The notes under the pieces: model-generated | What the model was told of the DNA's origin: nothing | The model's input: the letters and a program-made list of their open reading frames with translations, nothing else | Databases searched by the model: none | Assembly: GCA_902363825.1 (NCBI GenBank) | Contig: CABJBK010000003.1 | Location: 248,001 to 312,000, forward strand | Length of the DNA: 64,000 nt | Direction of reading: 5' to 3' | Source: Lachnospiraceae bacterium | GTDB taxonomy: Bacteria > Bacillota > Clostridia > Lachnospirales > Lachnospiraceae | Position numbers and translations under genes: made by a program | In this document: positions 1 through 64,000 of the stretch, piece by piece | How the letters are laid out: each line of letters opens with the position of its first letter | Numbering within the stretch: position 1 is the stretch's first letter

Positions 1-12
1 AACAGCAAACTC

Positions 13-41
13 TTGAAAAATTCACATTTATGCAGTATGCT
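13..41 (+). promoter_or_regulatory. Candidate sigma-A promoter of the first defence operon
   Basis: TTGAAA (13-18) and TATGCT (36-41) are separated by exactly 17 bases. They lie about 45 bases upstream of the first gene, which starts a long run of co-directional, closely packed genes. The -10 box matches consensus at four of six positions. Confidence 0.5.
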
Positions 42-85
42 AAAATAGTTGAATTGTATTCAGATTCAAATCACGAGGTGAGAGC

Positions 86-280
86 ATGGAAGAAATCATG
101 AATGACAAATGGATAAGCATAGATGAAGCTGCGGAATATTTAGGAATCAAAACAGTTACTCTTCGCAGCTGGATCAGAAATGGTAAAGAAGGTTTGCCTG
201 CTCAAAAAATCGGAAAACAGTGGAAGTTTAAAATTTCCGAACTCGATGAATGGGTTAAGAGCGGTAAAAGCGCTGACTGA
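86..280 (+). CDS. Excisionase-like small HTH DNA-binding protein
   Basis: This 64-residue protein has the MerR-like winged-helix layout of excisionase-family (HTH_17) DNA-binding proteins: an N-terminal segment with 'IDEAAEYLGIKTVTLRSWI' as the helix-turn-helix, followed by a short wing with 'KIGKQWKFKISELDEWV'. The start at 86 follows GAGGTGAG at a good distance; a second ATG 12 bases later is an alternative. It sits 48 bases before hsdM and appears to be the first gene of the type I operon, so it may be an operon regulator rather than a recombination factor. Family assignment is by motif. The regulatory role is inferred from position. Confidence 0.7.
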   Translation: MEEIMNDKWISIDEAAEYLGIKTVTLRSWIRNGKEGLPAQKIGKQWKFKISELDEWVKSGKSAD

Positions 281-328
281 TTCAAGGGGGAAAATCGAAG
301 AAAATCATTAGACAAGGAGCAGACAAAG

Positions 329-3001
329 ATGGCTGTCAAGAAAACACAACTATATGCATCGCTGTGGGCGAGCTGTAACAAACTTCGCGGAGGCATGGAT
401 TCCTCAGAGTATAAGGACTATATCCTGACACTTTTGTTCATGAAGTATGTCACTGATAAATTTAAGAATAAAGGAGCCTATGAAGACATTAAGGTCTTTG
501 ATAAGGCACATGATAAAGATCCCGATCCGGAGAAACGGACGGGCTGCTCCTTTGATGACTTTATTGCTCTGAAGGGAAAGAAAAACATCGGCGAAGGTAT
601 GGATAAAATCATAGCACGCCTTGCTGACGAGAATACTGACCTGAAGGGTGTTATTGATATTGCTCATTTTAATGATGAGAAGAAGCTGGGAAGCGGTAAG
701 GAAATGGTCGATAAGTTGACCGATCTCATATCCATCTTCCAGCGCCCGGAACTCGACTTCTCCCGGAATAAGGCTGAAGGTGATGATATCATCGGAGACG
801 CCTACGAATATTTGATGCGAAAATTCGCTACAGAAAGCGGGAAGAGCAAGGGACAATTCTATACACCTGCAGAGGTTTCCAGAATCCTCGCCAATGTCGT
901 GGGAATCAGCCGTTGCACGGACACCAGCGCCACGGTATGCGATCCGGCCTGTGGAAGTGGCAGCCTATTAATTCGAGCTATCGATGCGGCTCCGATTCCG
1001 ATTATGGGATATGGCCAAGAAAAGGAAAGTACCACAGCTGGTCTGGCAAAGATGAATGCCGTCCTGCATCGTAAGGCCGAGATTACCATCAAGAGCGGTA
1101 ACACATTCTCAAATCCGCAGTATCTTGATAAATCCGATAATTCCATACTTGAACGTTTCGATTACATAGTGGCAAATCCGCCCTTCTCTATGAAGAATTG
1201 GCGCGATGGTATTGCCGGTAAAGAATATGGTCGCTTCGAGGGCTATGGGGACACGCCACCGGAAAAGAACGGTGACTATGCTTGGCTCATGCATATCCTT
1301 AAGGCACTGAAGTCAAATGGCAAGGCTGCGGTTATTCTCCCTCATGGTGTTCTGTTCCGCGGAAATGCCGAAGCGACTATTAGAGAAGCAATTATAAAGA
1401 AGCACTGGATCAAGGGCATTATCAGCCTTCCGGCAAACTTGTTTTACGGCACCGGCATAGCCGCCTGTGTGCTCGTGATTGATAAAGAAGGCGCTGCAAA
1501 CCGACAAGGCATCTTTATGATTGATGCCAGCCGTGGGTACGTTAAGGACGGCAACAAGAATCGTTTGCGTGAACGTGATATCTATAGAATCATTACGACG
1601 TTTAATGAGCAGATAACTACAGATCCAAAGTATGCGCGTTTCGTACCAAACGACGAAATTGAAAAGAAAAACGGGTATAACCTGAACATCACTCGCTATA
1701 TTGACTCCACAGATCCGGAAGATATTCAGGATATCTATGCTCACATTCATGGAGGCATCCCTGCGGTTGATATTGATAGTCTGTCTAAGTATTGGGATGT
1801 GTTCCCTTCGCTGAAGGCTGAGTTGCTGACGGCGATTAGCGAAAAGTATTACAGCTTGAATGTGGAGCACGAGAATATCCGTCAGACGATATATAAAAAC
1901 GGCGAGTTCTCAGAATACGGAGAAAAACTTGATGAGGCTTTCGCAGCATGGAAGGCCAAGGAATATCCTGCCCTATCTTCCCTTGATGAAGATGTATCTG
2001 CGAGAGAGTTAATCGTTAGTCTTGCGGAGGATATCCTTGCTGAATTTGAACACCTGACGCTGATTGATAAATACGACGTGTATCAAGTGCTGCTGGCTTA
2101 TTGGAATGAGGTCATGAACGATGATGTGTCGCTTATCATAAGCGAACCGGATGGCTATGCCAATGCCAGAGCGACGGACAATATCGAAGAGGAGATCACG
2201 CAGGGCAAGAATAAAGGCGAGATGAAAGTCACCGGCTGGGAAGGCCGTCTGATTCCCAAATCTATATTGATCGATGCCTTTTTCCGCGATGAAAAGAATG
2301 CTATCGAAGAAGCAGAGAATGTTGTCGCAGAAACTGAATCTCTGCTTTCTGATCTGGTTGAGAGCGCCGATGAAGAAGCTGCTCTTGCCGATGTGGCTGA
2401 GAACGGAAAAGTCAAGACTAAGGACTTAGAAGCCAAGATTGAGGAACTCACTCAGCATGTAGAGACGGAGGAAACCATAGAACTGGAGCTCCTGATGGAT
2501 CAGCTTCCTATGCAGAAAAAGCGTCTTCAGGCATATCTGGAAGGACACCCGCTTTGCGAGAGTGCATTAACAGAAAAAGGGACTGTTACAAAGTCTTCTA
2601 TCATGCTGCGCCTACTTATTATTCGTACAGTAGAGAGCGTACCGGAAAGTTTGCAGAATGATGTAAATCAACTCAGACAGGCTTTAGACCTATGCAGCAA
2701 AGTGTCCGACTACAACAAAGTTATAAAGGATTTGAACAAGGCGCTTGATGAGAAGTGCAGGGCAAGGTATGACTGCCTTACGGACGATGAGATTCTTGAT
2801 CTGCTCGTGAATAAAAAGTGGTTTGATACCATCTTCTCAGGCATAGCTGACCTATACGCAGCAATTTCTCATCGCCTTACTAATAGAATAGTTGAGTTGG
2901 CAGAACGCTATGAAAATACACTTCCTGAACTTGAAAGGGATACAACAGAGTATGAGGCCGAGGTAAAGTCTCATCTGGAAAGGATGGGATTCAAATGGTA
3001 A
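329..3001 (+). CDS. hsdM: Type I restriction-modification methyltransferase subunit (long form)
   Basis: This is the N6-adenine methyltransferase (M) subunit of a type I system; it methylates host target sites with AdoMet and forms the core of the restriction complex with HsdS and HsdR. The N-terminal HsdM_N helical domain (about 1-150) is followed by 'GQFYTP' near residue 175, the AdoMet-binding motif DPACGSG at 205-211 and the catalytic NPPF at 283-286, all intact. At 890 residues it is much longer than classical HsdM (about 500). The extra 400 residues are helical and acidic, with coiled-coil-like stretches around 640-740. Its stop overlaps the start of hsdS by 7 bases, which implies translational coupling. 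Function is confident; the role of the long C-terminal extension is unknown. Confidence 0.95.
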   Translation: MAVKKTQLYASLWASCNKLRGGMDSSEYKDYILTLLFMKYVTDKFKNKGAYEDIKVFDKAHDKDPDPEKRTGCSFDDFIALKGKKNIGEGMDKIIARLADENTDLKGVIDIAHFNDEKKLGSGKEMVDKLTDLISIFQRPELDFSRNKAEGDDIIGDAYEYLMRKFATESGKSKGQFYTPAEVSRILANVVGISRCTDTSATVCDPACGSGSLLIRAIDAAPIPIMGYGQEKESTTAGLAKMNAVLHRKAEITIKSGNTFSNPQYLDKSDNSILERFDYIVANPPFSMKNWRDGIAGKEYGRFEGYGDTPPEKNGDYAWLMHILKALKSNGKAAVILPHGVLFRGNAEATIREAIIKKHWIKGIISLPANLFYGTGIAACVLVIDKEGAANRQGIFMIDASRGYVKDGNKNRLRERDIYRIITTFNEQITTDPKYARFVPNDEIEKKNGYNLNITRYIDSTDPEDIQDIYAHIHGGIPAVDIDSLSKYWDVFPSLKAELLTAISEKYYSLNVEHENIRQTIYKNGEFSEYGEKLDEAFAAWKAKEYPALSSLDEDVSARELIVSLAEDILAEFEHLTLIDKYDVYQVLLAYWNEVMNDDVSLIISEPDGYANARATDNIEEEITQGKNKGEMKVTGWEGRLIPKSILIDAFFRDEKNAIEEAENVVAETESLLSDLVESADEEAALADVAENGKVKTKDLEAKIEELTQHVETEETIELELLMDQLPMQKKRLQAYLEGHPLCESALTEKGTVTKSSIMLRLLIIRTVESVPESLQNDVNQLRQALDLCSKVSDYNKVIKDLNKALDEKCRARYDCLTDDEILDLLVNKKWFDTIFSGIADLYAAISHRLTNRIVELAERYENTLPELERDTTEYEAEVKSHLERMGFKW

Positions 3002-4233
3002 ACAAAAATAGCAAGCGTGAGACATGGAGTTTTAAACCACTAAACGATTATTTAGACTTACTTACCGACTATGACGCAAATGGAAGTTTTGCCGATATGG
3101 CTGCTAATGTTCATACTGAATGGGGACACGGGTATGCATGGTATGTTAGAGCGACTGACTTAGAACAGAATTTAAGTATGGCAGATGTTAGATATGCCGA
3201 TGAATATTCGTATAATTTTTTGGAAAAGACCTCTTTATTTGGTGGCGAATTATTAATGGCTAAAAGAGGTGAAATCGGGAAAATATATTTTTTCCAAATG
3301 AGATCAAAATATGCAACATTGGCTCCAAACCTCTATCTACTCAAGTTAAATGATAGAATGGATAGCCGTTTCCTTTATTATTATTTTTTGTCGAGCGAAG
3401 GACAGAAAAAAATAAAGGCTATTAATGCAAGTACTTCTTTGGGAGCAATTTATAAAGATGATGTGAAAAGAATCCTTGTGCCTGAGCTTGACATTAAAGA
3501 GCAAAAACAAATTGCAGAAACGCTTTCAGGAATAGATTCATTAATAAGCAAGCTGCAAGAGTTGATTGTTAAAAAGAAGAATATCCGTCAGGGTACGATG
3601 CAGAGGGTGTTGACCGGAAAGAACAGGCTTCAGGGCTTTAGTTCAGAATGGAAGGATACTACTCTTGGCAATATATGTGATATCAAGGATGGGACACACC
3701 AAACACCACACTATGTGGAAAGCGGTATACCATTCTATAGTGTTGAAACTGTTACAAACGATGATTTTACACACGTGAAATACATATCACTTGAAGAACA
3801 CGAGAGATTAACCTCATCTTATAAAATCGAAAATGGTGATGTTCTCATGACACGTATTGGATCAATTGGGAAGGGAAAGTATGTTGATTGGAATCCTAAT
3901 GCAAGCTTTTATGTTAGTCTTGCATTGCTAAAATTTAGAGGTAATAAACCTCTTGCAAATTTTATCGCTTTACTGACTGGTACAGAGGAATTCCAAAAAG
4001 AGGCAGAGCTTCATTCGCTTCAGTTTGCGATACCGATGAAAATTAATCTTGGTCAGATTTCAGATATAAGGGTAAGAATTCCAGCAGAAGAAAGTGAGAT
4101 CAAAGCTATCATCACTATGTTGAACGATATGGGAAGCGAGATAAAACGACTCGAACAAAAGCTGAACAAGTATAAGCTATTAAAGCAAGGCATGATGGAA
4201 GAACTGCTGACCGGCAAGGTCAGATTGATGTAA
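2995..4233 (+). CDS. hsdS: Type I restriction-modification specificity subunit
   Basis: This 412-residue S subunit determines which DNA sequence the type I complex recognises. Two target-recognition domains are visible (about 10-180 and 215-375). They are separated by a conserved helical spacer with 'EQKQIAETLSGIDSLISKL' and 'QGTMQRVLTGK', and a matching C-terminal repeat ends in 'LLKQGMMEELLTGKVRLM'. The similar sequences at the two spacer ends are the usual circular pseudo-symmetry of HsdS. It lies between hsdM (7-base overlap) and hsdR (15-base gap). The coding sequence is more AT-rich than its neighbours, as is usual for horizontally exchanged hsdS genes. Confidence 0.94.
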   Translation: MVNKNSKRETWSFKPLNDYLDLLTDYDANGSFADMAANVHTEWGHGYAWYVRATDLEQNLSMADVRYADEYSYNFLEKTSLFGGELLMAKRGEIGKIYFFQMRSKYATLAPNLYLLKLNDRMDSRFLYYYFLSSEGQKKIKAINASTSLGAIYKDDVKRILVPELDIKEQKQIAETLSGIDSLISKLQELIVKKKNIRQGTMQRVLTGKNRLQGFSSEWKDTTLGNICDIKDGTHQTPHYVESGIPFYSVETVTNDDFTHVKYISLEEHERLTSSYKIENGDVLMTRIGSIGKGKYVDWNPNASFYVSLALLKFRGNKPLANFIALLTGTEEFQKEAELHSLQFAIPMKINLGQISDIRVRIPAEESEIKAIITMLNDMGSEIKRLEQKLNKYKLLKQGMMEELLTGKVRLM

Positions 4234-4248
4234 GGAGGTGCCTGTCGA

Positions 4249-7200
4249 ATGAGTATTGGGGATGCCGAAATCAAAACACAGGAAAGAGTGATCCGCTTCT
4301 TTAAAGATCCGGAAATCTTGGGCTATCAGTATATCGGTAACCTGTCGGATTATCAGAATAAGAACATCAAGGAGGATCGTCTGCGCCAGTATCTTCGGCT
4401 GAAGGGCTATGCAGACAAACTGATTGATGCTGCCGTTATGCAGCTTCAACAGGAAGCAGGAAATCTTTCTCGTGGGGTCTATGATGCCAATAAGACTGTG
4501 TATTCGCGGTTGAAGTATGGCATTCCGGTCAGTGAGAGCCCGGAGAAGCCTCCGGTGACGGTTGAACTTATCGACGAGGCCAATCCGCTGAATAATGACT
4601 TTGCAATCGCTGAGGAAGTAACTGTTGTTGAGCAGCAAGAGAAGAGGCCGGATCTTGTCATCTATTTGAACGGTATTGCTGTGGCCGTCATTGAATTAAA
4701 ACGAAGCAGTATCTCTGTGTCCGAAGGCATCCGCCAGAATCTCACAAATCAGAAGGACTCCTTTATTCGAGGCTTCTTTACTACCATGCAGTTCTGTATG
4801 GCCGGAAACGAGTCGGAAGGCCTGCGCTACGGGACGCTTCTGACCGGAGAGAAGTTTTATATGGAGTGGAAGGATGACGGCTTCAAAGAACATGAGGAGG
4901 AGCGTGATCCAGTAGATGTTCGTATCAGTAAAACCTGCGAAGGCATCGAAAATAAACTCCTGAAGCAGATATATGCCATGTTCGATAAGGAACGTTTTAT
5001 CGACCTTATTATGAATTTTGTTGTCTTCGATAAAGGCATCAAAAAGGTGTGCCGCTATAATCAGTATTTTGGCATCAAGCGCACTCAGCAGAGGCTTAAT
5101 AATCTGAGGACGGAGCTTCACAATCCGAACAGAGATCCGGATAAACCGTTAGGTGGTATTCTTTGGCATACACAGGGTTCAGGCAAAACGCTGACAATGG
5201 TATGGCTTGCCAAGTGGATTCTGACACATTGGGCGGAACTTAATGCCCGTGTTCTAATCGTGACAGACCGAGATGAGCTTGATGAGCAAATAGAAAAAAC
5301 ATTCACTGGCGTGGATGAGAATATTGCTCGTACCAAGAGCGGTAAGGATTTGCTGAATCGTTTGAATGTATATGATGATTCGCTGATCTGCTCCCTCGTG
5401 CATAAGTTTGGCCGTCGTGGCGGAGAAGCGACAGAAAATGACTACGATAAGTATATTGAAGAGCTGAAAGCCTCCCTCCCTGCCGATTTCGAGGCAAAGG
5501 GAAATATTGTGGTATTTGTTGACGAATGCCACAGAACTCAGTCCGGTAAACTCCATACAGCGATGAAGACTATCATGCCGAATGCTGTATTTATCGGCTT
5601 TACGGGTACTCCGTTACTTAAGAAGGATAAAAAGATCAGTATCGAAGTTTTCGGTACATACATTCATGCTTACAAATATAACGAAGGCGTTGCCGATGGC
5701 GTTGTGTTGGATCTTCGTTATGAATATCGCGATGTCCCACAGGATTTGTCTTCACAGGATCGAGTTGACCAGTGGTTTGATGTAAAGACCAGAGGCCTCT
5801 CTTCTCGCGCTAAGGCAAAGCTCAAAGAGAAGTGGGGCACGATGCAGAAGGTATATAGCTCCCGCTCTCGTCTTGAAAAGGTGGCGTGGGACATCATTCA
5901 GGACTTTAATATGAAGCCGCGTCTGATGGATGGAAACGGTAATGCGATTCTTGTAGCTGATGGTATTCCTACGGCTTGTAAGTATTACGAAATCTTCCAA
6001 CAGATGGGCTTTAAGAAGTGCGCCATCATATCTTCCTATACACCGAACAAGGGCGAACTGCGCACTGATACCGTCAGCGATGAGGATGATACTGAAACCT
6101 TCCTCAAATACGAGACATATTTGAAGATGCTGGGGCTTGATCCTTCTGACCTTCCGAATGCGGGCTCGGTTCAGGCCAAGGTGGAGGAATTTGAAAAGGA
6201 AGCAAAGCGGAAGTTTGTAGAGGAGCCTGCAAATATGAAGCTCCTTATTGTCGTGGACAAGCTGCTCACTGGATTTGATGCGCCTCCTTGTACCTACCTT
6301 TACATCGACAAGAGGATGCAGGATCACGGCCTGTTTCAGGCGATTTGCCGCGTCAACCGTCTTGATGATGATAGTAAGGATTTCGGCTATATCGTGGATT
6401 ACAAGCAGCTGTTTGGACAGCTCCAGACTGCAATGAAGGACTATACTTCCGGCGCTTTTGAAGGATATGATCCGGAGGATGTAAAAGGACTTGTTAAGGA
6501 TCGCCATGATGCTACGGTATCCTATTTTGAGGAAGTGTATGATGCAGTCGAAGAACTCTGCGAAGGCGTCGAGGAACCTCGTGGGGAGATCCAGTACATC
6601 CATTATTTCTGTGGCGTTTCTGGTCAGTCGGAGGAGAGCGACGAGATTTACGCACGCCTAAGAGAAAAACTCTATCGTTTGGTGAGCAGTCTTGTCAGAG
6701 CTTTCGCGGAAGCAAAACCATATCTGGTTGATGACATCTCATCTGGCAAACTGAATGAATATGACAAGAAGGTCACTTTCTACATTGAGTTGAAGAAAAC
6801 CATCGGTACGGCCAGTGGTGACTTCCTCGATTTGAAGGCCTATGAGCCTGATATGAGAAAGATGATTGATAACTATATAACGGCAGCGGATGCTGAGAAG
6901 ATTGGCGATTTTGATGATCTTACCCTATTGGATTTCGTAGCAAAACAGGGTGAAACGCTTACCGGTGAAGGTGATAGCGGCCACAAAGAAGGTGCAGCAG
7001 AGGCCATCGAGAATAACATCCGTAAGAAGGTTATCGAAAAGGTTACCGTCAATCCGCGCTATTACGCAAAGATGTCAGAAATCCTTGATAAGCTCATCGA
7101 AGAGCGTAAGCAGGGAGTTCTTGACTACGCTGAGATGCTTGAGAAATATATAAAGCTGGCCAAAGATGTTGATTGTCCGGAGGATAACGATAAATATCCG

Positions 7201-7428
7201 GAAAGCATCCGTAAGAGTAAGGCGCTCATGGCCATTTATGACAACACCGGCGAGGACGAGAAACTTGCTCTTCGAATTCACAAGGCCGTGAAAAAGCAAG
7301 CACTGTCTGGTTTCAGGGATAATCAGGTGGTTGTCAGGAGAATAAAAAAGGCTCTCTTTGAGATTCTGGGTGATGACTCCGAGGTGGAACGCATCTATAA
7401 GATCATCGAGAAGCAGGAGGAGTATTAA
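4249..7428 (+). CDS. hsdR: Type I restriction endonuclease subunit
   Basis: HsdR translocates DNA using ATP and cleaves it far from the recognition site. The N-terminal PD-(D/E)xK nuclease centre is visible as D135 with E149-L-K151. The superfamily-2 helicase motor has Walker A GSGKT (310-314), DECH at 425-428, 'FTGTP' shortly after, and the later motifs 'LLTGFDAPPCTYLYIDK' and 'QAICRVNR'. At 1059 residues it has the usual length. An AGGAGGTG sequence just upstream fixes the start at 4249. The stop and the next ATG share one base (TAATG), so the following peptidase gene is translationally coupled. Confidence 0.95.
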   Translation: MSIGDAEIKTQERVIRFFKDPEILGYQYIGNLSDYQNKNIKEDRLRQYLRLKGYADKLIDAAVMQLQQEAGNLSRGVYDANKTVYSRLKYGIPVSESPEKPPVTVELIDEANPLNNDFAIAEEVTVVEQQEKRPDLVIYLNGIAVAVIELKRSSISVSEGIRQNLTNQKDSFIRGFFTTMQFCMAGNESEGLRYGTLLTGEKFYMEWKDDGFKEHEEERDPVDVRISKTCEGIENKLLKQIYAMFDKERFIDLIMNFVVFDKGIKKVCRYNQYFGIKRTQQRLNNLRTELHNPNRDPDKPLGGILWHTQGSGKTLTMVWLAKWILTHWAELNARVLIVTDRDELDEQIEKTFTGVDENIARTKSGKDLLNRLNVYDDSLICSLVHKFGRRGGEATENDYDKYIEELKASLPADFEAKGNIVVFVDECHRTQSGKLHTAMKTIMPNAVFIGFTGTPLLKKDKKISIEVFGTYIHAYKYNEGVADGVVLDLRYEYRDVPQDLSSQDRVDQWFDVKTRGLSSRAKAKLKEKWGTMQKVYSSRSRLEKVAWDIIQDFNMKPRLMDGNGNAILVADGIPTACKYYEIFQQMGFKKCAIISSYTPNKGELRTDTVSDEDDTETFLKYETYLKMLGLDPSDLPNAGSVQAKVEEFEKEAKRKFVEEPANMKLLIVVDKLLTGFDAPPCTYLYIDKRMQDHGLFQAICRVNRLDDDSKDFGYIVDYKQLFGQLQTAMKDYTSGAFEGYDPEDVKGLVKDRHDATVSYFEEVYDAVEELCEGVEEPRGEIQYIHYFCGVSGQSEESDEIYARLREKLYRLVSSLVRAFAEAKPYLVDDISSGKLNEYDKKVTFYIELKKTIGTASGDFLDLKAYEPDMRKMIDNYITAADAEKIGDFDDLTLLDFVAKQGETLTGEGDSGHKEGAAEAIENNIRKKVIEKVTVNPRYYAKMSEILDKLIEERKQGVLDYAEMLEKYIKLAKDVDCPEDNDKYPESIRKSKALMAIYDNTGEDEKLALRIHKAVKKQALSGFRDNQVVVRRIKKALFEILGDDSEVERIYKIIEKQEEY

Positions 7429-9983
7429 TGCGCATTGTCATTTCCGGAATTCCGATTGATGTGCAAAAAAAGAATATAAAGAATATGCACCTTCAGGTGA
7501 AGCCGCCGGATGGACATGTGGTAATTTCTGCGCCTTTATCCGTGGACGATAAAGCTATAGAGGCTTATGCCAGAACTCAGCTGGGCTTTATCAAGAGGGC
7601 TATTGCGCAGTTTCAGGATCAGCCAAGGGCATCGAAGCGGCAGTATGTTTCCGGTGAGACGATGTATATCTGGGGAAAGCAGTACTTCCTTGTCTTTAAG
7701 CCGGACAATCAGAAGAACAGCTTCGAGATTCAGAACCAGAATATTATTCTTTCTATGAGTGCCAAAAGCACGGTAAAGCAGCGGGATGCTTATGTCAAAG
7801 AGGAATATCGAAAGATTCTGAAAGAAGAGATAGAAAAACGCCTGCCCAAGTGGGAAGCACAGACAGGCCTTAAGTGCGATTCTTGGCAAACAAAATATAT
7901 GGTCACAAAATGGGGTGCCTGCAGCACGGATAAAAAGAAGCTATGGTTTAATCTGCAGCTTGCTCAGAAACCCTATGCCTGCCTTGATTATATTATTTTG
8001 CACGAGCTTACACATTTAATCACAAGAAAGCATGATGCTACATTCATCGCACACATGGATAGGTACATGCCTAATTGGCGTGAAATTCGTAAAGAGCTCA
8101 ACGACAGCAGACTGGACTACTATGAAGCGCAGGATGAAAGCCCACTACAGAAACTGATCGACCAATCTCGTTATGATGACATCCGGGATGCGGCCATAGC
8201 TTATATTCAAGAGGAGCATTCTGGTGACGCGAAAAGACTATCGGTCATTGATATGGAAATCGAGAATGTTATCCATATTGAGCAGCTTGAGGATGGTGTG
8301 ATTGCTTTCGATGTAATTGCATCATGCGATGTCGAAATGCCGTCCGCATCTCGCAAGGGTTATTTTAATGAGCGCTGGCTGAAGATTCATTGTCAGGTTA
8401 CTCTTGGCATCGATATGAGTGGGTTCCGAATCATGTCTGTTGGTAATTGCGAGCCGCAAGAGGAATCTGATAATGACCGCCTGTCCGGAGAGCTTGTACC
8501 TATTATTTCCCGCGAACAGTTTGAAGACGAGGCGGAGAAGTTCCTAACAAGGTATTGTCCTGAAGCGTTGGAAAAACCTATGAGGGTTCCAATCGAGACA
8601 ATAGCCAGCGATATGAAACTACAGGTTATCGAAGATATCCCTCTGTCAGATGATCTTACTTACTTTGGAACTATCATATTTGATAACGGAAATGTTCTCG
8701 ATAAGCACCGGAAGATTACAATTCGCAATGCCAAACGAGGAACCGTATATCTTGATCCGCGTGTTTCCTATGAGAGGTCTGTAGGAACAAAGCGCACTAC
8801 ACTGGCTCATGAATGTTTCCACTGGTACCGTCATCAGCCTTATCATGTGTTGATGAAAATGATAGGTTCTAACGATAATCTTGGAAGGGCTATCCAGTGC
8901 CAAATAGCTGCAAACACAACTGATTCAGATAAATGGAAGGCCGTAGACTGGATGGAGTGGCAAGCCAAAGGTGTCGCTCCGAGAATCTTGATGCCTGCGA
9001 AAACGACGCGCTTGAAGGTAGAACAGCTTCTTGCAGCTTATGGCGGGGCTGATGATGCGAGCATTGCAGCCTATGAGAATGTCATTGATGAACTTGCGGA
9101 GCTGTTCGATGTGTCGAGGCAGGCAGCCAAGGTTCGCCTGATGGATCTGGGGTATTCCAAAGCTGAGGGTGCATATCCGTTTGTGGATGGTCAGTATGTT
9201 CGCGGATATTCATTTGAAGCCGGTGCCTTGGATAAGAATCAGACATTCACTATTCCCTATGCCGATTTGTTTAAGGCATACTGCTTTGACCGTGAGTTTA
9301 AGAAGCTGATTGACAGCGGACAGTTTATTTTTGCAGATCGTCATCTCGTTCTCAATAACGAGAAATACATAGCGAGAGATCAGTCCGGGAATGCTACGCT
9401 GTCAGAATATGCGCTCTCGCACATGGATGAATGCTGCGTCGTCTTCTCGAAGGGATATAGTTATCAATCGAAATATCAAGGGGCGAGGTATTACACGCAG
9501 TTTATGCGTAATTCAGCGCCAGTTGAAAATCAGGTCGAGTATTCCTTCGAGCTTAATGCACACAACAAGGCACTTCTTGATCAGATCAAGAACGCAAAGC
9601 GCCGTTCTGAAGCATTACGCAGATATCCCGGCTCTTTTGCAGAGACACTGGTCGCGTTGCAAAAAGAGAAAAAGCTCTCAAATAAGCAATTGGCAGACCG
9701 CTCGCTTGTTGGCGAAAAGACCATACAGCGGTTGAGAAATGATGAGGAATACCCGACTTCAGTTCAGACAGTTCTTGCATTATGCGTAGGTCTGAAGTTG
9801 CCTTTGCCAGAGGCTGAGATGTTTCTCGGTAAAACGGATTTTAAATTGAATTCGATGAAAAACGAAGGTTACGTTTATCAATGTGTTTTAGCGGCCTGCG
9901 CTGAGAATTCGATTTATGAAATAAATGAAATGCTCAAAGATAACGGAATTACACCTCTGGGGAGCGATCCCGATCTTCAGTGA
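7428..9983 (+). CDS. Double zinc-metallopeptidase (YgjP-like plus ImmA/IrrE-like) with C-terminal HTH
   Basis: This 851-residue protein combines three modules. The N-terminal 240 residues resemble YgjP/DUF45 (M48-like) peptidases, with the zinc site HELTH at 192-196. The middle part (about 370-600) looks like an ImmA/IrrE-type peptidase, with HECFH at 461-465 and a likely third ligand E510 in 'WMEWQAKGVAPRILMP'. The C-terminal part (about 740-800, around 'LSNKQLADRSLVGEKTIQRL') reads as an XRE-like helix-turn-helix. YgjP-like peptidases are known neighbours of hsdR, but I do not recall this three-part fusion. It is coupled to hsdR by a TAATG overlap. It resembles the protein at 27,235-29,172, which lacks the YgjP part. 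Substrate unknown. Confidence 0.8.
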   Translation: MRIVISGIPIDVQKKNIKNMHLQVKPPDGHVVISAPLSVDDKAIEAYARTQLGFIKRAIAQFQDQPRASKRQYVSGETMYIWGKQYFLVFKPDNQKNSFEIQNQNIILSMSAKSTVKQRDAYVKEEYRKILKEEIEKRLPKWEAQTGLKCDSWQTKYMVTKWGACSTDKKKLWFNLQLAQKPYACLDYIILHELTHLITRKHDATFIAHMDRYMPNWREIRKELNDSRLDYYEAQDESPLQKLIDQSRYDDIRDAAIAYIQEEHSGDAKRLSVIDMEIENVIHIEQLEDGVIAFDVIASCDVEMPSASRKGYFNERWLKIHCQVTLGIDMSGFRIMSVGNCEPQEESDNDRLSGELVPIISREQFEDEAEKFLTRYCPEALEKPMRVPIETIASDMKLQVIEDIPLSDDLTYFGTIIFDNGNVLDKHRKITIRNAKRGTVYLDPRVSYERSVGTKRTTLAHECFHWYRHQPYHVLMKMIGSNDNLGRAIQCQIAANTTDSDKWKAVDWMEWQAKGVAPRILMPAKTTRLKVEQLLAAYGGADDASIAAYENVIDELAELFDVSRQAAKVRLMDLGYSKAEGAYPFVDGQYVRGYSFEAGALDKNQTFTIPYADLFKAYCFDREFKKLIDSGQFIFADRHLVLNNEKYIARDQSGNATLSEYALSHMDECCVVFSKGYSYQSKYQGARYYTQFMRNSAPVENQVEYSFELNAHNKALLDQIKNAKRRSEALRRYPGSFAETLVALQKEKKLSNKQLADRSLVGEKTIQRLRNDEEYPTSVQTVLALCVGLKLPLPEAEMFLGKTDFKLNSMKNEGYVYQCVLAACAENSIYEINEMLKDNGITPLGSDPDLQ

Positions 9984-10003
9984 GTCAAGGAGGAGGACTA
10001 ACC

Positions 10004-10921
10004 ATGGCAGTGCCAAAATACGATGAATTAATGAAGCCTTTACTGGCAGCAGTAAAAGACGGTGAGGTCTATAAAATTAAGGACGTTACTGCCGTGTTAG
10101 CTCAACAGCTAAATTTATCAGCAGAAGACCTCGCAGAAATGCTTCCGAGCGGTAGGCAAACCGTGTTTAAAAACAGGGTCGGATGGGCGAAGACTTATCT
10201 GAAAAAAGCTGGACTCCTTGATAGTCCTGCCCGCGCCACTATCGTCATTACGGAAGCTGGAAAGAAAGTAGTTGCAGAAAATCCAGAGAAAATAGACTCC
10301 AAATATCTGGAACAGTTTCCCTCGTTTGTAGATTTTGCATCCGCCTCTGATCCTGTAAATGGAGATGATTCGGTGTCTACGATTTCAAAGCCGACGGATC
10401 TTACGCCCGATGACCAACTTGAAGACGCATATAAGCAGATTAATGCAAGCCTTGCATCTGATTTGTTGAGTGAGGTTCTGAAAATCTCGCCATACACCTT
10501 TGAAAAGCTCGTTGTTGATCTTCTTTCAAAGATGGGTTATGGAACTGTGGCTTACGGAAGTCATGCAACAGTCGCTTCCGGTGATGATGGAATTGATGGA
10601 GTCATCATGGAGGACAAGCTCGGATTCTCTTTGATTTATATGCAGGCTAAGGAATGGGCACCAGATAGAGTTGTTGGCCAGCCGGACATTCAGAGCTTTG
10701 TTGGTGCGATTGCCGGGAAGCACGGCGATGGACTTTTCGTTACGACAGCTAAGTTCTCACAGAAGGCTAAGGATTACGCAAATACTCATCACATTATTCT
10801 GATTGATGGTGAGAGACTTGCTAATCTGATGATTGAGTATAACTTCTGTGTGTCAACACGGAAAACGTTTGAAATTAAGGCAATCGATACGGATGCTTTG
10901 GCTGAATATCAGGATGAATAA
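10004..10921 (+). CDS. mrr: Mrr-like restriction endonuclease
   Basis: This protein of 305 residues has the two-part layout of Mrr, a type IV enzyme that cuts modified DNA. An N-terminal winged-helix domain (about 1-90, 'MAVPKYDELMKPLLAAVKDG') precedes a PD-(D/E)xK nuclease core with D198 in 'DDGIDG' and the catalytic pair Q214-A-K216, followed by 'GQPDIQSFVGAI'. I chose ATG 10004 because AGGAGGA lies at a proper distance; a GTG at 9980 overlapping the previous stop is less likely. It fits the anti-phage island. The kind of modified DNA it recognises cannot be read from sequence. Confidence 0.88.
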   Translation: MAVPKYDELMKPLLAAVKDGEVYKIKDVTAVLAQQLNLSAEDLAEMLPSGRQTVFKNRVGWAKTYLKKAGLLDSPARATIVITEAGKKVVAENPEKIDSKYLEQFPSFVDFASASDPVNGDDSVSTISKPTDLTPDDQLEDAYKQINASLASDLLSEVLKISPYTFEKLVVDLLSKMGYGTVAYGSHATVASGDDGIDGVIMEDKLGFSLIYMQAKEWAPDRVVGQPDIQSFVGAIAGKHGDGLFVTTAKFSQKAKDYANTHHIILIDGERLANLMIEYNFCVSTRKTFEIKAIDTDALAEYQDE

Positions 10922-10960
10922 TTTGCTTGCGAAAAAGCAGGAAGTTGGAGGGAATACATT

Positions 10961-13900
10961 ATGGCAAATGAGCTGCAGCCATTGTCGCTGCTCTTTCAAA
11001 ATAGATTATTCCGGATACCGGACTATCAGCGTGGCTATGCGTGGTTGCAGCAACAGTTGGTGGATTTTTGGGATGACCTTGTAAATCTTCAGGCTGACCG
11101 CTATCACTATACAGGTCTCCTGTCCCTTAAGCCTCTAAAAAGCAAGGAGACCGTCAGCTGGGGCGAGGACTTGTGGTTGGTCGAGAACGGATATAAGCCT
11201 TGTCATATCGTTGATGGCCAGCAGCGCATCACCACGTTTGTCATTCTCTTGAACGAGATCGTGGGATTTGTGCGTGGCTTAGATGAGAACAAGGGTAAGT
11301 CTGATAAGGAAATCACGCTGGGGTATGAAACGGTCGAAGAGATTGTCTCAAAATATATCTGTCGAAAAAGACCGCCAAACGGAGTAGTAACAACATACCT
11401 TTTTGGCTATGAGGTCGACAATCCCAGCGCAGAATACATGAAATATAAGGTGTTCGATGAGCCGTATTCCGGCGCAGTGAATGAGACATACTATACGAAG
11501 AATCTAAAGTTTGCAAAGAACTTTTTTGCAGAGAACATTAGGAAACTATATGATGAGTCCGGAGAAGGCGGCCTTGAGGCAGTAAATACGCTGTATAAAA
11601 AACTCACACAGCGCCTGATGTTTAATCTCCATGAAATCGACGATGATTACGATGTGTTTGTAGCTTTCGAGACCATGAACAATCGTGGTAAGAAGCTGAC
11701 GAATCTTGAATTGTTGAAAAACAGACTGATCTATTTGACCACGCTTTATGATGATGAGGTATTTGACGAGAAGGACAAGTCTGCCCTCCGTAAGAAGATA
11801 AATGACGCTTGGAAGGAAGTCTACTATCAGCTTGGTAGGAATAAGAGTGTTCCGCTTTCTGATGATGATTTTTTGCGTGCGCATTGGATTATCTACTTCA
11901 GGTATTCCCGTAAACGTGGCGATGACTACATTAAATTCCTGCTAAGCAAGTTCTCGTCAAAGGGCATATTTGAAAAGGCACCAGTTCTGGTTGAGACAGA
12001 GGCCGAGTCGGTTATCAGCGATGATGTTACTGATGCAGACGACACGGAAGTTACTGAAACAGAAGAACAGGAAATCATAGAGGTATCCAAACTCCAGCCA
12101 AAAGAAATCGAGGACTATGTCAATAGCCTCAAAGATATGGCGAAGTACTGGTATGACACCTATTTCCCATTTGAAAGTGCTAATCTTACTCCTGAAGAGC
12201 AAAAACGAGTCGATAGGCTTAACCGTATCGGCATCGGACATTTCAGGCCGCTGGTTACTGCGGTCATCAGTCGGCGGGATATTTCTGCGAACAGCAGAGT
12301 TAAAATCTTTGAAGCAGTTGAGCGCTTTATCTTTGTTGCATTTCGCTTGGGTAATTTTAATGCATCCTATGGCAGCAGTGATTATTATCGAGCTGCACGT
12401 CAGGTGTATGTGAAAGAAACGGATGTTGATGAGCTCTGTAAAGAAATATATGACAGGACAACGAACGATATCGATTTTGCCACGCAGAACTTTGTCACCA
12501 GAATTGAGAAATATTTTTCTACAGGGAATGGCTACTACGACTGGAACAGTCTGCGATACTTCTTTTATGAATATGAGGCTAAGCTGGCAGAGAAAAATAA
12601 TATAGATCGTTTCTGCACGTGGTCAATGTTTACAAAGTCCGAGAAGGATAAAGTGTCTATCGAGCATATTCTCCCTCAGACACCGACGAAGTATTACTGG
12701 CGTAATATGTACCGGCAGTTTAAGGATTCGGAAATCAAGATGCTTTCTGGAGCACTTGGGAACCTTCTGCCGTTGTCTCAGAGCGTAAACTCGGCTTTGC
12801 AGAATGACAGTTTTGAGGATAAGAAGCATTCCAAAACCACAGGACGTCGCGGATACGAGAATGGATCTCACTCAGAGATAGAGGTATCCAAGCTGCAGGA
12901 TTGGACTGCATTTGAGATATACAGCAGAACTGAAAAGCTTCTCGTTTTCATGCAGGAACGCTGGAACCTGCAATTCGACGAAGAACAGTTGGAAAAGCTG
13001 ATCGGCATTTCGTTCGTCAAAGATGGACGAGAAATCCCGGAGGAGTTGGAGGAAGTATCGGCAAACGTACCGGAATCCGAGGAAAGTGCAGAAGGCTCCG
13101 GAGATGATCAAAAACTGCAATTCTGGACAGCATTCGTAAACTATGCTAATGAGCACGGCAGATCAAGCAATATAGCAAAACAGAAAGCTGCTGGTCGAAC
13201 ATATTACGATGTGCACATAGGCGCGAACGGCTATCACTTATTCTTTTCCATTCCCTATGGTAAACGAATCAAGATGGGCATCTACACCTATAATGTGGAT
13301 ACCTATAACCGTCTGAAAGAATTGAAAGATCAGATTGAGACCGAATTTGGTGAGAACCTAAATTGGGAATACTCAAAATCGACAGGTACAACACGTTCCA
13401 TCGTTATTGAGGAGAAGGCTGATGTATTCAATCCAGCAGAGCAGCAGAAAATATTTGATTGGATCATCGACCATTTTGACCGGATCACGACAGCATTATC
13501 TATGGCCGGAGAACGTCTCAATATAAGCGGTGATTCCTCTGAAACGAGGTTTGAGATTAGAAAACGCTACTGGACGTATGCCTTAACCCAAATCCATGAG
13601 GCACATGGTAATCCCGGCTCTTTCAGCAATGTGAATCCGAGTACGGACAACTGGATAAACGGATTCTTTGGCATTGGAGGTTTCTACCTCTGCTGTGTTG
13701 CGAATTTTGACTCTGCCCGTTCAGAGGTCGTATTTGCCAGAGCGGAGAGATCAGAGAATAAAGCTGCGTTTGATGCTCTTTACCAGCATAAAAGCGAGAT
13801 TGAATCGAAGCTGGGAACGGAGCTTCAGTGGAACCGTGGAGATGATATCAAATCCTCGAAGGTATTTATTCAGCTTGATAACGTGAGCATTGAAAACGAG

Positions 13901-13993
13901 GATGACTGGCCGCAGATGGCAAAGTTCCATGCAGAATGGTCAAAGAAGTTCTACGATTTGATTGTGCCGTATATAACGGTAGATTGGCAATAG
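10961..13993 (+). CDS. GmrSD-like type IV restriction protein (DUF262-DUF1524) with extra C-terminal domain
   Basis: The 1010-residue product starts with a DUF262 (GmrS-like, ParB/Srx-fold) domain containing 'FRIPDYQRGYAW' (17-28) and DGQQR at 85-89. An acidic linker around 350-370 follows. Next comes a DUF1524 (GmrD-like) HNH-type nuclease region with H569 in 'IEHILPQTP' and the downstream 'LGNLLPLSQSVN'. The last 300 residues look like two copies of a DUF4268-type module ('FWTAFVNYANEHG' and a related stretch near 860-1000). GmrSD enzymes cut glucosylated hydroxymethylcytosine phage DNA. The ATG is preceded by GGAGGGAA. Family is confident; target modification is unknown. Confidence 0.88.
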   Translation: MANELQPLSLLFQNRLFRIPDYQRGYAWLQQQLVDFWDDLVNLQADRYHYTGLLSLKPLKSKETVSWGEDLWLVENGYKPCHIVDGQQRITTFVILLNEIVGFVRGLDENKGKSDKEITLGYETVEEIVSKYICRKRPPNGVVTTYLFGYEVDNPSAEYMKYKVFDEPYSGAVNETYYTKNLKFAKNFFAENIRKLYDESGEGGLEAVNTLYKKLTQRLMFNLHEIDDDYDVFVAFETMNNRGKKLTNLELLKNRLIYLTTLYDDEVFDEKDKSALRKKINDAWKEVYYQLGRNKSVPLSDDDFLRAHWIIYFRYSRKRGDDYIKFLLSKFSSKGIFEKAPVLVETEAESVISDDVTDADDTEVTETEEQEIIEVSKLQPKEIEDYVNSLKDMAKYWYDTYFPFESANLTPEEQKRVDRLNRIGIGHFRPLVTAVISRRDISANSRVKIFEAVERFIFVAFRLGNFNASYGSSDYYRAARQVYVKETDVDELCKEIYDRTTNDIDFATQNFVTRIEKYFSTGNGYYDWNSLRYFFYEYEAKLAEKNNIDRFCTWSMFTKSEKDKVSIEHILPQTPTKYYWRNMYRQFKDSEIKMLSGALGNLLPLSQSVNSALQNDSFEDKKHSKTTGRRGYENGSHSEIEVSKLQDWTAFEIYSRTEKLLVFMQERWNLQFDEEQLEKLIGISFVKDGREIPEELEEVSANVPESEESAEGSGDDQKLQFWTAFVNYANEHGRSSNIAKQKAAGRTYYDVHIGANGYHLFFSIPYGKRIKMGIYTYNVDTYNRLKELKDQIETEFGENLNWEYSKSTGTTRSIVIEEKADVFNPAEQQKIFDWIIDHFDRITTALSMAGERLNISGDSSETRFEIRKRYWTYALTQIHEAHGNPGSFSNVNPSTDNWINGFFGIGGFYLCCVANFDSARSEVVFARAERSENKAAFDALYQHKSEIESKLGTELQWNRGDDIKSSKVFIQLDNVSIENEDDWPQMAKFHAEWSKKFYDLIVPYITVDWQ

Positions 13994-14016
13994 TCCACTC
14001 AGGACGAGGAGCACTG

Positions 14017-14475
14017 ATGGCAAATTTAAATTCTGAGAATCCGCACGTCGGACGCAAGTTCCAAGAATTTGTGCAAACGATTCTCAAAGAAAAATATAAT
14101 ACATATTTTGAGCAAGAAGCAGCAATCCCCATCGGCAGACCGCCAAAGGAGCACAAGTTTGATCTTGCCAATGCTGACAGGTCTATCGTGGCTGAATGCA
14201 AATGTTATACGTGGACTGATTCCGGGAATGTTCCGAGCGCAAAGTTGATGGGCTTGGACGAGGCTGTATTTTACTTTGGCTTTCTGCCTTCTGGGACAAA
14301 GAAGCTGCTTTGTATGAAAAAAGCAGTGTTTCGTGGCAAGCAGGAAACACTGGCTGAGTATTATGTTCGAGCACATGGGCATTTGCTTGAAGATGTCTCT
14401 GTAATAGAAATTTCTGATGATGGAACAATCAAGATTGTCAGAGATGGATCATCGATCCCAGCAGAGGCATATTAG
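14017..14475 (+). CDS. Small PD-(D/E)xK-like putative nuclease
   Basis: This 152-residue protein is not one I can name. It contains D49 followed by E60-C-K62 in 'HKFDLANADRSIVAECKCYTW', spaced as in PD-(D/E)xK nucleases, so a DNA-cutting or nuclease-derived role is plausible. An upstream in-frame extension to 13936 exists, but it would overlap the previous gene by 58 bases. ATG 14017 has GAGGAG eight bases before it. It sits 23 bases after the GmrSD-like gene and is likely co-expressed with it. Confidence 0.65.
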   Translation: MANLNSENPHVGRKFQEFVQTILKEKYNTYFEQEAAIPIGRPPKEHKFDLANADRSIVAECKCYTWTDSGNVPSAKLMGLDEAVFYFGFLPSGTKKLLCMKKAVFRGKQETLAEYYVRAHGHLLEDVSVIEISDDGTIKIVRDGSSIPAEAY

Positions 14476-14561
14476 GGCTACGACGATGAAATCCCATGCA
14501 CTTGTGGAGCCGTCAAAGGTTGAGGCGATTTAATGCTTGATAATATGAATGGAGAAAATGC

Positions 14562-15914
14562 ATGGTTTTTAATACATTTATAAAATGTCAGGTTTGCGGA
14601 AGTATTACCAGAGTCCGATTACAGGTTGGATGGCAAGAAGAACATCCTATTGTTGTGGCTTGCGGTAAATGTGGTACTTCCTTATCTGGCAGCGTTAAGA
14701 TAGGACAAAACCGACCGGGGCTAAAGTTTTCTTTTGACAATGCGGATGAAATCCCGGATGCTGAAGCTGATTACATGGTTGAATGCTCTGGTGAATTTCC
14801 GACCGTGAAACAAGGCAAAGCAGCGGAGTTGGAAGAAGTCGTCATTACTCCGTTTATCCGCTATATGAATCGTATGAAGACGGATGATTCATATGAGCAG
14901 TTCGGAAAAGCGGTATCACAGCTTAATGCAACAGAAAAGAAATGGAAGAGCTATAAAAGAATCATTGACCTCTTCAGAAATAATAGTGAATACCTTGTTC
15001 AGGAGATACAAAAGGAATTCTCCGGACAATACTTTCAGTGCAGAGATGAGTCTGAGGTATTGAGAGCTATTCATATGATTGAGGTTCATGGGTTTTATTC
15101 TGCACTCAAAAAAGACATCTTGGATAATCTCTCTTTTAGTGCAGGAATTATGAAACTGGACTCTGTTCAGCTGAAGAGCTTAGTAGACTTCTTAAATTCA
15201 CATGATGGTTATCATCTTGAGGAGCTACAGGATTTGATATATAAGGTCTATGATGATTTTATAAAAATATACCAGCGCCTCATTCCTGCTCTCGCTTTAC
15301 AGTATTGCAAAGATGATTCTTTTGATTTCGAAGTTGAAGGCTCGACAACAAGTAGCTTTGATAGTGTAAAACAGTTCTATTTGGATGTTTATGAAGCCCT
15401 TGGTAATTTGCTTGTTATCCCGGTCGCTCTTAATAACATAAAATACAGGGCTGACGCGAATTCAATGAATCCTTTGGAAAAGAATGTATCTTCTTTAGAG
15501 GATTATATAAAGCTCACAAAGGCATCAAGGTATCATTTTTGCTTGAACACAGAAGTCTATACCGATTTCTTGGATGTTGTAGTAAATGCAAAACTGAGAA
15601 ATGCGATTGGACACAATGATGTTGAATATGACGCGGTGAGTCAGGTTATTACTTACATTCCAAATCCAAAAGACAGAACCGTAAAGAAAACGGAATACCT
15701 TCTCGAATTTGAAAATGAAGCGATGCACATGTTTCAGGCCTTATTGGGTGTTTCAGAATACCTGTATCGACTAAGAGAGCTTTCTCTTATGTATGATGGC
15801 AAAATACCACTTATGGTTCAGGAAAGAGCAAACTGGCCAAAGAAGATAGGACGTAATGATCCATGTCCATGCGGAAGCGGAAAAAAGTACAAATTCTGTC
15901 ACGGGAAGAATTAA
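14562..15914 (+). CDS. Uncharacterised protein with N-terminal zinc ribbon and C-terminal SEC-C motif
   Basis: At 450 residues this protein carries two likely metal-binding ends. The N-terminal pair of cysteine knuckles is 'CQVCG' and, about 25 residues later, 'CGKCG', as in a zinc ribbon. The C-terminal '[18 protein letters not shown]' is a classic SEC-C zinc motif. The 370 residues between are mostly helical and match nothing I recognise. It closes the first defence cluster, 86 bases after the small nuclease-like gene. SEC-C motifs occur on many unrelated proteins, including defence-island proteins, so this gives no function. Confidence 0.75.
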
Positions 15915-16210
15915 TGTTGAGGCGATGGGATTTCGGACTTGTTCCCTCGGAGCGAAGTCTTGAAGCGGTCGGCAAATCTGTGGATTTGCATAATATAGGT
16001 AGGAGCATGGCCTTTGACCTGTTTCCGAGAACGTACAGGGGTAAAAATCGGTGTGTTTTACGGCAAAAACACGTTTTGATAAATTCCCGCGAACGAGCGC
16101 GAATTTGGCTACACACTCGACATCAAGATGAAGCAATCGAGCCATGTGGAGACGGTAGTACTGCTGTCACGTGAAAAATAATAAATTGGCCTGAAATGGC
16201 CTGAAATCAA

Positions 16211-16263
16211 AGGGATTTCGATAGCTTGCCCTAAATGGACGAGTCTACCGGAATCTCTTTTTT
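16211..16263 (+). terminator. Rho-independent terminator of the first defence operon
   Basis: AGGGATTTCG (16,211-16,220) pairs with CGGAATCTCT (16,249-16,258) over ten positions, counting two G-U pairs. A run of six T follows. The loop is long (28 bases), so strength is uncertain. Confidence 0.55.
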
Positions 16264-16372
16264 GTGTTGTTGACAATAGTTCTGACCACTAAAAATCTTC
16301 TGGGCGAGGCTGAATAACTATTGTTTTAATGGTGTGAGACTACAGGACTACTGAACGAAAAACATAAAACAT

Positions 16373-16439
16373 ACTTTTGGTATTAAAATACTAAAACATA
16401 AAACTTGACAAAGATACACATCTTGTGCTATCTTATAAT
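16373..16439 (+). promoter_or_regulatory. Promoter and possible operator of the second defence operon
   Basis: A perfect TTGACA lies at 16,405-16,410. A TATAAT at 16,434-16,439 is 23 bases away, which is too far, while TATCTT at 16,429-16,434 gives an 18-base spacer, so the exact -10 is unsure. Just upstream, 16,373-16,394 is an AT-rich imperfect palindrome centred on TATTAAAATA, flanked by two copies of AACATAAAAC. It could bind a repressor such as one of the HTH proteins of the island. Confidence 0.45.
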
Positions 16440-16481
16440 CAGTAAAAGAAACATAACTCGTATTTCAGGAGATTAAATATC

Positions 16482-18092
16482 ATGAATAAAGATCAAGAAA
16501 GAAAAATTATGGATTATTGGGATCTTATGAGAGGAACGGTCAGGCAAGGTGATTATATTGCTGCAACAGTACTTGTAAATGAAGTTAAGAACAGAATGGC
16601 AATAACTGCTGTGCAAGAGACACCAGACACAGTTTATTCAGCACTCTTGGAGGTTGCTGACGAGCTACATATTATGAATCCATTTATTGATAAGGAAAGG
16701 TTCTTTTTTATCTACCAAGAAGGAAAACAACTTGAAAAGATGGATTGGGAAGGTGCGATTGCAAAGGTGGCTCGCTCTTCGAAAATGCCTATTCTACCAG
16801 TTCCAGTCATCAGAGTTTATGAGGAACGCTTCTCGGTTGACCCAGAATCGGTTCTTATAGCGGAAGCAGAGAAATTTGCTCCTAATCTTCTTCACATTGT
16901 TGATGAAAATATCAATTCGAGTTTTACCTTAACAACGCAAAATGCGACTTATGCAAAGGCTTTGGAATATGTATTTTCTGATTATGACAACGTCGAAATA
17001 ATGCTAACGGACATATATCAATATGGTTTTATTAATAAGAGATTTGACCTGATTTTCTCATGTCCCAATATGGGTGGCAGAACACTGGCAGAAGATAAAA
17101 ACTTCATGTGCAGAGAATTCGATATGGTAGCGCTTGAAAATCTATCTCTTCACCTCAATAGCGGAGGCCGTTTGGTAATAACTTTACCTGGAAGGATAAC
17201 ATTTGCATCTGGGAAAGTCAGTGACCTTAGACAATTCATTCAGACCAGTTACACAATTAAAGAAATTGCTGAATTACCAGAAGGGTCGCTTGAATACACA
17301 GGTATCAAGGTGTATCTGATTGATATTGAAAATACACGTCCGGACGATGATGATATCATCATTCGCAGGTACTCAGCCGGTGATCGAAAGACACGTAGGT
17401 CAGCGGTTACTTCTCTTGAGGTTACTGATGATACATTTGTAATGCTTAATGAGCTTGAGGAACAGGGAGATTGGAGCATTGATCGTATATTTGCTCAACA
17501 GGATGAAGAATATCTTAATTTCCAGAAGTCTGAGATTCGAAAAGAGTTAATCGGAAACGTTGCTCAAGTGTTTAGAGGCAAAGCTGTTAATAAGAAAGAT
17601 CCAGCTGGAAATATCAGTGTTGTTAATATTTCAAATATTGGCGATTACGACATAGATTATGAGTGTTTAGATCACCTACAGGAGGAAGAACGCAAGGTTG
17701 CCAATTATCTTTTACAAGAAGGTGACGTGCTTCTGCCAGCAAGAGGGACTGCCATCCGTACAGCGGTTTTCCATGAACAGACATATCCATGTATAGCATC
17801 TTCAAACGTCATTGTGATAAGACCAGATCAGAAAAATCTTAACGGGTATTACTTGAAAATTTTCTTAGATAGTCCGATAGGAAACAAGATGATAAGTGGC
17901 GCTCAGCAAGGAATGACCGTAATGAATATCAGCTACAAGGATTTGAATGTGCTTGAGGTACCACTTCCCAATATGGAGAAGCAGAAAGCTGTTGTTAAAG
18001 AATATCAGGAAGAACTGAAAAAATATAGCGACACGGTTGCAGCAGCGGAGAAGCGTTGGAACGAAGTTTTGAAAAAGCTGCAAACGTTTTAA
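16482..18092 (+). CDS. Pseudo-methyltransferase fused to a type I target-recognition domain
   Basis: The 536-residue protein has an N-terminal half (about 90-310) that follows the order of an HsdM-type N6-methyltransferase fold, but I cannot find the AdoMet motif (DPxCGSG). The catalytic NPPF position reads C-P-N-M at 194-197, so methylation activity looks lost. The C-terminal part (about 345-536) is an HsdS-type target-recognition half with 'GDVLLPARGTAIRTAV', 'NISYKDLNVLEVPLPNMEKQ' and a final coiled coil. It could be a specificity or scaffold subunit for the complete methyltransferases encoded next. The next gene begins 14 bases downstream. The domain reading is by eye; the function is inferred. 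Confidence 0.65.
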   Translation: MNKDQERKIMDYWDLMRGTVRQGDYIAATVLVNEVKNRMAITAVQETPDTVYSALLEVADELHIMNPFIDKERFFFIYQEGKQLEKMDWEGAIAKVARSSKMPILPVPVIRVYEERFSVDPESVLIAEAEKFAPNLLHIVDENINSSFTLTTQNATYAKALEYVFSDYDNVEIMLTDIYQYGFINKRFDLIFSCPNMGGRTLAEDKNFMCREFDMVALENLSLHLNSGGRLVITLPGRITFASGKVSDLRQFIQTSYTIKEIAELPEGSLEYTGIKVYLIDIENTRPDDDDIIIRRYSAGDRKTRRSAVTSLEVTDDTFVMLNELEEQGDWSIDRIFAQQDEEYLNFQKSEIRKELIGNVAQVFRGKAVNKKDPAGNISVVNISNIGDYDIDYECLDHLQEEERKVANYLLQEGDVLLPARGTAIRTAVFHEQTYPCIASSNVIVIRPDQKNLNGYYLKIFLDSPIGNKMISGAQQGMTVMNISYKDLNVLEVPLPNMEKQKAVVKEYQEELKKYSDTVAAAEKRWNEVLKKLQTF

Positions 18093-18106
18093 GGAGGATT
18101 ACGAAA

Positions 18107-20524
18107 ATGATAGGAGCAATTATCGGAGACATCGTCGGGTCTCGCTTTGAATGGAATAATAATAAAAGCAAGGATTTTGAGTTCCTTACATATAAGTGCT
18201 TTCCTACCGATGATAGCATTATGACATTAGCATTGGCACAGGCTGTTCTGGTTAGTAAGCCGGATCATAGCGATCTATCAAGGAACGCAGTCGAATGCAT
18301 GCAGTCCGTCGGGCGCAACTATCCGGATTGCGGTTATGGCGGAGGATTCCGTAACTGGATGTTTTCTGACGATCCTAAACCATACAACAGTTATGGAAAT
18401 GGAGCTGCTATGCGTGTAAGCGCGGCGGGGTTCGCTGCTAATAGCATTGAGGATGCAAAAGACCTTTCCAGAAAGATTACTGAAGTAACTCATAATCATC
18501 CGGAAGGTATTAAAGGCGCAGAGGCCACAGCAGTTGCTATCTATATGGCCAAGACCGGCAGCAGCCTCTTGGAGATAAGAGATTACATTGATAAGAATTA
18601 TTATCCGATGAACTTTACACTGGATGGAATCAGAGCAAGCTACAAGTTTAATGAGACTTGCCAGGATACAGTTCCGCAGGCTTTGATGGCATTCTTCGAA
18701 TCGACGGATTTTGAGGACGCTATTAGGAATGCCATTTCAATTGGTGGTGACAGCGATACATTAGCAGCCATCTGCGGTGGTGTAGCCGAAGCATATTATG
18801 GTGTTCCTTCAGAAATAAGAAAGCATGCACTTACATTTTTGGATAAGCAACTTCTTAAGATCTTGGTTGCTTTTGAAAATAAGTATCCTCCGGTAATGGA
18901 AAAGAAGGTCGGTGATATTAGTGTGCCGATAGAACGTAAAGCCGAGAGAAAAGTGAATGGAATAGAACGAGAAATAATGATGGAAGAAGCTCTCCAGGCT
19001 GCTGATGATGACGTCGAAGATGCAGAGCTTACAAAAGAGGAAACTACAAGTCGGCAGCTTTTTAATCATCTCTTTGAGGCTTGTAATATTCTTCGCGGCC
19101 CTATTAACCAGGATGAATTTAAGAGTTATGTGACACCAGTCCTGTTCTTCAAGCGTATATCAGATGTTTATGACGAAGAATATGAAGAGGCATTAGAATT
19201 CTCTGGGGGCGATGTTGAGTATGCAGAAGCCGAGGATATGCATTCTTTTGTAATACCTGATGGCTGCCATTGGAATGATGTTCGTATGGTAAGCCAAGAT
19301 GTAGGAAAAGCAATTGTAAAAGCAATGACAGGTATTGAAAAGGCCAATCCGGATACCTTATCTGGAGTGTTCAGCAGCTTTGACGATGCAACATGGACAG
19401 ATAAGAATAAGCTGACAGATGAGCGCCTTAAGAACTTGATTGAGCACATGTCACTTATCAAGGTTGGAAACAAGAATTATTCAGCGGATATTATGGGTGA
19501 TAGCTATGAATTTCTGATAAAGAAGTTCGCAGATATGTCGAAAAAGAATGCTGGAGAGTTTTACACGCCAAGAACAATCGTAAAACTCATGGTAAATCTT
19601 CTCGATCCGAAGCCTGGTGAAACGGTGTATGATCCGGCTTGTGGTACAGGTGGAATGTTGATCGAAGCCATACATCATATGAATAATGACAGACTTGCTT
19701 ATGGTAGGATTTTCGGACAGGAAAATAATTTGTCCACATCTGCAATTGCTCGTATGAATTTATATTTGCACGGAGCAAAGGATGTTCAGGTTAAGCAGGG
19801 AGATACGTTAAGAAACCCGCTTTTCCTTGAAAAAGGAAAGTTGAAAACATTTGATTGCGTTCTCGCCAATCCGCCGTTCGGTATGAAGAAATGGGGCGCG
19901 GGGCAATTCGAATCGGATCAATACGGACGTAATATGTGGGGCTGCCCTTCTGACTCCAGCGCAGATTTTGCATGGCTTCAACACATGATTAAATCTATGG
20001 ACTCGAAGAATGGTCGGTGTGCAGTTGTTCTCCCACAAGGCGTATTGTTCCATTCGGGAAAAGAGGGAGAGATTAGAGAGCAGCTTGTTCGTTCAGATAA
20101 ATTGGAAGCAGTTATCACGCTGGCCAGTGGTGTGTTTTACAGTACCGGAGTTTCAGCATGCATTCTGTTTCTCAATAATAAGAAGGAACATAAGCACAAG
20201 GGCAGAATATGTCTGATTGATGGAACAGAGATATATACACCGCAGCGAGCACAGAATATTATCTCGCCGGATAACGTTAAAACTCTTTATAAGCTCTATA
20301 CCGATTATGTAGACGTTATTGAAAAATGCAAGATCGTGACAATCGATGACGTAGAAAAAGGTGGTTTTGAGCTGAGTGTAAAGAAATATATCGAGCAGAA
20401 AGCAAAGGAAGCAATACCACACGAAAAGGTATTGCTGGCGTATTATGAAGCACTTACAAAGGTACGTAAGTCTGAGGAGAAAATGAGAAAGCTGCTCATC
20501 GAAGGAGGGTATGTCAATGAGTAA
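18107..20524 (+). CDS. ADP-ribosylglycohydrolase fused to a type I HsdM methyltransferase
   Basis: One uninterrupted 805-residue frame joins two enzymes. Residues 1-265 form an ARH/DraG-type ADP-ribosylglycohydrolase with all magnesium-site motifs: G-D at 7-8, TDDS at 34-37, 'HNHPEGIKGA', and GGDSDT at 213-218. A charged linker (about 266-315) leads to a complete HsdM: helical N-terminal domain, 'GEFYTPRTIV', DPACGTG at 509-515 and NPPF at 588-591. AAGGAGG at 18,091 fixes the start at ATG 18107. Weak internal ATGs at 18,977 and 18,980 in the linker could make HsdM alone, but lack a good ribosome site. Reversal of ADP-ribosylation on DNA or protein is the expected N-terminal activity; the link to restriction is inference. 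Confidence 0.9.
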   Translation: MIGAIIGDIVGSRFEWNNNKSKDFEFLTYKCFPTDDSIMTLALAQAVLVSKPDHSDLSRNAVECMQSVGRNYPDCGYGGGFRNWMFSDDPKPYNSYGNGAAMRVSAAGFAANSIEDAKDLSRKITEVTHNHPEGIKGAEATAVAIYMAKTGSSLLEIRDYIDKNYYPMNFTLDGIRASYKFNETCQDTVPQALMAFFESTDFEDAIRNAISIGGDSDTLAAICGGVAEAYYGVPSEIRKHALTFLDKQLLKILVAFENKYPPVMEKKVGDISVPIERKAERKVNGIEREIMMEEALQAADDDVEDAELTKEETTSRQLFNHLFEACNILRGPINQDEFKSYVTPVLFFKRISDVYDEEYEEALEFSGGDVEYAEAEDMHSFVIPDGCHWNDVRMVSQDVGKAIVKAMTGIEKANPDTLSGVFSSFDDATWTDKNKLTDERLKNLIEHMSLIKVGNKNYSADIMGDSYEFLIKKFADMSKKNAGEFYTPRTIVKLMVNLLDPKPGETVYDPACGTGGMLIEAIHHMNNDRLAYGRIFGQENNLSTSAIARMNLYLHGAKDVQVKQGDTLRNPLFLEKGKLKTFDCVLANPPFGMKKWGAGQFESDQYGRNMWGCPSDSSADFAWLQHMIKSMDSKNGRCAVVLPQGVLFHSGKEGEIREQLVRSDKLEAVITLASGVFYSTGVSACILFLNNKKEHKHKGRICLIDGTEIYTPQRAQNIISPDNVKTLYKLYTDYVDVIEKCKIVTIDDVEKGGFELSVKKYIEQKAKEAIPHEKVLLAYYEALTKVRKSEEKMRKLLIEGGYVNE

Positions 20525-22010
20525 GAAGATAACACAAGAAGAGCTTGAATCCTATCTGTGGGATTCAGCTGTCCTCCTGAGAAATCATATCGATGCAGGA
20601 GCATATAAGCAGTATATCTTCCCTTTGTTATTCTTTAAGCGTCTGAACGATGTTTATGAAGAGGAGACAAGGAATGCGGTTAAGAATAACGGACCGGAAG
20701 CAGCTGATTGGGAGGAAACACATAATTATGTAATTCCTGATGGAGCGCATTGGGATGATGTCAGAAATGTTCCTGAAAATGTCGGGAAGGCTATTCAGTC
20801 AGCATTTCGAGCCATTGAGAGTGCAAATAGCGACAAACTGACTGGCATATTCGGAGATGGAACATGGACCAATAAGAGACGTCTACCGGACCGATTGCTA
20901 AAGGATTTGCTGGAACATTTTAGCTCGAAGACGCTTTCAATTGAGAATTGTCCGGAGGATGAGCTTGGACAAGGGTATGAATACTTGATTAAGCAATTTG
21001 CGGACGATAGCGGTCATACGGCTCAGGAATTTTATACCAATAGAACCGTGGTCCATCTCATGACAGAGATGTTGAAGCCGGAATCAGGTGAAGCAATCTA
21101 TGATCCGACATGTGGAAGTGCCGGTATGCTAATATCCGCAATATCTTACTTGAAAGATCAAAAAAAAGAGTGGAGAAATGTCTCTCTCTATGGTCAAGAA
21201 ATAAATGCACTGACGTCAGCTATCGCAAGAATGAATTTATTTCTTCATGGAATTGAGGATTTTCAGATTGTAAATGGTGATACACTTGCGGCACCGGCGT
21301 TCATTGAGCGCGGTAAATTAAAAACTTTCGATCTGGTGCTGGCAAATCCTCCGTACTCCATCAAAGAGTGGAGCCGTGATGCTTTCTCGGCAGATAAATA
21401 TGGTCGAAACTTTCTGGGAGTTCCTCCACAGGGACGTGCTGATTACGCGTTCTTGCAACACATTATAAAGAGCATGAATGAAAAAACTGGTCGTTGTGCA
21501 ATACTCTTCCCTCATGGTGTTTTATTTCGTAACGAGGAAAGTGATATGCGCGAGAAACTGGTGCGTGGAGATTATGTGGAATGTGTTATAGGTCTTGCGC
21601 CAAACTTGTTTTATAACTCACCTATGGAAGCATGCATCGTTATATGCCGCATGAATAAAACCACTGATCGTAGAGGAAAGGTTCTGTTTATCAATGCAGT
21701 AAATGATGTGGAGCGCAAAAATGCACAGAGTTATTTGACGGATGTTCATATTAAGAAAATCGCCGATGTTTACGCGAACTACAAGAATGATGATGGTTTT
21801 GCGCAGGTGGCGACCATAAAGGATATTGAGGAGAATAATTTCTCGCTAAGTATTCCGTTGTATGTGAAGCCTACTGTCGATGAGTCTGAGGTTGATACCT
21901 ACACGTTGCAGCAACACTATGAAAGCTGGAGAGCATCTTCGGAACGAGCGCTCAAATATTATACGCTATTGAATGAAATGATAAAGAAAGGCGGTGAGAA
22001 GGATGTCTAA
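20517..22010 (+). CDS. hsdM: Type I restriction-modification methyltransferase subunit (second copy in operon)
   Basis: This 497-residue HsdM of classical length has the N-terminal helical domain, 'QEFYTNRTVV', the AdoMet motif DPTCGSA at 196-202 and the catalytic NPPY at 277-280. It is clearly related to the HsdM half of the preceding fusion (shared stretches such as 'FFKRLNDVYEEE' versus 'FFKRISDVYDEE') but diverged well beyond a recent duplication. GGAGGG fits ATG 20517 better than the ATG six bases earlier. It overlaps the preceding gene by 8 bases and the following hsdS by 8, so all three are translationally coupled. Two different M subunits in one operon suggest a hetero-M complex, which is inference. 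Confidence 0.93.
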   Translation: MSKKITQEELESYLWDSAVLLRNHIDAGAYKQYIFPLLFFKRLNDVYEEETRNAVKNNGPEAADWEETHNYVIPDGAHWDDVRNVPENVGKAIQSAFRAIESANSDKLTGIFGDGTWTNKRRLPDRLLKDLLEHFSSKTLSIENCPEDELGQGYEYLIKQFADDSGHTAQEFYTNRTVVHLMTEMLKPESGEAIYDPTCGSAGMLISAISYLKDQKKEWRNVSLYGQEINALTSAIARMNLFLHGIEDFQIVNGDTLAAPAFIERGKLKTFDLVLANPPYSIKEWSRDAFSADKYGRNFLGVPPQGRADYAFLQHIIKSMNEKTGRCAILFPHGVLFRNEESDMREKLVRGDYVECVIGLAPNLFYNSPMEACIVICRMNKTTDRRGKVLFINAVNDVERKNAQSYLTDVHIKKIADVYANYKNDDGFAQVATIKDIEENNFSLSIPLYVKPTVDESEVDTYTLQQHYESWRASSERALKYYTLLNEMIKKGGEKDV

Positions 22011-23142
22011 GGTTCTTTTGGGTGAAGTTTCTCACGAACGTAAAGAAACTTGTAAGGGAAGTAAAGAAGGATATCCCATTGTAGGATTGGAACATTTGAT
22101 TCCTGAAGAAATCACTCTTACAACGTGGGATGAAGGTGCTGAGAATACCTTTACAAAAATGTTTCGTAAAGGCGATGTGTTGTTCGGTCGTCGGCGTGCT
22201 TATCTTAAGAAAGCTGCTGTCGCGCCATTCGATGGAATCTGTTCTGGTGACATTACAGTGATCGAAGCAGACCCAGATAAGATACTCCCTGAGCTCCTAC
22301 CGTTTATTATTCAGAATGATGATTTATTCGACTTTGCTGTTGGAAAGTCTGCTGGTTCGCTTTCACCACGTGTTAAGTGGGAGCATCTCAAAAATTACGA
22401 GTTTGAGTTACCTGATATGGATAAACAGAAGGCACTTGCAGAGCTTTTGTGGGCAATTGATGATACAAAGAAATCTTATCAGAAATTGATTGCAGCAACT
22501 GATGAATTGGTGAAATCTCAATTTATCGAGATGTTTGGAGAGCAGAAAGAAAACCCTAAAGGATTGCCAATGATGACATTGGGAGAGACATGTAAATTCT
22601 TTTCGGGAACAGGTTTTCCGAACAAATATCAAGGTAATGTTCATGGAACCTATCCTTTTTATAAGGTTGGGGACATTTCCAGAAATGTGCAAGAAGGTAA
22701 CGTTCGATTGAGGGCTGCAGATAATTATATTGAACCTGATATTGTGAAGGCTATCAAGGGTACGATCATTCCCCCCAATACTGTGGTTTTTGCGAAAATT
22801 GGTGAGGCTTTACGATTGAATAGAAGGGCGGTGACAACGCAAAATTGTCTTATTGATAATAATGCGATGGGAATACAACCGATAACTTCAGTAATTTGTT
22901 TGGAGTATTTTTTACAGTTTATGATTGGACTCGATATGAATGAGTATTCAACTGCAACGGCATTACCGTCTGTACGTAAGAGTTCGCTTGAAATGGTGAA
23001 AATAATTGTTCCTGATGTGGCAAATCAACAGCAATTTTCTGATCTCGCCATACAGAGCGATAAATCAAAATTTGAAATGGAACAGGCGCTTTCAGAACTG
23101 ACTGCTACATACAAACGTATCATAACAGAAAACCTTGGCTAA
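22003..23142 (+). CDS. hsdS: Type I restriction-modification specificity subunit
   Basis: This 379-residue S subunit has two target-recognition domains. The first (about 1-145) contains 'GDVLFGRRRAYLKKAAV' and 'PDMDKQKALAELLWAID'. The second (about 175-345) begins 'PMMTLGETCKFFSGTGFPN' and ends with 'PDVANQQQFSDLAIQSDKSK'. ATG 22003 is taken as the start; GTG 21994 is an alternative. A 20-base stretch near its 3' end (23,053-23,072) recurs at 23,989-24,008 in an hsdS fragment after the recombinase gene, which points to hsdS shuffling at this locus. Confidence 0.92.
   Translation: MSKVLLGEVSHERKETCKGSKEGYPIVGLEHLIPEEITLTTWDEGAENTFTKMFRKGDVLFGRRRAYLKKAAVAPFDGICSGDITVIEADPDKILPELLPFIIQNDDLFDFAVGKSAGSLSPRVKWEHLKNYEFELPDMDKQKALAELLWAIDDTKKSYQKLIAATDELVKSQFIEMFGEQKENPKGLPMMTLGETCKFFSGTGFPNKYQGNVHGTYPFYKVGDISRNVQEGNVRLRAADNYIEPDIVKAIKGTIIPPNTVVFAKIGEALRLNRRAVTTQNCLIDNNAMGIQPITSVICLEYFLQFMIGLDMNEYSTATALPSVRKSSLEMVKIIVPDVANQQQFSDLAIQSDKSKFEMEQALSELTATYKRIITENLG
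23053..23072 (+). repeat. 20-bp direct repeat, copy 1 (in hsdS)
   Basis: CAGAGCGATAAATCAAAATT is identical at 23,053-23,072 and 23,989-24,008, in the same orientation. The copies lie in the same protein context (QSDKSK near the HsdS C-terminus) and flank the recombinase gene. Confidence 0.85.
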
Positions 23143-23216
23143 GAAATAAGGTCATGAAGTTCCCTCCGGCTCGTGAGGATACCGGAAACGGAGGAAGAGA
23201 AAAGGAGGAAACCATC

Positions 23217-23927
23217 ATGATCAGTCAAGTAATAGCCACAATCCAGGATGAACTTAGTGAAGTCCTGGATGAAAACCAAATGAAGTGTCTTTCTGCGGTG
23301 CTGCAGAAGCACTTATCTCATTTTGAAGAAACGGAGAAGGAAGATACAGCAGAGAAAAATGACATGCTACCTGTCTTTATTGCTGCAAAGCGTGTCGAGG
23401 GATGTTCTGAAAAATCCCTTCGTTACTATGAATCTACAATTCGTAATATGCTGGAAAGCATAAATAAACCGGAATGTCAGATAACAACGGAGGATCTTCG
23501 CTCATATCTCGATACATATCAGCGTCGAGGAACAGTGAGTAAAGTAACCCTTGATAATGTGAGGCGCATCCTGTCCAGCTTCTTTGCTTGGCTCGAAGAT
23601 GAAGATTATATCGTCAAGAGCCCAGTGAGAAGAATTCATAAGGTCAAAACCGGTAAAACAGTAAAGGAAACCTATACAGATGAATCACTGGAGATGATGC
23701 GGGACCACTGTGACAACACGCGAGATTTGGCCATGATTGACCTTCTGGCATCCACTGGTATTCGTGTTGGAGAACTGGTTAAGTTAAACCGCAGTGATGT
23801 GGACTTTGAAAACAGAGAATGCATTGTTTTTGGAAAAGGTAATAAGGAACGGAAGGTTTACTTTGATGCTCGGACCAAAATTCATCTTCAAAGATACCTT
23901 GCAGAAGCTGGCCTTATACCGGATTGA
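23217..23927 (+). pseudogene. Truncated XerC/Cre-type tyrosine recombinase
   Basis: The 236-residue frame keeps the SAM-like core-binding domain (about 35-130) and the first half of the catalytic domain, including the first catalytic arginine in 'STGIRVGELVKLN' and the beta-hairpin lysine in 'FGKGNKERKVYF'. It stops soon after 'LQRYLAEAGLIPD', before the HxxR box and the tyrosine, so it cannot be active as encoded. ATG 23217 follows AGGAGG. Complete relatives sit beside multiple hsdS genes and invert specificity domains. Here the 3' end has been replaced by an hsdS tail in another frame. Confidence 0.8.
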
Positions 23928-24093
23928 GGAGATAGAAGTACTTGTCCCTAAAATAGATGAACAGCGCAGGTTTGCTGAATTTGTTCGGCAGAGCGATAAA
24001 TCAAAATTATTACTTCAAAACAAGTATGAGAAAATTAATCAAGACAGGAGGTTACTCACATGTTTAATGAAGACAACACAACTGAGCAGATGA
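23915..24093 (+). pseudogene. 3' fragment of an hsdS gene
   Basis: Starting in the last codons of the truncated recombinase, another frame reads 'RIEEIEVLVPKIDEQRRF' and then 'QSDKSKLLLQNKYEKINQ', the end of a specificity subunit. It resembles the C-terminus of the intact hsdS at 22,003-23,142 and shares its 20-bp DNA repeat. No target-recognition domain remains. It runs 34 bases into the following hsdR. It is most simply a leftover half of a former specificity cassette. Confidence 0.75.
23989..24008 (+). repeat. 20-bp direct repeat, copy 2 (in hsdS fragment)
   Basis: Identical to 23,053-23,072 and in the same orientation, 936 bases downstream. It marks the homologous C-terminal part of two hsdS copies. 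Confidence 0.85.
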
Positions 24094-26969
24094 TTATATC
24101 TACGCTCAAGAAAAACGGCTGGGAGTACATCTCAGCAGACGACCTTGACAGAGAAGAAAACGATGTCATGGTGGAGTCTATGGTGCGCGAAGCACTTATA
24201 AGACTCAATCCCGAAATTGCAGAGGATGAGTCACGCGCAGATGAGATCATATATAAGCTGCGAACACTCTTTCTCTCAACAAATCCACAGAATCTTGTTA
24301 CCCAAAACGAAGCCTTCAAGCAGATGGTGTTTGAGAAAAACTCATATCCATTTGGCGAAGACGGCAAGCAAGTGTCAATCGACTTCTTTGGTACGGAGAT
24401 TAATGGCAAGCTGGATCAGAATCAGTATGTTGTTACGAATCAGTGGGTATATCCGAAGAAGGAGGGTGGAAAACGTCTGGATATCGTACTTCTCGTAAAT
24501 GGATTCCCGTTTGTAATTGGTGAGCTGAAGACTCCGGTCCGTGCAGCTATTACCTGGCTGGACGGAGCACAGGACATCAACAAGTATGAGCAGAGCATCC
24601 CGCAGATGTTTGTAACGAATGTGTTCAACTTTGCTACAGAAGGTAAATGTTATCGATACGGTTCTGTTTGTATGCCAGCTGCGAAATATGGTCCTTGGCA
24701 TACAGCGGATGATAAGTCTGACGGATCTTTGGCGGCAGTACAAACCAGTGTGCAGGACATGATCACGAAGTATAAGATTATGGACCTGTTCCAGTTCTTC
24801 ACACTTTTCGCTACCGACAGCAAATATCGGAAGTTCAAGGTCATTGCGCGTTATCAGCAGTATGAAGGCGCCAACATGATCATCGAACGTGTGCGTGCGG
24901 GATATCCGAAGAAGGGCCTTATCTGGCATTTCCAGGGTTCCGGTAAATCCTACCTGATGGAGTTTGCCGCAGTAAAGCTTCGTATGCTTCCAGATCTTAA
25001 GAATCCTACGGTTATTATCGTAGACGATCGTCTGGATTTGGAGTCGCAGATTACAGCACAGTTCCACTCCTCTGATGTGGGCAACCTGGAATCAGCATCT
25101 ACTCGTGAGCAGCTTATGACGATGCTGAGACAGGATATCCGTAAGATTATTATCACGACCATCTTCCGCTTTCAGGAAGTTACCAGTGAGCTTAGTCTGC
25201 GCAACAATATCATCGTAATGGTCGATGAGTGTCATAGAACGCAGGAAGGTGATCTCGGTATTAAGATGAGAACGGCCCTTCCGAATGCTTTCTTCTTTGG
25301 TATGACAGGTACACCTATCAATCGCGTGGACAAGAATACGTTCGCAACATTCGGTGCTACGGAAGATCGCAGCGGATACATGAGCAAGTATTCTTTTTCT
25401 GACTCCATTCGTGACCACGCGACGCTGCCGCTTAATTTTGAGCCTGTACCGGTAGATCTCCGCGTTGACAGAGATACGATGGACCGCGAGTTTGATATCC
25501 TGACACGCGACCTTCCGGATTCCGATAAAGCTGAACTTTCCAAGCGCGTTAACATGCAGGCTATCATGTACAATGAGAAACGTATTCACAAAGTTTGCGC
25601 GCATATTGCAAAGCACTTCACTGAAAAGATCCGTCCGAATGGATATAAGGCGCAGGTGGTTGTTTATGATCGCCCTTGCTGTCTGAAATATAAAGCAGAG
25701 CTCGATAAGCTTCTCGGAGAAGAGTGCTCAACAATCGTTATGGATACCAATGATGATAAGGCGGATGAATATAAGAAGTATCGCCGTTCAAAGGATGAGG
25801 AAGCAAAAATTCTCGACCGTTTCAGAGACCCTAACGATCTGCTTGAGATCGTAATTGTAACAGCTAAGTTGCTGACCGGATTTGATGCTCCTATTCTTCA
25901 GGTTATGTATTTGGACAAGCCAATGAAGGATCACACTTTGCTGCAGGCAATCTGCCGTACAAACCGTACCTTCGATGAGGGGAAGACGCACGGCTTGATC
26001 GTAGATTATATTGGAATATTCGATAACGTTGCCAAGGCTCTGGACTTCGACGAAGGCAGCATGAAAAAAGTCATTACAAATATCGAGGAAGTTAAGAAGC
26101 AGATTCCGGCACTTCTTAGAAAGTGCCTCAGCTACTTCATGGGTGTTGATCGCACCGTAGATGGATGGGAAGGATTGATGGCCGCACAGGAGTGTTTGCC
26201 TACAAATGCTGAGAAGGATAAGTTTGCAGCAGATTACCAGGTGCTGAATCGCGCATGGAATGCGGTCTCTCCTGATCCGATGCTTTCACCTATCCAGGTC
26301 GATTATGTATGGTTGACCAAGGTGTTTGAATCCGTAAAGCCTACGAACGGTGGCGGCGGACTCATCTGGGCGGCTCTCGGACCTAAAACAATGGAAATCG
26401 TGAACTCCAACATGGATGTCGGTGAAGTTCATGAGGATGAAGAGATTCTGTCACTTGATGCTGAGCTGATTGACGCATTTATTGAGAAACATAAGGGTGC
26501 TAAGAATGCTGCGAAGAAGGTCGAGATTGATCTGGTCGCTCGTATACATAAGCATTCGGATGATCCGAAATTTATGCGCTTGGGTGACAAGCTGGAGAAA
26601 CTCCGTGAACAGCACGAGCAGGGTCTTATCAACAGCATTGAATTCCTGAAGATGCTGCTTGAGCTCGCAAGAGAAGCAGCGCAGGCTGAGAAGGAAGTTG
26701 TGCCGGAGGAAGAAGTCGATAAGGGCAAGGCGGCTCTTACGGAACTCTTCAACGGTGTGAAGAATACCAATACTCCTGTAATTGTGGAGCGTATCGTTAC
26801 AGATATTGATGACATTGTAAAGATTGTCCGTTTTGATGGATGGCAGAATACAACCGGCGGTCGTCAGGAAGTTAAGAAGGCACTTCGTAGTGTCGTATGG
26901 GTCAAATACAAGATTAAGGACAAGGAAGTTTTCGATAAAGCATATAGCTATATTGAACAGTACTATTAA
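24060..26969 (+). CDS. hsdR: Type I restriction endonuclease subunit (second system)
   Basis: This 969-residue HsdR has the nuclease site D141 with E155-L-K157, the motor Walker A GSGKS (293-297), DECH at 389-392, 'GMTGTPI', 'LLTGFDAPILQVMYLDKP' and 'QAICRTNR'. It belongs to a different HsdR branch from the copy at 4,249-7,428, with only motif-level similarity, so the two systems were acquired separately. AGGAGG ten bases upstream fixes the ATG. It should be the nuclease and motor partner of the HsdM and HsdS proteins at 18,107-23,142. Confidence 0.95.
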   Translation: MFNEDNTTEQMIISTLKKNGWEYISADDLDREENDVMVESMVREALIRLNPEIAEDESRADEIIYKLRTLFLSTNPQNLVTQNEAFKQMVFEKNSYPFGEDGKQVSIDFFGTEINGKLDQNQYVVTNQWVYPKKEGGKRLDIVLLVNGFPFVIGELKTPVRAAITWLDGAQDINKYEQSIPQMFVTNVFNFATEGKCYRYGSVCMPAAKYGPWHTADDKSDGSLAAVQTSVQDMITKYKIMDLFQFFTLFATDSKYRKFKVIARYQQYEGANMIIERVRAGYPKKGLIWHFQGSGKSYLMEFAAVKLRMLPDLKNPTVIIVDDRLDLESQITAQFHSSDVGNLESASTREQLMTMLRQDIRKIIITTIFRFQEVTSELSLRNNIIVMVDECHRTQEGDLGIKMRTALPNAFFFGMTGTPINRVDKNTFATFGATEDRSGYMSKYSFSDSIRDHATLPLNFEPVPVDLRVDRDTMDREFDILTRDLPDSDKAELSKRVNMQAIMYNEKRIHKVCAHIAKHFTEKIRPNGYKAQVVVYDRPCCLKYKAELDKLLGEECSTIVMDTNDDKADEYKKYRRSKDEEAKILDRFRDPNDLLEIVIVTAKLLTGFDAPILQVMYLDKPMKDHTLLQAICRTNRTFDEGKTHGLIVDYIGIFDNVAKALDFDEGSMKKVITNIEEVKKQIPALLRKCLSYFMGVDRTVDGWEGLMAAQECLPTNAEKDKFAADYQVLNRAWNAVSPDPMLSPIQVDYVWLTKVFESVKPTNGGGGLIWAALGPKTMEIVNSNMDVGEVHEDEEILSLDAELIDAFIEKHKGAKNAAKKVEIDLVARIHKHSDDPKFMRLGDKLEKLREQHEQGLINSIEFLKMLLELAREAAQAEKEVVPEEEVDKGKAALTELFNGVKNTNTPVIVERIVTDIDDIVKIVRFDGWQNTTGGRQEVKKALRSVVWVKYKIKDKEVFDKAYSYIEQYY

Positions 26970-26979
26970 GGAGAATTCC

Positions 26980-27219
26980 ATGAGAACAGAAAAGATTTAT
27001 GCATCAAATGAGAACCACCCAGGCTATGGTGCCGGGGATGGCGACACTGAGAGATATGAATACAAATGTCCCTGCGGCAAGGGAAAAATAGTTGAAGAAC
27101 ATGACAACATCCCAGGATTCCGTGAGCACGACGTCTGGATTGAATGTGAGGAGTGTTCTAAGAAATATAAATTAGACACTTCGAGAGGTATTCGTAGCTG
27201 GGATCTTGTTGAGATTTAG
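26980..27219 (+). CDS. Small zinc-ribbon protein of the second type I operon
   Basis: This 79-residue protein has two cysteine knuckles, 'CPCGKG' and 'CEECSKKY', about 30 residues apart. This fits a zinc ribbon. AGGAG lies just upstream of ATG 26980, only 10 bases after hsdR, and the next gene starts 15 bases downstream. I know of no named family. Its tight position between hsdR and a metallopeptidase gene suggests a small accessory or regulatory subunit. Confidence 0.65.
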   Translation: MRTEKIYASNENHPGYGAGDGDTERYEYKCPCGKGKIVEEHDNIPGFREHDVWIECEECSKKYKLDTSRGIRSWDLVEI

Positions 27220-27234
27220 TTAGGAGGAATACAC

Positions 27235-29172
27235 TTGGCATATAAGGATTTCAAGAGTTACATACAAGATAAGTATTGTGACTTGCTTACTACGGCGATA
27301 AAAGAATATGTGGATAATCATCATGACGGAATAGGAGTTCATGATTTTAATGTGCTGTCTTTACTGAAGCAAAAAATCGAGAACGTAGAAGTGAAATCTC
27401 TTGTATGCCATGAAGCCGGTATAGGTGACTTACTTAGAATAGAGGTCAGGACCGCAGCAGATATTGTCGAAATGAGCCTTGGAACTAAGAAAATTGAAGC
27501 GGGTAGAAAAACACGATGGTTTATTGTGCATTTGACTGCTGAACTTAATCAGGGGCTCCATGACGTAAAGGTTCAGAAGACTGAAGAAAATTATTTCGGC
27601 AGTTTCGATCCGGAAGGCGCATTAGATGCTTATTTGGTTCCATATATACGTACTGCTGATCTTGAAGATTTGGCCGATGCTTTTTTTGAAAAGTATTGTG
27701 AAGATGCCATTTTTGATAGGTGGGTATTCCCATATTCTCATGTAATGAGAAAAATGCACATTCAGGCAGTTGAATCAACTCTACCAGATAATGTTTTTGG
27801 TCGTACATATTTTAAGCCGACAACAATAAAATACTGGTACAAGTTTTGGCCGACACATCCTGAAGCAGAGGTGGAAAAGGAAGTTCCTGCGGGAACTATT
27901 GTAATTAATAAAGAACATTATTTCTTAGGCAATTATGGAAGTGCGATAAACACGATAGCCCATGAATTGGTTCATTGGGAGTTTCACCGTAGATTCTTTG
28001 AGATACTGTCGTTACTTGATGAAAATGCAAATCAGCTTTCGTGTGAGGTGACGCCGGAGATTCCAAGCGATAATATGACTGGAATAGAAAAAGCTATATG
28101 GTGGGCTGAGTGGCAGGCAAATAACCTGGCGCCGAGGATCGTTATGCCAAGAGAAATCTTCTTAGATGTTTTGACTCAGTGCTATGAAGACAATTTTACG
28201 CCGGTCCATTATAAGGGGCAGTATCTTGAGGAGGCCTTAGAAAAGACTGCTCAGATGTTTGGCGTTTCGAGATATGAGGCCAAGGTTAGAGCCATTCAGT
28301 TGGGTATTATGGAGGCTGAAGGAACAATGCTATACTCGGAGCGTTTTTATGTCTATCCGATATCGTTCCGTAGGTGGTCATTAAGTAAAAACCAGACATT
28401 TGCCATCGATAGAAAGAGCTATGATAAGCTGCTCAATACAAATAAAGAGTTCGCGGATCTTATTCATCAAGATTTGTTTATTTACGCCGAATGCTTTGTT
28501 GTAATAAACGATCCGCTTTATGTTAAAATGTCCGATACTCCTCACATGGAGGGAGAAATCGTACTCACCGATTACGCGAGAGAAAATGCGGATGAATGCT
28601 GCATGATCTTCGAAAGAGAGTACAAAAATGACGGAAAATTTGATTATGAGTATTATGGCCAGTGCTATTTATCAAAGGAATTAACCGAAGACCTTTTAGT
28701 AGAAACAAAACCAACAGCAGACCTTGCAGAGCAGAATGCTACACAAAGAGCAAATGCAGCAAGGAAACTGAAGGAAGAAGGTAAGAGCTTAATGGCTATT
28801 ATGAGAAATTTACCGAGTTCTTTCTCTGGTACCTTTGATAGCCACATGAAGCGTGTGAAAAAAGAAAATGGCAAGAAGATGACGAATCTTGAAATGTCGA
28901 TCAGGACAGGTCTCTCTGAGGACTATATCGCATCGTTGAGAAAGGATGAAAGCATAAACGTGTCTTTGCAAACGGTGTCAGCTTTATGTATTGGCCTTCA
29001 ATTACCGCCTTGCTTTAGCAAGGACATGCTGAATAAATCAAGGAATAGTTTTCCATATACCGATGATGGATATTTTCAGCTGAGAATTTTGGAAGAAATG
29101 TATATGGAACCTTTATCAAGCATAAACGAGGTGTTAGTTGAGTCAGGCATAAAACCCTGGGGAAAAAATTAA
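27235..29172 (+). CDS. ImmA/IrrE-like metallopeptidase with C-terminal HTH
   Basis: The 645-residue product has an ImmA/IrrE-like zinc peptidase core with HELVH at 243-247 and a likely third ligand E292 in 'WWAEWQANNLAPRIVMP'. The C-terminal region (about 540-600, around 'MTNLEMSIRTGLSEDYIASL') is helix-turn-helix-like. It parallels the last two thirds of the protein at 7,428-9,983, down to the final 'INEVLVESGIKPWG' versus 'INEMLKDNGITPLG'. The start is a TTG after AGGAGG. Both type I operons thus end their core with a relative of the same peptidase. ImmA-type enzymes usually cleave repressors after damage; the substrate here is unknown. Confidence 0.8.
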   Translation: MAYKDFKSYIQDKYCDLLTTAIKEYVDNHHDGIGVHDFNVLSLLKQKIENVEVKSLVCHEAGIGDLLRIEVRTAADIVEMSLGTKKIEAGRKTRWFIVHLTAELNQGLHDVKVQKTEENYFGSFDPEGALDAYLVPYIRTADLEDLADAFFEKYCEDAIFDRWVFPYSHVMRKMHIQAVESTLPDNVFGRTYFKPTTIKYWYKFWPTHPEAEVEKEVPAGTIVINKEHYFLGNYGSAINTIAHELVHWEFHRRFFEILSLLDENANQLSCEVTPEIPSDNMTGIEKAIWWAEWQANNLAPRIVMPREIFLDVLTQCYEDNFTPVHYKGQYLEEALEKTAQMFGVSRYEAKVRAIQLGIMEAEGTMLYSERFYVYPISFRRWSLSKNQTFAIDRKSYDKLLNTNKEFADLIHQDLFIYAECFVVINDPLYVKMSDTPHMEGEIVLTDYARENADECCMIFEREYKNDGKFDYEYYGQCYLSKELTEDLLVETKPTADLAEQNATQRANAARKLKEEGKSLMAIMRNLPSSFSGTFDSHMKRVKKENGKKMTNLEMSIRTGLSEDYIASLRKDESINVSLQTVSALCIGLQLPPCFSKDMLNKSRNSFPYTDDGYFQLRILEEMYMEPLSSINEVLVESGIKPWGKN

Positions 29173-29235
29173 AAAAATTTCTAAAAACCCGTACTTGTAG
29201 TTCGGGAAGTATATCATTAAATATCAAGGCTTTGC

Positions 29236-29275
29236 GGCTTTGCAGTGAATAACTGTAGCTGCAAAGCCTTTTTTT
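29236..29275 (+). terminator. Rho-independent terminator of the second defence operon
   Basis: GGCTTTGCAG (29,236-29,245) and CTGCAAAGCC (29,259-29,268) form a perfect ten-pair stem with a 13-base loop, followed by seven T. Confidence 0.92.
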
Positions 29276-29569
29276 ATGCTCAAAAGATGGACTCACACTC
29301 CAGATAAGAAGAATGAATAGTCAGTAAACTGTTCTTGACGATTGAAATAGGTCAGTCGTCAGTAATGAAAGATTCTCATAGTCCGTAAGGCGCCAGAGGA
29401 CGATGGGATGCACAGAGCGTTTAGGTAGCGGTATATGACCGTTCCAGAAACGAGATGCACCCACCGTTAGTTTACTGCGCCAATTTTGGATTGTCAGAGC
29501 TTGTGGTCATCTCGGCCCAGGCTCTTTTTGCATCCCACCGTTCACGGCTTGGACGGAAAGGATGCAAAG
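29276..29569 (+). promoter_or_regulatory. Structured leader before the phage/ICE-type module
   Basis: No gene is seen in these 294 bases. GGGATGCA (29,405-29,412) is complementary to TGCATCCC (29,529-29,536). A shorter hairpin pairs AGAGC (29,496-29,500) with GCTCT (29,521-29,525) and is followed directly by five T. The two structures could be alternatives, as in an attenuator, but this is only a possibility. No known riboswitch is recognised. Confidence 0.35.
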
Positions 29570-30103
29570 ATGAGATTAAAGATTCGTTATGAGCAGGAGT
29601 TTCAGACTATTGAACTCGACGCAGAAGCAACAGAGGAGCTGTGGGTGTCTCTCTCCCTTGAGGGTGAAGGACTCACACAGGAGGAAAAGGAGACGCTTAT
29701 CCAGGATACCTGGGAAGAACGTTTCAACAGGCCAGACTACAATAGCTGGCACAAGTTCGATCGTCATCGTGGTCGCAGTAAAGCACAGCCGGGGAAAGAT
29801 GATGCCGAAGATGAGGTCGATACCAACGAACCGTTAATGGAAGAAGTGGCCGATGATCGTATCTTCCGCAAAGATGAGCTTGACCGTAAGGAGCGTGAAA
29901 GCTATTCGGCCATTTGTGATTGGGTACGTAAGGTCCTTGTGAAGAAGCCAGAATGGGCCGACGCTTTTATCGCCGTTCGAATGGACGGTGAGTCGATCCG
30001 TGAGTATGCCGCAAGAATCGGTGCGGACGAGAACAACATCACTCAGAAGTTGAAGCGTGCTGAGAAGAAGCTTAGAGAAAATTACAAGAACAGTCAGATT
30101 TGA
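29570..30103 (+). CDS. Sigma-70 region-4-like protein of a mobile element
   Basis: The 177-residue protein ends in a sigma region-4-like helix-turn-helix ('MDGESIREYAARIGADENNITQKLKRAEKKLREN'-type arrangement, about residues 135-172). The front half is acidic and charged. Such small sigma-like proteins commonly open the DNA-metabolism block of clostridial prophages and ICEs, next to VapE. ATG 29570 is chosen because the longer frame from 29,486 runs through the leader hairpin. Whether it truly binds core polymerase is unknown. Confidence 0.65.
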   Translation: MRLKIRYEQEFQTIELDAEATEELWVSLSLEGEGLTQEEKETLIQDTWEERFNRPDYNSWHKFDRHRGRSKAQPGKDDAEDEVDTNEPLMEEVADDRIFRKDELDRKERESYSAICDWVRKVLVKKPEWADAFIAVRMDGESIREYAARIGADENNITQKLKRAEKKLRENYKNSQI

Positions 30104-30109
30104 CTGCCT

Positions 30110-30141
30110 GCCGAGGCTACCCGTTAGAGGGTGACCTCGGC
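30110..30141 (+). other. Intergenic hairpin without T-run
   Basis: GCCGAGG (30,110-30,116) pairs with CCTCGGC (30,135-30,141), and inner ACCC with GGGT. No T-tract follows, so it may stabilise or process the mRNA rather than end it. Confidence 0.5.
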
Positions 30142-30167
30142 AAATTTGTATAAGGAGGCAGTTTGAT

Positions 30168-30536
30168 ATGACAAATGATATCAAAAACCAAGACCTGAAA
30201 TACCGGCCGCTTGTATATGTAGCAAGCGCGTATTCCGGTGACGTAATTACTAACATAGAAAAAGCCAAGCAGTACTGCAGGTTATCTTTGGAACAGGGAC
30301 AGATACCGCTGGCACCGCATCTGATGTTCCCACTTTTCATGAATGATGACAATTTGGCTGAGCGAGAGCTTGCAATATTCATGGATGTAATCCTTCTCGG
30401 TAAATGTGACGAGCTCTGGGTATTTGGAGATAGCATTTCAGAAGGCATGGCGGTTGAGATTGAAGTTGCAAAGAAGCGTAGACAGCCAATTCGCTATTTT
30501 AATTCTGCTATGCAGGAGGTGACCGATCATGAATGA
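30168..30536 (+). CDS. DUF4406 (nucleoside 2-deoxyribosyltransferase-like) protein
   Basis: The 122-residue protein shows the DUF4406 pattern: 'VYVASAYSGD' near the N-terminus, 'NIEKAKQYC', 'PLAPHLMFP', 'DELWVFGDSISEGMAVEI'. The fold is related to nucleoside 2-deoxyribosyltransferases, which act on nucleotides. It is frequent in phages and conjugative elements. AAGGAGG lies upstream of the ATG, and the gene overlaps the next one by 8 bases. Actual substrate unknown. Confidence 0.8.
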   Translation: MTNDIKNQDLKYRPLVYVASAYSGDVITNIEKAKQYCRLSLEQGQIPLAPHLMFPLFMNDDNLAERELAIFMDVILLGKCDELWVFGDSISEGMAVEIEVAKKRRQPIRYFNSAMQEVTDHE

Positions 30537-31152
30537 GATTAGAGCGATTCAAACGGAATATAGAGGTTACCTTTTCCGATCCAGGTTGGAAGTAAGGTGG
30601 GCGGTATTCTTCGATGCCTGCGGTGTGGATTGGGAATATGAACCAGAAGGTTATGACCTGGGCAACGGACTTTACTATTTGCCAGACTTTTTGCTTCACG
30701 GTGTAACTATTAACCACGGATATTTCAAGAAGAATTGCGATATCTATGTTGAAGTAAAGGGTCAGATGAACGATGCTGACGCTGAGAAGATCAACCGATT
30801 TTATGCAGCAGGTTATCCAGAAGGTAATGACTGGGGCGTTTCACATACAGCAGTTCTGGTGGTTGGGAATATTCCTGACGGTGAAGATATGTGCGAGATT
30901 TTAGATAACCTGCAGACGGAAGCCTACCATGATCATCATGGATGGCCAAACTTATACAACTTCGAGACCGTTGACGGGAACTATTTTGGTGCCTATCCGG
31001 GAGTGGACAAGCACGGCAAGTTTAATCTGTTCGGCGATGACTCCACCTACCTTTGGAGCATGAACTCGGATGTGACGGAACGAGCCTATCGTTTGGCAAG
31101 GCAGGCAAGATTTGAATACGGTGAAACTCCAAAGGTAAGGGGGTATAGATAA
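30529..31152 (+). CDS. Phage/ICE-associated PD-(D/E)xK-like protein
   Basis: The 207-residue protein contains the arrangement 'RSRLEVRWAVFFD', then D53 in 'YYLPDFLL', then E75-V-K77. This is the spacing of a PD-(D/E)xK nuclease core and resembles small proteins commonly carried next to VapE primases in clostridial mobile elements. It overlaps the DUF4406 gene by 8 bases and shares one base with the next start (TAATG). Nuclease activity is inferred. Confidence 0.65.
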   Translation: MNEIRAIQTEYRGYLFRSRLEVRWAVFFDACGVDWEYEPEGYDLGNGLYYLPDFLLHGVTINHGYFKKNCDIYVEVKGQMNDADAEKINRFYAAGYPEGNDWGVSHTAVLVVGNIPDGEDMCEILDNLQTEAYHDHHGWPNLYNFETVDGNYFGAYPGVDKHGKFNLFGDDSTYLWSMNSDVTERAYRLARQARFEYGETPKVRGYR

Positions 31153-32886
31153 TGCGTGATTTAGCAATTGCCTACGGAAATAATCGGCAAGCGAAGAAAT
31201 GGGTTAATAAAACGATCAGTTATACAGATTTGAAAGAGCGCCTTAAGGTGACAATCCGCACCGCGGAGTCGGCTGAGGAGTACGCCAAGATGGGTAAAGC
31301 ACAAAGGGACGCTGCAAAAGACCACGGTGGTTTTGTTGGAGGCGTTCTGGCCGGCGGCCGCAGAAAAGTTGATACGGTTGAGTTCCGATCCATGATAGCT
31401 TTGGACGGGGACCGTATCGATACAGACTTCCTTGACAACTATGAAATTAATGCTCCGTATACATCCTTTCTTTATACGACGCACAGTCATACGCCAGAAA
31501 ATCCGAGAGTGAGACTTATCTTTCCGCTTACAAGGGATATCTCGACGGAGGAGTTTGTGGCGGTATCTCGCTACTTAGCACAGATGCTCGGGATCGATTT
31601 TTTTGACGAGTGCTCTTATCAACCAAATCAGCTTATGTATTGGCCGTCTTCTCCGCAGAATGGTGTCTTTGTATTTAAGGAAGTCGAGAAGGATTGGCTT
31701 AATCCAGATGATATTCTTTCGGCACATCCAGAGTGGACAGATCCGACCAGACTTCCAACGTCATCCCGTGAGAGTAAGGCAAACCAGATCACACAGCAAA
31801 AGGTGCAGGACCCTTTAACAAAAGAGGGTACTGTTGGTCTTTTCAATAGAGTGTTTTTTCCAGTCACACGTGCCCTTGATACATTTCTTCCTGACATATA
31901 TGAACCGACTGAAAACGAGAACCGCTACCACCTTATTGCAGCCAGCAGTATGGCTGGCGTGGAGATTAAGGAGGATAAGTTTGTTTACTCGCATCACGCA
32001 AAGGACCCGGCATACCTGAAACTTTGTAATGCCTTTGATATTGTCCGTATTCATAAGTTTGGTGACCTTGATGAGAAGGCTTCGTTTAAGGAAATGTGCG
32101 AGTTTGCCATGCAACAGGACGAGGTGAAGTTGCAGGCAGCAAATGAACGTCTCGCGGAAGCAGAGATAGACTTTGCGACTATGGACGACGATTGGAAGAA
32201 GCGTTTGAAGTATCAGCCAAGGACAAGTCTTCTTGAGAATAGCGTGTACAACTTGAATCTTATTCTGGCCAATGACCCAGACTTTGCAAATTTTGCTTAT
32301 AACGAGATGGCAAACCGCATCCAGATCACTGGTCCGCTTCCTTGGGAGCGCCCGGAGGGAAATCAGTTCTGGCGTGATGCAGATACGGCACAACTTAAGT
32401 CGATTATTGATATCCGCTATCTTCCTTTTTCCAGTAGGAACCATGACGTCGCTTTTACGAAAATTGCTGACGACCGGCACTTCCATCCCATCCGCGATTA
32501 CCTCAATAGTCTGCCGCAGTGGGATGGCATTGAGCGTGTGGAGGATCTCTTTATTAAGTATCTGCAGGCGGATAACACAGAATATGTGCGCACTGTTACC
32601 AGAAAAACGTTTGCTGCAGCGGTAGCGAGAATCTATGCGCCAGGCACAAAGTTTGACTGCGTACCGGTATTGGATGGTGATCAGGGTATTGGTAAAAGCA
32701 CAATCGTCAAGGAACTGGTTACACCTGACTACTATTCGGAAACGCTGTCCCTTACAGATATGGATGATAAGTCTGGCGCAGAGAAATTGCAGGGATTTTG
32801 GATTGTTGAGATCGGAGAGCTTGCGGGCATGAAGAAGGCCGACATTGAAAAGGTGAAAGCGTTTCTGTCTACATCCGATGATAAGT
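31152..32886 (+). pseudogene. VapE-type primase-helicase, 3' truncated
   Basis: This is the N-terminal and central part of a 'virulence-associated E' replication protein: a primase-like domain (about 1-200) followed by a VapE P-loop ATPase with Walker A GDQGIGKS at 509-516 and 'FWIVEIGELAGMKKADIEKVKAFLS'. Normal VapE sequence stops after 'STSDDK' near 32,886, roughly where the second half of the ATPase should continue. The frame itself stays open to 34,043, but through unrelated DNA. Loss of the rest should abolish replication activity. Confidence 0.8.
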
Positions 32887-32934
32887 TGGTCCTATGTCAA
32901 GATTTAGTACAAGTTAAAATGAGAATTTTCTCCC
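32887..32934 (+). other. Junction segment between accessory DNA and chromosome
   Basis: These 48 bases match neither VapE before them nor the response-regulator tail after them. They contain an AT-rich stretch from 32,896 (TGTCAAGATTTAGTACAAGT and onwards) that might be the end of an insertion sequence, but no transposase is present and I cannot confirm it. Confidence 0.4.
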
Positions 32935-33142
32935 CGAAATATCCTGCTGGATCGGGCAACCTTTACCCTGTCCTCGCCGACCGGGAGCTTCCGGCTGGCA
33001 AACCGGGAATTTCAGATGTTGGAGCTTTTGATGTGCAGTCCCGGACAGAGCATCAAAAGCGGGCGCCTTTACGAAAAGATCTGGAAACAGGAAGAGCAGG
33101 AGGAAGACGGTCCGGCCGGGGTAAACTTCGTATCAAATTGAT
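32935..33142 (+). pseudogene. C-terminal fragment of an OmpR-type response regulator
   Basis: In a frame different from the long open frame, the DNA encodes 'LLDRATFTLSSPTGSFRL', 'ANREFQMLELLM' and 'SIKSGRLYEKIW'. This is the winged-helix output domain of an OmpR-family response regulator, ending at a TGA at 33,140-33,142. The receiver domain is missing. It directly precedes a histidine kinase remnant, the normal order of a two-component operon. Confidence 0.7.
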
Positions 33143-34043
33143 CCTCGTATCGATGTGCTCGCTGATGGCGGTGCTCGGTCTGATCCTTGGCGGGATTAAT
33201 TTTTTATATTACCGGGAAGTGGTCTCGGACTCGGACGATACGTTGGAATTCCTGATGGAGAACGGTGGAACATTCCCAAAGCAGGAATGGGAGAATGAAA
33301 AGGTGGCTTTTTCGCCGGAACTGCCCTATGAGTCCAGATATTTTTCGGTCGATCTGTCGGAAGACGGGACGGTGCAGTCCTCGGATACCGGGCAGATCGC
33401 GGCGGTCGATTTTTCAATGGCGGTGCGCTATGCAAAGAGCATTTTAAAGTCCGGAAAGACACAGGGATTTGTAGGAAATTACCGCTATCTGGTCTCGGAT
33501 GACGCGGATAAAGTGCAGATCGTGTTTCTGGATTGCGGGCGTACACTTTCCGGTTTCTGGAGATTTCTGGTCATCAGCGTCTGGGTGGCTGCGTTTGGAC
33601 TTGTGGCGGTCTTTATTCTGATCTTCCTTTTTTCCAAGCGGATCATACGGCCGATGTCGGAAAACTATGAGAAGCAGAAACGGTTTATCACCGATGCCGG
33701 GCATGAGATCAAGACACCGCTTACGATCATAGACGCGGACGCGGATGTGCTCGAAATGGAGCTCGGGGAGAATGAATGGCTTGCCGATATCAGAAACCAG
33801 ACCAGGCGGATGACGGCGCTTACCAATGACCTCATCTATCTTTCGAGGATGGAGGAGGCAAAAAACGGGATGCCGATGATCGATTTCCCGCTTTCCGATG
33901 TGACAGAGGAAGTGGCGCATGAGGCACTGGTAAAAGAGGAATTAAAGCGTTGCGCGGATGAGATCGCATCGGTGGATCTTTCCATGCAGACGATACGGGA
34001 CTGTCTGAAAAATAATTTTCAGGAATCGGAATCTGTGGTATAA
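33105..34043 (+). pseudogene. Sensor histidine kinase remnant lacking the ATPase domain
   Basis: In the same frame that was open through VapE, the sequence becomes a sensor kinase: a transmembrane helix ('LILVSMCSLMAVLGLILGG'), an extracytoplasmic domain, a second helix ('FLVISVWVAAFGLVAVFIL') and the phosphoacceptor box 'AGHEIKTPLTII' near 33,700. After about 70 more residues the kinase sequence ends. The HATPase domain is absent, replaced by about 40 charged residues of unknown origin. No good start codon with a ribosome site is seen. A non-functional gene is most likely. Confidence 0.75.
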
Positions 34044-34044
34044 T
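34016..34044 (+). promoter_or_regulatory. Extended -10 promoter of the SulP gene
   Basis: TATAAT at 34,039-34,044 is preceded by TGG (extended -10). A weak -35, TTTTCA, lies at 34,016-34,021 with a 17-base spacer. The start codon is about 40 bases downstream. Confidence 0.6.
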
Positions 34045-34082
34045 GCGACGGTGAGTTTACAACAGATAAAGAGGAGAAAATT

Positions 34083-35729
34083 ATGAATACTTTAACACCA
34101 AAGCTGTTTGACGTGCTAAAAGGCTACACGAAAGAACAGCTGATCAAAGACATTATTTCAGGCATTATCGTGGCGATCATTGCGCTGCCGCTCTCGATCG
34201 CGCTTGCCATCGCGTCCGGCGTCGGCCCGGAGCAGGGACTTTATACGGCGATCATCGCGGGATTTTTTATTTCCTTTCTCGGTGGAAGCCGTGTGCAGAT
34301 CGGTGGCCCGACGGCGGCATTTGTCGTCATCATCTACGGGATCGTCACAGAGTACGGAACGGACGGACTGATCGTTGCGACCATTCTTGCGGGTGTGATG
34401 CTGGTGATCATGGGGATCTGCCATTTCGGTTCCCTGATCAAATACATCCCTTATACGATCACAACCGGTTTTACCTGTGGAATCGCGGTGACACTGTTTG
34501 TCGGTCAGCTCAAAGATTTCTTTGGGTTAAAGATCGCGTCGGTGCCGTCCGAATTTCTGGATAAAGTGGTCTGTTACGCGAAAAACGCGGCAACGATCAA
34601 TCTGACGGCAACACTGATCGGCGTGGCAGCAGTGCTTATCATGGTTGTCTGGCCGAAAGTGACCGATAAGATACCGGGTTCGCTGATCGCGATCATTGTG
34701 ACGACACTGATCGTATATTTCGCGAAACTTCCGGTCAATACGATCGGCAGTGTATATGGGGAGCTGTCTTCCTCATTCCCGACACCGCATATGCCGGCAA
34801 TTTCCTTTGGACTGATCCAGAAGATGTTCTCACCGGCGTTTACGATCGCGATCCTCGCAGGAATCGAATCCCTGCTTTCCGCAGTCGTTTCGGATGGAAT
34901 GATCGGAGATACCCATAAATCGAATGCAGAGCTGATCGGACAGGGCGTCGGAAATATTTTTTCCGGTATTTTTGGCGGAATCCCGGCAACCGGAGCGATC
35001 GCCCGTACCGCAGCGAATGTCAGAAACGGCGGACGTACCCCGATCGCTGGTATCGTACACTGTGTGACACTGACGGTGATCCTGCTTGCGTTGATGCCGC
35101 TTGCCGCACTGATCCCGATGACGACACTGGCGGCGGTTCTCTTAGTGGTGGCTGCGAATATGGCAGACTGGACATCCTTTTTCCATCTGTGCAAAACGGC
35201 ACCGAAGAGTGACATTATCGTCATGGTCGCAACGTTTTTCCTGACCGTATTTTTTGATCTGGTCGTTGCAATCGAAGTAGGCGTGGTACTGGCATCGATG
35301 CTTTTTATGAAACGTATGGCGGAAACAGCCGATGTGACAGCATGGAAATACACGGATGAGCCGGATATGACACCGGGAGAGGCGGAAAAGCTGCGTGAGA
35401 TCCCGCACACGATCCGTGTATTTGAGATCAGCGGGCCGTTATTTTTTGCGGCTGCGGATGAAATTTTGCGCATCAACAGCGACCGCTCCACAAAAGTAGT
35501 CGTGATCCGTATGCGGAGCGTGCCGGCGATCGACGCGAGCGCGATGCGTTCCCTGCGTGATCTGGAAAAGCGCGCGAAAAAGAAGCGCATCACGTTAATT
35601 TTTTCGCATGTCAATGAACAGCCGATGTCCGTCATGAAAAAAGACGGTTTCGTGGATGACATCGGAGAAAAATATTTCCTGCCGAATATCGTGGCGGCAC
35701 TGGACTATGCGGAAAGTCTGGTAAAATAA
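34083..35729 (+). CDS. SulP-family inorganic anion transporter with STAS domain
   Basis: A 548-residue membrane protein of the SulP (SLC26-like) family, which moves sulfate, bicarbonate or related anions. The N-terminal 400 residues hold the many membrane helices with typical 'ALPLSIALAIASGVGPEQGLY' and 'GGIPATGAIARTAANVR' motifs. The last 110 residues are a cytoplasmic STAS domain ('VFEISGPLFFAAADEI', 'DASAMRSL'). GAGGAG precedes the ATG. It is monocistronic between its own promoter and terminator. The transported ion cannot be told from sequence. Confidence 0.93.
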   Translation: MNTLTPKLFDVLKGYTKEQLIKDIISGIIVAIIALPLSIALAIASGVGPEQGLYTAIIAGFFISFLGGSRVQIGGPTAAFVVIIYGIVTEYGTDGLIVATILAGVMLVIMGICHFGSLIKYIPYTITTGFTCGIAVTLFVGQLKDFFGLKIASVPSEFLDKVVCYAKNAATINLTATLIGVAAVLIMVVWPKVTDKIPGSLIAIIVTTLIVYFAKLPVNTIGSVYGELSSSFPTPHMPAISFGLIQKMFSPAFTIAILAGIESLLSAVVSDGMIGDTHKSNAELIGQGVGNIFSGIFGGIPATGAIARTAANVRNGGRTPIAGIVHCVTLTVILLALMPLAALIPMTTLAAVLLVVAANMADWTSFFHLCKTAPKSDIIVMVATFFLTVFFDLVVAIEVGVVLASMLFMKRMAETADVTAWKYTDEPDMTPGEAEKLREIPHTIRVFEISGPLFFAAADEILRINSDRSTKVVVIRMRSVPAIDASAMRSLRDLEKRAKKKRITLIFSHVNEQPMSVMKKDGFVDDIGEKYFLPNIVAALDYAESLVK

Positions 35730-35756
35730 AAGAACCTGTCTAAGCGCAGTCTTTAG

Positions 35757-35808
35757 AGGCGGCGGAACAGCCCGGAATCTGACCGGAACCTGTTTCCGCT
35801 GCTTTTTT
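35757..35808 (+). terminator. Rho-independent terminator after SulP
   Basis: GGCGGCGGAACAG (from 35,758) pairs imperfectly with CTGTTTCCGCTGC (ending near 35,802) and is followed by six T. Confidence 0.7.
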
Positions 35809-35961
35809 ATTCGGATAGGAAAAGTCATCCGGGCGGACAGCATCTGTTTTTACAGAAAAGTGACATGGTTTTTACAAAATTTTACATAACTATGGTGGTA
35901 ATATCGCTCACATTTCCTTAAAATAAAGATATTGCCACTGTGGCGGGAAGTGAGGAGAAAA

Positions 35962-37209
35962 ATGAAACTGACAAAGGAAGAAAAAAACTGGATCTTATAT
36001 GATGTCGGAAATTCGGCATTTACACTGCTGATCGCAACGATCATGCCGCTCTATTTCAATTATCTGGCGGAACAGGCGGGGCTGTCCTCGGTTGACTATC
36101 TGGCGTACTGGGGCTATGCGGCATCCGTGGCAACGCTTTTTGTCGTGTTTATCGGGCCGGTATTCGGGACGCTTGCGGATACGAAGGGCTTTAAGAAGCC
36201 GGTCTTTTCGGTTGCGCTTGCGGTAGGCGTGGCGGCATGCGTGCTGATGGGATTCGCGAAGCAGTGGCTCGTGTTTCTGGTCATATATGTGATCGCAAAG
36301 ACCGGGTATTCGGCAAGCCTGATCTTTTATGATTCCATGCTTGCGGACGTCACGACCGCGGACCGGATGGATCAGGTGTCATCGCAGGGATACGCGTGGG
36401 GCTATATCGGAAGCTGTGTACCGTTTGTGGTCTGTCTTATGATCGTGCTTGGAGCCGGAAAACTCGGCATTTCGATGGAGCTTGCGATGGGGATCTCGTT
36501 TTTTGTCACGGCGGCATGGTGGGTGCTTATGACCGTACCCATGTTAAAGACCTACCGGCAGAAGAATTATGTGGAGCGGAAACCACATGCGTTCCGGGAG
36601 AGCTTTGCGAGGATCGGGAAAACATTTTTAAATGTGCGTAAGGAAAAGAAGATCTTTCTGTTTTTGCTCGCGTTTTTCTTCTATATAGATGGCGTGTATA
36701 CGATCATCGATATGGCGACCGCCTATGGTTCCGCGCTCGGCCTTGACAGTACGGGACTGCTTTTAGCGCTTTTGGTGACCCAGATCGTGGCGTTTCCATG
36801 TGCGATCCTGTTTGGAAGACTGGCAAGGCGGTTTCGCACGGAACATCTGATCACGGTCTGCGTCGTGGCTTACATAGGGATTGCGCTGTTTGCCTGTGTG
36901 CTCCGTACGCAGACACAGTTCTGGATCCTCGCGATCTTTGTCGGAATGTTCCAGGGAGGGATACAGGCATTGTCCCGCTCCTATTACGCGAAGATCATTC
37001 CGGCGGAGCAGTCGGGAGAATATTTTGGACTGCTTGATATCTGCGGAAAAGGAGCCTCCTTTATCGGCACGGCGATCGTCAGTGTGGTTTCCCAGCTGAC
37101 AGGGGATATCAACAAGGGTGTGGCAATGATCGTGGTACTGTTCGTGGTCGGCGTAGCGCTTTTTCGGATTGCGGTGACATGTGTTCAAAAAAATAAAATA
37201 GAAAGCTAA
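35962..37209 (+). CDS. MFS transporter, UMF1/Atg22-like
   Basis: The 415-residue protein has about 12 hydrophobic segments and the N-terminal signature 'NWILYDVGNSAFTLLIAT' of the UMF1 (Atg22-like) branch of the major facilitator superfamily. 'GGIQALSRSYYAKIIPAEQSGEYFGL' marks the C-terminal half. ATG 35962 follows GAGGAG; a frame extension to 35,932 lacks this support. Family members are suspected amino-acid or small-molecule exporters, but most are uncharacterised. Confidence 0.9.
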   Translation: MKLTKEEKNWILYDVGNSAFTLLIATIMPLYFNYLAEQAGLSSVDYLAYWGYAASVATLFVVFIGPVFGTLADTKGFKKPVFSVALAVGVAACVLMGFAKQWLVFLVIYVIAKTGYSASLIFYDSMLADVTTADRMDQVSSQGYAWGYIGSCVPFVVCLMIVLGAGKLGISMELAMGISFFVTAAWWVLMTVPMLKTYRQKNYVERKPHAFRESFARIGKTFLNVRKEKKIFLFLLAFFFYIDGVYTIIDMATAYGSALGLDSTGLLLALLVTQIVAFPCAILFGRLARRFRTEHLITVCVVAYIGIALFACVLRTQTQFWILAIFVGMFQGGIQALSRSYYAKIIPAEQSGEYFGLLDICGKGASFIGTAIVSVVSQLTGDINKGVAMIVVLFVVGVALFRIAVTCVQKNKIES

Positions 37210-37274
37210 GGTTCAGCTAAGGCTCTTTGATTACAATATAAACTGAAATAAGAAATCAGAAAAAAACAGAAAGG

Positions 37275-38218
37275 ATGATGGCTATGAAACGAAAATATAT
37301 TGCAATCTTAACAGGAGTCTTTGTAGGTATGTCAGTGCTTGGAGGCTGTGGAACCACGAGTACAATGACAACGGCGGTATCGTCCACAGAGGCGGCAGCT
37401 TCCGGATCAGAAGCACAGAGTGAAACGTTGGTCGGGGAAGTAACGGCAGTCGGAGATGATACCATAACGGTTCAGAGGCGGTCTGCATCGAGGGCTTGAA
37501 TTCGTTGCACCTGTTTGACACGGATCTGACCGGAAACATGAGCGATGACGAACAGAATGACTGCACCTGGAATGTGATCTTGTACCAAAGCATGTCCGGA
37601 GATTCCGAGGTCGGAAACAGCACCTTTGAGATGGACGGTGGAACACTGACTGCAAAAAACGGCGGAATGTTCTATACGACCAATACCGAATCCACCTTTG
37701 TACTTTCCAATGTGGATATTAACTACGCGGATGACAATGCATTCTTCCTGCGCTGCACCGGAAATAACAACAAAAGAGGCTGGGGACAGACCGGAGCAAA
37801 CGGTGCGGACTGCCTCTTTGGCGCGAACGATCAGGAAATGCAGGGCGATATCATCTGGGACAGCATCAGCCAGCTGGATCTTTATATGACAGGCAGCACC
37901 CTCACCGGAGCGGTTGTGGATGATGAAACCTATGCCGGAAATGGCGGGGACGGATACTGCAACCTGTATATCGACAAAGACAGCACATGGATCGTAACAG
38001 GCGACAGCACAGTAAGCAGTCTTTCCTGCGAGGGAACGATCCGGGACGCGGACGGAAATACGGTGACGGTAAAAGGCACGGACAGTACTATATATATAGA
38101 AGGAACGAGTGCATATACGATCACGGCTGATTCCTATTCCGATACGGCAGATATGTCTGGAGGTCCGGCGGAAAGCAGCTGGAGCGATTATGAGGTAACA
38201 CGCCCGGATAATTTATAA
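37275..38218 (+). pseudogene. Beta-helix carbohydrate-binding lipoprotein, broken by internal deletion
   Basis: The first frame (37,275-37,499) starts with a lipoprotein signal peptide whose lipobox is 'VLGGC' and stops after 74 residues. A second frame overlapping it continues as 'LNSLHLFDTDLTGNM' and 'ILYQSMSGDSEVGNSTFEMD' to 38,218, typical of DUF4353-like beta-helix cell-surface proteins. The long N-terminal half of such proteins is missing. An internal deletion near 37,480 thus removed the middle and shifted the frame. The second frame has no good start of its own (TTG 37496). Probably not functional. Confidence 0.8.
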
Positions 38219-38228
38219 GATCGGACAG

Positions 38229-38257
38229 TTGACATTTTTCCGACAGAGTGATAAAGT
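38229..38257 (+). promoter_or_regulatory. Promoter of the CstA-like gene
   Basis: Perfect TTGACA at 38,229-38,234 and TAAAGT at 38,252-38,257 with a 17-base spacer. The leader to the start codon is about 120 bases. Confidence 0.6.
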
Positions 38258-38381
38258 ATATAGACAAAACAGAGATGTTATGGCAGGCATGACTAATATG
38301 AATTTTAGTTATATCTGCCAAAAGCTGAGTTTAAGGCAGACGTCCTGTTTTGGAAATTCATTCACGAGGAAAGGTGAGAAA

Positions 38382-40094
38382 ATGAACGGTTTAGTAATTA
38401 TCTTAATTGGAATTGTTGCATTGGGTGCCGGCTATCTGCTTTACGGACGCTGGCTCGCCAAAAAGTGGGGGATTGATGCAAACGCAAAGACACCTGCTTA
38501 CCAGTATGAGGATGGAGAAGATTTTGTGCCATCTTCCAAATTTACAGTATTCTCCCATCAGTTTTCATCCATCGCGGGAGCTGGCCCTGTCACAGGACCG
38601 ATCCTGGCATCGGTATTCGGCTGGGTTCCGGTTCTGTTATGGCTGATCATCGGAGGTCTCTTCTTCGGTGCGGTTCAGGATTTCGGAGCATTATACGCAT
38701 CCGTTAAGAACGAAGGAAAATCCATGGGTATGCTGATCGAAAAGTATATCGGAAAAACAGGAAGAAAACTCTTTATGCTTTTCTGCTGGTTATTTACCCT
38801 GCTTGTTATCGCAGCATTTACAGATATGGTCGCAGGTACCTTTAACGCATTCCCGGTAGACGCAGCGACCGGAGCAGCAGTGACATCACCGGTATTTGCA
38901 AACGGAGCAGCAGCTTCTGTATCTATGTTATTTATCGTATTCGCGATCATCCTTGGTCTGGTACTGAAAAAAACAGGTAAGATCAATGAGGGATTAAAGG
39001 GTGTGATCGCGGTAGCGCTCATCGTTATCATGTTTGCCATTGGTATGCATCTTCCGATCTACGCAACAAAATCTGCCTGGATCGGCATCATCATGGTATA
39101 TCTGTTCCTTGCATCTGTACTGCCGATGTGGTTACTGATGCAGCCGAGAGATTACATGACAACTTATATGTTACTTGGTATGATCATTGGCGCGGTTGTT
39201 GGTATCGTTGTTGCGCATCCGGCGATGCAGCTGAACGCATTCAACGGATTCGCACTGACCGGAGCAGACGGAAGCACTTCTTATATGTTCCCGACCCTGT
39301 TCGTAACGATCGCATGTGGTGCGGTATCCGGATTCCACAGTCTGGTATCTTCCGGAACTTCATCCAAGACCGTCAGTAATGAAAAAGATATGCCGATGGT
39401 AGGTTACGGCGCAATGGTTGTAGAATCATTACTTGGTATCGTTGCACTTGTTGTTGTAGGCGCAGTTGCAGTAAACGGAACAAAGCCGGACGGAACTCCG
39501 TTCTCGATCTTTTCTTCCGGTGTTGCAGGATTCCTGGAACGTTTCGGTGTCCCGAATGAAGTGGCGACCGTATTCATGACCATGTGTGTATCCGCGCTTG
39601 CTCTTACATCACTGGATTCCGTAGCGCGTATCGGACGTATGTCTTTCCAGGAACTGTTCTATGTAGATACCACAGATCCGGAAAAGATGGATGGTTTACA
39701 TAAAGTGCTTACCAACAAATATTTCGCAACCATCATCACATTATTCTTTGGATGGCTTTTAACACTTGGCGGATACAACAACATCTGGCCGTTATTCGGT
39801 TCCGCGAACCAGCTGCTCGCAGCAATGGTACTGATCGCGCTTGCCGTATTCTTAAAGACGACCGGACGTACCGGATGGACACTTTACATCCCGATGTTCG
39901 TCATGCTTGCGGTTACCTTTACCGCACTGGTTCAGAAGACCATCGCATTAGTAAGAAACGTTTCTGCCGGAACAGCAACATTCCTGGTAGACGGACTGCA
40001 GCTTATCGTTGCGATCTTACTGATGATCCTTGGCGCACTGGTTGCTTACCACTGCCTGTCCAAGCTGTTTACAGCAAAGAAGGAAGAAGCATAA
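38382..40094 (+). CDS. cstA: CstA-family carbon-starvation/peptide or pyruvate transporter
   Basis: This 570-residue integral membrane protein has the CstA signature in 'SHQFSSIAGAGPVTGPILA' and 'GAVQDFGALYAS' and at least 14 hydrophobic stretches. CstA proteins take up peptides or pyruvate during carbon limitation. It is at the short end of the family. ATG 38382 is preceded by AAGGTGAG; the frame is open to 38,229, but that part overlaps the promoter. It is followed by its own terminator, then by an oligopeptide ABC operon, which suggests a local theme of peptide use. Confidence 0.93.
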   Translation: MNGLVIILIGIVALGAGYLLYGRWLAKKWGIDANAKTPAYQYEDGEDFVPSSKFTVFSHQFSSIAGAGPVTGPILASVFGWVPVLLWLIIGGLFFGAVQDFGALYASVKNEGKSMGMLIEKYIGKTGRKLFMLFCWLFTLLVIAAFTDMVAGTFNAFPVDAATGAAVTSPVFANGAAASVSMLFIVFAIILGLVLKKTGKINEGLKGVIAVALIVIMFAIGMHLPIYATKSAWIGIIMVYLFLASVLPMWLLMQPRDYMTTYMLLGMIIGAVVGIVVAHPAMQLNAFNGFALTGADGSTSYMFPTLFVTIACGAVSGFHSLVSSGTSSKTVSNEKDMPMVGYGAMVVESLLGIVALVVVGAVAVNGTKPDGTPFSIFSSGVAGFLERFGVPNEVATVFMTMCVSALALTSLDSVARIGRMSFQELFYVDTTDPEKMDGLHKVLTNKYFATIITLFFGWLLTLGGYNNIWPLFGSANQLLAAMVLIALAVFLKTTGRTGWTLYIPMFVMLAVTFTALVQKTIALVRNVSAGTATFLVDGLQLIVAILLMILGALVAYHCLSKLFTAKKEEA

Positions 40095-40121
40095 AAAATA
40101 AAAAAGTATCATCACAGAGAG

Positions 40122-40160
40122 GGACCGCAGTCTGAAATACAGGCTGCGGTTCTTTTTTTT
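40122..40160 (+). terminator. Rho-independent terminator after cstA
   Basis: ACCGCAG-T-CTG and CAG-G-CTGCGGT form a strong stem with a five-base loop, followed by a run of eight T. Confidence 0.92.
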
Positions 40161-40275
40161 CTATTGCATTTTAAAGCGCAATGCACTACAATAAACCCTG
40201 GCACTGGCATGGCGAGCGACTGCCGTCAAGGCCGACAGCCAACGAAAACTTCATAAAGAGAAAGGAATCAAAAAC
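40161..40275 (+). promoter_or_regulatory. GC-rich leader of the peptide ABC operon
   Basis: TGCATT and AATGCA form an inverted repeat (about 40,165-40,185). Around 40,200-40,245 alternating GGC and GCC triplets can form one or two small hairpins. I recognise no known riboswitch. The ribosome site AGAAAGGA precedes the ATG of the binding protein. Confidence 0.35.
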
Positions 40276-41814
40276 ATGAAACAAAGAAGTAAAAGAGTAA
40301 AGGCTTTGTTACTCGTGTTCACAACACTGACTATTGCACTGAGCGGATGCGGAAACGCAGGTGACGAAACAGGTGGAAAAAATTCCTCACAGATCACTGT
40401 AGGCATTGCACAGGATTTGGAAGACAGTCTTGACCCTCACAAAGCGGAAGCGGCAGGAACAAGAGAAATTCTGTTTAATGTGTTTGAAGGTTTGTATAAA
40501 CCGGACAGTGATGGAAATTTAGTTCCTGCTGTGGCAAGCGGATACGAGGTATCCGATGACGGGCTTGTGTACACATTCACTTTAAGAGACGGAGTGAAAT
40601 TCCATAACGGAAATCCTGTTACGGCAGCGGACGTAAAATCTTCCCTTGAAACCTGCGCCGATAGCAGCAGCGGCTCCGCTCTGATACCGGCGTTTTCTAA
40701 TATCACATCCATTGAGACACCGGATGATAAAACAGTGGTGATCACACTGGCTGAGGCGGATGCCGATTTCCTGTCCTATGTGGCTGGCGTAAAAGCGGCG
40801 ATCGTCCCTGCGGATAACGCAGATCCGGATGCGGATCCGATCGGAACCGGACCATACAAATATGTTTCCCGTTCCGTACAGGAAAACATCAAACTGGAGA
40901 GCTTTGCGGATTACTGGGGCGGCAAGCCGGATATCGATGAGGTCACATTTAAAGTATGTGCCGATACGGATTCTGTTGTCACCAGCTTAAACAGCGGTTC
41001 CATCGACATGATGGCACATCTGACCACGACACAGGCAAAGCAGCTGGGAGACGACTACAATGTAGTGGAAGGAACCATGAACCTGGTACAGGGACTTTAC
41101 TTAAACAACAGTTTTGAACCGTTCCAGAATGAACAGGTGAGACAGGCGCTGTGCTACGGCATCGACCGCGATGAGATCATCGATATGGTTTCCGATGGCA
41201 AGGGCGTAAAAGTCGGCAGCAGCATGTTCCCGAATTTCCGGAAATACTTTGAGCCGGAACTGGCAGACAAATACAGCTATGATGTGGACAAAGCGAAAGA
41301 ACTGCTGGCAGAAGCAGGCTATGGCGACGGATTCAGCTTTACGATCACGGTTCCTGCCAATTATCCGCAGCATGTGGATACGGCACAGATCATTGCGGAA
41401 CAGTTAAAGAAGATCGGAGTTACGGCAGAGATCAATCAGGTGGAATGGAATACCTGGCTGGATGATACCTATGGCAATCGGAATTTTGAGGCGACCTTAG
41501 TTGGCGTGGATGCGTCCTACTTTGCGGCATCCGCGATGTTATCCAGGTTCAACGCCGATGCGAAGAACAACTTTATCAATTATTCCAACCCGGATTATGA
41601 CGCGGCATATGCGGCGGCGCGAAGTACCGCGGATGAGGATGCACAGACAGCCGCTTACAAGCAATGTGAGGAGATCCTCGCAGATACGGCGGCGAGTGTA
41701 TACATTCAGGATCTGCCGGATATGGTGGCACTGAACAAAAAATTTACCGGATATAAATGCTATCCGCTTTATATCCAGGATATTGCACAGATCAAGCTGG
41801 CAGATGACCAGTAA
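40276..41814 (+). CDS. Peptide/nickel-type ABC transporter substrate-binding lipoprotein
   Basis: The 512-residue protein begins with a signal peptide and lipobox 'IALSGC', then the SBP_bac_5 fold seen in DppA, OppA and NikA ('ILFNVFEGLYKPDSDGNLVP', 'YTFTLRDGVKFHNGNPVTAADV', 'NEQVRQALCYGIDRDEI'). It captures the substrate outside the membrane for the permeases and ATPase encoded directly downstream. The gap to the first permease is 37 bases. Peptide is the most probable substrate, nickel the alternative. Confidence 0.92.
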   Translation: MKQRSKRVKALLLVFTTLTIALSGCGNAGDETGGKNSSQITVGIAQDLEDSLDPHKAEAAGTREILFNVFEGLYKPDSDGNLVPAVASGYEVSDDGLVYTFTLRDGVKFHNGNPVTAADVKSSLETCADSSSGSALIPAFSNITSIETPDDKTVVITLAEADADFLSYVAGVKAAIVPADNADPDADPIGTGPYKYVSRSVQENIKLESFADYWGGKPDIDEVTFKVCADTDSVVTSLNSGSIDMMAHLTTTQAKQLGDDYNVVEGTMNLVQGLYLNNSFEPFQNEQVRQALCYGIDRDEIIDMVSDGKGVKVGSSMFPNFRKYFEPELADKYSYDVDKAKELLAEAGYGDGFSFTITVPANYPQHVDTAQIIAEQLKKIGVTAEINQVEWNTWLDDTYGNRNFEATLVGVDASYFAASAMLSRFNADAKNNFINYSNPDYDAAYAAARSTADEDAQTAAYKQCEEILADTAASVYIQDLPDMVALNKKFTGYKCYPLYIQDIAQIKLADDQ

Positions 41815-41851
41815 GTAAAAACAAAAAAGAGAAAGTGGAGGAGAGCAGAAC

Positions 41852-42793
41852 ATGAAACAGATCGTAAAAAAAATCCTTACCACGCTGCTTACGCTGGTGA
41901 TCGTGTCATTTCTGCTCTTTCTTGCGTTTGAACTGATACCGGGAGATCCGGCAAGGGCAAAATTAGGGACGGACGCGACCCCGGAACAGCTTGCTGCGCT
42001 GCGGGCACAGATGGGACTGGACCGCCCGCTGATGGAGCGGTATGTGACGTGGCTGTTTGCGTTTTTCACCGGAGATTTCGGTACTTCGTACAGTTACAGC
42101 ATGCCGGTGCGGGAAATGATCTTAGATAAACTGCCGATCACGGTCACACTGACGGTTATGGCGTTTTTCCTGATGATCGTGATATCCGTTCCGCTTGCTG
42201 TTTTTATGGCAAAGCACGAGGGCGGGATCGCGGACAGTGTCTTTTCGGGGCTCAATCAGGTCATCATGGCGGTTCCGTCGTTCTTTTCGGGAATCCTGCT
42301 CACACTGGTTTTCGGAGTGGTGTTAAAACTGTTTGTCCCGGGAGATTTTGTCTCTTATGACGTGAACGCGGGGAAATTCTTTGCGTATCTGCTTTTCCCG
42401 GCGGTCGCGATCGCGCTTCCGAAGACAGCCATGGCGGTGAAAATGCTGAGAAGCTCACTGCTCGCGGAGATGAAACACGATTATGTGAGAACGGCGTACA
42501 GCCGCGGAAACGATATTTCGGGCGTGCTATACGGGCATGTGTTAAAAAACGCGTTCCTTCCGGTTCTGACCTTCTTTGGAATGGCGCTTGCCGACATCTT
42601 TACGGGAAGTATTGTTGTGGAGAAAGTGTTTAACATTCCGGGACTTGGAAGAATACTGATGACTTCCATCTCCAACCGGGATTATCCGGTGGTGGAAGCG
42701 ATCATCATGATGATGGCGCTTGTGGTGATAGTGACAAATCTGTGTGTGGATCTGATTTACCGGAAGATCGATCCGAGGATTACGGTGGAATAA
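41852..42793 (+). CDS. Peptide/nickel-type ABC transporter permease (DppB-like)
   Basis: A 313-residue inner-membrane permease with the DppB N-terminal pattern 'LLFLAFELIPGDPARAKLG', about six helices and the EAA loop ('SRGNDISGVLYGHVLKNAFLPVLT') that docks on the ATPase. GGAGGAG precedes the ATG. The next permease gene begins four bases after its stop. Confidence 0.93.
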   Translation: MKQIVKKILTTLLTLVIVSFLLFLAFELIPGDPARAKLGTDATPEQLAALRAQMGLDRPLMERYVTWLFAFFTGDFGTSYSYSMPVREMILDKLPITVTLTVMAFFLMIVISVPLAVFMAKHEGGIADSVFSGLNQVIMAVPSFFSGILLTLVFGVVLKLFVPGDFVSYDVNAGKFFAYLLFPAVAIALPKTAMAVKMLRSSLLAEMKHDYVRTAYSRGNDISGVLYGHVLKNAFLPVLTFFGMALADIFTGSIVVEKVFNIPGLGRILMTSISNRDYPVVEAIIMMMALVVIVTNLCVDLIYRKIDPRITVE

Positions 42794-42796
42794 ACG

Positions 42797-43642
42797 ATGG
42801 ATAATACATCAAAAAAAAGGAAAAATTACAATTTTAAGATCGGCTGTGTCATCACGGCAGCGATGCTTCTCTTTGTTCTGGTGGGGATCATCTGGACACC
42901 CTATCCGCCGGAGGCGGTGGATGCGTCGGCGAAGCTTGCGGGCAGCAGCCTGGCGCATCCGTTTGGCTGCGACCAGCTTGGACGGGATATTCTAAGCCGC
43001 GTGATGTCCGGCAGTAAGATCACACTGTTTGCGGCGGCAGGGACAGTGCTTCTCGGCGGCAGTATCGGTGTTTTGATCGGAGCCTTTACCGGCTATTTCG
43101 GATCGGTTTTGGATGAGGTGCTGATGCGGATCATGGATGTCATGTTCGCGTTCCCGAGCATCCTGCTTTCGCTGGTGGTGATCGCGGTGCTCGGCCCTGG
43201 AAATTATCAGACCGTGCTCGCGCTTGGGATCGCGTTTGTTCCGAGTTTCGCAAGAATCGTGCGCAGTGAGTTCATACGATGCCGGGAGATGGAATATGTG
43301 AAACTTGCAAGACTCTCCGGAGCCTGTGATCTTCGGATCATGTTTGTACATATCCTTCCGAATATCCGTCAGGTACTGCTGTCCTCACTTATGATCGGGT
43401 TTAACAACGCGGTGCTTGCGGAGGCAAGTCTAAGCTATCTTGGGATCGGCGTACAGCCGCCCTATGCAAGTCTCGGACGGATGCTCTCAGAGGCACAGTC
43501 TTATATTTTTGTCTCGCCGGGGAGCTGTATCTGGCCCGGACTGGTGCTGATTTTGATGATACTCGGATTTTCGCTTATGAGCGATGGAATGTCAGTGGAA
43601 ATGCATGAGAGGAAACGATGGAAAAGAAAGAATGTTTGCTGA
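42797..43642 (+). CDS. Peptide/nickel-type ABC transporter permease (DppC-like)
   Basis: The 281-residue second permease has the DppC features '[20 protein letters not shown]' near residue 55 and the EAA loop '[20 protein letters not shown]'. It should pair with the DppB-like subunit. It overlaps the ATPase gene by 25 bases, so the genes are translationally coupled. Confidence 0.93.
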
Positions 43643-45186
43643 GCGTAAAAAATCTGAATATTGGATTTGAGGATAAGAAGACACAGCAAAAAGTAGTGAC
43701 GGACTTTAATCTTACCATAGGATTTGGAGAATGCGTGGGTTTGGTGGGAGAATCCGGCTCCGGAAAATCCCTAAGCGCGCTTGCCATTGCAGGACTTTTG
43801 AAAAAGCGGAAAAATGTGATCGCGGATGGAGAGATCGTGTTTGCGGGGCATGACGATTTCCTTTCGTTGGAGGAAAGCGAGTTATGTAAACTGAGAGGAA
43901 CGGACATCGGAATGATCTTTCAGGAACCGATGACCTCCCTGGATCCGGTGCGCACCATCGGCTGGCAGGTGGAGGAGAGCCTTCGCATCCATACGGATCT
44001 GTCCAAAGAGGAACGCAGGGCGCGTGCCATGGAAGCACTGCGTGATGTGGGACTCGCGGATACGGAGCGGATCTATGCGGCATATCCCCATGAACTTTCC
44101 GGCGGGCAGAGACAGCGCGTGATGATCGCCGCGGCAATGATACACAAACCAAAACTGTTGATCGCGGATGAACCGACGACAGCGCTTGATGTGACGATAC
44201 AGGCACAGATCCTGGAGCTGCTGCAGCGGATCAACGAAAAAGAGCATACGGCGATCCTGTTCATTTCGCATGATCTTCATCTGGTACACAGGCTCTGCGG
44301 GCAGGTGGTTGTCATGAAGGATGGAAAAATTGTGGAAGCGGGCAGAGCGGATGATGTCTTTTACGCGCCGAAGGAGGCGTACACGAAAAAGCTGGTCTCT
44401 GCGATCCCGGGATTTGAGCGTGAGAAAGAGAAAGTGGAAAAAACGCCGGAGAAGACGGTGTTATCTGTTTTGGGATTAAATGTTTTCTTTGACAAACGAA
44501 AGCGCGGACTGTTCGGGAAAAAAGAGACGATGCAGGTTTTGCGCGATGTGAGTTTTTCAATCGGTGAAGGAGAGATCGTAGGACTGGTGGGAGAATCCGG
44601 CTCCGGAAAATCGACGATCGCCCGGACGCTCCTTGGAATAAACAAAAACTATGAGGGAACCATCACGCATGCGGAGGCGCATCCGCAGATGGTGTTTCAG
44701 GATCCGTTCGGATCCTTAAATCCGTCCAAAACGATCGGATGGATTTTAGAGGAACCGCTTAGAAACTTCACGCGGGACGACAGAAAAACAAGACAGAAAA
44801 AGGCGGGAGAGATCCTAAAACGGGTCGGACTTGGCGAGGAATACCTCTCGCGGTATCCGGGAGAACTCTCCGGTGGACAAAGACAGCGTGTCTGCATTGC
44901 GCTCGCGCTTATCCTGAATCCGAAATTCTTTATCGCGGATGAGGCGGTTTCCGCATTGGATGTGACGATACAGGCACAGATCCTTGCGCTCTTAAAAGAG
45001 CTGCATGAAGAATTAAAGACGGCGATCCTGTTTATCTCGCACGATCTGCGCGTGGTTTACCAGCTCTGTGACCGTGTGCTGATCTTAAAAGAGGGAGAGA
45101 TCATAGAACAGGGACCGGTCGAAGAAATCTATAAAGATCCAAAAGAAGAGTATACGAAGCAGCTTTTAAAAAGTGCCAGGTATTAA
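43618..45186 (+). CDS. Fused dual ABC ATPase (DppD-DppF type)
   Basis: This 522-residue protein joins two nucleotide-binding domains that are separate genes in many dpp/opp operons. Each half has Walker A 'GESGSGKS', the ABC signature 'LSGGQRQR' and the Walker B region ('LLIADEPTT' and 'FFIADEAVS'). The linker is around residues 265-285. It powers the two permeases upstream. The second Walker B ends D-E-A rather than D-E-P, but the catalytic glutamate is kept. Confidence 0.94.
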
Positions 45187-45191
45187 CAGAC

Positions 45192-45220
45192 AAAAAAAGA
45201 ACCGGAGCGGTTCTTTTTTT
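45192..45220. terminator. Bidirectional terminator between the ABC operon and folT
   Basis: AGAACCG (45,198-45,204) and CGGTTCT (45,208-45,214) form a seven-pair stem, with an A-run before and a T-run after. It can serve both the operon on the plus strand and folT on the minus strand. Confidence 0.8.
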
Positions 45221-45266
45221 GTTTTCTTGTCTTTTAAGTAAATAAATCGTTGTTACCGGTCAGGAA

Positions 45267-45854
45267 TTAGGATTCTTCCGCGGAAAGTTTCTTTGGTGAG
45301 ATCAGGGAAAAACCGAGTTTTCCAACGGTCTGTTTCGTGAGGGACAGTGCGAAAAATACGATGGCACTGTCGATCGGCAGCATGATCACATTCTTTAACA
45401 GGCGCATCGGAAGCAGTACGAAAAATGCTTTTCCGTAGAGCATGGAGATCCAGAGCGTATTTAAACCGCAGTTTACGATCAGTTTTACCAGAAATTCCGC
45501 AATTACGATACGTTTGATCGAAAGCGGCTTGTGATATAACAGGCCGCCGTAGATCAGTCCGGCGAGCATTGCGTTAAAGGTAAAACCGAAAAAGAACGGA
45601 CCATCCGGTTTGATCATGAATTTTAAGAGATCCAGCGCTCCGCCGAAAATGCAGCCGACAACCGGTCCGAAGAGAAATTCCACGATGCGGTTCGGAATTC
45701 CGGAGAAGCCGATCTTAACGTAAGGTCCGATGGAAATGCTTGCAACTATGCTGAGTACGATCGCGAGCGCAGCCATAAGACCACAGAGTACCAGGTTTTT
45801 GGTTACGGTGAATTCGTGAAGAGAATCCGAGAAGAGTTGTTTGATCTTTTTCAT
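45267..45854 (-). CDS. folT: Folate ECF transporter S component
   Basis: The 195-residue, six-helix membrane protein has the S-component pattern of FolT: 'LVLCGLMAALAIVLS', then 'KIGFSGIPNRIVEFLFGPVVG' and 'GFTFNAMLAGLIYGGLLY'. It captures folate and uses a shared ECF energising module encoded elsewhere. The substrate is supported by a tetrahydrofolate riboswitch in its leader. AGGAGG precedes the ATG. Confidence 0.9.
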   Translation of the reverse strand: MKKIKQLFSDSLHEFTVTKNLVLCGLMAALAIVLSIVASISIGPYVKIGFSGIPNRIVEFLFGPVVGCIFGGALDLLKFMIKPDGPFFFGFTFNAMLAGLIYGGLLYHKPLSIKRIVIAEFLVKLIVNCGLNTLWISMLYGKAFFVLLPMRLLKNVIMLPIDSAIVFFALSLTKQTVGKLGFSLISPKKLSAEES

Positions 45855-45916
45855 AAAAATAGCCTCCTTTTAGCAGTTTTCCTAAACTACATAGAGGAGA
45901 CAAGATAACCTGAATG

Positions 45917-46017
45917 TAGCAGCGGGATGCGAAGCCTGTACCGCAAGCGATTGCTTTTCGTCCGTGTGACAACTCCCTGTTCACATGGCACTTAACGCAC
46001 AGATTTCTACTCTGCTA
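45917..46017 (-). promoter_or_regulatory. Tetrahydrofolate (THF) riboswitch upstream of folT
   Basis: Read on the minus strand, the closing stem TAGCAG/CTGCTA encloses the conserved THF-I elements in order: GAGTAGA, GCGTTAAGTG, GGGA, ACGA, a GC-rich hairpin, then GGT and GCATCC before the closing strand. Downstream, a CTCCT stretch can pair with the AGGAG ribosome site of folT, so control of translation is plausible. The ligand class is established for this motif; the mechanism here is inferred. Confidence 0.9.
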
Positions 46018-46064
46018 ATATGTATGATATTAGTTTTACCGGCATATTTCCAGCCGACTTGCTA

Positions 46065-46093
46065 ACTATAACACAAATGTCTGTTTATGTAAA
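46065..46093 (-). promoter_or_regulatory. Promoter of folT
   Basis: On the minus strand TTTACA (46,093-46,088) and TATAGT (46,070-46,065) are 17 bases apart, and the riboswitch starts about 50 bases downstream. Confidence 0.6.
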
Positions 46094-46120
46094 TAATAAA
46101 TCTGAAAAATGAAAAAATTC

Positions 46121-46149
46121 TTACAAAATCGGGCAAAACGTGATAAAAT
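46121..46149 (+). promoter_or_regulatory. Promoter of the 46,207 gene
   Basis: TTACAA (46,121-46,126) and TAAAAT (46,144-46,149) are 17 bases apart, with TGA just before the -10 (extended -10). It is divergent from the folT promoter. Confidence 0.55.
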
Positions 46150-46206
46150 AAAAAGGAAATAAGGCATTCCGGAAAGGAATTTGCAGAGAAGAAAGAAGGG
46201 ATCGTC

Positions 46207-46512
46207 ATGTTTGCTGTTGGACAGACAAATGCGCAGGTAGTCAGGAAAAAAGTCAGCATGCCGAGGGAGTTTAATCTGCGAAAAAAAGGAAGGAAAATTT
46301 ATGGAGCCTGGGTTGGGGACCGGTGTCTGTATCTGTCGGATGAGGAGAAGGTCCTGCGGGCAAAAGCAGGGAGGGAAGATCAGGTGAAACTGATGAGTGT
46401 TGACACGGAAAACCGTATCCGTGTTCCGGCATCGTTAGAGCATGCGAACGTCAGCATTCGCGGGTGCATTTCCACGATCGAGCTTCAGTTCACGCCGCAG
46501 AAACAGGCTTAG
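46207..46512 (+). CDS. Small uncharacterised basic protein
   Basis: The 101-residue protein is not recognised. The end, 'NRIRVPASLEHANVSIRGCISTIELQF', faintly recalls the swapped-hairpin AbrB/MraZ type, where a short strand with 'RIxVP' is typical, but the match is weak. GAAGGGA precedes the ATG, and a promoter is visible upstream. The corA-like gene follows 90 bases later. Confidence 0.6.
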   Translation: MFAVGQTNAQVVRKKVSMPREFNLRKKGRKIYGAWVGDRCLYLSDEEKVLRAKAGREDQVKLMSVDTENRIRVPASLEHANVSIRGCISTIELQFTPQKQA

Positions 46513-46602
46513 GGAGCGTTATTTTGGGGGAAATTTGGGAAAGATAAAGGATATAAGGAAGGAACGATATACAGGAGGTGGACAGTCATTTATTATAAGA
46601 TC

Positions 46603-47499
46603 ATGGATGACCGGCTGGAAGAGACAGAATTTGATGACTGGAAAGATCATAAGGACGGGATTGCGGTACTAAGCGGAGCGGAATGGGAGAAGGCAACGGA
46701 CATCCGGGCGAATTATCTGCTTGGATGGCAGGAAGACAATATTCATTTCTGCAAGCTGGAAAGCTATTCGGACTATCTGTTTGGTACATTCCATATCCCG
46801 GAGAAAGGGCATTACCGGAACAATTACGGTTTTGCCTTTTATATTTTGCAGAGAAAGATGATATTTATCGATGACACGGGAATCGTCGGAACACAGATCG
46901 CGCAGATCCGTCAGGCAAGAATGCGCAAGGGCTACACGCTGGAGCGTTTTTTGTATGATTTTCTGATCTCGTTGATCGATGATGACCTTTTGTATCTCTC
47001 GGCACTTGAAAAAAAGATCGCCGGGATGGAGGAACGGATCTTGGAGCGTGAGGATAAGGAATTTAACCACGAGATGTTACGCATGAAGAAGGAGATCTCA
47101 AGAATGCACCGCTATTACAGCCAGATGGCGGATATGGGGGAAATGCTCCATGAAAACGAGATGGATTTTTTCGGGGAGAAAGAGGCAGCGTGCTTTGGCG
47201 TGTTTACGGACCGCGCGGGCAGACTCCGGGAAGAAACACAGGTGTTAAGAGAGTATGCGATGCAGGTGCAGGACGTGTATCAGTCCGAGATCGGCATCCG
47301 CCAGAATGATGTAATGAAAGTGCTTACGATCGTGACGACGGTGTTTCTGCCGCTGACCCTGATCGCGGGCTGGTACGGCATGAATTTTGTCCATATGCCG
47401 GAGCTCGCGTGGAAATATGGTTATCCGGTGGTCATATTCGTTTCGGTGCTGATCGTCGCGGTCAGTCTCTACATCTTTAAAAAGAAAAAATATTTATGA
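46603..47499 (+). CDS. corA: CorA-family divalent metal (magnesium) channel
   Basis: The protein has a long soluble, coiled-coil-rich N-terminal part and two C-terminal membrane helices, the first ending in the pore signature 'YGMNF' that defines CorA magnesium channels. At 298 residues it is of usual size. The coordinates use ATG 46603, but the only good ribosome site, AGGAGGTG (46,573-46,580), is too far from it. It is seven bases from an in-frame ATT at 46,588, which would add five residues (Met-Tyr-Tyr-Lys-Ile). An AUU start is therefore possible. Confidence 0.9.
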   Translation: MDDRLEETEFDDWKDHKDGIAVLSGAEWEKATDIRANYLLGWQEDNIHFCKLESYSDYLFGTFHIPEKGHYRNNYGFAFYILQRKMIFIDDTGIVGTQIAQIRQARMRKGYTLERFLYDFLISLIDDDLLYLSALEKKIAGMEERILEREDKEFNHEMLRMKKEISRMHRYYSQMADMGEMLHENEMDFFGEKEAACFGVFTDRAGRLREETQVLREYAMQVQDVYQSEIGIRQNDVMKVLTIVTTVFLPLTLIAGWYGMNFVHMPELAWKYGYPVVIFVSVLIVAVSLYIFKKKKYL

Positions 47500-47548
47500 G
47501 ATATCGTCGAAATTTGTAGAAAATTCTATATGAATTTGCACGCTGTAT

Positions 47549-47557
47549 TGCTATAAT
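47549..47557 (+). promoter_or_regulatory. Extended -10 promoter of the chemoreceptor gene
   Basis: TGC-TATAAT (TG at 47,549, TATAAT at 47,552-47,557) lies 35 bases before the start. No clear -35 is seen, as is usual for extended -10 promoters. Confidence 0.5.
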
Positions 47558-47591
47558 AGAGTAGAGAACGAAAGAGAAGGAGAGGAAAAAG

Positions 47592-49091
47592 ATGGAAAAG
47601 AACTATCTGTATGCAGATGAGAAAGAACAGATGACACGCGCCAATGGTTTGTATGTTCTTACGAGTATTTTGTTTTATATTTTTGCTGCAGTAATCGTGT
47701 TTGTGGCATATCTGCGGGGAATACGGTCGCTTGGATTTACCTGCATGATCGGAGTGGTCGTGCTTGTGATGATCGTTTTAAATTTGATGTTATACCGCAC
47801 AAACAGCGCAGACCGCCGGATACGCTATGTCTTGAGTACCGGGCTTTTGGTGATAACGTTTTTTACGGGCATAGCATTTGACGCTTATTATCTGCGCTTT
47901 ATGGGAGCGGTTCCGTTTATCATCTGTATCGTGTTTTTTGACAGACGGTATTCCAGATTTTACGGAGTGGTTACGAGTGCGCTCAACATTATCATTACCG
48001 TGATAAAGATTTCGGTGCTGCACCGCTGCACCGGAGAGGAAACTGTGGATCAGATCTGCGCGACACTGGTGATCTGTTTTATGATGCTTCTGATCTACTG
48101 GACCGTTGCGGTTGCGCATACATTCAACAGTGATACGATCGGCCAGCTCGGCGAGGAAAAGAAAAAACAGCAGGATATGATGGATCATATTGTAAATGTG
48201 GCAGAGCAGGTCAGAGAGGGAACAGAGCAGGCAGTCGATATCATGAACCAGCTCAATGAATCCACGGATACCGTAAACGGAGCGGTCCGGGATATTTCAG
48301 ACAGCACGCAGACGACAGCGAAGAATATCCAGGCACAGACTGTGATGACACAGAACATCCAGGAAGCGATCGGCGAGACGATGGAGCGCTCTGCGGAGAT
48401 GGTAGAGACAGCGAAAAAATCCGGCGAGCTCAATGAGAAGAACGCGAACCTGATGGAACACTTAAAGACGCAGTCGGAAAATATCGCGCAGATCAACGAA
48501 GGCGTGGCGGCGTCCATGCAGAAGCTTCAAGAGAAGACAGAAGCGGTAAAGGGCATCGCGGATACGATCTTTTCCATTTCAAGCCAGACAAATCTCCTTG
48601 CGTTAAACGCATCGATCGAAAGCGCGAGAGCCGGAGAAGCCGGAAAAGGCTTTGCGGTCGTAGCGGATGAGATCCGTCAGCTTGCGGAAAAGACACGTCA
48701 GGAGACCGAAAATATCGCGTCGATCTTAGAGGAACTTTCCGGGGATGCACATTCGGCAGCGGATTCGGTAGGTGAGGCAGTGGCTGCGGCAGGAAAGCAG
48801 GATGACCTGATCACGGAAGTTTCAGCAAGCTTCACGGATATGAATGAGAACGTGACGAAACTTACAACGGATATCGGACAGATCGATGAGATGTTAGGCC
48901 AGCTCTCCGAGTCCAACAACCAGATCGTTGACAATATCACACAGCTTTCGGCGACAACGGAAGAAGTGACCGCATCCTCCCATCAGGCGGCGGAACTCAG
49001 TGTCAACAACCTGGAGCACGCGGAAGAAACCAAGAAACTGTTGGGCGGAGTGCTTGATGTGGCGGAAGAGCTGCAGAAATACACCAATTAG
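47592..49091 (+). CDS. Methyl-accepting chemotaxis protein
   Basis: The 499-residue receptor has about six hydrophobic segments in the first 195 residues, with no large outer sensor domain, so it likely senses within or through the membrane. The cytoplasmic coiled-coil signalling domain carries the hairpin tip '[20 protein letters not shown]' that contacts CheA and CheW. Its presence implies a motile or formerly motile host. GGAGAGGA precedes the ATG. Confidence 0.93.
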
Positions 49092-49119
49092 TGTGAGACA
49101 ACAATTAAGAAAGAAACAG

Positions 49120-49163
49120 AAAAAAGAGAGAAATCGTTTTATCAAGCGTTTTCTCTCTTTTTT
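49120..49163. terminator. Bidirectional terminator between chemoreceptor and thiC
   Basis: AAAAAAGAGAGAAA and TTTTCTCTCTTTTTT form a long stem around a 15-base centre. The A- and T-rich ends allow use from both strands. Confidence 0.8.
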
Positions 49164-49190
49164 GAATGGATCTGTTATCGAAGTAAGTAC

Positions 49191-50495
49191 TTATAAAATA
49201 TCGATGTATTCGCCGGACAGCGCTTTGTTCATGCTGCGGACAGCGCAGAACTTACCGCACATGGAGCAGGTGTCTTCATGTTCCGGTTTGCGGTCTTCAC
49301 GGATCGCCTTTGCAGTCTCCGGGTCAATCGCGCATTCCCACTGCGCATCCCAGTCGAGCACACGTCTCGCGTCAGCCATCCTGTCATCGATATCTCTCGC
49401 TCCGCGCACACCCTTGGCGATATCAGCAGCGTGGGCAGCGATCTTGGAAGCGATGATCCCCTGCTTTACATCATCGACATTCGGAAGCGCGAGATGCTCT
49501 GCCGGAGTGACATAGCAGAGGAAAGCAGCGCCTGCGGTAGCGGCAACGGCACCACCGATCGCAGCGGTGATATGGTCATATCCAGGAGCAATATCGGTAA
49601 CGAGCGGCCCTAATACATAAAACGGAGCGCCGCCGCAGATCGTCTGCTGGATCTTCATGTTGGCCGCGATCTGGTCGAGCGGCATATGTCCAGGACCTTC
49701 CACCATGACCTGAACGTCTTTTGCCCAGGCGCGTTTGGTCAGTTCTCCGAGACGGACCAGTTCTTCGATCTGACAGACATCGGAAGCATCCGCAAGACAG
49801 CCCGGACGGCAGGCGTCACCGAGGGAGATGGTCACATCATACTCGCGGCAGATATCTAAGATCTCATCATAGTATTCATAGAACGGATTTTCATTTCCGG
49901 TCATGCACATCCATGCAAATACCAGAGAACCGCCACGGGAAACGATGTTCATTTTGCGTTTATGGTTTTTGATCTGGTCGATGGTCTTTCTGGTGATGCC
50001 GCAGTGGAGTGTGACGAAATCCACACCGTCTTCGGCATGCAGACGTACCACATCGATAAAATCCTTTGCGGTCAGTGTGGCAAGATCCCGCTGATAGTGG
50101 ATCACGGAATCATAGACCGGAACCGTACCGATCATAGCCGGACATTCGTTCGTGAGTTTGCGGCGGAACGGGATCGTATCGCCGTGGGAGGACAGATCCA
50201 TGATCGCTTCCGCCCCCATGTTGACTGCTTCCATGACTTTTTCCATTTCTACGTCATAGTCCTTGCAGTCTTTGGAAACGCCGAGGTTTACATTGATCTT
50301 GGTCTTTAACATGGAACCGACACCCTGCGGATCGATGCATTTGTGATTTTTGTTGGCACAGATCACGACTTTGCCGGAAGCTACGAGCGGCAACAGTTCG
50401 TCTGTGGTCATCTGTTCTTTAGCGGCAACGGATTTTAATTCTTCGGTTACGATGCCCTTTCTTGCCGCTTCCATCTGAGTTGCGTAATTTCTCAT
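49191..50495 (-). CDS. thiC: Phosphomethylpyrimidine synthase (thiamine biosynthesis)
   Basis: ThiC is a radical-SAM enzyme that converts aminoimidazole ribotide to the pyrimidine part of thiamine. The 434-residue protein shows 'MNYATQ'-type N-terminus, 'DLSSHGD', '[11 protein letters not shown]' and a C-terminal cluster motif with cysteines 410, 413 and 417 ('CSMCGKFC'). The last cysteine spacing is one shorter than in E. coli ThiC, which I believe is normal for clostridial forms. It is preceded by a TPP riboswitch and stands alone without other thi genes in view. Confidence 0.95.
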
Positions 50496-50567
50496 TTCTT
50501 ATCTCTCTTTCTATCAAAATAATCTTTGCGCGCCTGATCCATAAAGATAAGAGGTCATTTCCATAAC

Positions 50568-50602
50568 AAAAAAACGGAATACTAAAACGCAAGCATTCCG
50601 TT
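50568..50602 (-). terminator. Riboswitch-controlled terminator in the thiC leader
   Basis: On the minus strand AACGGAAT and ATTCCGTT (eight pairs) flank a 14-base loop and lead into a seven-T run, between the TPP aptamer and the thiC start. This fits transcription attenuation by TPP. Confidence 0.85.
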
Positions 50603-50656
50603 TCTATAATCTGGATCCGGTGGATCAATGATCCAATAGAACCCGTTACAGTCATT

Positions 50657-50745
50657 ATTTCCCTACGTTAGCATTATCTAAATCAGGTTAAGGGTCTAAG
50701 CAGTACAGCTTACTCTCAGCCGGCTTGTCGCAGGCTCCCCTGTTT
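50657..50745 (-). promoter_or_regulatory. TPP (thiamine pyrophosphate) riboswitch
   Basis: On the minus strand the conserved THI-box elements appear in order: GGGGAGCC, GGCTGAGAG, GACCC, ACCTGATTTAGATAATGC and CGTAGGGA. The ligand and class are well established. It should turn thiC off when TPP is abundant, by way of the terminator at 50,568-50,602. Confidence 0.96.
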
Positions 50746-50871
50746 GTATGCCCCTATTGTACCATAACCTCGGAAAAAAGCAACTGTAAAGCGAGAGAAA
50801 AACCTTGAAAAAAAGCGGTATATAAGATATTGTGATAATAGGGAAAGTTTGGATACAGAGGTAGCAGGAGT

Positions 50872-52478
50872 ATGTTAATAAGAAGAATAAAAAGATGGAT
50901 GCCGTACCTGGTCATTGCAGCAGGGCTGGCGTTGATCTTACTGGCGTATGCAGCCAATTTTAAGATCACGGAGTTTGGAAGCATGGATGAAACAAACCCC
51001 GACACGACCACCAGACAGGCGGACGGAAGCGAGATCTTTTCGTTTGCGGCGGAGGATTACGGGGTGATGCAGAAAGATATCGTATTTTTCACGAATCACC
51101 AGCTCGTGTGGGCTTACGCGGATGGAAAGCCGATCTATGAAAATACAGAGACAGGCGGGATCTGGGGACGCACGACCGGCTCACACTGGAATTTCGTGGC
51201 AGTCCCATATGGAACAAAGAGATAAAGATCAAACTGACGCCGGTATATCAAAACGCCCGGTATCAGGACTGCACGTTTTATACAGGAAAAGAGCAGGAGG
51301 CTTTTTATAAGATCTTCGCGCAGTCGGTCATCACGTTTTTTGTCAGCGCGCTGATCGTCATACTGGGATTTGGAATGATCGTTTACTGGTGCATTGTACA
51401 CAGGAAGGCGGAGATCGGGAACAGCCTGCTGCATCTGGGCATGTTTTCGGCGATATTTGGTGTCTGGTCGGCAAATGAGACGGACGCGATGATGCTGATC
51501 GTGCGGGACCGGATCGCGGCATCGTTTATGGCGTATATCCTTTTGATGTTGATGGGAATCCCGTTTATCCTGTTTGTGAGGGATTTTTTGAATATCGGGG
51601 ATCGGAAGCTCTGGAAAGTGCTGTTTGCGATCAATGTCTGTGAGATGGTGTTTGTGCTGGGACTTCAGTTTTTGGATATCGCGGATATGAAAGAAACACT
51701 CTGGCTGACTCATATGATGTTGTGTATCGCGTTGTTTTATATGATCGGATGTCTGCTATATAAGGCGTTCCGCCATCAGATCGACCGGCACGCGAAGATC
51801 AGTACCGTAGGAATGATCCTGCTTTCGGCGGCAACAGTGACGGATATCGTGCTGTATTACCGCCATATCGGTGACGCGGATCTGTTCGGACGCTTTGTAT
51901 TCCTGGCGTTTGTGCTGATGCTCGGTTACGAGGCGGTATTCTATGCGGTGGATACGATCGAAAAGGGACGGAAGGCAAAGGTGTATGAGGAACTGGCGAT
52001 CCATGATGTCCTGACGGGGCTTTACAACCGGAATGCCTATATGGAGGACATGTCGCAGATGAAAAGCGCTAGAGGAAAGATGTTTGTCTCCTTTGATCTG
52101 AATAATCTGAAGGAATGCAACGACGGACACGGTCATGTGGAGGGAGACACTTACCTTAGAAATGTCGCGCGGATCATAGAAAAGATCTTTGATCCTTATG
52201 GAAAGGTCTACCGCATCGGCGGAGACGAATTCTGCTGTATCGTGGAGCATGCCGCAAGATGTCCGATCCTTTTCTGCATCGAGGGAATGCGCACGGAAGA
52301 GGAAAAATATAACAGCGATCCGGAGCATTATCCGATCCATATCGCGTGCGGTTACGCGCAGTTTGATCCGGAGCGGGACGAAAGTTTTGAAGGGACAAGA
52401 AACCGCTCCGATGTCAGCATGTATGAAAACAAATCAAATATAAAACAGAAAATGCATATAGAGGATAGCAGAAGATGA
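50872..52478 (+). pseudogene. Membrane diguanylate cyclase (GGDEF) with a frameshift
   Basis: The N-terminal frame (50,872-51,225) holds one membrane helix and an extracytoplasmic sensor start. The second frame, readable from about 51,210 to 52,478, holds the rest of the sensor, six to seven more membrane helices and a GGDEF domain with 'YRIGGDEFCCIV', intact for making cyclic di-GMP. Restoring one T in the stretch at about 51,212 would read 'VAVPYWNKEIKIKLTP' and rejoin the two halves, so a single-base deletion is the likely cause. The second ORF may be expressed from ATG 51375. A sequencing error is the alternative. Confidence 0.8.
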
Positions 52479-53269
52479 AAACAAAAATAAAACTGATAGC
52501 GTGTGATCTGGATGGCACACTGCTTCTGGACGGAGCGACCAGATGCCGCCCGGAACTCTTTCCACTGATCGAGGAACTGACAAAAAGGGGTGTTTCTTTT
52601 ATGCCGGCAAGCGGAAGACAGTATCCGAGCCTGCAGCGGTTGTTTGCGCCGGTCAAGGACAAGATCATGTATCTGTGTGAAAATGGGGCGCTGGTCATGC
52701 ATCTGGACCAGGTATTGATGAAGCGGCAGTTTGAGGATGGACTGGCAATGCGTATCAGCAACACCGTACTGGAACACCCGGACTGCGAAGTGCTGATATC
52801 GGGGGAGCGCACGAGTTATGTGATCCCGAAAGATCCGTCTTTCGTGACCTATCTGCGTGACGATATTGGAAATAATATCACGGTCATAGATAAACCGGAG
52901 CGGATCGAGGAACCGATCATGAAGGTTTCCTATTTTACGCCGGAAGACAAGCGTGACGGGGCAACGGCGGATTTTAAGCGGGCGTTTGGTGACAGCTGTC
53001 TGATCGTGACATCCGGAAACCGCTGGGTGGATTTCGCGCCGCTTGGCACAAGCAAAGGTTCTGCCTTAAAAGAGATCGGAGAAAAACTTGATATCCTGCC
53101 GGAGGAGATGGCTGCGTTCGGAGATAATGAAAATGACCGGACGATGTTGGAATTTGTCGGACATCCCTATCTGATGGAGACGTGTAATCCGACCATGCGG
53201 GATGTGCGTGCGACGGCCTGCAGACGTGTGGAGGATTCCCTGCGGCAGATACTGGAGGAAATGGAATGA
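52475..53269 (+). CDS. Cof-type HAD-family phosphatase
   Basis: The 264-residue protein has the HAD motifs: nucleophile in 'ACDLDGTLL' (residues 9-17), the middle serine/threonine region 'PASGRQYPS' and the metal site 'GDNENDRTML'. The alpha/beta cap matches the Cof/YbiV type that removes phosphate from sugar phosphates or cofactors. It overlaps the cyclase gene by 4 bases and the next gene by 4, so it lies in a coupled operon. Substrate unknown. Confidence 0.92.
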   Translation: MKTKIKLIACDLDGTLLLDGATRCRPELFPLIEELTKRGVSFMPASGRQYPSLQRLFAPVKDKIMYLCENGALVMHLDQVLMKRQFEDGLAMRISNTVLEHPDCEVLISGERTSYVIPKDPSFVTYLRDDIGNNITVIDKPERIEEPIMKVSYFTPEDKRDGATADFKRAFGDSCLIVTSGNRWVDFAPLGTSKGSALKEIGEKLDILPEEMAAFGDNENDRTMLEFVGHPYLMETCNPTMRDVRATACRRVEDSLRQILEEME

Positions 53270-53670
53270 AAAACAAGTCAAAATTAAAAAAGATCCGTGA
53301 AAAGAACCATGGGGCGGCGGATGCTCCAAAAGAATGGTTTTACATGCAGCAAAAAGAGATCACGGTGCGTGATATCGCGGATGCGCTGCAGGAGGAAGCA
53401 GACCTGGAACTTGAGATCTGGGAAGCGGCGGGAGTCCTTGAGGTGGTGATCCCGGAAGAACGCTCGATGGATTTCGAGTGGACCAGGGCGGAATTTCGCG
53501 ACGAATACAGTAAGAACTGGCTTACAGAACAGGGCGTAAAGACCATGTTCTTTGTGACGATCGACGCGGAACATTATACACACGCAAAACATATCATGCA
53601 GACGATCACAGGAAAGATCGGCGGATTTTTCTGCGGAGATACCGAGGATTTCCAGCCGGTCATCAAATAA
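53266..53670 (+). CDS. Uncharacterised small protein
   Basis: The 134-residue product matches no family I recognise. It begins with a lysine-rich stretch, followed by an alternating alpha/beta pattern ('EITVRDIADALQEEADLELEIWE', 'VKTMFFVTIDAEHYTHAKHI'). No signal peptide or membrane helix is seen. It is coupled to the HAD gene (4-base overlap) and precedes a MIF-like gene by 18 bases. Confidence 0.7.
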   Translation: MKNKSKLKKIREKNHGAADAPKEWFYMQQKEITVRDIADALQEEADLELEIWEAAGVLEVVIPEERSMDFEWTRAEFRDEYSKNWLTEQGVKTMFFVTIDAEHYTHAKHIMQTITGKIGGFFCGDTEDFQPVIK

Positions 53671-53688
53671 AAACAGGAGGTGGCGGAT

Positions 53689-54030
53689 ATGCCGTTTATT
53701 GATTCAAAAATTTCTATCCCGGTGAGCAGGGAGGAACGCGAAAACTTGAAAGCAGATCTGGGACGCGCGATCTCGATCGTAAATAAACCGGAAGGTTTTT
53801 TGATGTTGGGATTTGAGGATAATTACGATCTTTACATGGGAGGCAAAAAGCTGGACAAGGGAGCATTTGTTTCGGTAAAGCTGTTCGGAAGCGCTTCCAC
53901 AAGAGAGTATAACGCAATGACAGCGGAGATCTGCCGTATCTTTAAAGAACGGCTCGGAATCCCGGGAAGTGCCGTGTACATTACTTACCAGGGCATCAAT
54001 GACTGGGGCTGGGACGGAAAGAATTTCTAA
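53689..54030 (+). CDS. MIF-family tautomerase
   Basis: The 113-residue protein begins Met-Pro, so after Met removal it exposes the N-terminal proline that is the catalytic base of the MIF/tautomerase superfamily. Strand pattern and 'PEGFLMLGFEDNYDLYMGG' and 'ITYQGINDWGWDG' fit MIF (phenylpyruvate tautomerase-like). ATG 53689 is chosen over GTG 53680 because only it puts proline second, and AGGAGG sits eight bases before it. Its natural substrate is unknown. Confidence 0.88.
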   Translation: MPFIDSKISIPVSREERENLKADLGRAISIVNKPEGFLMLGFEDNYDLYMGGKKLDKGAFVSVKLFGSASTREYNAMTAEICRIFKERLGIPGSAVYITYQGINDWGWDGKNF

Positions 54031-54151
54031 AACAGCAGAAAACAGACAACGGATACGAAAAGAAAAAGGCGACCGGCATGAAAATGATTATGAGTTTAAA
54101 GAAAAAGATTCAGGGGAGAATCAGTAAAATGACGCCAGGAGCGTATAACGC

Positions 54152-54337
54152 ATGTTTTCCTATTATGTATATGAGAAACCCGGAAAAGAAAGCTATGGAA
54201 CTGTGGAGCGGTATCATACCGGAAAAGGAATTGGGAGCCTGCTCGTGGAGGTTTTGCTTATTATCTTCAATCTGCTTTTTTTCGGAACAGACACCGGAAG
54301 CAGAACAAAAGGAGCAGGTCTGTACGGATATCTGTAA
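54152..54337 (+). CDS. Possible small membrane protein
   Basis: A 61-residue frame with one hydrophobic stretch ('LLVEVLLIIFNLLFFG') preceded by AGGAG at 11 bases. The alternative frame at 54,078 is less protein-like. Support is weak. Confidence 0.3.
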   Translation: MFSYYVYEKPGKESYGTVERYHTGKGIGSLLVEVLLIIFNLLFFGTDTGSRTKGAGLYGYL

Positions 54338-54419
54338 TATAAGTAATATAATTAGGTAAGGATCTTATGGTGACAGAAAAGTCGCATGGCGGACCACAAA
54401 TTAGACAGACATATAAAAG

Positions 54420-54465
54420 AATCCCCGGCATACAATGTAACAATTAGTATCGCAGGGGATTTTTT
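54420..54465 (+). promoter_or_regulatory. Hairpin enclosing the spoIIID ribosome binding site
   Basis: AATCCCC (54,420-54,426) pairs with GGGGATT (54,455-54,461), followed by a T-run that ends directly at the GTG start (54,466). The same AGGGGA is the only ribosome site, so the hairpin either ends upstream transcripts or blocks translation of spoIIID. Confidence 0.65.
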
Positions 54466-54720
54466 GTGAAAAGCTATATTGAGGAGAGGGTTATAAATAT
54501 CGCAAATTATATCATTGAAAACAACGCGACCGTGCGTCAGACCGCGAAGAAATTCGGCATCAGCAAGAGTACGGTACATAAGGATGTAACGGAGCGCATT
54601 GTACAGATCAACCCGACACTTGCCGCAGAGGCGAGAAAAGTCTTAGATGTCAACAAATCCGAGCGCCATATCCGAGGCGGAATGGCAACCAAAGAAAAAT
54701 ATCTGCATCAGCACATATAA
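54466..54720 (+). CDS. spoIIID: Sporulation transcription factor SpoIIID
   Basis: The 84-residue protein matches SpoIIID along its whole length, with the helix-turn-helix 'ATVRQTAKKFGISKSTVHKD', then 'ERHIRGGMATKEKY'. SpoIIID switches mother-cell gene expression from sigma-E to sigma-K programmes. The start is a GTG preceded by AGGGGA. This gene supports an endospore-forming host. Confidence 0.95.
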   Translation: MKSYIEERVINIANYIIENNATVRQTAKKFGISKSTVHKDVTERIVQINPTLAAEARKVLDVNKSERHIRGGMATKEKYLHQHI

Positions 54721-54736
54721 AAGATACAACTTCTAC

Positions 54737-54765
54737 TTGTAAACTTGAAACTGCTCCCTTATAAT
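54737..54765 (+). promoter_or_regulatory. Promoter of guaA
   Basis: TTGTAA (54,737-54,742) and a perfect TATAAT (54,760-54,765) with a 17-base spacer. The start codon is 36 bases downstream, too short a leader for a purine riboswitch. Confidence 0.7.
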
Positions 54766-54801
54766 AGGAAGATAGATTGAAAATACCAGGAGGAAAAAGT
54801 C

Positions 54802-56376
54802 GTGGACAAAGAATTAGTCATTGTACTTGACTTCGGCGGACAATACAACCAGCTGGTTGCCCGCAGAGTCAGAGAATGCAATGTTTATTGCGAGATTTAT
54901 TCTTATAAAACAGACATTGAGAAGATCAAAGCTATGAATCCAAAGGGTATCATTCTGACAGGAGGGCCAAACAGCTGTTACGAAGAGGACTCTCCTTCCT
55001 ATCAGAAAGAACTCTTTGAGCTTGGAATTCCGGTACTTGGACTTTGCTATGGTGCGCAGCTTATGATGCACAAACTTGGCGGTAAAGTCATCACACCGGA
55101 GGTTGGAGAATACGGAAAGACAGAGATCCACTATGCACCGAATGCAGTTCTGTTCCAGGGAATGCCGGAAACATCGATCTGCTGGATGAGCCATTTTGAC
55201 CGTATTGAGACGGCGGCACCGGAATTTGAGGTGGTTGCCCATACTGCGGACTGCCCGATCGCGGCAACGCAGAATGTAGAAAAGAAACTCTATGCGATCC
55301 AGTTTCATCCGGAAGTCCTTCATACCGTAAACGGCACACAGATGATCTATAACTTTGTGCGTAACGTCTGCGGCTGTGCGGGAACCTGGAGAATGGATTC
55401 TTTCGTAGAAGAGACCATTCAGTCCATCCGTGAGAAAGTCGGCGATGGAAAGGTTCTTCTTGCGTTATCGGGCGGAGTGGATTCGTCCGTTGCGGCAGGA
55501 ATCCTGTCACGCGCGATCGGAAAGCAGCTGACCTGTGTTTTTGTAGACCATGGTCTCTTAAGAAAGGACGAAGGCGACGAGGTAGAGAGTGTATTCGGAC
55601 CAAACGGTCAGTTCGACTTAAACTTCATTCGTGTCAATGCGCAGGAGCGCTATTACGGAAAACTTGCCGGTGTCACAGAACCGGAGAAAAAACGTAAGAT
55701 CATCGGGGAAGAATTTATCCGTGTTTTCGAAGAGGAAGCAAAAAAAATCGGAGCAGTGGATTTCCTTGCGCAGGGAACGATCTACCCGGACGTTGTGGAA
55801 TCCGGACTCGGCGGTGAATCCGCAGTTATCAAATCCCACCACAATGTAGGCGGTCTTCCTGATTTCGTTGATTTCAAGGAAATCATTGAACCGCTTCGCA
55901 ATCTTTTCAAAGATGAAGTAAGAAAAGCGGGTCTCGAACTTGGCATCCCGGAAAAACTTGTTTTCCGTCAGCCGTTCCCGGGACCGGGACTTGGAATCCG
56001 CATCATCGGCGAAGTGACAGCAGAAAAGGTTCGTATTGTACAAGAGGCCGACGCGATTTACCGCGAGGAAGTAGACAAGGCGGTTGCCGATTATAAAAAA
56101 GCCAACGGCGAGGAACCGTCCTGGATGCCGAACCAGTACTTTGCGGCACTTACCAATATGCGTTCCGTCGGTGTCATGGGCGATGAAAGAACCTATGACT
56201 ACGCAGTAGCGCTTCGTGCGGTCAACACCGTTGATTTCATGACCGCGGAATCCGCAGAGATTCCGTTCGCAGTATTGCAGACGGTGATGAGCAGAATTAT
56301 AAATGAGGTGAAAGGGGTCAATCGTGTATTCTACGATCTGACGAGTAAGCCACCTGGAACGATTGAGTTTGAATAA
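54802..56376 (+). CDS. guaA: GMP synthase (glutamine-hydrolysing)
   Basis: GuaA makes GMP from XMP. The 524-residue protein has a class I glutamine amidotransferase domain with the catalytic C82 in 'GLCYGAQ', the ATP pyrophosphatase P-loop 'SGGVDSS' from residue 223, and the C-terminal dimerisation domain ending '[14 protein letters not shown]'. The start is GTG after AGGAGG. The 3' end of guaA is a well-known insertion site for integrative elements, and one lies just downstream here. Confidence 0.97.
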
Positions 56377-56384
56377 TTTTCAAA

Positions 56385-56429
56385 AGCTCGCAAAGCCTAG
56401 TAAAATGGGCATTTGCGAGCTTGTTTTTT
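56385..56429 (+). terminator. Rho-independent terminator after guaA
   Basis: AGCTCGCAAA (56,385-56,394) and TTTGCGAGCT (56,412-56,421) form a perfect ten-pair stem, followed by TTGTTTTTT-like T-rich sequence. Confidence 0.9.
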
Positions 56430-56435
56430 GCCTTG

Positions 56436-56454
56436 TGGTACTATTTTGGTACTA
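56436..56454 (+). repeat. Two direct TGGTACTA repeats, 11-base period
   Basis: TGGTACTA occurs at 56,436-56,443 and 56,447-56,454, one helical turn apart, between the guaA terminator and the mobile element. They may be integrase or excisionase binding sites near the left attachment site. This is a suggestion only. Confidence 0.4.
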
Positions 56455-56481
56455 AAGTGAGCTGTGCAGGAATAGTTTCAT

Positions 56482-57030
56482 TTATGCCTGAGGCCATGTT
56501 ATTTTCCACTCAAAATATTCATTAGGAGAAATCTCTCCACTATTTAATTTCGTTTTCATTTCACACCATTCCGAAAGGAAATCATTTACCAATCCATATT
56601 CAAAAGTTAATGCGACAGGTGAGCCTGTACTGTCATAATCATCTTCGTTGTAAGTTGGTCTGGCAGCCTCGGAAGATTTTGCAGGTGTCATTGCAGTCAG
56701 ATGAATCAGGTTGCCGGGAGCTGTGTACTCTGGGAATCTTGTACCTTTTCCACGTGCCGGGAGAGATGTGGCACTTTCTTCAAGCCAGAAAAGTGTTTCA
56801 ATGATATCTTCAGCAGCACCAAGGCTGTAATCAGAGATTGCCTTGTAATTGCAGTGCAATGCATCAGCAAGCTTTAGAATCATATCTTCACCGGGAATGC
56901 GTGCACCGGTTTCATACTGGGATATGCGGACCGACATATTTTTGCCCTCAAATCCAAGTGCACCGCCCAGTTCATCCATTGTCATTTTACGGAATACCCG
57001 TATTTTCTTTATTCTTTCACCAATTGTCAT
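56482..57030 (-). CDS. XRE-family transcriptional regulator of the mobile element
   Basis: The 182-residue protein begins with a clear XRE/Cro-type helix-turn-helix ('TIGERIKKIRVFRKMTMDELGGALGFE', 'RISQYETGARIPGEDMILKLADAL'). The C-terminal 110 residues are unknown. It is transcribed away from the excisionase and integrase, with repeated CTATACG sequences in the shared upstream region that are likely operators. It probably represses the element's recombination genes. Confidence 0.85.
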   Translation of the reverse strand: MTIGERIKKIRVFRKMTMDELGGALGFEGKNMSVRISQYETGARIPGEDMILKLADALHCNYKAISDYSLGAAEDIIETLFWLEESATSLPARGKGTRFPEYTAPGNLIHLTAMTPAKSSEAARPTYNEDDYDSTGSPVALTFEYGLVNDFLSEWCEMKTKLNSGEISPNEYFEWKITWPQA

Positions 57031-57425
57031 AGTGTAGTCACCTCCGTTTATCTGTCCCTGATGGACTGTTAAAGACAGTATAACACGGAAAAAATGAAAA
57101 TGGAAGTTTTTCTATACGAGAACATTAGAAAAACTTCTTGACAATTCAATACTATACGGTATAGAATAATATCAATTCAATTATCTATACGATATGGTAT
57201 TGAAAAATAACTAAATGAGCGGTACCAGAAATCTAACAGGCATTTGCCAAGACATTCATAGGAATCGAGCGAATGTAGACACTCCCCCAAGCGGACCGAG
57301 TACCTCGAGCAGGAGCGGGCGGTATTACAGGAGATTATCTCAGGTAAGGAGGCTGGTTGTGACATCAGCAGAACTGGTATGGAGAAACGCCAAAACAAAT
57401 TTTAATGGAAAGGTGGTGAAAGGGC
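57031..57425 (+). promoter_or_regulatory. Regulatory region before the excisionase, with repeated CTATACG operators
   Basis: TTGACA (57,138-57,143) and TATAGA (57,160-57,165) form a promoter with a 16-base spacer. CTATACG occurs at 57,112, 57,152 and 57,185; the second is the core of a 13-base palindrome (57,152-57,164) that covers the -10. From about 57,270 to 57,400 a frame reads like a short protein fragment ('TEYLEQERAVLQEIISGKEA') without a recognisable start, probably a remnant. Confidence 0.6.
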
Positions 57426-57611
57426 ATGAACGAAAAGTTTTTAGAAGTAGGAGATGTGATGCAGATTCTTGGGATTTCAAGATCAGCAGCATACAAGCTT
57501 ATGAGACAGATCAACAGTGAACTTGAAAAGAAGGGTTACATTGTTATCCGTGGAAAAGTAAGCAGAAAATATTTTGAAGAACGCATTTATGGTATGAGTG
57601 ATGCAGGATAA
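57426..57611 (+). CDS. Excisionase-like HTH protein
   Basis: The 61-residue protein carries an excisionase-type helix-turn-helix ('LEVGDVMQILGISRSAAYKLM') and a wing, and lies 83 bases before an integrase gene. AAAGGTGG precedes the ATG. Together these mark it as the likely Xis of the element, directing excision with the integrase. Confidence 0.75.
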   Translation: MNEKFLEVGDVMQILGISRSAAYKLMRQINSELEKKGYIVIRGKVSRKYFEERIYGMSDAG

Positions 57612-57694
57612 GCAACAGGTAAGAAGATTGTGATAGAGGCAGGTGCAGAAGCGATACGGCTTAGGCAGCTGCTTCTTCATATGGAAAGAAGGAG

Positions 57695-58900
57695 ATGATG
57701 AATATGCCAGCTTATAAAGACAGTAAGACAGGCACCTGGTTTGTCAAATTCTATTGTAAGGACTGGACTGGGGAAAATAAACAGATAAAGAAGAGAGGAT
57801 TTGCAACAAAGAGGGAAGCACTTGATTATGAGCGTAATTACAAAATACGGCAGGAGAATAATCTGGATATGACATTTGGAGAGTTCTGGAAGTTGTATAC
57901 AGAGGATGTGAAAAATTATGTCAAACTCAACACGTGGCTTACAAAAGAACACATTGTGGATACAAAGATACTTCCATATTTCAGGAATCTTAAGATGAAT
58001 GAGATTACACCGGGAGATGTACGCAAGTGGCAGAATGAGATGGTAGCATTCCGTTATGAGAATGGGAAATGTTATTCCCAGACTTATAAGAAGACAATGC
58101 ATAACATCTTAAGTGCGATATTCAATCATGCGTGCAGGTTTTATAATCTGAAATCAAATCCGGCAAGGCAGGCTGGAAATATGGGCAGGGAAGAAAAGAA
58201 GGAAATGCTTTTCTGGACAACTGAAGAATATAAGAAGTTTTCAGAAGCGGTGATTGATAAGCCGGTTTCATTTTATGCATTTGAAATGCTGTACTGGACG
58301 GGAATGAGATTAGGTGAGCTGCTTGCACTTACGATGGAAGATTTTGATTTTGAAAAGAACACAGTCAGAATAAATAAATCGTATCAGCGGCTGCAGGGGC
58401 AGGATGTTATTACAACACCGAAAACACCTAAGAGCAACAGAACAATCAAGCTGCCGAAGTTCCTTGCCGAAGAAATGCAGGAATATTTTGCAATGTTATA
58501 TGACCAGACACCAACAGACAGGATTTTTCTGGTAACAAAGAGCTTTCTTCATCATGAGATGGAGCGTGGTTGCAAATTATCCGGTGTGAAGAAAATCAGA
58601 ATCCATGATCTAAGGCATTCGCACATTTCACATCTGATTGACCTCGGGTTTTCCGCAGTTGCAATAGCTGACAGGGTTGGTCATGAGAGCATTGATATCA
58701 CATATCGTTATTCGCATCTGTTTCCGTCAAAGCAGGTGGCAATGGCGGACAGACTTGATGCTGTCAATGCAAGCTTTGAGGATTGCGAAGATCAGGATGA
58801 TGATGTAGAAATCATGCAGACAGAGGAAACAGCACCTATGATTGATATGGATGCGGCTGCGGAAAAAATTATAAGCATTGATAAGTACAAGGCAGTCTGA
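57695..58900 (+). CDS. int: Tyrosine site-specific integrase of the mobilizable element
   Basis: This 401-residue phage-type integrase has an N-terminal arm-binding (AP2-like) domain ('KTGTWFVKFYCKDWTG'), a SAM-like core-binding domain and a catalytic domain. The catalytic residues are visible in 'WTGMRLGELLAL' (Arg), 'IRIHDLRHSHISHL' (His-Leu-Arg) and 'ITYRYSHLFPSKQ' (Tyr). All key residues are present, so it should be active. It most probably inserted the element beside guaA. An upstream GGAGATG supports ATG 57695, and ATG 57704 is an alternative. Confidence 0.94.
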   Translation: MMNMPAYKDSKTGTWFVKFYCKDWTGENKQIKKRGFATKREALDYERNYKIRQENNLDMTFGEFWKLYTEDVKNYVKLNTWLTKEHIVDTKILPYFRNLKMNEITPGDVRKWQNEMVAFRYENGKCYSQTYKKTMHNILSAIFNHACRFYNLKSNPARQAGNMGREEKKEMLFWTTEEYKKFSEAVIDKPVSFYAFEMLYWTGMRLGELLALTMEDFDFEKNTVRINKSYQRLQGQDVITTPKTPKSNRTIKLPKFLAEEMQEYFAMLYDQTPTDRIFLVTKSFLHHEMERGCKLSGVKKIRIHDLRHSHISHLIDLGFSAVAIADRVGHESIDITYRYSHLFPSKQVAMADRLDAVNASFEDCEDQDDDVEIMQTEETAPMIDMDAAAEKIISIDKYKAV

Positions 58901-59004
58901 TAATGCCTATGTAAAACATTATGAATCATGCCGGTACAAGTTTTGCTGGATATATGCAGCAGAAATTAAAAGAATAGATTTTATATCGGAAGGAGCAGAT
59001 TATT

Positions 59005-59346
59005 ATGAGCGAGAAAAGGCTGGATGCCAAGAACAGATGGAGAAATGTTGTAGTAGCGTTTCGTATGTCACCGGAGGAAGCACAGGAGCTGAATGTGAAG
59101 GTTTCACTCAGCGGACTTTCAAAACAGGATTATATCATCCAATGTCTTCTGAAGCATGAAATCAGGGTTGTTGGTGGAATGAAGGTGGCAAAGAAAGTAC
59201 AGGTGCATCTTGATACGATACTGGAAGAATTACAGACATTAGATGAATCTGACAGAGGTGTAGATGTTGAAGAACTGCTGGTTCAATTAAAGCATGTGCT
59301 TGATATTCTGCAGAGTGATGAGAAAGGCGGTAATCATTATGAGTAA
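59005..59346 (+). CDS. Ribbon-helix-helix-like accessory protein of the element
   Basis: The 113-residue protein has an N-terminal pattern like MobC/CopG ribbon-helix-helix proteins ('NVVVAFRMSPEEAQELNVKV', 'LSKQDYIIQCLL'). A regulatory or relaxosome role is plausible. It overlaps tnpV by 8 bases. AAGGAG precedes the ATG. I cannot name the exact family. Confidence 0.6.
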   Translation: MSEKRLDAKNRWRNVVVAFRMSPEEAQELNVKVSLSGLSKQDYIIQCLLKHEIRVVGGMKVAKKVQVHLDTILEELQTLDESDRGVDVEELLVQLKHVLDILQSDEKGGNHYE

Positions 59347-59713
59347 GACAACATTTGAAAAGCTAGGTATCCCATATGAAGAAAGGGATGGAATCTTTTA
59401 TCCGGTGCTTGTCGCAGGAACAGAGAAGGCAGATATAGATGTAGGAAAGTATGGGCGTATGTGGATTAAATATATCAAGGAAGAATATCCAATGAGATAT
59501 AAGAGTCTGGTGCGGTTCGGTGAGCTTGAAGAGAGAGCGGATGAAGTCAATGATACAGCATATGAGCTGCTCGATGATATTGAAGCTAAGTGGCTGAAAA
59601 AGCATAAGCCAAAGAATCCAAATTCCTTTACAGAACAGTTACAGCTAAGAACACAGACAAGGATGATGGCAGAGGAAATCGTTATTATGGATGTGGTAAT
59701 GCAGTTTCATTAG
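59339..59713 (+). CDS. tnpV: TnpV-like transposon-encoded protein
   Basis: The 124-residue protein resembles TnpV of clostridial mobilizable transposons such as Tn4451: 'GRMWIKYIKEEYPMRYKSLV' and 'LQLRTQTRMMAEEIVIMDVV'. Its role is unknown in all relatives. ATG 59339 follows AAGGCGG at a normal distance. The palindromic repeat array starts right after its stop. Confidence 0.8.
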   Translation: MSKTTFEKLGIPYEERDGIFYPVLVAGTEKADIDVGKYGRMWIKYIKEEYPMRYKSLVRFGELEERADEVNDTAYELLDDIEAKWLKKHKPKNPNSFTEQLQLRTQTRMMAEEIVIMDVVMQFH

Positions 59714-60016
59714 TGTGGGGGCAAAAAGCGCCGTCAAAACATGAAAATGGGGGCAAAAAGCGCCCCCAAAACCACAAAGTGGGGGCAGAAAGCGCCCCCG
59801 CACAAATTAGAGCTGAAAAAAGTGTGGGGGCAAAAAGTGCCGTCAAAATGCAAAAGTGGGGGCAAAAAGCGCCGTCAAAACAGCAAAGTGACGGCAAAAA
59901 GCGCCACCACTCAGATAAGCGAGAAAAAAGCCATGGTGGCGGAAAGTGCCATCAAAATGGAAAAGTGGTGGCGGAAAATGCCACTAAAACAGTAAAGTGA
60001 TGGCAAAAAGTGCCAC
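59714..60016 (+). repeat. Three 109-bp supra-repeats, each of three small palindromic units
   Basis: Nine hairpin-like units of the form G-N-N-GGC, AAAAAG or AGAAAG, then GCC-N-N-C begin at 59,717, 59,749, 59,781, 59,826, 59,858, 59,890, 59,935, 59,967 and 59,999. The spacings are 32, 32, 45 repeated, giving a 109-base supra-unit present three times. The period is not a multiple of three, so the array is not a translated repeat. The arm bases N-N vary (GG, AC, GT, AT), mostly from left to right. Located between tnpV and mobC. Confidence 0.85.
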
Positions 60017-60028
60017 CATATCAGTAAT

Positions 60029-60052
60029 TGTGGTGGAATATTAACCACCACA
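60029..60052 (+). repeat. Perfect hairpin after the repeat array
   Basis: TGTGGTGG (60,029-60,036) and CCACCACA (60,045-60,052) form an eight-pair stem with the AT-rich loop AATATTAA. With the next inverted repeat it may belong to a transfer origin. Confidence 0.7.
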
Positions 60053-60127
60053 TATCATATACAGGGTGCAGGTGCTCCTGCCAAGACGAAAAATTATGTA
60101 AACGCTGATGGCGTTTATATTTTTTCG

Positions 60128-60186
60128 GGAAAAGGTCCGACCTTTTCCGCATCTTGCAAAACCAGTGAACACTACTTTTAGAAAGG
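60128..60186 (+). other. Candidate origin of transfer region (oriT)
   Basis: GGAAAAGGTC (60,128-60,137) and GACCTTTTCC (60,139-60,148) form a perfect ten-base inverted repeat with one central C. It is followed by CATCTTGCAAAACCAGTGAA, a sequence of the kind found near nic sites of MobP-type systems, just upstream of the mobC and relaxase genes. Position and inverted repeat support oriT; the nic site is not proven. Confidence 0.5.
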
Positions 60187-60294
60187 ATGAAAAAAGCAAT
60201 GGTACAGATAAAAAGAGATTGGTTTGATACAGCATTGAAGAATTACGAAAGGGGAGAAACGTATGGTAGATGGAAAGCGAAGATACAAGTCTGA
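60187..60294 (+). CDS. Possible leader peptide before mobC
   Basis: A 35-residue frame (Met-Lys-Lys-Ala-Met...) starts right after AGAAAGG and overlaps the start of mobC by 32 bases. It could couple translation of mobC. Evidence is thin. Confidence 0.3.
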   Translation: MKKAMVQIKRDWFDTALKNYERGETYGRWKAKIQV

Positions 60295-60625
60295 CAGGAA
60301 AGATCATAAGGTATCTGTGAAACTGTCAGAAAAAGATATGGATATTCTAAAAGCAGCACTTAAACGAACAGGAATGACAGCAAGTGCCTATATAAGAGAA
60401 TTGATCCGGACAGGCGGCAACATAGATACAAATTATCCAGAGGACAGGGCAAGAGTAATCCGTGTTATTGCCGGTATTGCAAATAATATTAATCAGGCGG
60501 TAAAGCTTGGCAATTCACAGGGAAGATTGTATTACAGCGATATTGATAAATTGCAGAACAGTCTGGATGATATAAAGAAAACATTCGGGGAGGTGCTGGA
60601 AGTATGGCGATTACAAAGATCTTAA
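60263..60625 (+). CDS. mobC: MobC-type mobilization (relaxosome) protein
   Basis: The 120-residue protein has a ribbon-helix-helix start ('DHKVSVKLSEKDMDILKAAL') and the MobC region 'IRVIAGIANNINQAVKLGN'. MobC proteins open DNA at oriT to help the relaxase nick. GGGGAG precedes the ATG, and the gene overlaps the relaxase start by 22 bases, which fits a shared role. Confidence 0.9.
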   Translation: MVDGKRRYKSDRKDHKVSVKLSEKDMDILKAALKRTGMTASAYIRELIRTGGNIDTNYPEDRARVIRVIAGIANNINQAVKLGNSQGRLYYSDIDKLQNSLDDIKKTFGEVLEVWRLQRS

Positions 60626-62427
60626 ATATACAGGAGTCAGAGGGCAGAAATCCAGCATCGCACCTGAAGAATGCTTTGGAATATATCCAGAATCCGGATA
60701 AGACAGAAGAATGTATACTGGTGGGCGGTATTAACTGCCTGCCAGATACAGCATTTGAGCAGATGGAAGAGACAAAGAATATATTTCATAAGACAGGTAA
60801 AAGGCAGGGCTATCATGTGATCATATCGTTTTCGCCGGAGGAAAAAGTAACAGCAGAGCAGGCAATGTATGTCCTCGAGCATTTCGCAAAGGATGTGCTT
60901 GGTGATGATTATGAGGCGGTGTATGCAGTCCATACTGACAGGGAGCATATGCATGGGCATCTGATCTGGAACAGTGTCAGCATGACAACTGGCAAGAAAT
61001 ACAATTCACCGAAAGGCAACTGGAAGAATCATCTTCAGCCTATTACAAATAAATATTGTGATGAACTTGGACTTTCCATTATGCCGGCAGAGTACAGCAG
61101 GAATCCCAAAAATATCAGCAGGGACAAGTGGGAAAGAGAAATGTCAATGAAAGAGATAATTCTAAGGGATGCCAAGATGTGTGCATATGCTGCCGGGAAT
61201 GTGGAGCATTTTAAATATCTGATGAAAAGACTTGGATATGTATTCAAGAAAGATGCGTGGATGGAAGTGCAGGCACCGGGATTTCGGTATTATCATAAGC
61301 TTGCAAAGATGGACGAGATGTTTTCAGAGGAGACATTAAGGCATCATGTGGATATGCCTTGGATGGCAAAGCCTTACTTTTATTCGTCGGATATCAGGAG
61401 ACTACACAGGGCGAAGCTGTCACCATACCAGAAGAAGTTTTACGCAAAGCTATACAGATTAAGGGTTGTAGAACAGAAGCGTTTTGTAGTCGGTGGAGCA
61501 AAGTATGCAGAGGATTTGAAGAGGTTTCATCAGTTACAGGATGAATATCTGCTGCTTGTGAATAATGACATCAAAAGTATTGTGGAGCTTGTGGATTTCA
61601 TAAGTGAGAAAGAAGATAGGATTCAGCAGATTGAGGACAGGCAGAAGGAGATATACAGAGAAAGTTCTAGTCGGAAACGCAGTATAAAGAATGAAGAGCA
61701 GTACCGAGAATATCAGATATGGCACATGGAAGTGCAGGAAGAACTGGATGAGCTGAAGCAGGAGAAGAGAAATGTTAAGAGGCAGATACAGCTTGCTGAT
61801 GACATTATAAAAGAAGATTTGTATACGGCTTATTATGCGGTGTCGGGGAATGAGGAGATTGTTGCTGACAGGGATGTTGAGATACCGGGGATGGAAGAGA
61901 ATACTGAGGTTGAGAAAGTGGCGGCAGCAGTTGTTAAGCCTGATGCAAATGTTGAGGTAATGAATCTTAATAATAATCAGAATGAAATAGGCAGACAGAA
62001 AGAGCAAACAGATAGTGCGAGAAAACAACAGACTGGTTTAGAGGGTATAGGAATACCAGAGGTTCATAATTCGTTTGATGTGAATGTGGCAAGACTGGAC
62101 GAAAGTACAACTGATGTAACAGGTAAAAGTGAATTTGTGGAAACTAAAGAAACTGAGCCTGTGGACAAAGTTGGTTGGATTGTCAGGAGAATATCAGAGC
62201 TTGGCGGTTATGAAAATATCAGTGATTCAGTTAAGGCAGATGTATTCGGATTCGATATTGCTGATGTGAGTGGAAGCATAAGGTTGTTCTCAGATGTAAT
62301 GAAAAGGCTGGGGATAAAAAAGGATGGAGATGAAATGTATGAGGAGTTTCAGAAAATTTATGATGAGAGTGTTGGCAGAGATACTGATAAGAAAAAAGTG
62401 GAAGATAGGACGCAAAACAGGGGCTGA
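60604..62427 (+). CDS. MobP-family relaxase
   Basis: The 607-residue protein nicks one strand at oriT and leads DNA transfer. The histidine metal site is visible as H110, D112, H115, H117 and H119 in 'HTDREHMHGHLIWNSV', and the N-terminal active-site tyrosine region should be around residue 27 ('ALEYIQNP'). The first 300 residues are the relaxase domain; after that come charged coiled coils (about 330-410) and a low-complexity tail. No coupling protein or type IV secretion genes are in view, so the element is probably mobilizable rather than self-conjugative. Confidence 0.92.
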   Translation: MAITKILNIQESEGRNPASHLKNALEYIQNPDKTEECILVGGINCLPDTAFEQMEETKNIFHKTGKRQGYHVIISFSPEEKVTAEQAMYVLEHFAKDVLGDDYEAVYAVHTDREHMHGHLIWNSVSMTTGKKYNSPKGNWKNHLQPITNKYCDELGLSIMPAEYSRNPKNISRDKWEREMSMKEIILRDAKMCAYAAGNVEHFKYLMKRLGYVFKKDAWMEVQAPGFRYYHKLAKMDEMFSEETLRHHVDMPWMAKPYFYSSDIRRLHRAKLSPYQKKFYAKLYRLRVVEQKRFVVGGAKYAEDLKRFHQLQDEYLLLVNNDIKSIVELVDFISEKEDRIQQIEDRQKEIYRESSSRKRSIKNEEQYREYQIWHMEVQEELDELKQEKRNVKRQIQLADDIIKEDLYTAYYAVSGNEEIVADRDVEIPGMEENTEVEKVAAAVVKPDANVEVMNLNNNQNEIGRQKEQTDSARKQQTGLEGIGIPEVHNSFDVNVARLDESTTDVTGKSEFVETKETEPVDKVGWIVRRISELGGYENISDSVKADVFGFDIADVSGSIRLFSDVMKRLGIKKDGDEMYEEFQKIYDESVGRDTDKKKVEDRTQNRG

Positions 62428-62619
62428 GAAGAGGAAATGGTTAGGTTTTAAATAAGGATTTTTTTAATAAGAATATGTTAAACCTGTATGAAAAGTGGTA
62501 AATTTAATATCTTTGAAACGAAAAGTGTGATATTATAATTTCAGAAAACATGACAATTAGCCTGTTTTGTTAATATATATTATAATGCCAAATATTTTCA
62601 AAGGGAGGTGCATACTTGT

Positions 62620-63795
62620 ATGGGTGCAAAAAAATATGCATATGTAAATTATAAAATGCTTGTATGGGCACGTTCTGAAACACCATTTGGCACAACAAGT
62701 GATGTTGCTAATCATATTTCTGGGTTTAGGTCAGAAGTAATTGATAAATGGGAAAGAGGCGAAGAGTTGCCTTCAATTACAGAAGCAAAGAAACTTGCTA
62801 ATTTATACAAAGTTCCATTTGCAACATTTTATTTATCTAATCCACCTGAGAAAAAAACAAAAGCTTATACCGATCGTAGGACATACAATGATACTGTTTA
62901 TAGAGAAACAAGTTATGAATTGTGGTCTGAAATTGGTAGAATAACTGGTAATAGGCAAATTATAGTTAATCTATCTGATGATACGGAATATAGGAGCTTG
63001 CCCAGCGTTGGCCCGAAATTAAGCGAAAAACAGATAGCAGATGTAATAAGAAAGTATTTTGAATTAGATTTGCCATTTAAGAATAAATCAGCATATAGAA
63101 ATAATGGATTTAATTATTATAGAGCCCTTTTAGAACATTATGGGATAATGGTTGCTCAGATAACTGGAGTATCATTGTCTGAGATGCGAGGCATTTCTAT
63201 GTATTATGATACATTTCCTATCATTGCAATTAATAATAAAGATTTTGAGAGAGCTAAAGTTTTTTCATTATTTCATGAAGTTGCACATTTGGTTAGAAGG
63301 TCTTCATCATTATGCTTAATAGATTTTGATGAGCGTAATGATGAAGAAGAAAAAATATGTGATAGAATTGCTGCAGAAGTATTAATGCCAGAAGAAAGTT
63401 TTAGATATGTGTCATCAAATGCGCTTAATTTATATGGTGATTGGTCAGATTTATGTTTAATATCTATTGCGGATAAGTATGCAGTAAGCACATTTTCGGT
63501 AGTAAGAAGGTTAAGAGAATTAGATATTATTAATAGGTCAGATTATTATTCTATATACAAGAGGATTAGTGACTCATTTAAAGAAGAACAGGATTCTATT
63601 ATTCAGAATAAGAAAGATAGAGAATTCAAAGTAAAATATTATATTACCTACTTGAGTAAAGAAGGCTATTTGTTTCCAAAGAAAGTGTTATCTGCTTATA
63701 GCAGAGGCGATATATCATATGGTGAGATGTGTAGTACACTTAGTATAAAAGGTAAACACATAAGTAATATAGAACGGGCGGTGATGTTCATATGA
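62620..63795 (+). CDS. XRE-HTH plus ImmA/IrrE metallopeptidase (antitoxin-like)
   Basis: The 391-residue protein has an N-terminal XRE-like helix-turn-helix ('EVIDKWERGEELPSITEAKKLANLY') and an ImmA/IrrE peptidase domain with HEVAH at 219-223 and 'EEKICDRIAAEVLMPEESF' giving the third ligand. ATG 62620 is nine bases after GGGAGGTG; the frame is open from GTG 62608, which lies inside that ribosome site. It overlaps a PIN-like gene by 4 bases. Such COG2856 proteins are commonly paired with DUF4411 toxins, so it is probably the antitoxin or regulator. Confidence 0.85.
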   Translation: MGAKKYAYVNYKMLVWARSETPFGTTSDVANHISGFRSEVIDKWERGEELPSITEAKKLANLYKVPFATFYLSNPPEKKTKAYTDRRTYNDTVYRETSYELWSEIGRITGNRQIIVNLSDDTEYRSLPSVGPKLSEKQIADVIRKYFELDLPFKNKSAYRNNGFNYYRALLEHYGIMVAQITGVSLSEMRGISMYYDTFPIIAINNKDFERAKVFSLFHEVAHLVRRSSSLCLIDFDERNDEEEKICDRIAAEVLMPEESFRYVSSNALNLYGDWSDLCLISIADKYAVSTFSVVRRLRELDIINRSDYYSIYKRISDSFKEEQDSIIQNKKDREFKVKYYITYLSKEGYLFPKKVLSAYSRGDISYGEMCSTLSIKGKHISNIERAVMFI

Positions 63796-64000
63796 GTAAA
63801 AAGTATGTAATAGATGCCTGTGCACTTATTAATGCATCAAAGAACTATAATATGACTAAGAAAGCATTTTCACATATATGGCAGGCTTTTAATGAACTTG
63901 TAGAAAATGGACAACTTATTTCAAGTTCGGAAATATTTGAAGAATTAAAAGATGATGATATTGTAAAATGGGCAAAGGAACACAAAGATGCTTTTTTGCC
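63792..64000 (+). CDS. DUF4411/PIN-like putative toxin, cut by the window end
   Basis: The visible 69 residues begin 'KYVIDACALINASKNYN' and continue 'ISSSEIFEELKDDDIVKWAKEH', the start of a DUF4411 PIN-fold protein with its first acidic residue (Asp in 'IDA'). PIN proteins are RNases and typical toxins of toxin-antitoxin pairs. It starts four bases before the stop of the HTH-peptidase gene, so they are coupled. The rest lies outside the window. Confidence 0.75.
   Translation, partial: MSKKYVIDACALINASKNYNMTKKAFSHIWQAFNELVENGQLISSSEIFEELKDDDIVKWAKEHKDAFL

Follow-up and report, generated by a model that had tools for sequence, protein, structure and literature searches.

The window, by which is meant the whole 64,000-nucleotide stretch of DNA that was analysed (Lachnospiraceae bacterium, assembly GCA_902363825.1, contig CABJBK010000003.1, forward-strand positions 248,001 to 312,000), contains an operon that encodes two different M subunits together with an S and an R subunit of a type I restriction-modification (RM) system (Table 1). 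The first M gene is a single ORF in which an ARH3-like ADP-ribosylhydrolase (ARH) and a linker precede a complete HsdM, and on sequence grounds this gene is the M1 gene of a PacII-like, non-canonical M1-M2-S-R system.

Table 1. Features of the operon and its flanking genes, in window coordinates.
Feature	Position	Strand	Remarks
pMS: degenerate methyltransferase-like protein fused to one HsdS recognition domain	16482..18092	+	upstream of fusion gene
Fusion gene	18107..20524	+	single 805-residue ORF
ARH3-like ADP-ribosylhydrolase domain	18107..18856	+	residues 1-250 of fusion protein; boundary approximate
Inter-domain linker	18857..19042	+	residues 251-312 (62 residues); predicted hairpin and one helix
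HsdM domain (M1, predicted N6-adenine methyltransferase subunit)	19043..20524	+	residues 313-805; Pfam HsdM_N and N6_Mtase; AGEF, NPPF motifs
Second HsdM (M2, predicted m4C subunit)	20511..22010	+	AQEF, NPPY motifs
HsdS specificity subunit, two recognition domains	21994..23142	+	Pfam Methylase_S in two stretches; PADLOC Specificity_I
Tyrosine recombinase, of the kind found between hsdS copies	23154..23927	+	Pfam Phage_integrase; 257 aa
HsdR restriction/translocase subunit	24060..26969	+	TIGR00348, E 1.8e-143
HELVH-motif protein, read as metalloprotease-like, with possible helix-turn-helix	27235..29172	+	recurrent neighbour after hsdR

The HsdM-like domain of pMS is conserved and catalytically degenerate, and its recognition domain is conserved between genera, which is unexpected for an ordinary HsdS and suggests that pMS either has a single, unchanging DNA target or acts in regulation. 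The recombinase of the window, at 257 residues, is shorter than those of L007, L010, L011, L019, L130, L132, L134 and L135 (326 to 347 residues), and that of L012 (172 residues) is shorter still. Copies of hsdS lie on both sides of the recombinase (S-Int-S) in L010, L011 and L157; this layout suggests shuffling of specificity in these relatives, the recombinase of the window being a shortened form. Homologues of the HELVH-motif protein follow HsdR in L009, L131, L133 and L137, and its only Pfam match is a sub-threshold one to HTH_26.

A dense defence island (329-14475) lies upstream and includes a second type I system (HsdM at 329, HsdS at 2995, HsdR at 4249), a YgjP-like metallopeptidase/HTH protein (7428), Mrr (9980) and a GmrSD-DUF4268 protein (10961). 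Downstream, a single ORF (31152-34043) joins a phage VapE-like domain (residues 451-579) to a histidine-kinase region (HisKA, residues 842-902), and looks like either an in-frame junction where an element ended at a sensor kinase or an assembly join. No match to an ADP-ribosyltransferase (ART) or sirtuin was found among the 34 window ORFs scanned, which are the longer ones, and no phosphatase or Nudix/WYL regulator was seen in the RM operon; the upstream ORFs of five relatives were scanned as well, and in one of them, L012, a WYL protein lies ahead of the fusion. Leaving aside the recombinase and genes of hsd type, any one gene family occurs in at most two of the 13 fused genome loci described below.

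Architecture and distribution of the fusion

The original prediction had placed a complete ARH ahead of a complete HsdM in one unbroken frame, and this is borne out: the fusion is confirmed, and the active-site residues are intact in nearly all relatives examined. The ARH part has the ARH fold in its predicted structure and matches Pfam ADP_ribosyl_GH, and the solved chains closest to the HsdM part are 7vru_A and 7vru_B, which are M1 and M2 of PacII. In the predicted monomer model of the whole protein (pTM 0.60) the ARH is not placeable relative to DNA or to the M1-M2 interface. The best 120 of 5822 homologues (E 1e-30 or better, 80-100% identity to the window, representing clusters at 90% identity of which many are close to one another) all carry ADP_ribosyl_GH, HsdM_N and N6_Mtase, which is the co-occurrence of domains that the prediction proposed to look for. 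A search with the linker (residues 250-315) matched 63 proteins, and 63/63 are fused, with all three domains; the search covered proteins of 443-1409 residues, a range outside which stand-alone ARHs with such a linker would fall. A sequencing artefact or lost stop codon between the domains is ruled out by the same fusion in homologues, by the homologous linker and by the fused state of every linker match.

With the ARH domain as query, 84,980 species genomes gave at least 589 confirmed loci, of which the best 80 were analysed. In 13 of these 80 the ARH is fused to HsdM in one ORF (L001, L004, L006 and L012 being broken or cut off inside the HsdM part), and the remaining 67 contain either ARH genes of approximately 230-340 residues or ARHs extended in other ways. 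Among the sources of the 13 fused loci are Streptococcus anginosus, Paenibacillus, Brevibacillus, Colidextribacter, several metagenome-assembled genomes (MAGs) with Clostridia or Oscillospiraceae labels, and one MAG labelled Deferribacteraceae. Two further genome searches covered 394 and 39 genomes and produced two full fusions and one, respectively. The query has matches in 3489 plasmid records, and in none of these does a match span 80% of the 805 residues; among 50,697 phage records, 10 hold a relative of the ARH domain, which was the whole of the query in that search. Sixteen IMG/VR loci match the ARH, and seven of them have the fusion (L130-L135 and the partial L137); because all seven lie next to homologues of M2, S and R, they are possibly of host origin and are not counted as phage genes.

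Several individual loci have unusual arrangements. A stand-alone ARH followed by a small ORF of approximately 325 bases is present in a Porphyromonas phage (L149, 5001-5783) and a Bacteroides phage (L150, 5001-5774), and a Pseudanabaena MAG (L079, 8001-9541) has two tandem ARH genes that overlap by a few bases. In S. anginosus J4206 (L001, L128), an insertion of approximately 48 kb splits the ARH-M1 gene within the HsdM part, near SAM-binding motif I; Tn1806-like integrative and conjugative elements with serine integrases are described as targeting hsdM genes (PMC12942858).

Active sites and selection

Residues E15, T34-D35-D36, D215, D217 and T218 of the window ARH align with E41, T76-D77-D78, D314, D316 and T317 of ARH3. 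Titles of PDB entries name ARH3 mutants of E41, D77 and D314. All seven residues, which comprise the dinuclear metal ligands and the flap glutamate, are present in the window protein, in 129/135 fused proteins (the window, P0001-P0120 and 14 loci, most of them more than 80% identical to the window) and in 72/75 stand-alone ARHs. The six fused exceptions are P0058, with three of seven residues changed, P0111, P0113, P0115 and P0117, with one change each (D217N in the last three), and L009, in which T34 is replaced by S. Fused M1 proteins have NPPF in 150/152 cases and AGEF in 149/152, the two that lack NPPF (L001, L006) being cut short; M2 proteins have NPPYS in 22/22, with AQEF in 20/22 and SQEF in 2/22. 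Nearly all of these relatives keep both catalytic sites, a point the prediction had asked to be checked, and both the ARH and the HsdM sites look active.

Hydrolysis of an ADP-ribosyl bond by the ARH is predicted from these residues. At least four fused proteins (P0058, P0113, P0115, P0117) look impaired in the ARH and have kept the methylase motif, hence ARH activity seems not always to be needed. As natural variants with altered ARH catalytic residues and an intact NPPF motif, these four are useful controls. In the comparison of the window with L130, dN/dS is 0.011 for the methyltransferase part, and dN is 0.025 for the ARH, at which synonymous sites are saturated; the ARH module is judged to be under strong purifying selection.

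Evolution of the ARH module

Mean pairwise identity among 21 fused sequences (the window included, the partial L137 and the re-fetched copies L081-L090 left out) is 0.73 for the ARH, 0.78 for HsdM_N and 0.70 for the methyltransferase, and falls to 0.36 for the linker. The ARH-bearing M1 proteins and a few without ARH form one clade of 37 rows (31 fused, six ARH-less) with support of 100/100. Among the best 120 matches to the HsdM part alone, 112 carry the ARH and eight do not; two of the eight may be broken or miscalled genes (the start of P0149 lies within HsdM and that of P0151 within the linker), and P0148, P0152-P0155 and P0166 are ARH-less proteins with different N-termini. P0152-P0155 are M1 proteins of 541 residues that have another N-terminal extension, of approximately 46 residues, ahead of the conserved ETTS junction. 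In 392 genomes of one order, six have an M1 orthologue, four with frames of ARH-bearing length and two (L162, L163) without ARH; in these two, M1 adjoins M2 and the stretch fetched contains no ARH homologue. The original prediction had also raised control of assembly by ADP-ribose marks, a claim that fares poorly: because ARH-less M1 proteins of the same clade still adjoin M2, assembly does not seem to need the ARH.

The histories of the ARH and the methyltransferase partly disagree. The window is 95% identical to P0020 in the ARH and 81% in the methyltransferase, versus 84% and 95%, respectively, to P0010. A clade uniting the window group with L002, L164 and L166 appears in the ARH trees (support 87/91), and another ARH tree places L001 and L002 with the window clade at 98/97; the union of the window group with L002, L164 and L166 is rejected by the HsdM data (p-AU 0.0013). 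In the reverse test, the grouping drawn from HsdM is not rejected by the ARH data (p 0.126), the groups for both tests having been picked once the trees were known. ARH and M1 do not show clean co-inheritance: the Spearman correlation of their distances is 0.23, a value reached in 99/2000 permutations. On the ARH tree the fused rows need seven changes, at least five of them forced, and form a single group in 0% of 200 bootstrap trees from a bootstrap that had not settled; the stand-alone ARHs L003 and L092 nest within fused clades.

A single fusion with later exchange and loss explains this scatter more readily than independent fusions do, since the linker can be aligned throughout and the ARH-bearing M1 proteins fall in one clade, although L019 and L091 may represent an independent fusion. 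The simplest history is a single fusion, then exchange, loss and release of the ARH. Because ARH-less orthologues of the same M1 exist and the two histories partly disagree, the ARH is best read as a dispensable, exchangeable module that is kept for its own conditional use and is not an obligatory part of assembly. As for a two-gene ancestor, none of the loci examined has a stand-alone ARH gene immediately next to an intact M1. An ARH adjoining M1 sequence is seen only in L127 (genome G332), and there as a deletion scar: the end of the ARH runs out of frame into the last codons of M1, the methylase domain of M1 is gone and M2 is retained, with a DUF262-like gene (identified by eye) upstream.

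Unfused relatives and known systems

In the 67 unfused genome loci among the best 80, a macrodomain family is found within 6 kb of the ARH in nine (Pfam-confirmed for L049) and a VWA-like family, read by eye, in five. Other ARH fusions are to NADAR (L038), DHH (L117), SseB (L078), GNAT (L057) and DUF6508 (L136, beside a GmrSD homologue). Eight ORFs from seven loci with stand-alone ARHs were scanned as neighbours: those of L003 (a PDDEXK_4 nuclease and a DnaB-like protein, with a WYL protein also present), L013 (an MvaI-type nuclease), L016 (a calcineurin-like phosphoesterase) and L022 (an HD protein) fit the setting of the ARG-centred systems, and those of L018, L021 and L025 look unrelated to it. 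ARG-centred systems, proposed as host counters to phage ADP-ribosylation, share the ARH (ARG) domain, uncoupled from any ART or sirtuin, and are described as including a phosphatase in just over 55% and a Nudix/WYL regulator in over 42% of cases (PMC9503650). To judge by the genes alongside, the company of the ARH partly resembles these systems, some ARH relatives sharing their macro, NADAR, VWA, SseB, WYL, phosphatase and nuclease partners; the passages that describe them feature phosphatases, chaperones and Nudix/WYL proteins and mention no type I methyltransferase fusion (PMC9503650).

The RM part of the operon is closest to PacII, in which M1 has AGEF/NPPF (m6A), M2 has AAEF/NPPY (m4C), and HsdS and HsdR complete the system (PDB 7vru, 7vs4; PMC9613975). 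The M1 chain of PacII has 499 residues, and its match is confined to the HsdM part of the 805-residue window M1, which carries the ARH at its N-terminus; the window also has pMS upstream; and the window M2 has AQEF in place of AAEF, a consensus drawn from a small set of systems. Since the account of PacII groups M1 and M2 by NPPF and NPPY (PMC9613975), the AQEF motif is treated as a difference within the PacII-like kind, and methylation to m6A on one strand and m4C on the other is predicted for the window system. The N-terminal and catalytic parts of the M1 and M2 subunits of PacII are described as closing onto each other on DNA binding (PMC9613975), so the ARH, on the N-terminus of M1, could sit near the M1-M2 interface.

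The window ARH shares the fold and the metal-binding and flap residues of the ARH3/DraG/ARH1 family, but is a domain of approximately 250 residues within a DNA-modifying enzyme, whereas ARH3 chains have 347-366 residues. DarG is a macrodomain hydrolase. The closest precedent found in the literature for linking ADP-ribose chemistry to type I RM is the RRDM island, in which DarTG2 lies inside an hsd operon (PMC12255303); DarTG2 is described there as a separate toxin-antitoxin pair, in contrast to an ARH-fold hydrolase fused to HsdM with no transferase found. Full-text searches of 5.39 million open-access papers (PMC) yielded no report of an ARH-HsdM fusion, which agrees with the novelty claimed for it at the outset.

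Proposed function and alternatives

The reading favoured here, to which we give a probability of roughly 0.45, is that the fused ARH erases ADP-ribose placed by outsiders, phages first among them, on or near the restriction complex. In the proposed mechanism, M1 of an M1-M2-S-R system carries the ARH3-like hydrolase on its N-terminus by a fast-evolving linker; an outside transferase, most likely a phage ART, would put ADP-ribose on the restriction complex or on nearby proteins; and the built-in ARH would remove it, so that methylation and restriction could go on. A narrower form of the proposal, in which the ARH acts in cis within ARH-M1-M2-S(-R) and clears phage-placed ADP-ribose from the complex or its bound DNA, undoing anti-restriction, is somewhat doubtful. 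To our knowledge, anti-restriction by ADP-ribosylation has not been described as a phage tactic, and a literature search for phage ARTs that act on restriction turned up a single review.

The mark might instead come from the host. DraT and DraG control nitrogenase by ADP-ribosylation, and by analogy a host ART could modify M1, M2 or R and so dampen restriction during stress, with the fused ARH resetting the complex; this is unlikely, given that none of the 34 window ORFs matches a transferase, that ARH-less M1 orthologues persist beside M2, and that loci from several Bacillota genera and one Deferribacteraceae-labelled MAG would need a widely shared transferase. The mark might also be on nucleic acid, in which case the DNA-bound complex would strip ADP-ribose from DNA ends or bases (left by toxin damage or as a phage end-cap, for example) and free sites for methylation or cutting. 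The partner domain binds DNA; ARH- and macrodomain-family hydrolases are described as removing phosphate-linked ADP-ribose from RNA ends, and NADAR, to which the relative L038 is fused, as a family acting on ADP-ribosyl-guanine (PMC11833690). In the published panels, however, ARH-family enzymes were inactive on ADP-ribosylated guanine (in RNA), and bacterial ARHs were inactive on ADP-ribosylated uracil, on which human ARH3 was weakly active (PMC11833690, PMC13036486). For this reason ADP-ribose on DNA bases is a less likely substrate; by analogy with these panels nucleobase ADP-ribose appears a poor candidate, ADP-ribose on phosphate ends or protein a better one, and erasure from nucleic acid as the main role is fairly improbable.

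Other explanations shift the emphasis away from erasure at the complex. The ARH might be a sensor that binds ADP-ribose or an NAD-derived signal from another NAD-consuming defence system and gates restriction, catalysis being secondary; the dense surrounding defence island, with its second type I system, Mrr and GmrSD, and the few fused members with altered metal-ligand residues are consistent with this, but a full catalytic set in 129/135 proteins is more than binding alone should need, and the sensor is distinctly unlikely. It is similarly improbable that the ARH serves the cell in general, for example as immunity to ART toxins of competitors, and is fused to M1 only for expression or spread: all 21 sequences retain the one junction, with homologous linkers, and the linker matches are all in fused proteins within the lengths covered. 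That the ARH is the antitoxin of a linked ART toxin is highly improbable. Such ART-ARH pairs are known (PMC9503650; titles of 6dre and 8za7), but no adjacent ART toxin was found among the window ORFs scanned, and among the 13 fused genome loci, the recombinase and hsd-type genes aside, no family turns up in more than two.

Implications

ADP-ribosylation is used by phages and between bacteria, and a direct physical link between an eraser of ADP-ribose and a restriction enzyme did not turn up in the searches of open-access papers. If the fused eraser protects restriction, then anti-restriction by phage ADP-ribosylation is implied. The proposal is open to a simple genetic test because ARH-bearing, ARH-less and apparently ARH-dead versions of closely related M1 proteins exist in nature. 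If it is true, the ARG-centred immunity proposal, as set out in PMC9503650, gains a compact test system; and if the eraser acts in cis, the exchange and loss of the ARH module would trace which phages carry such transferases.
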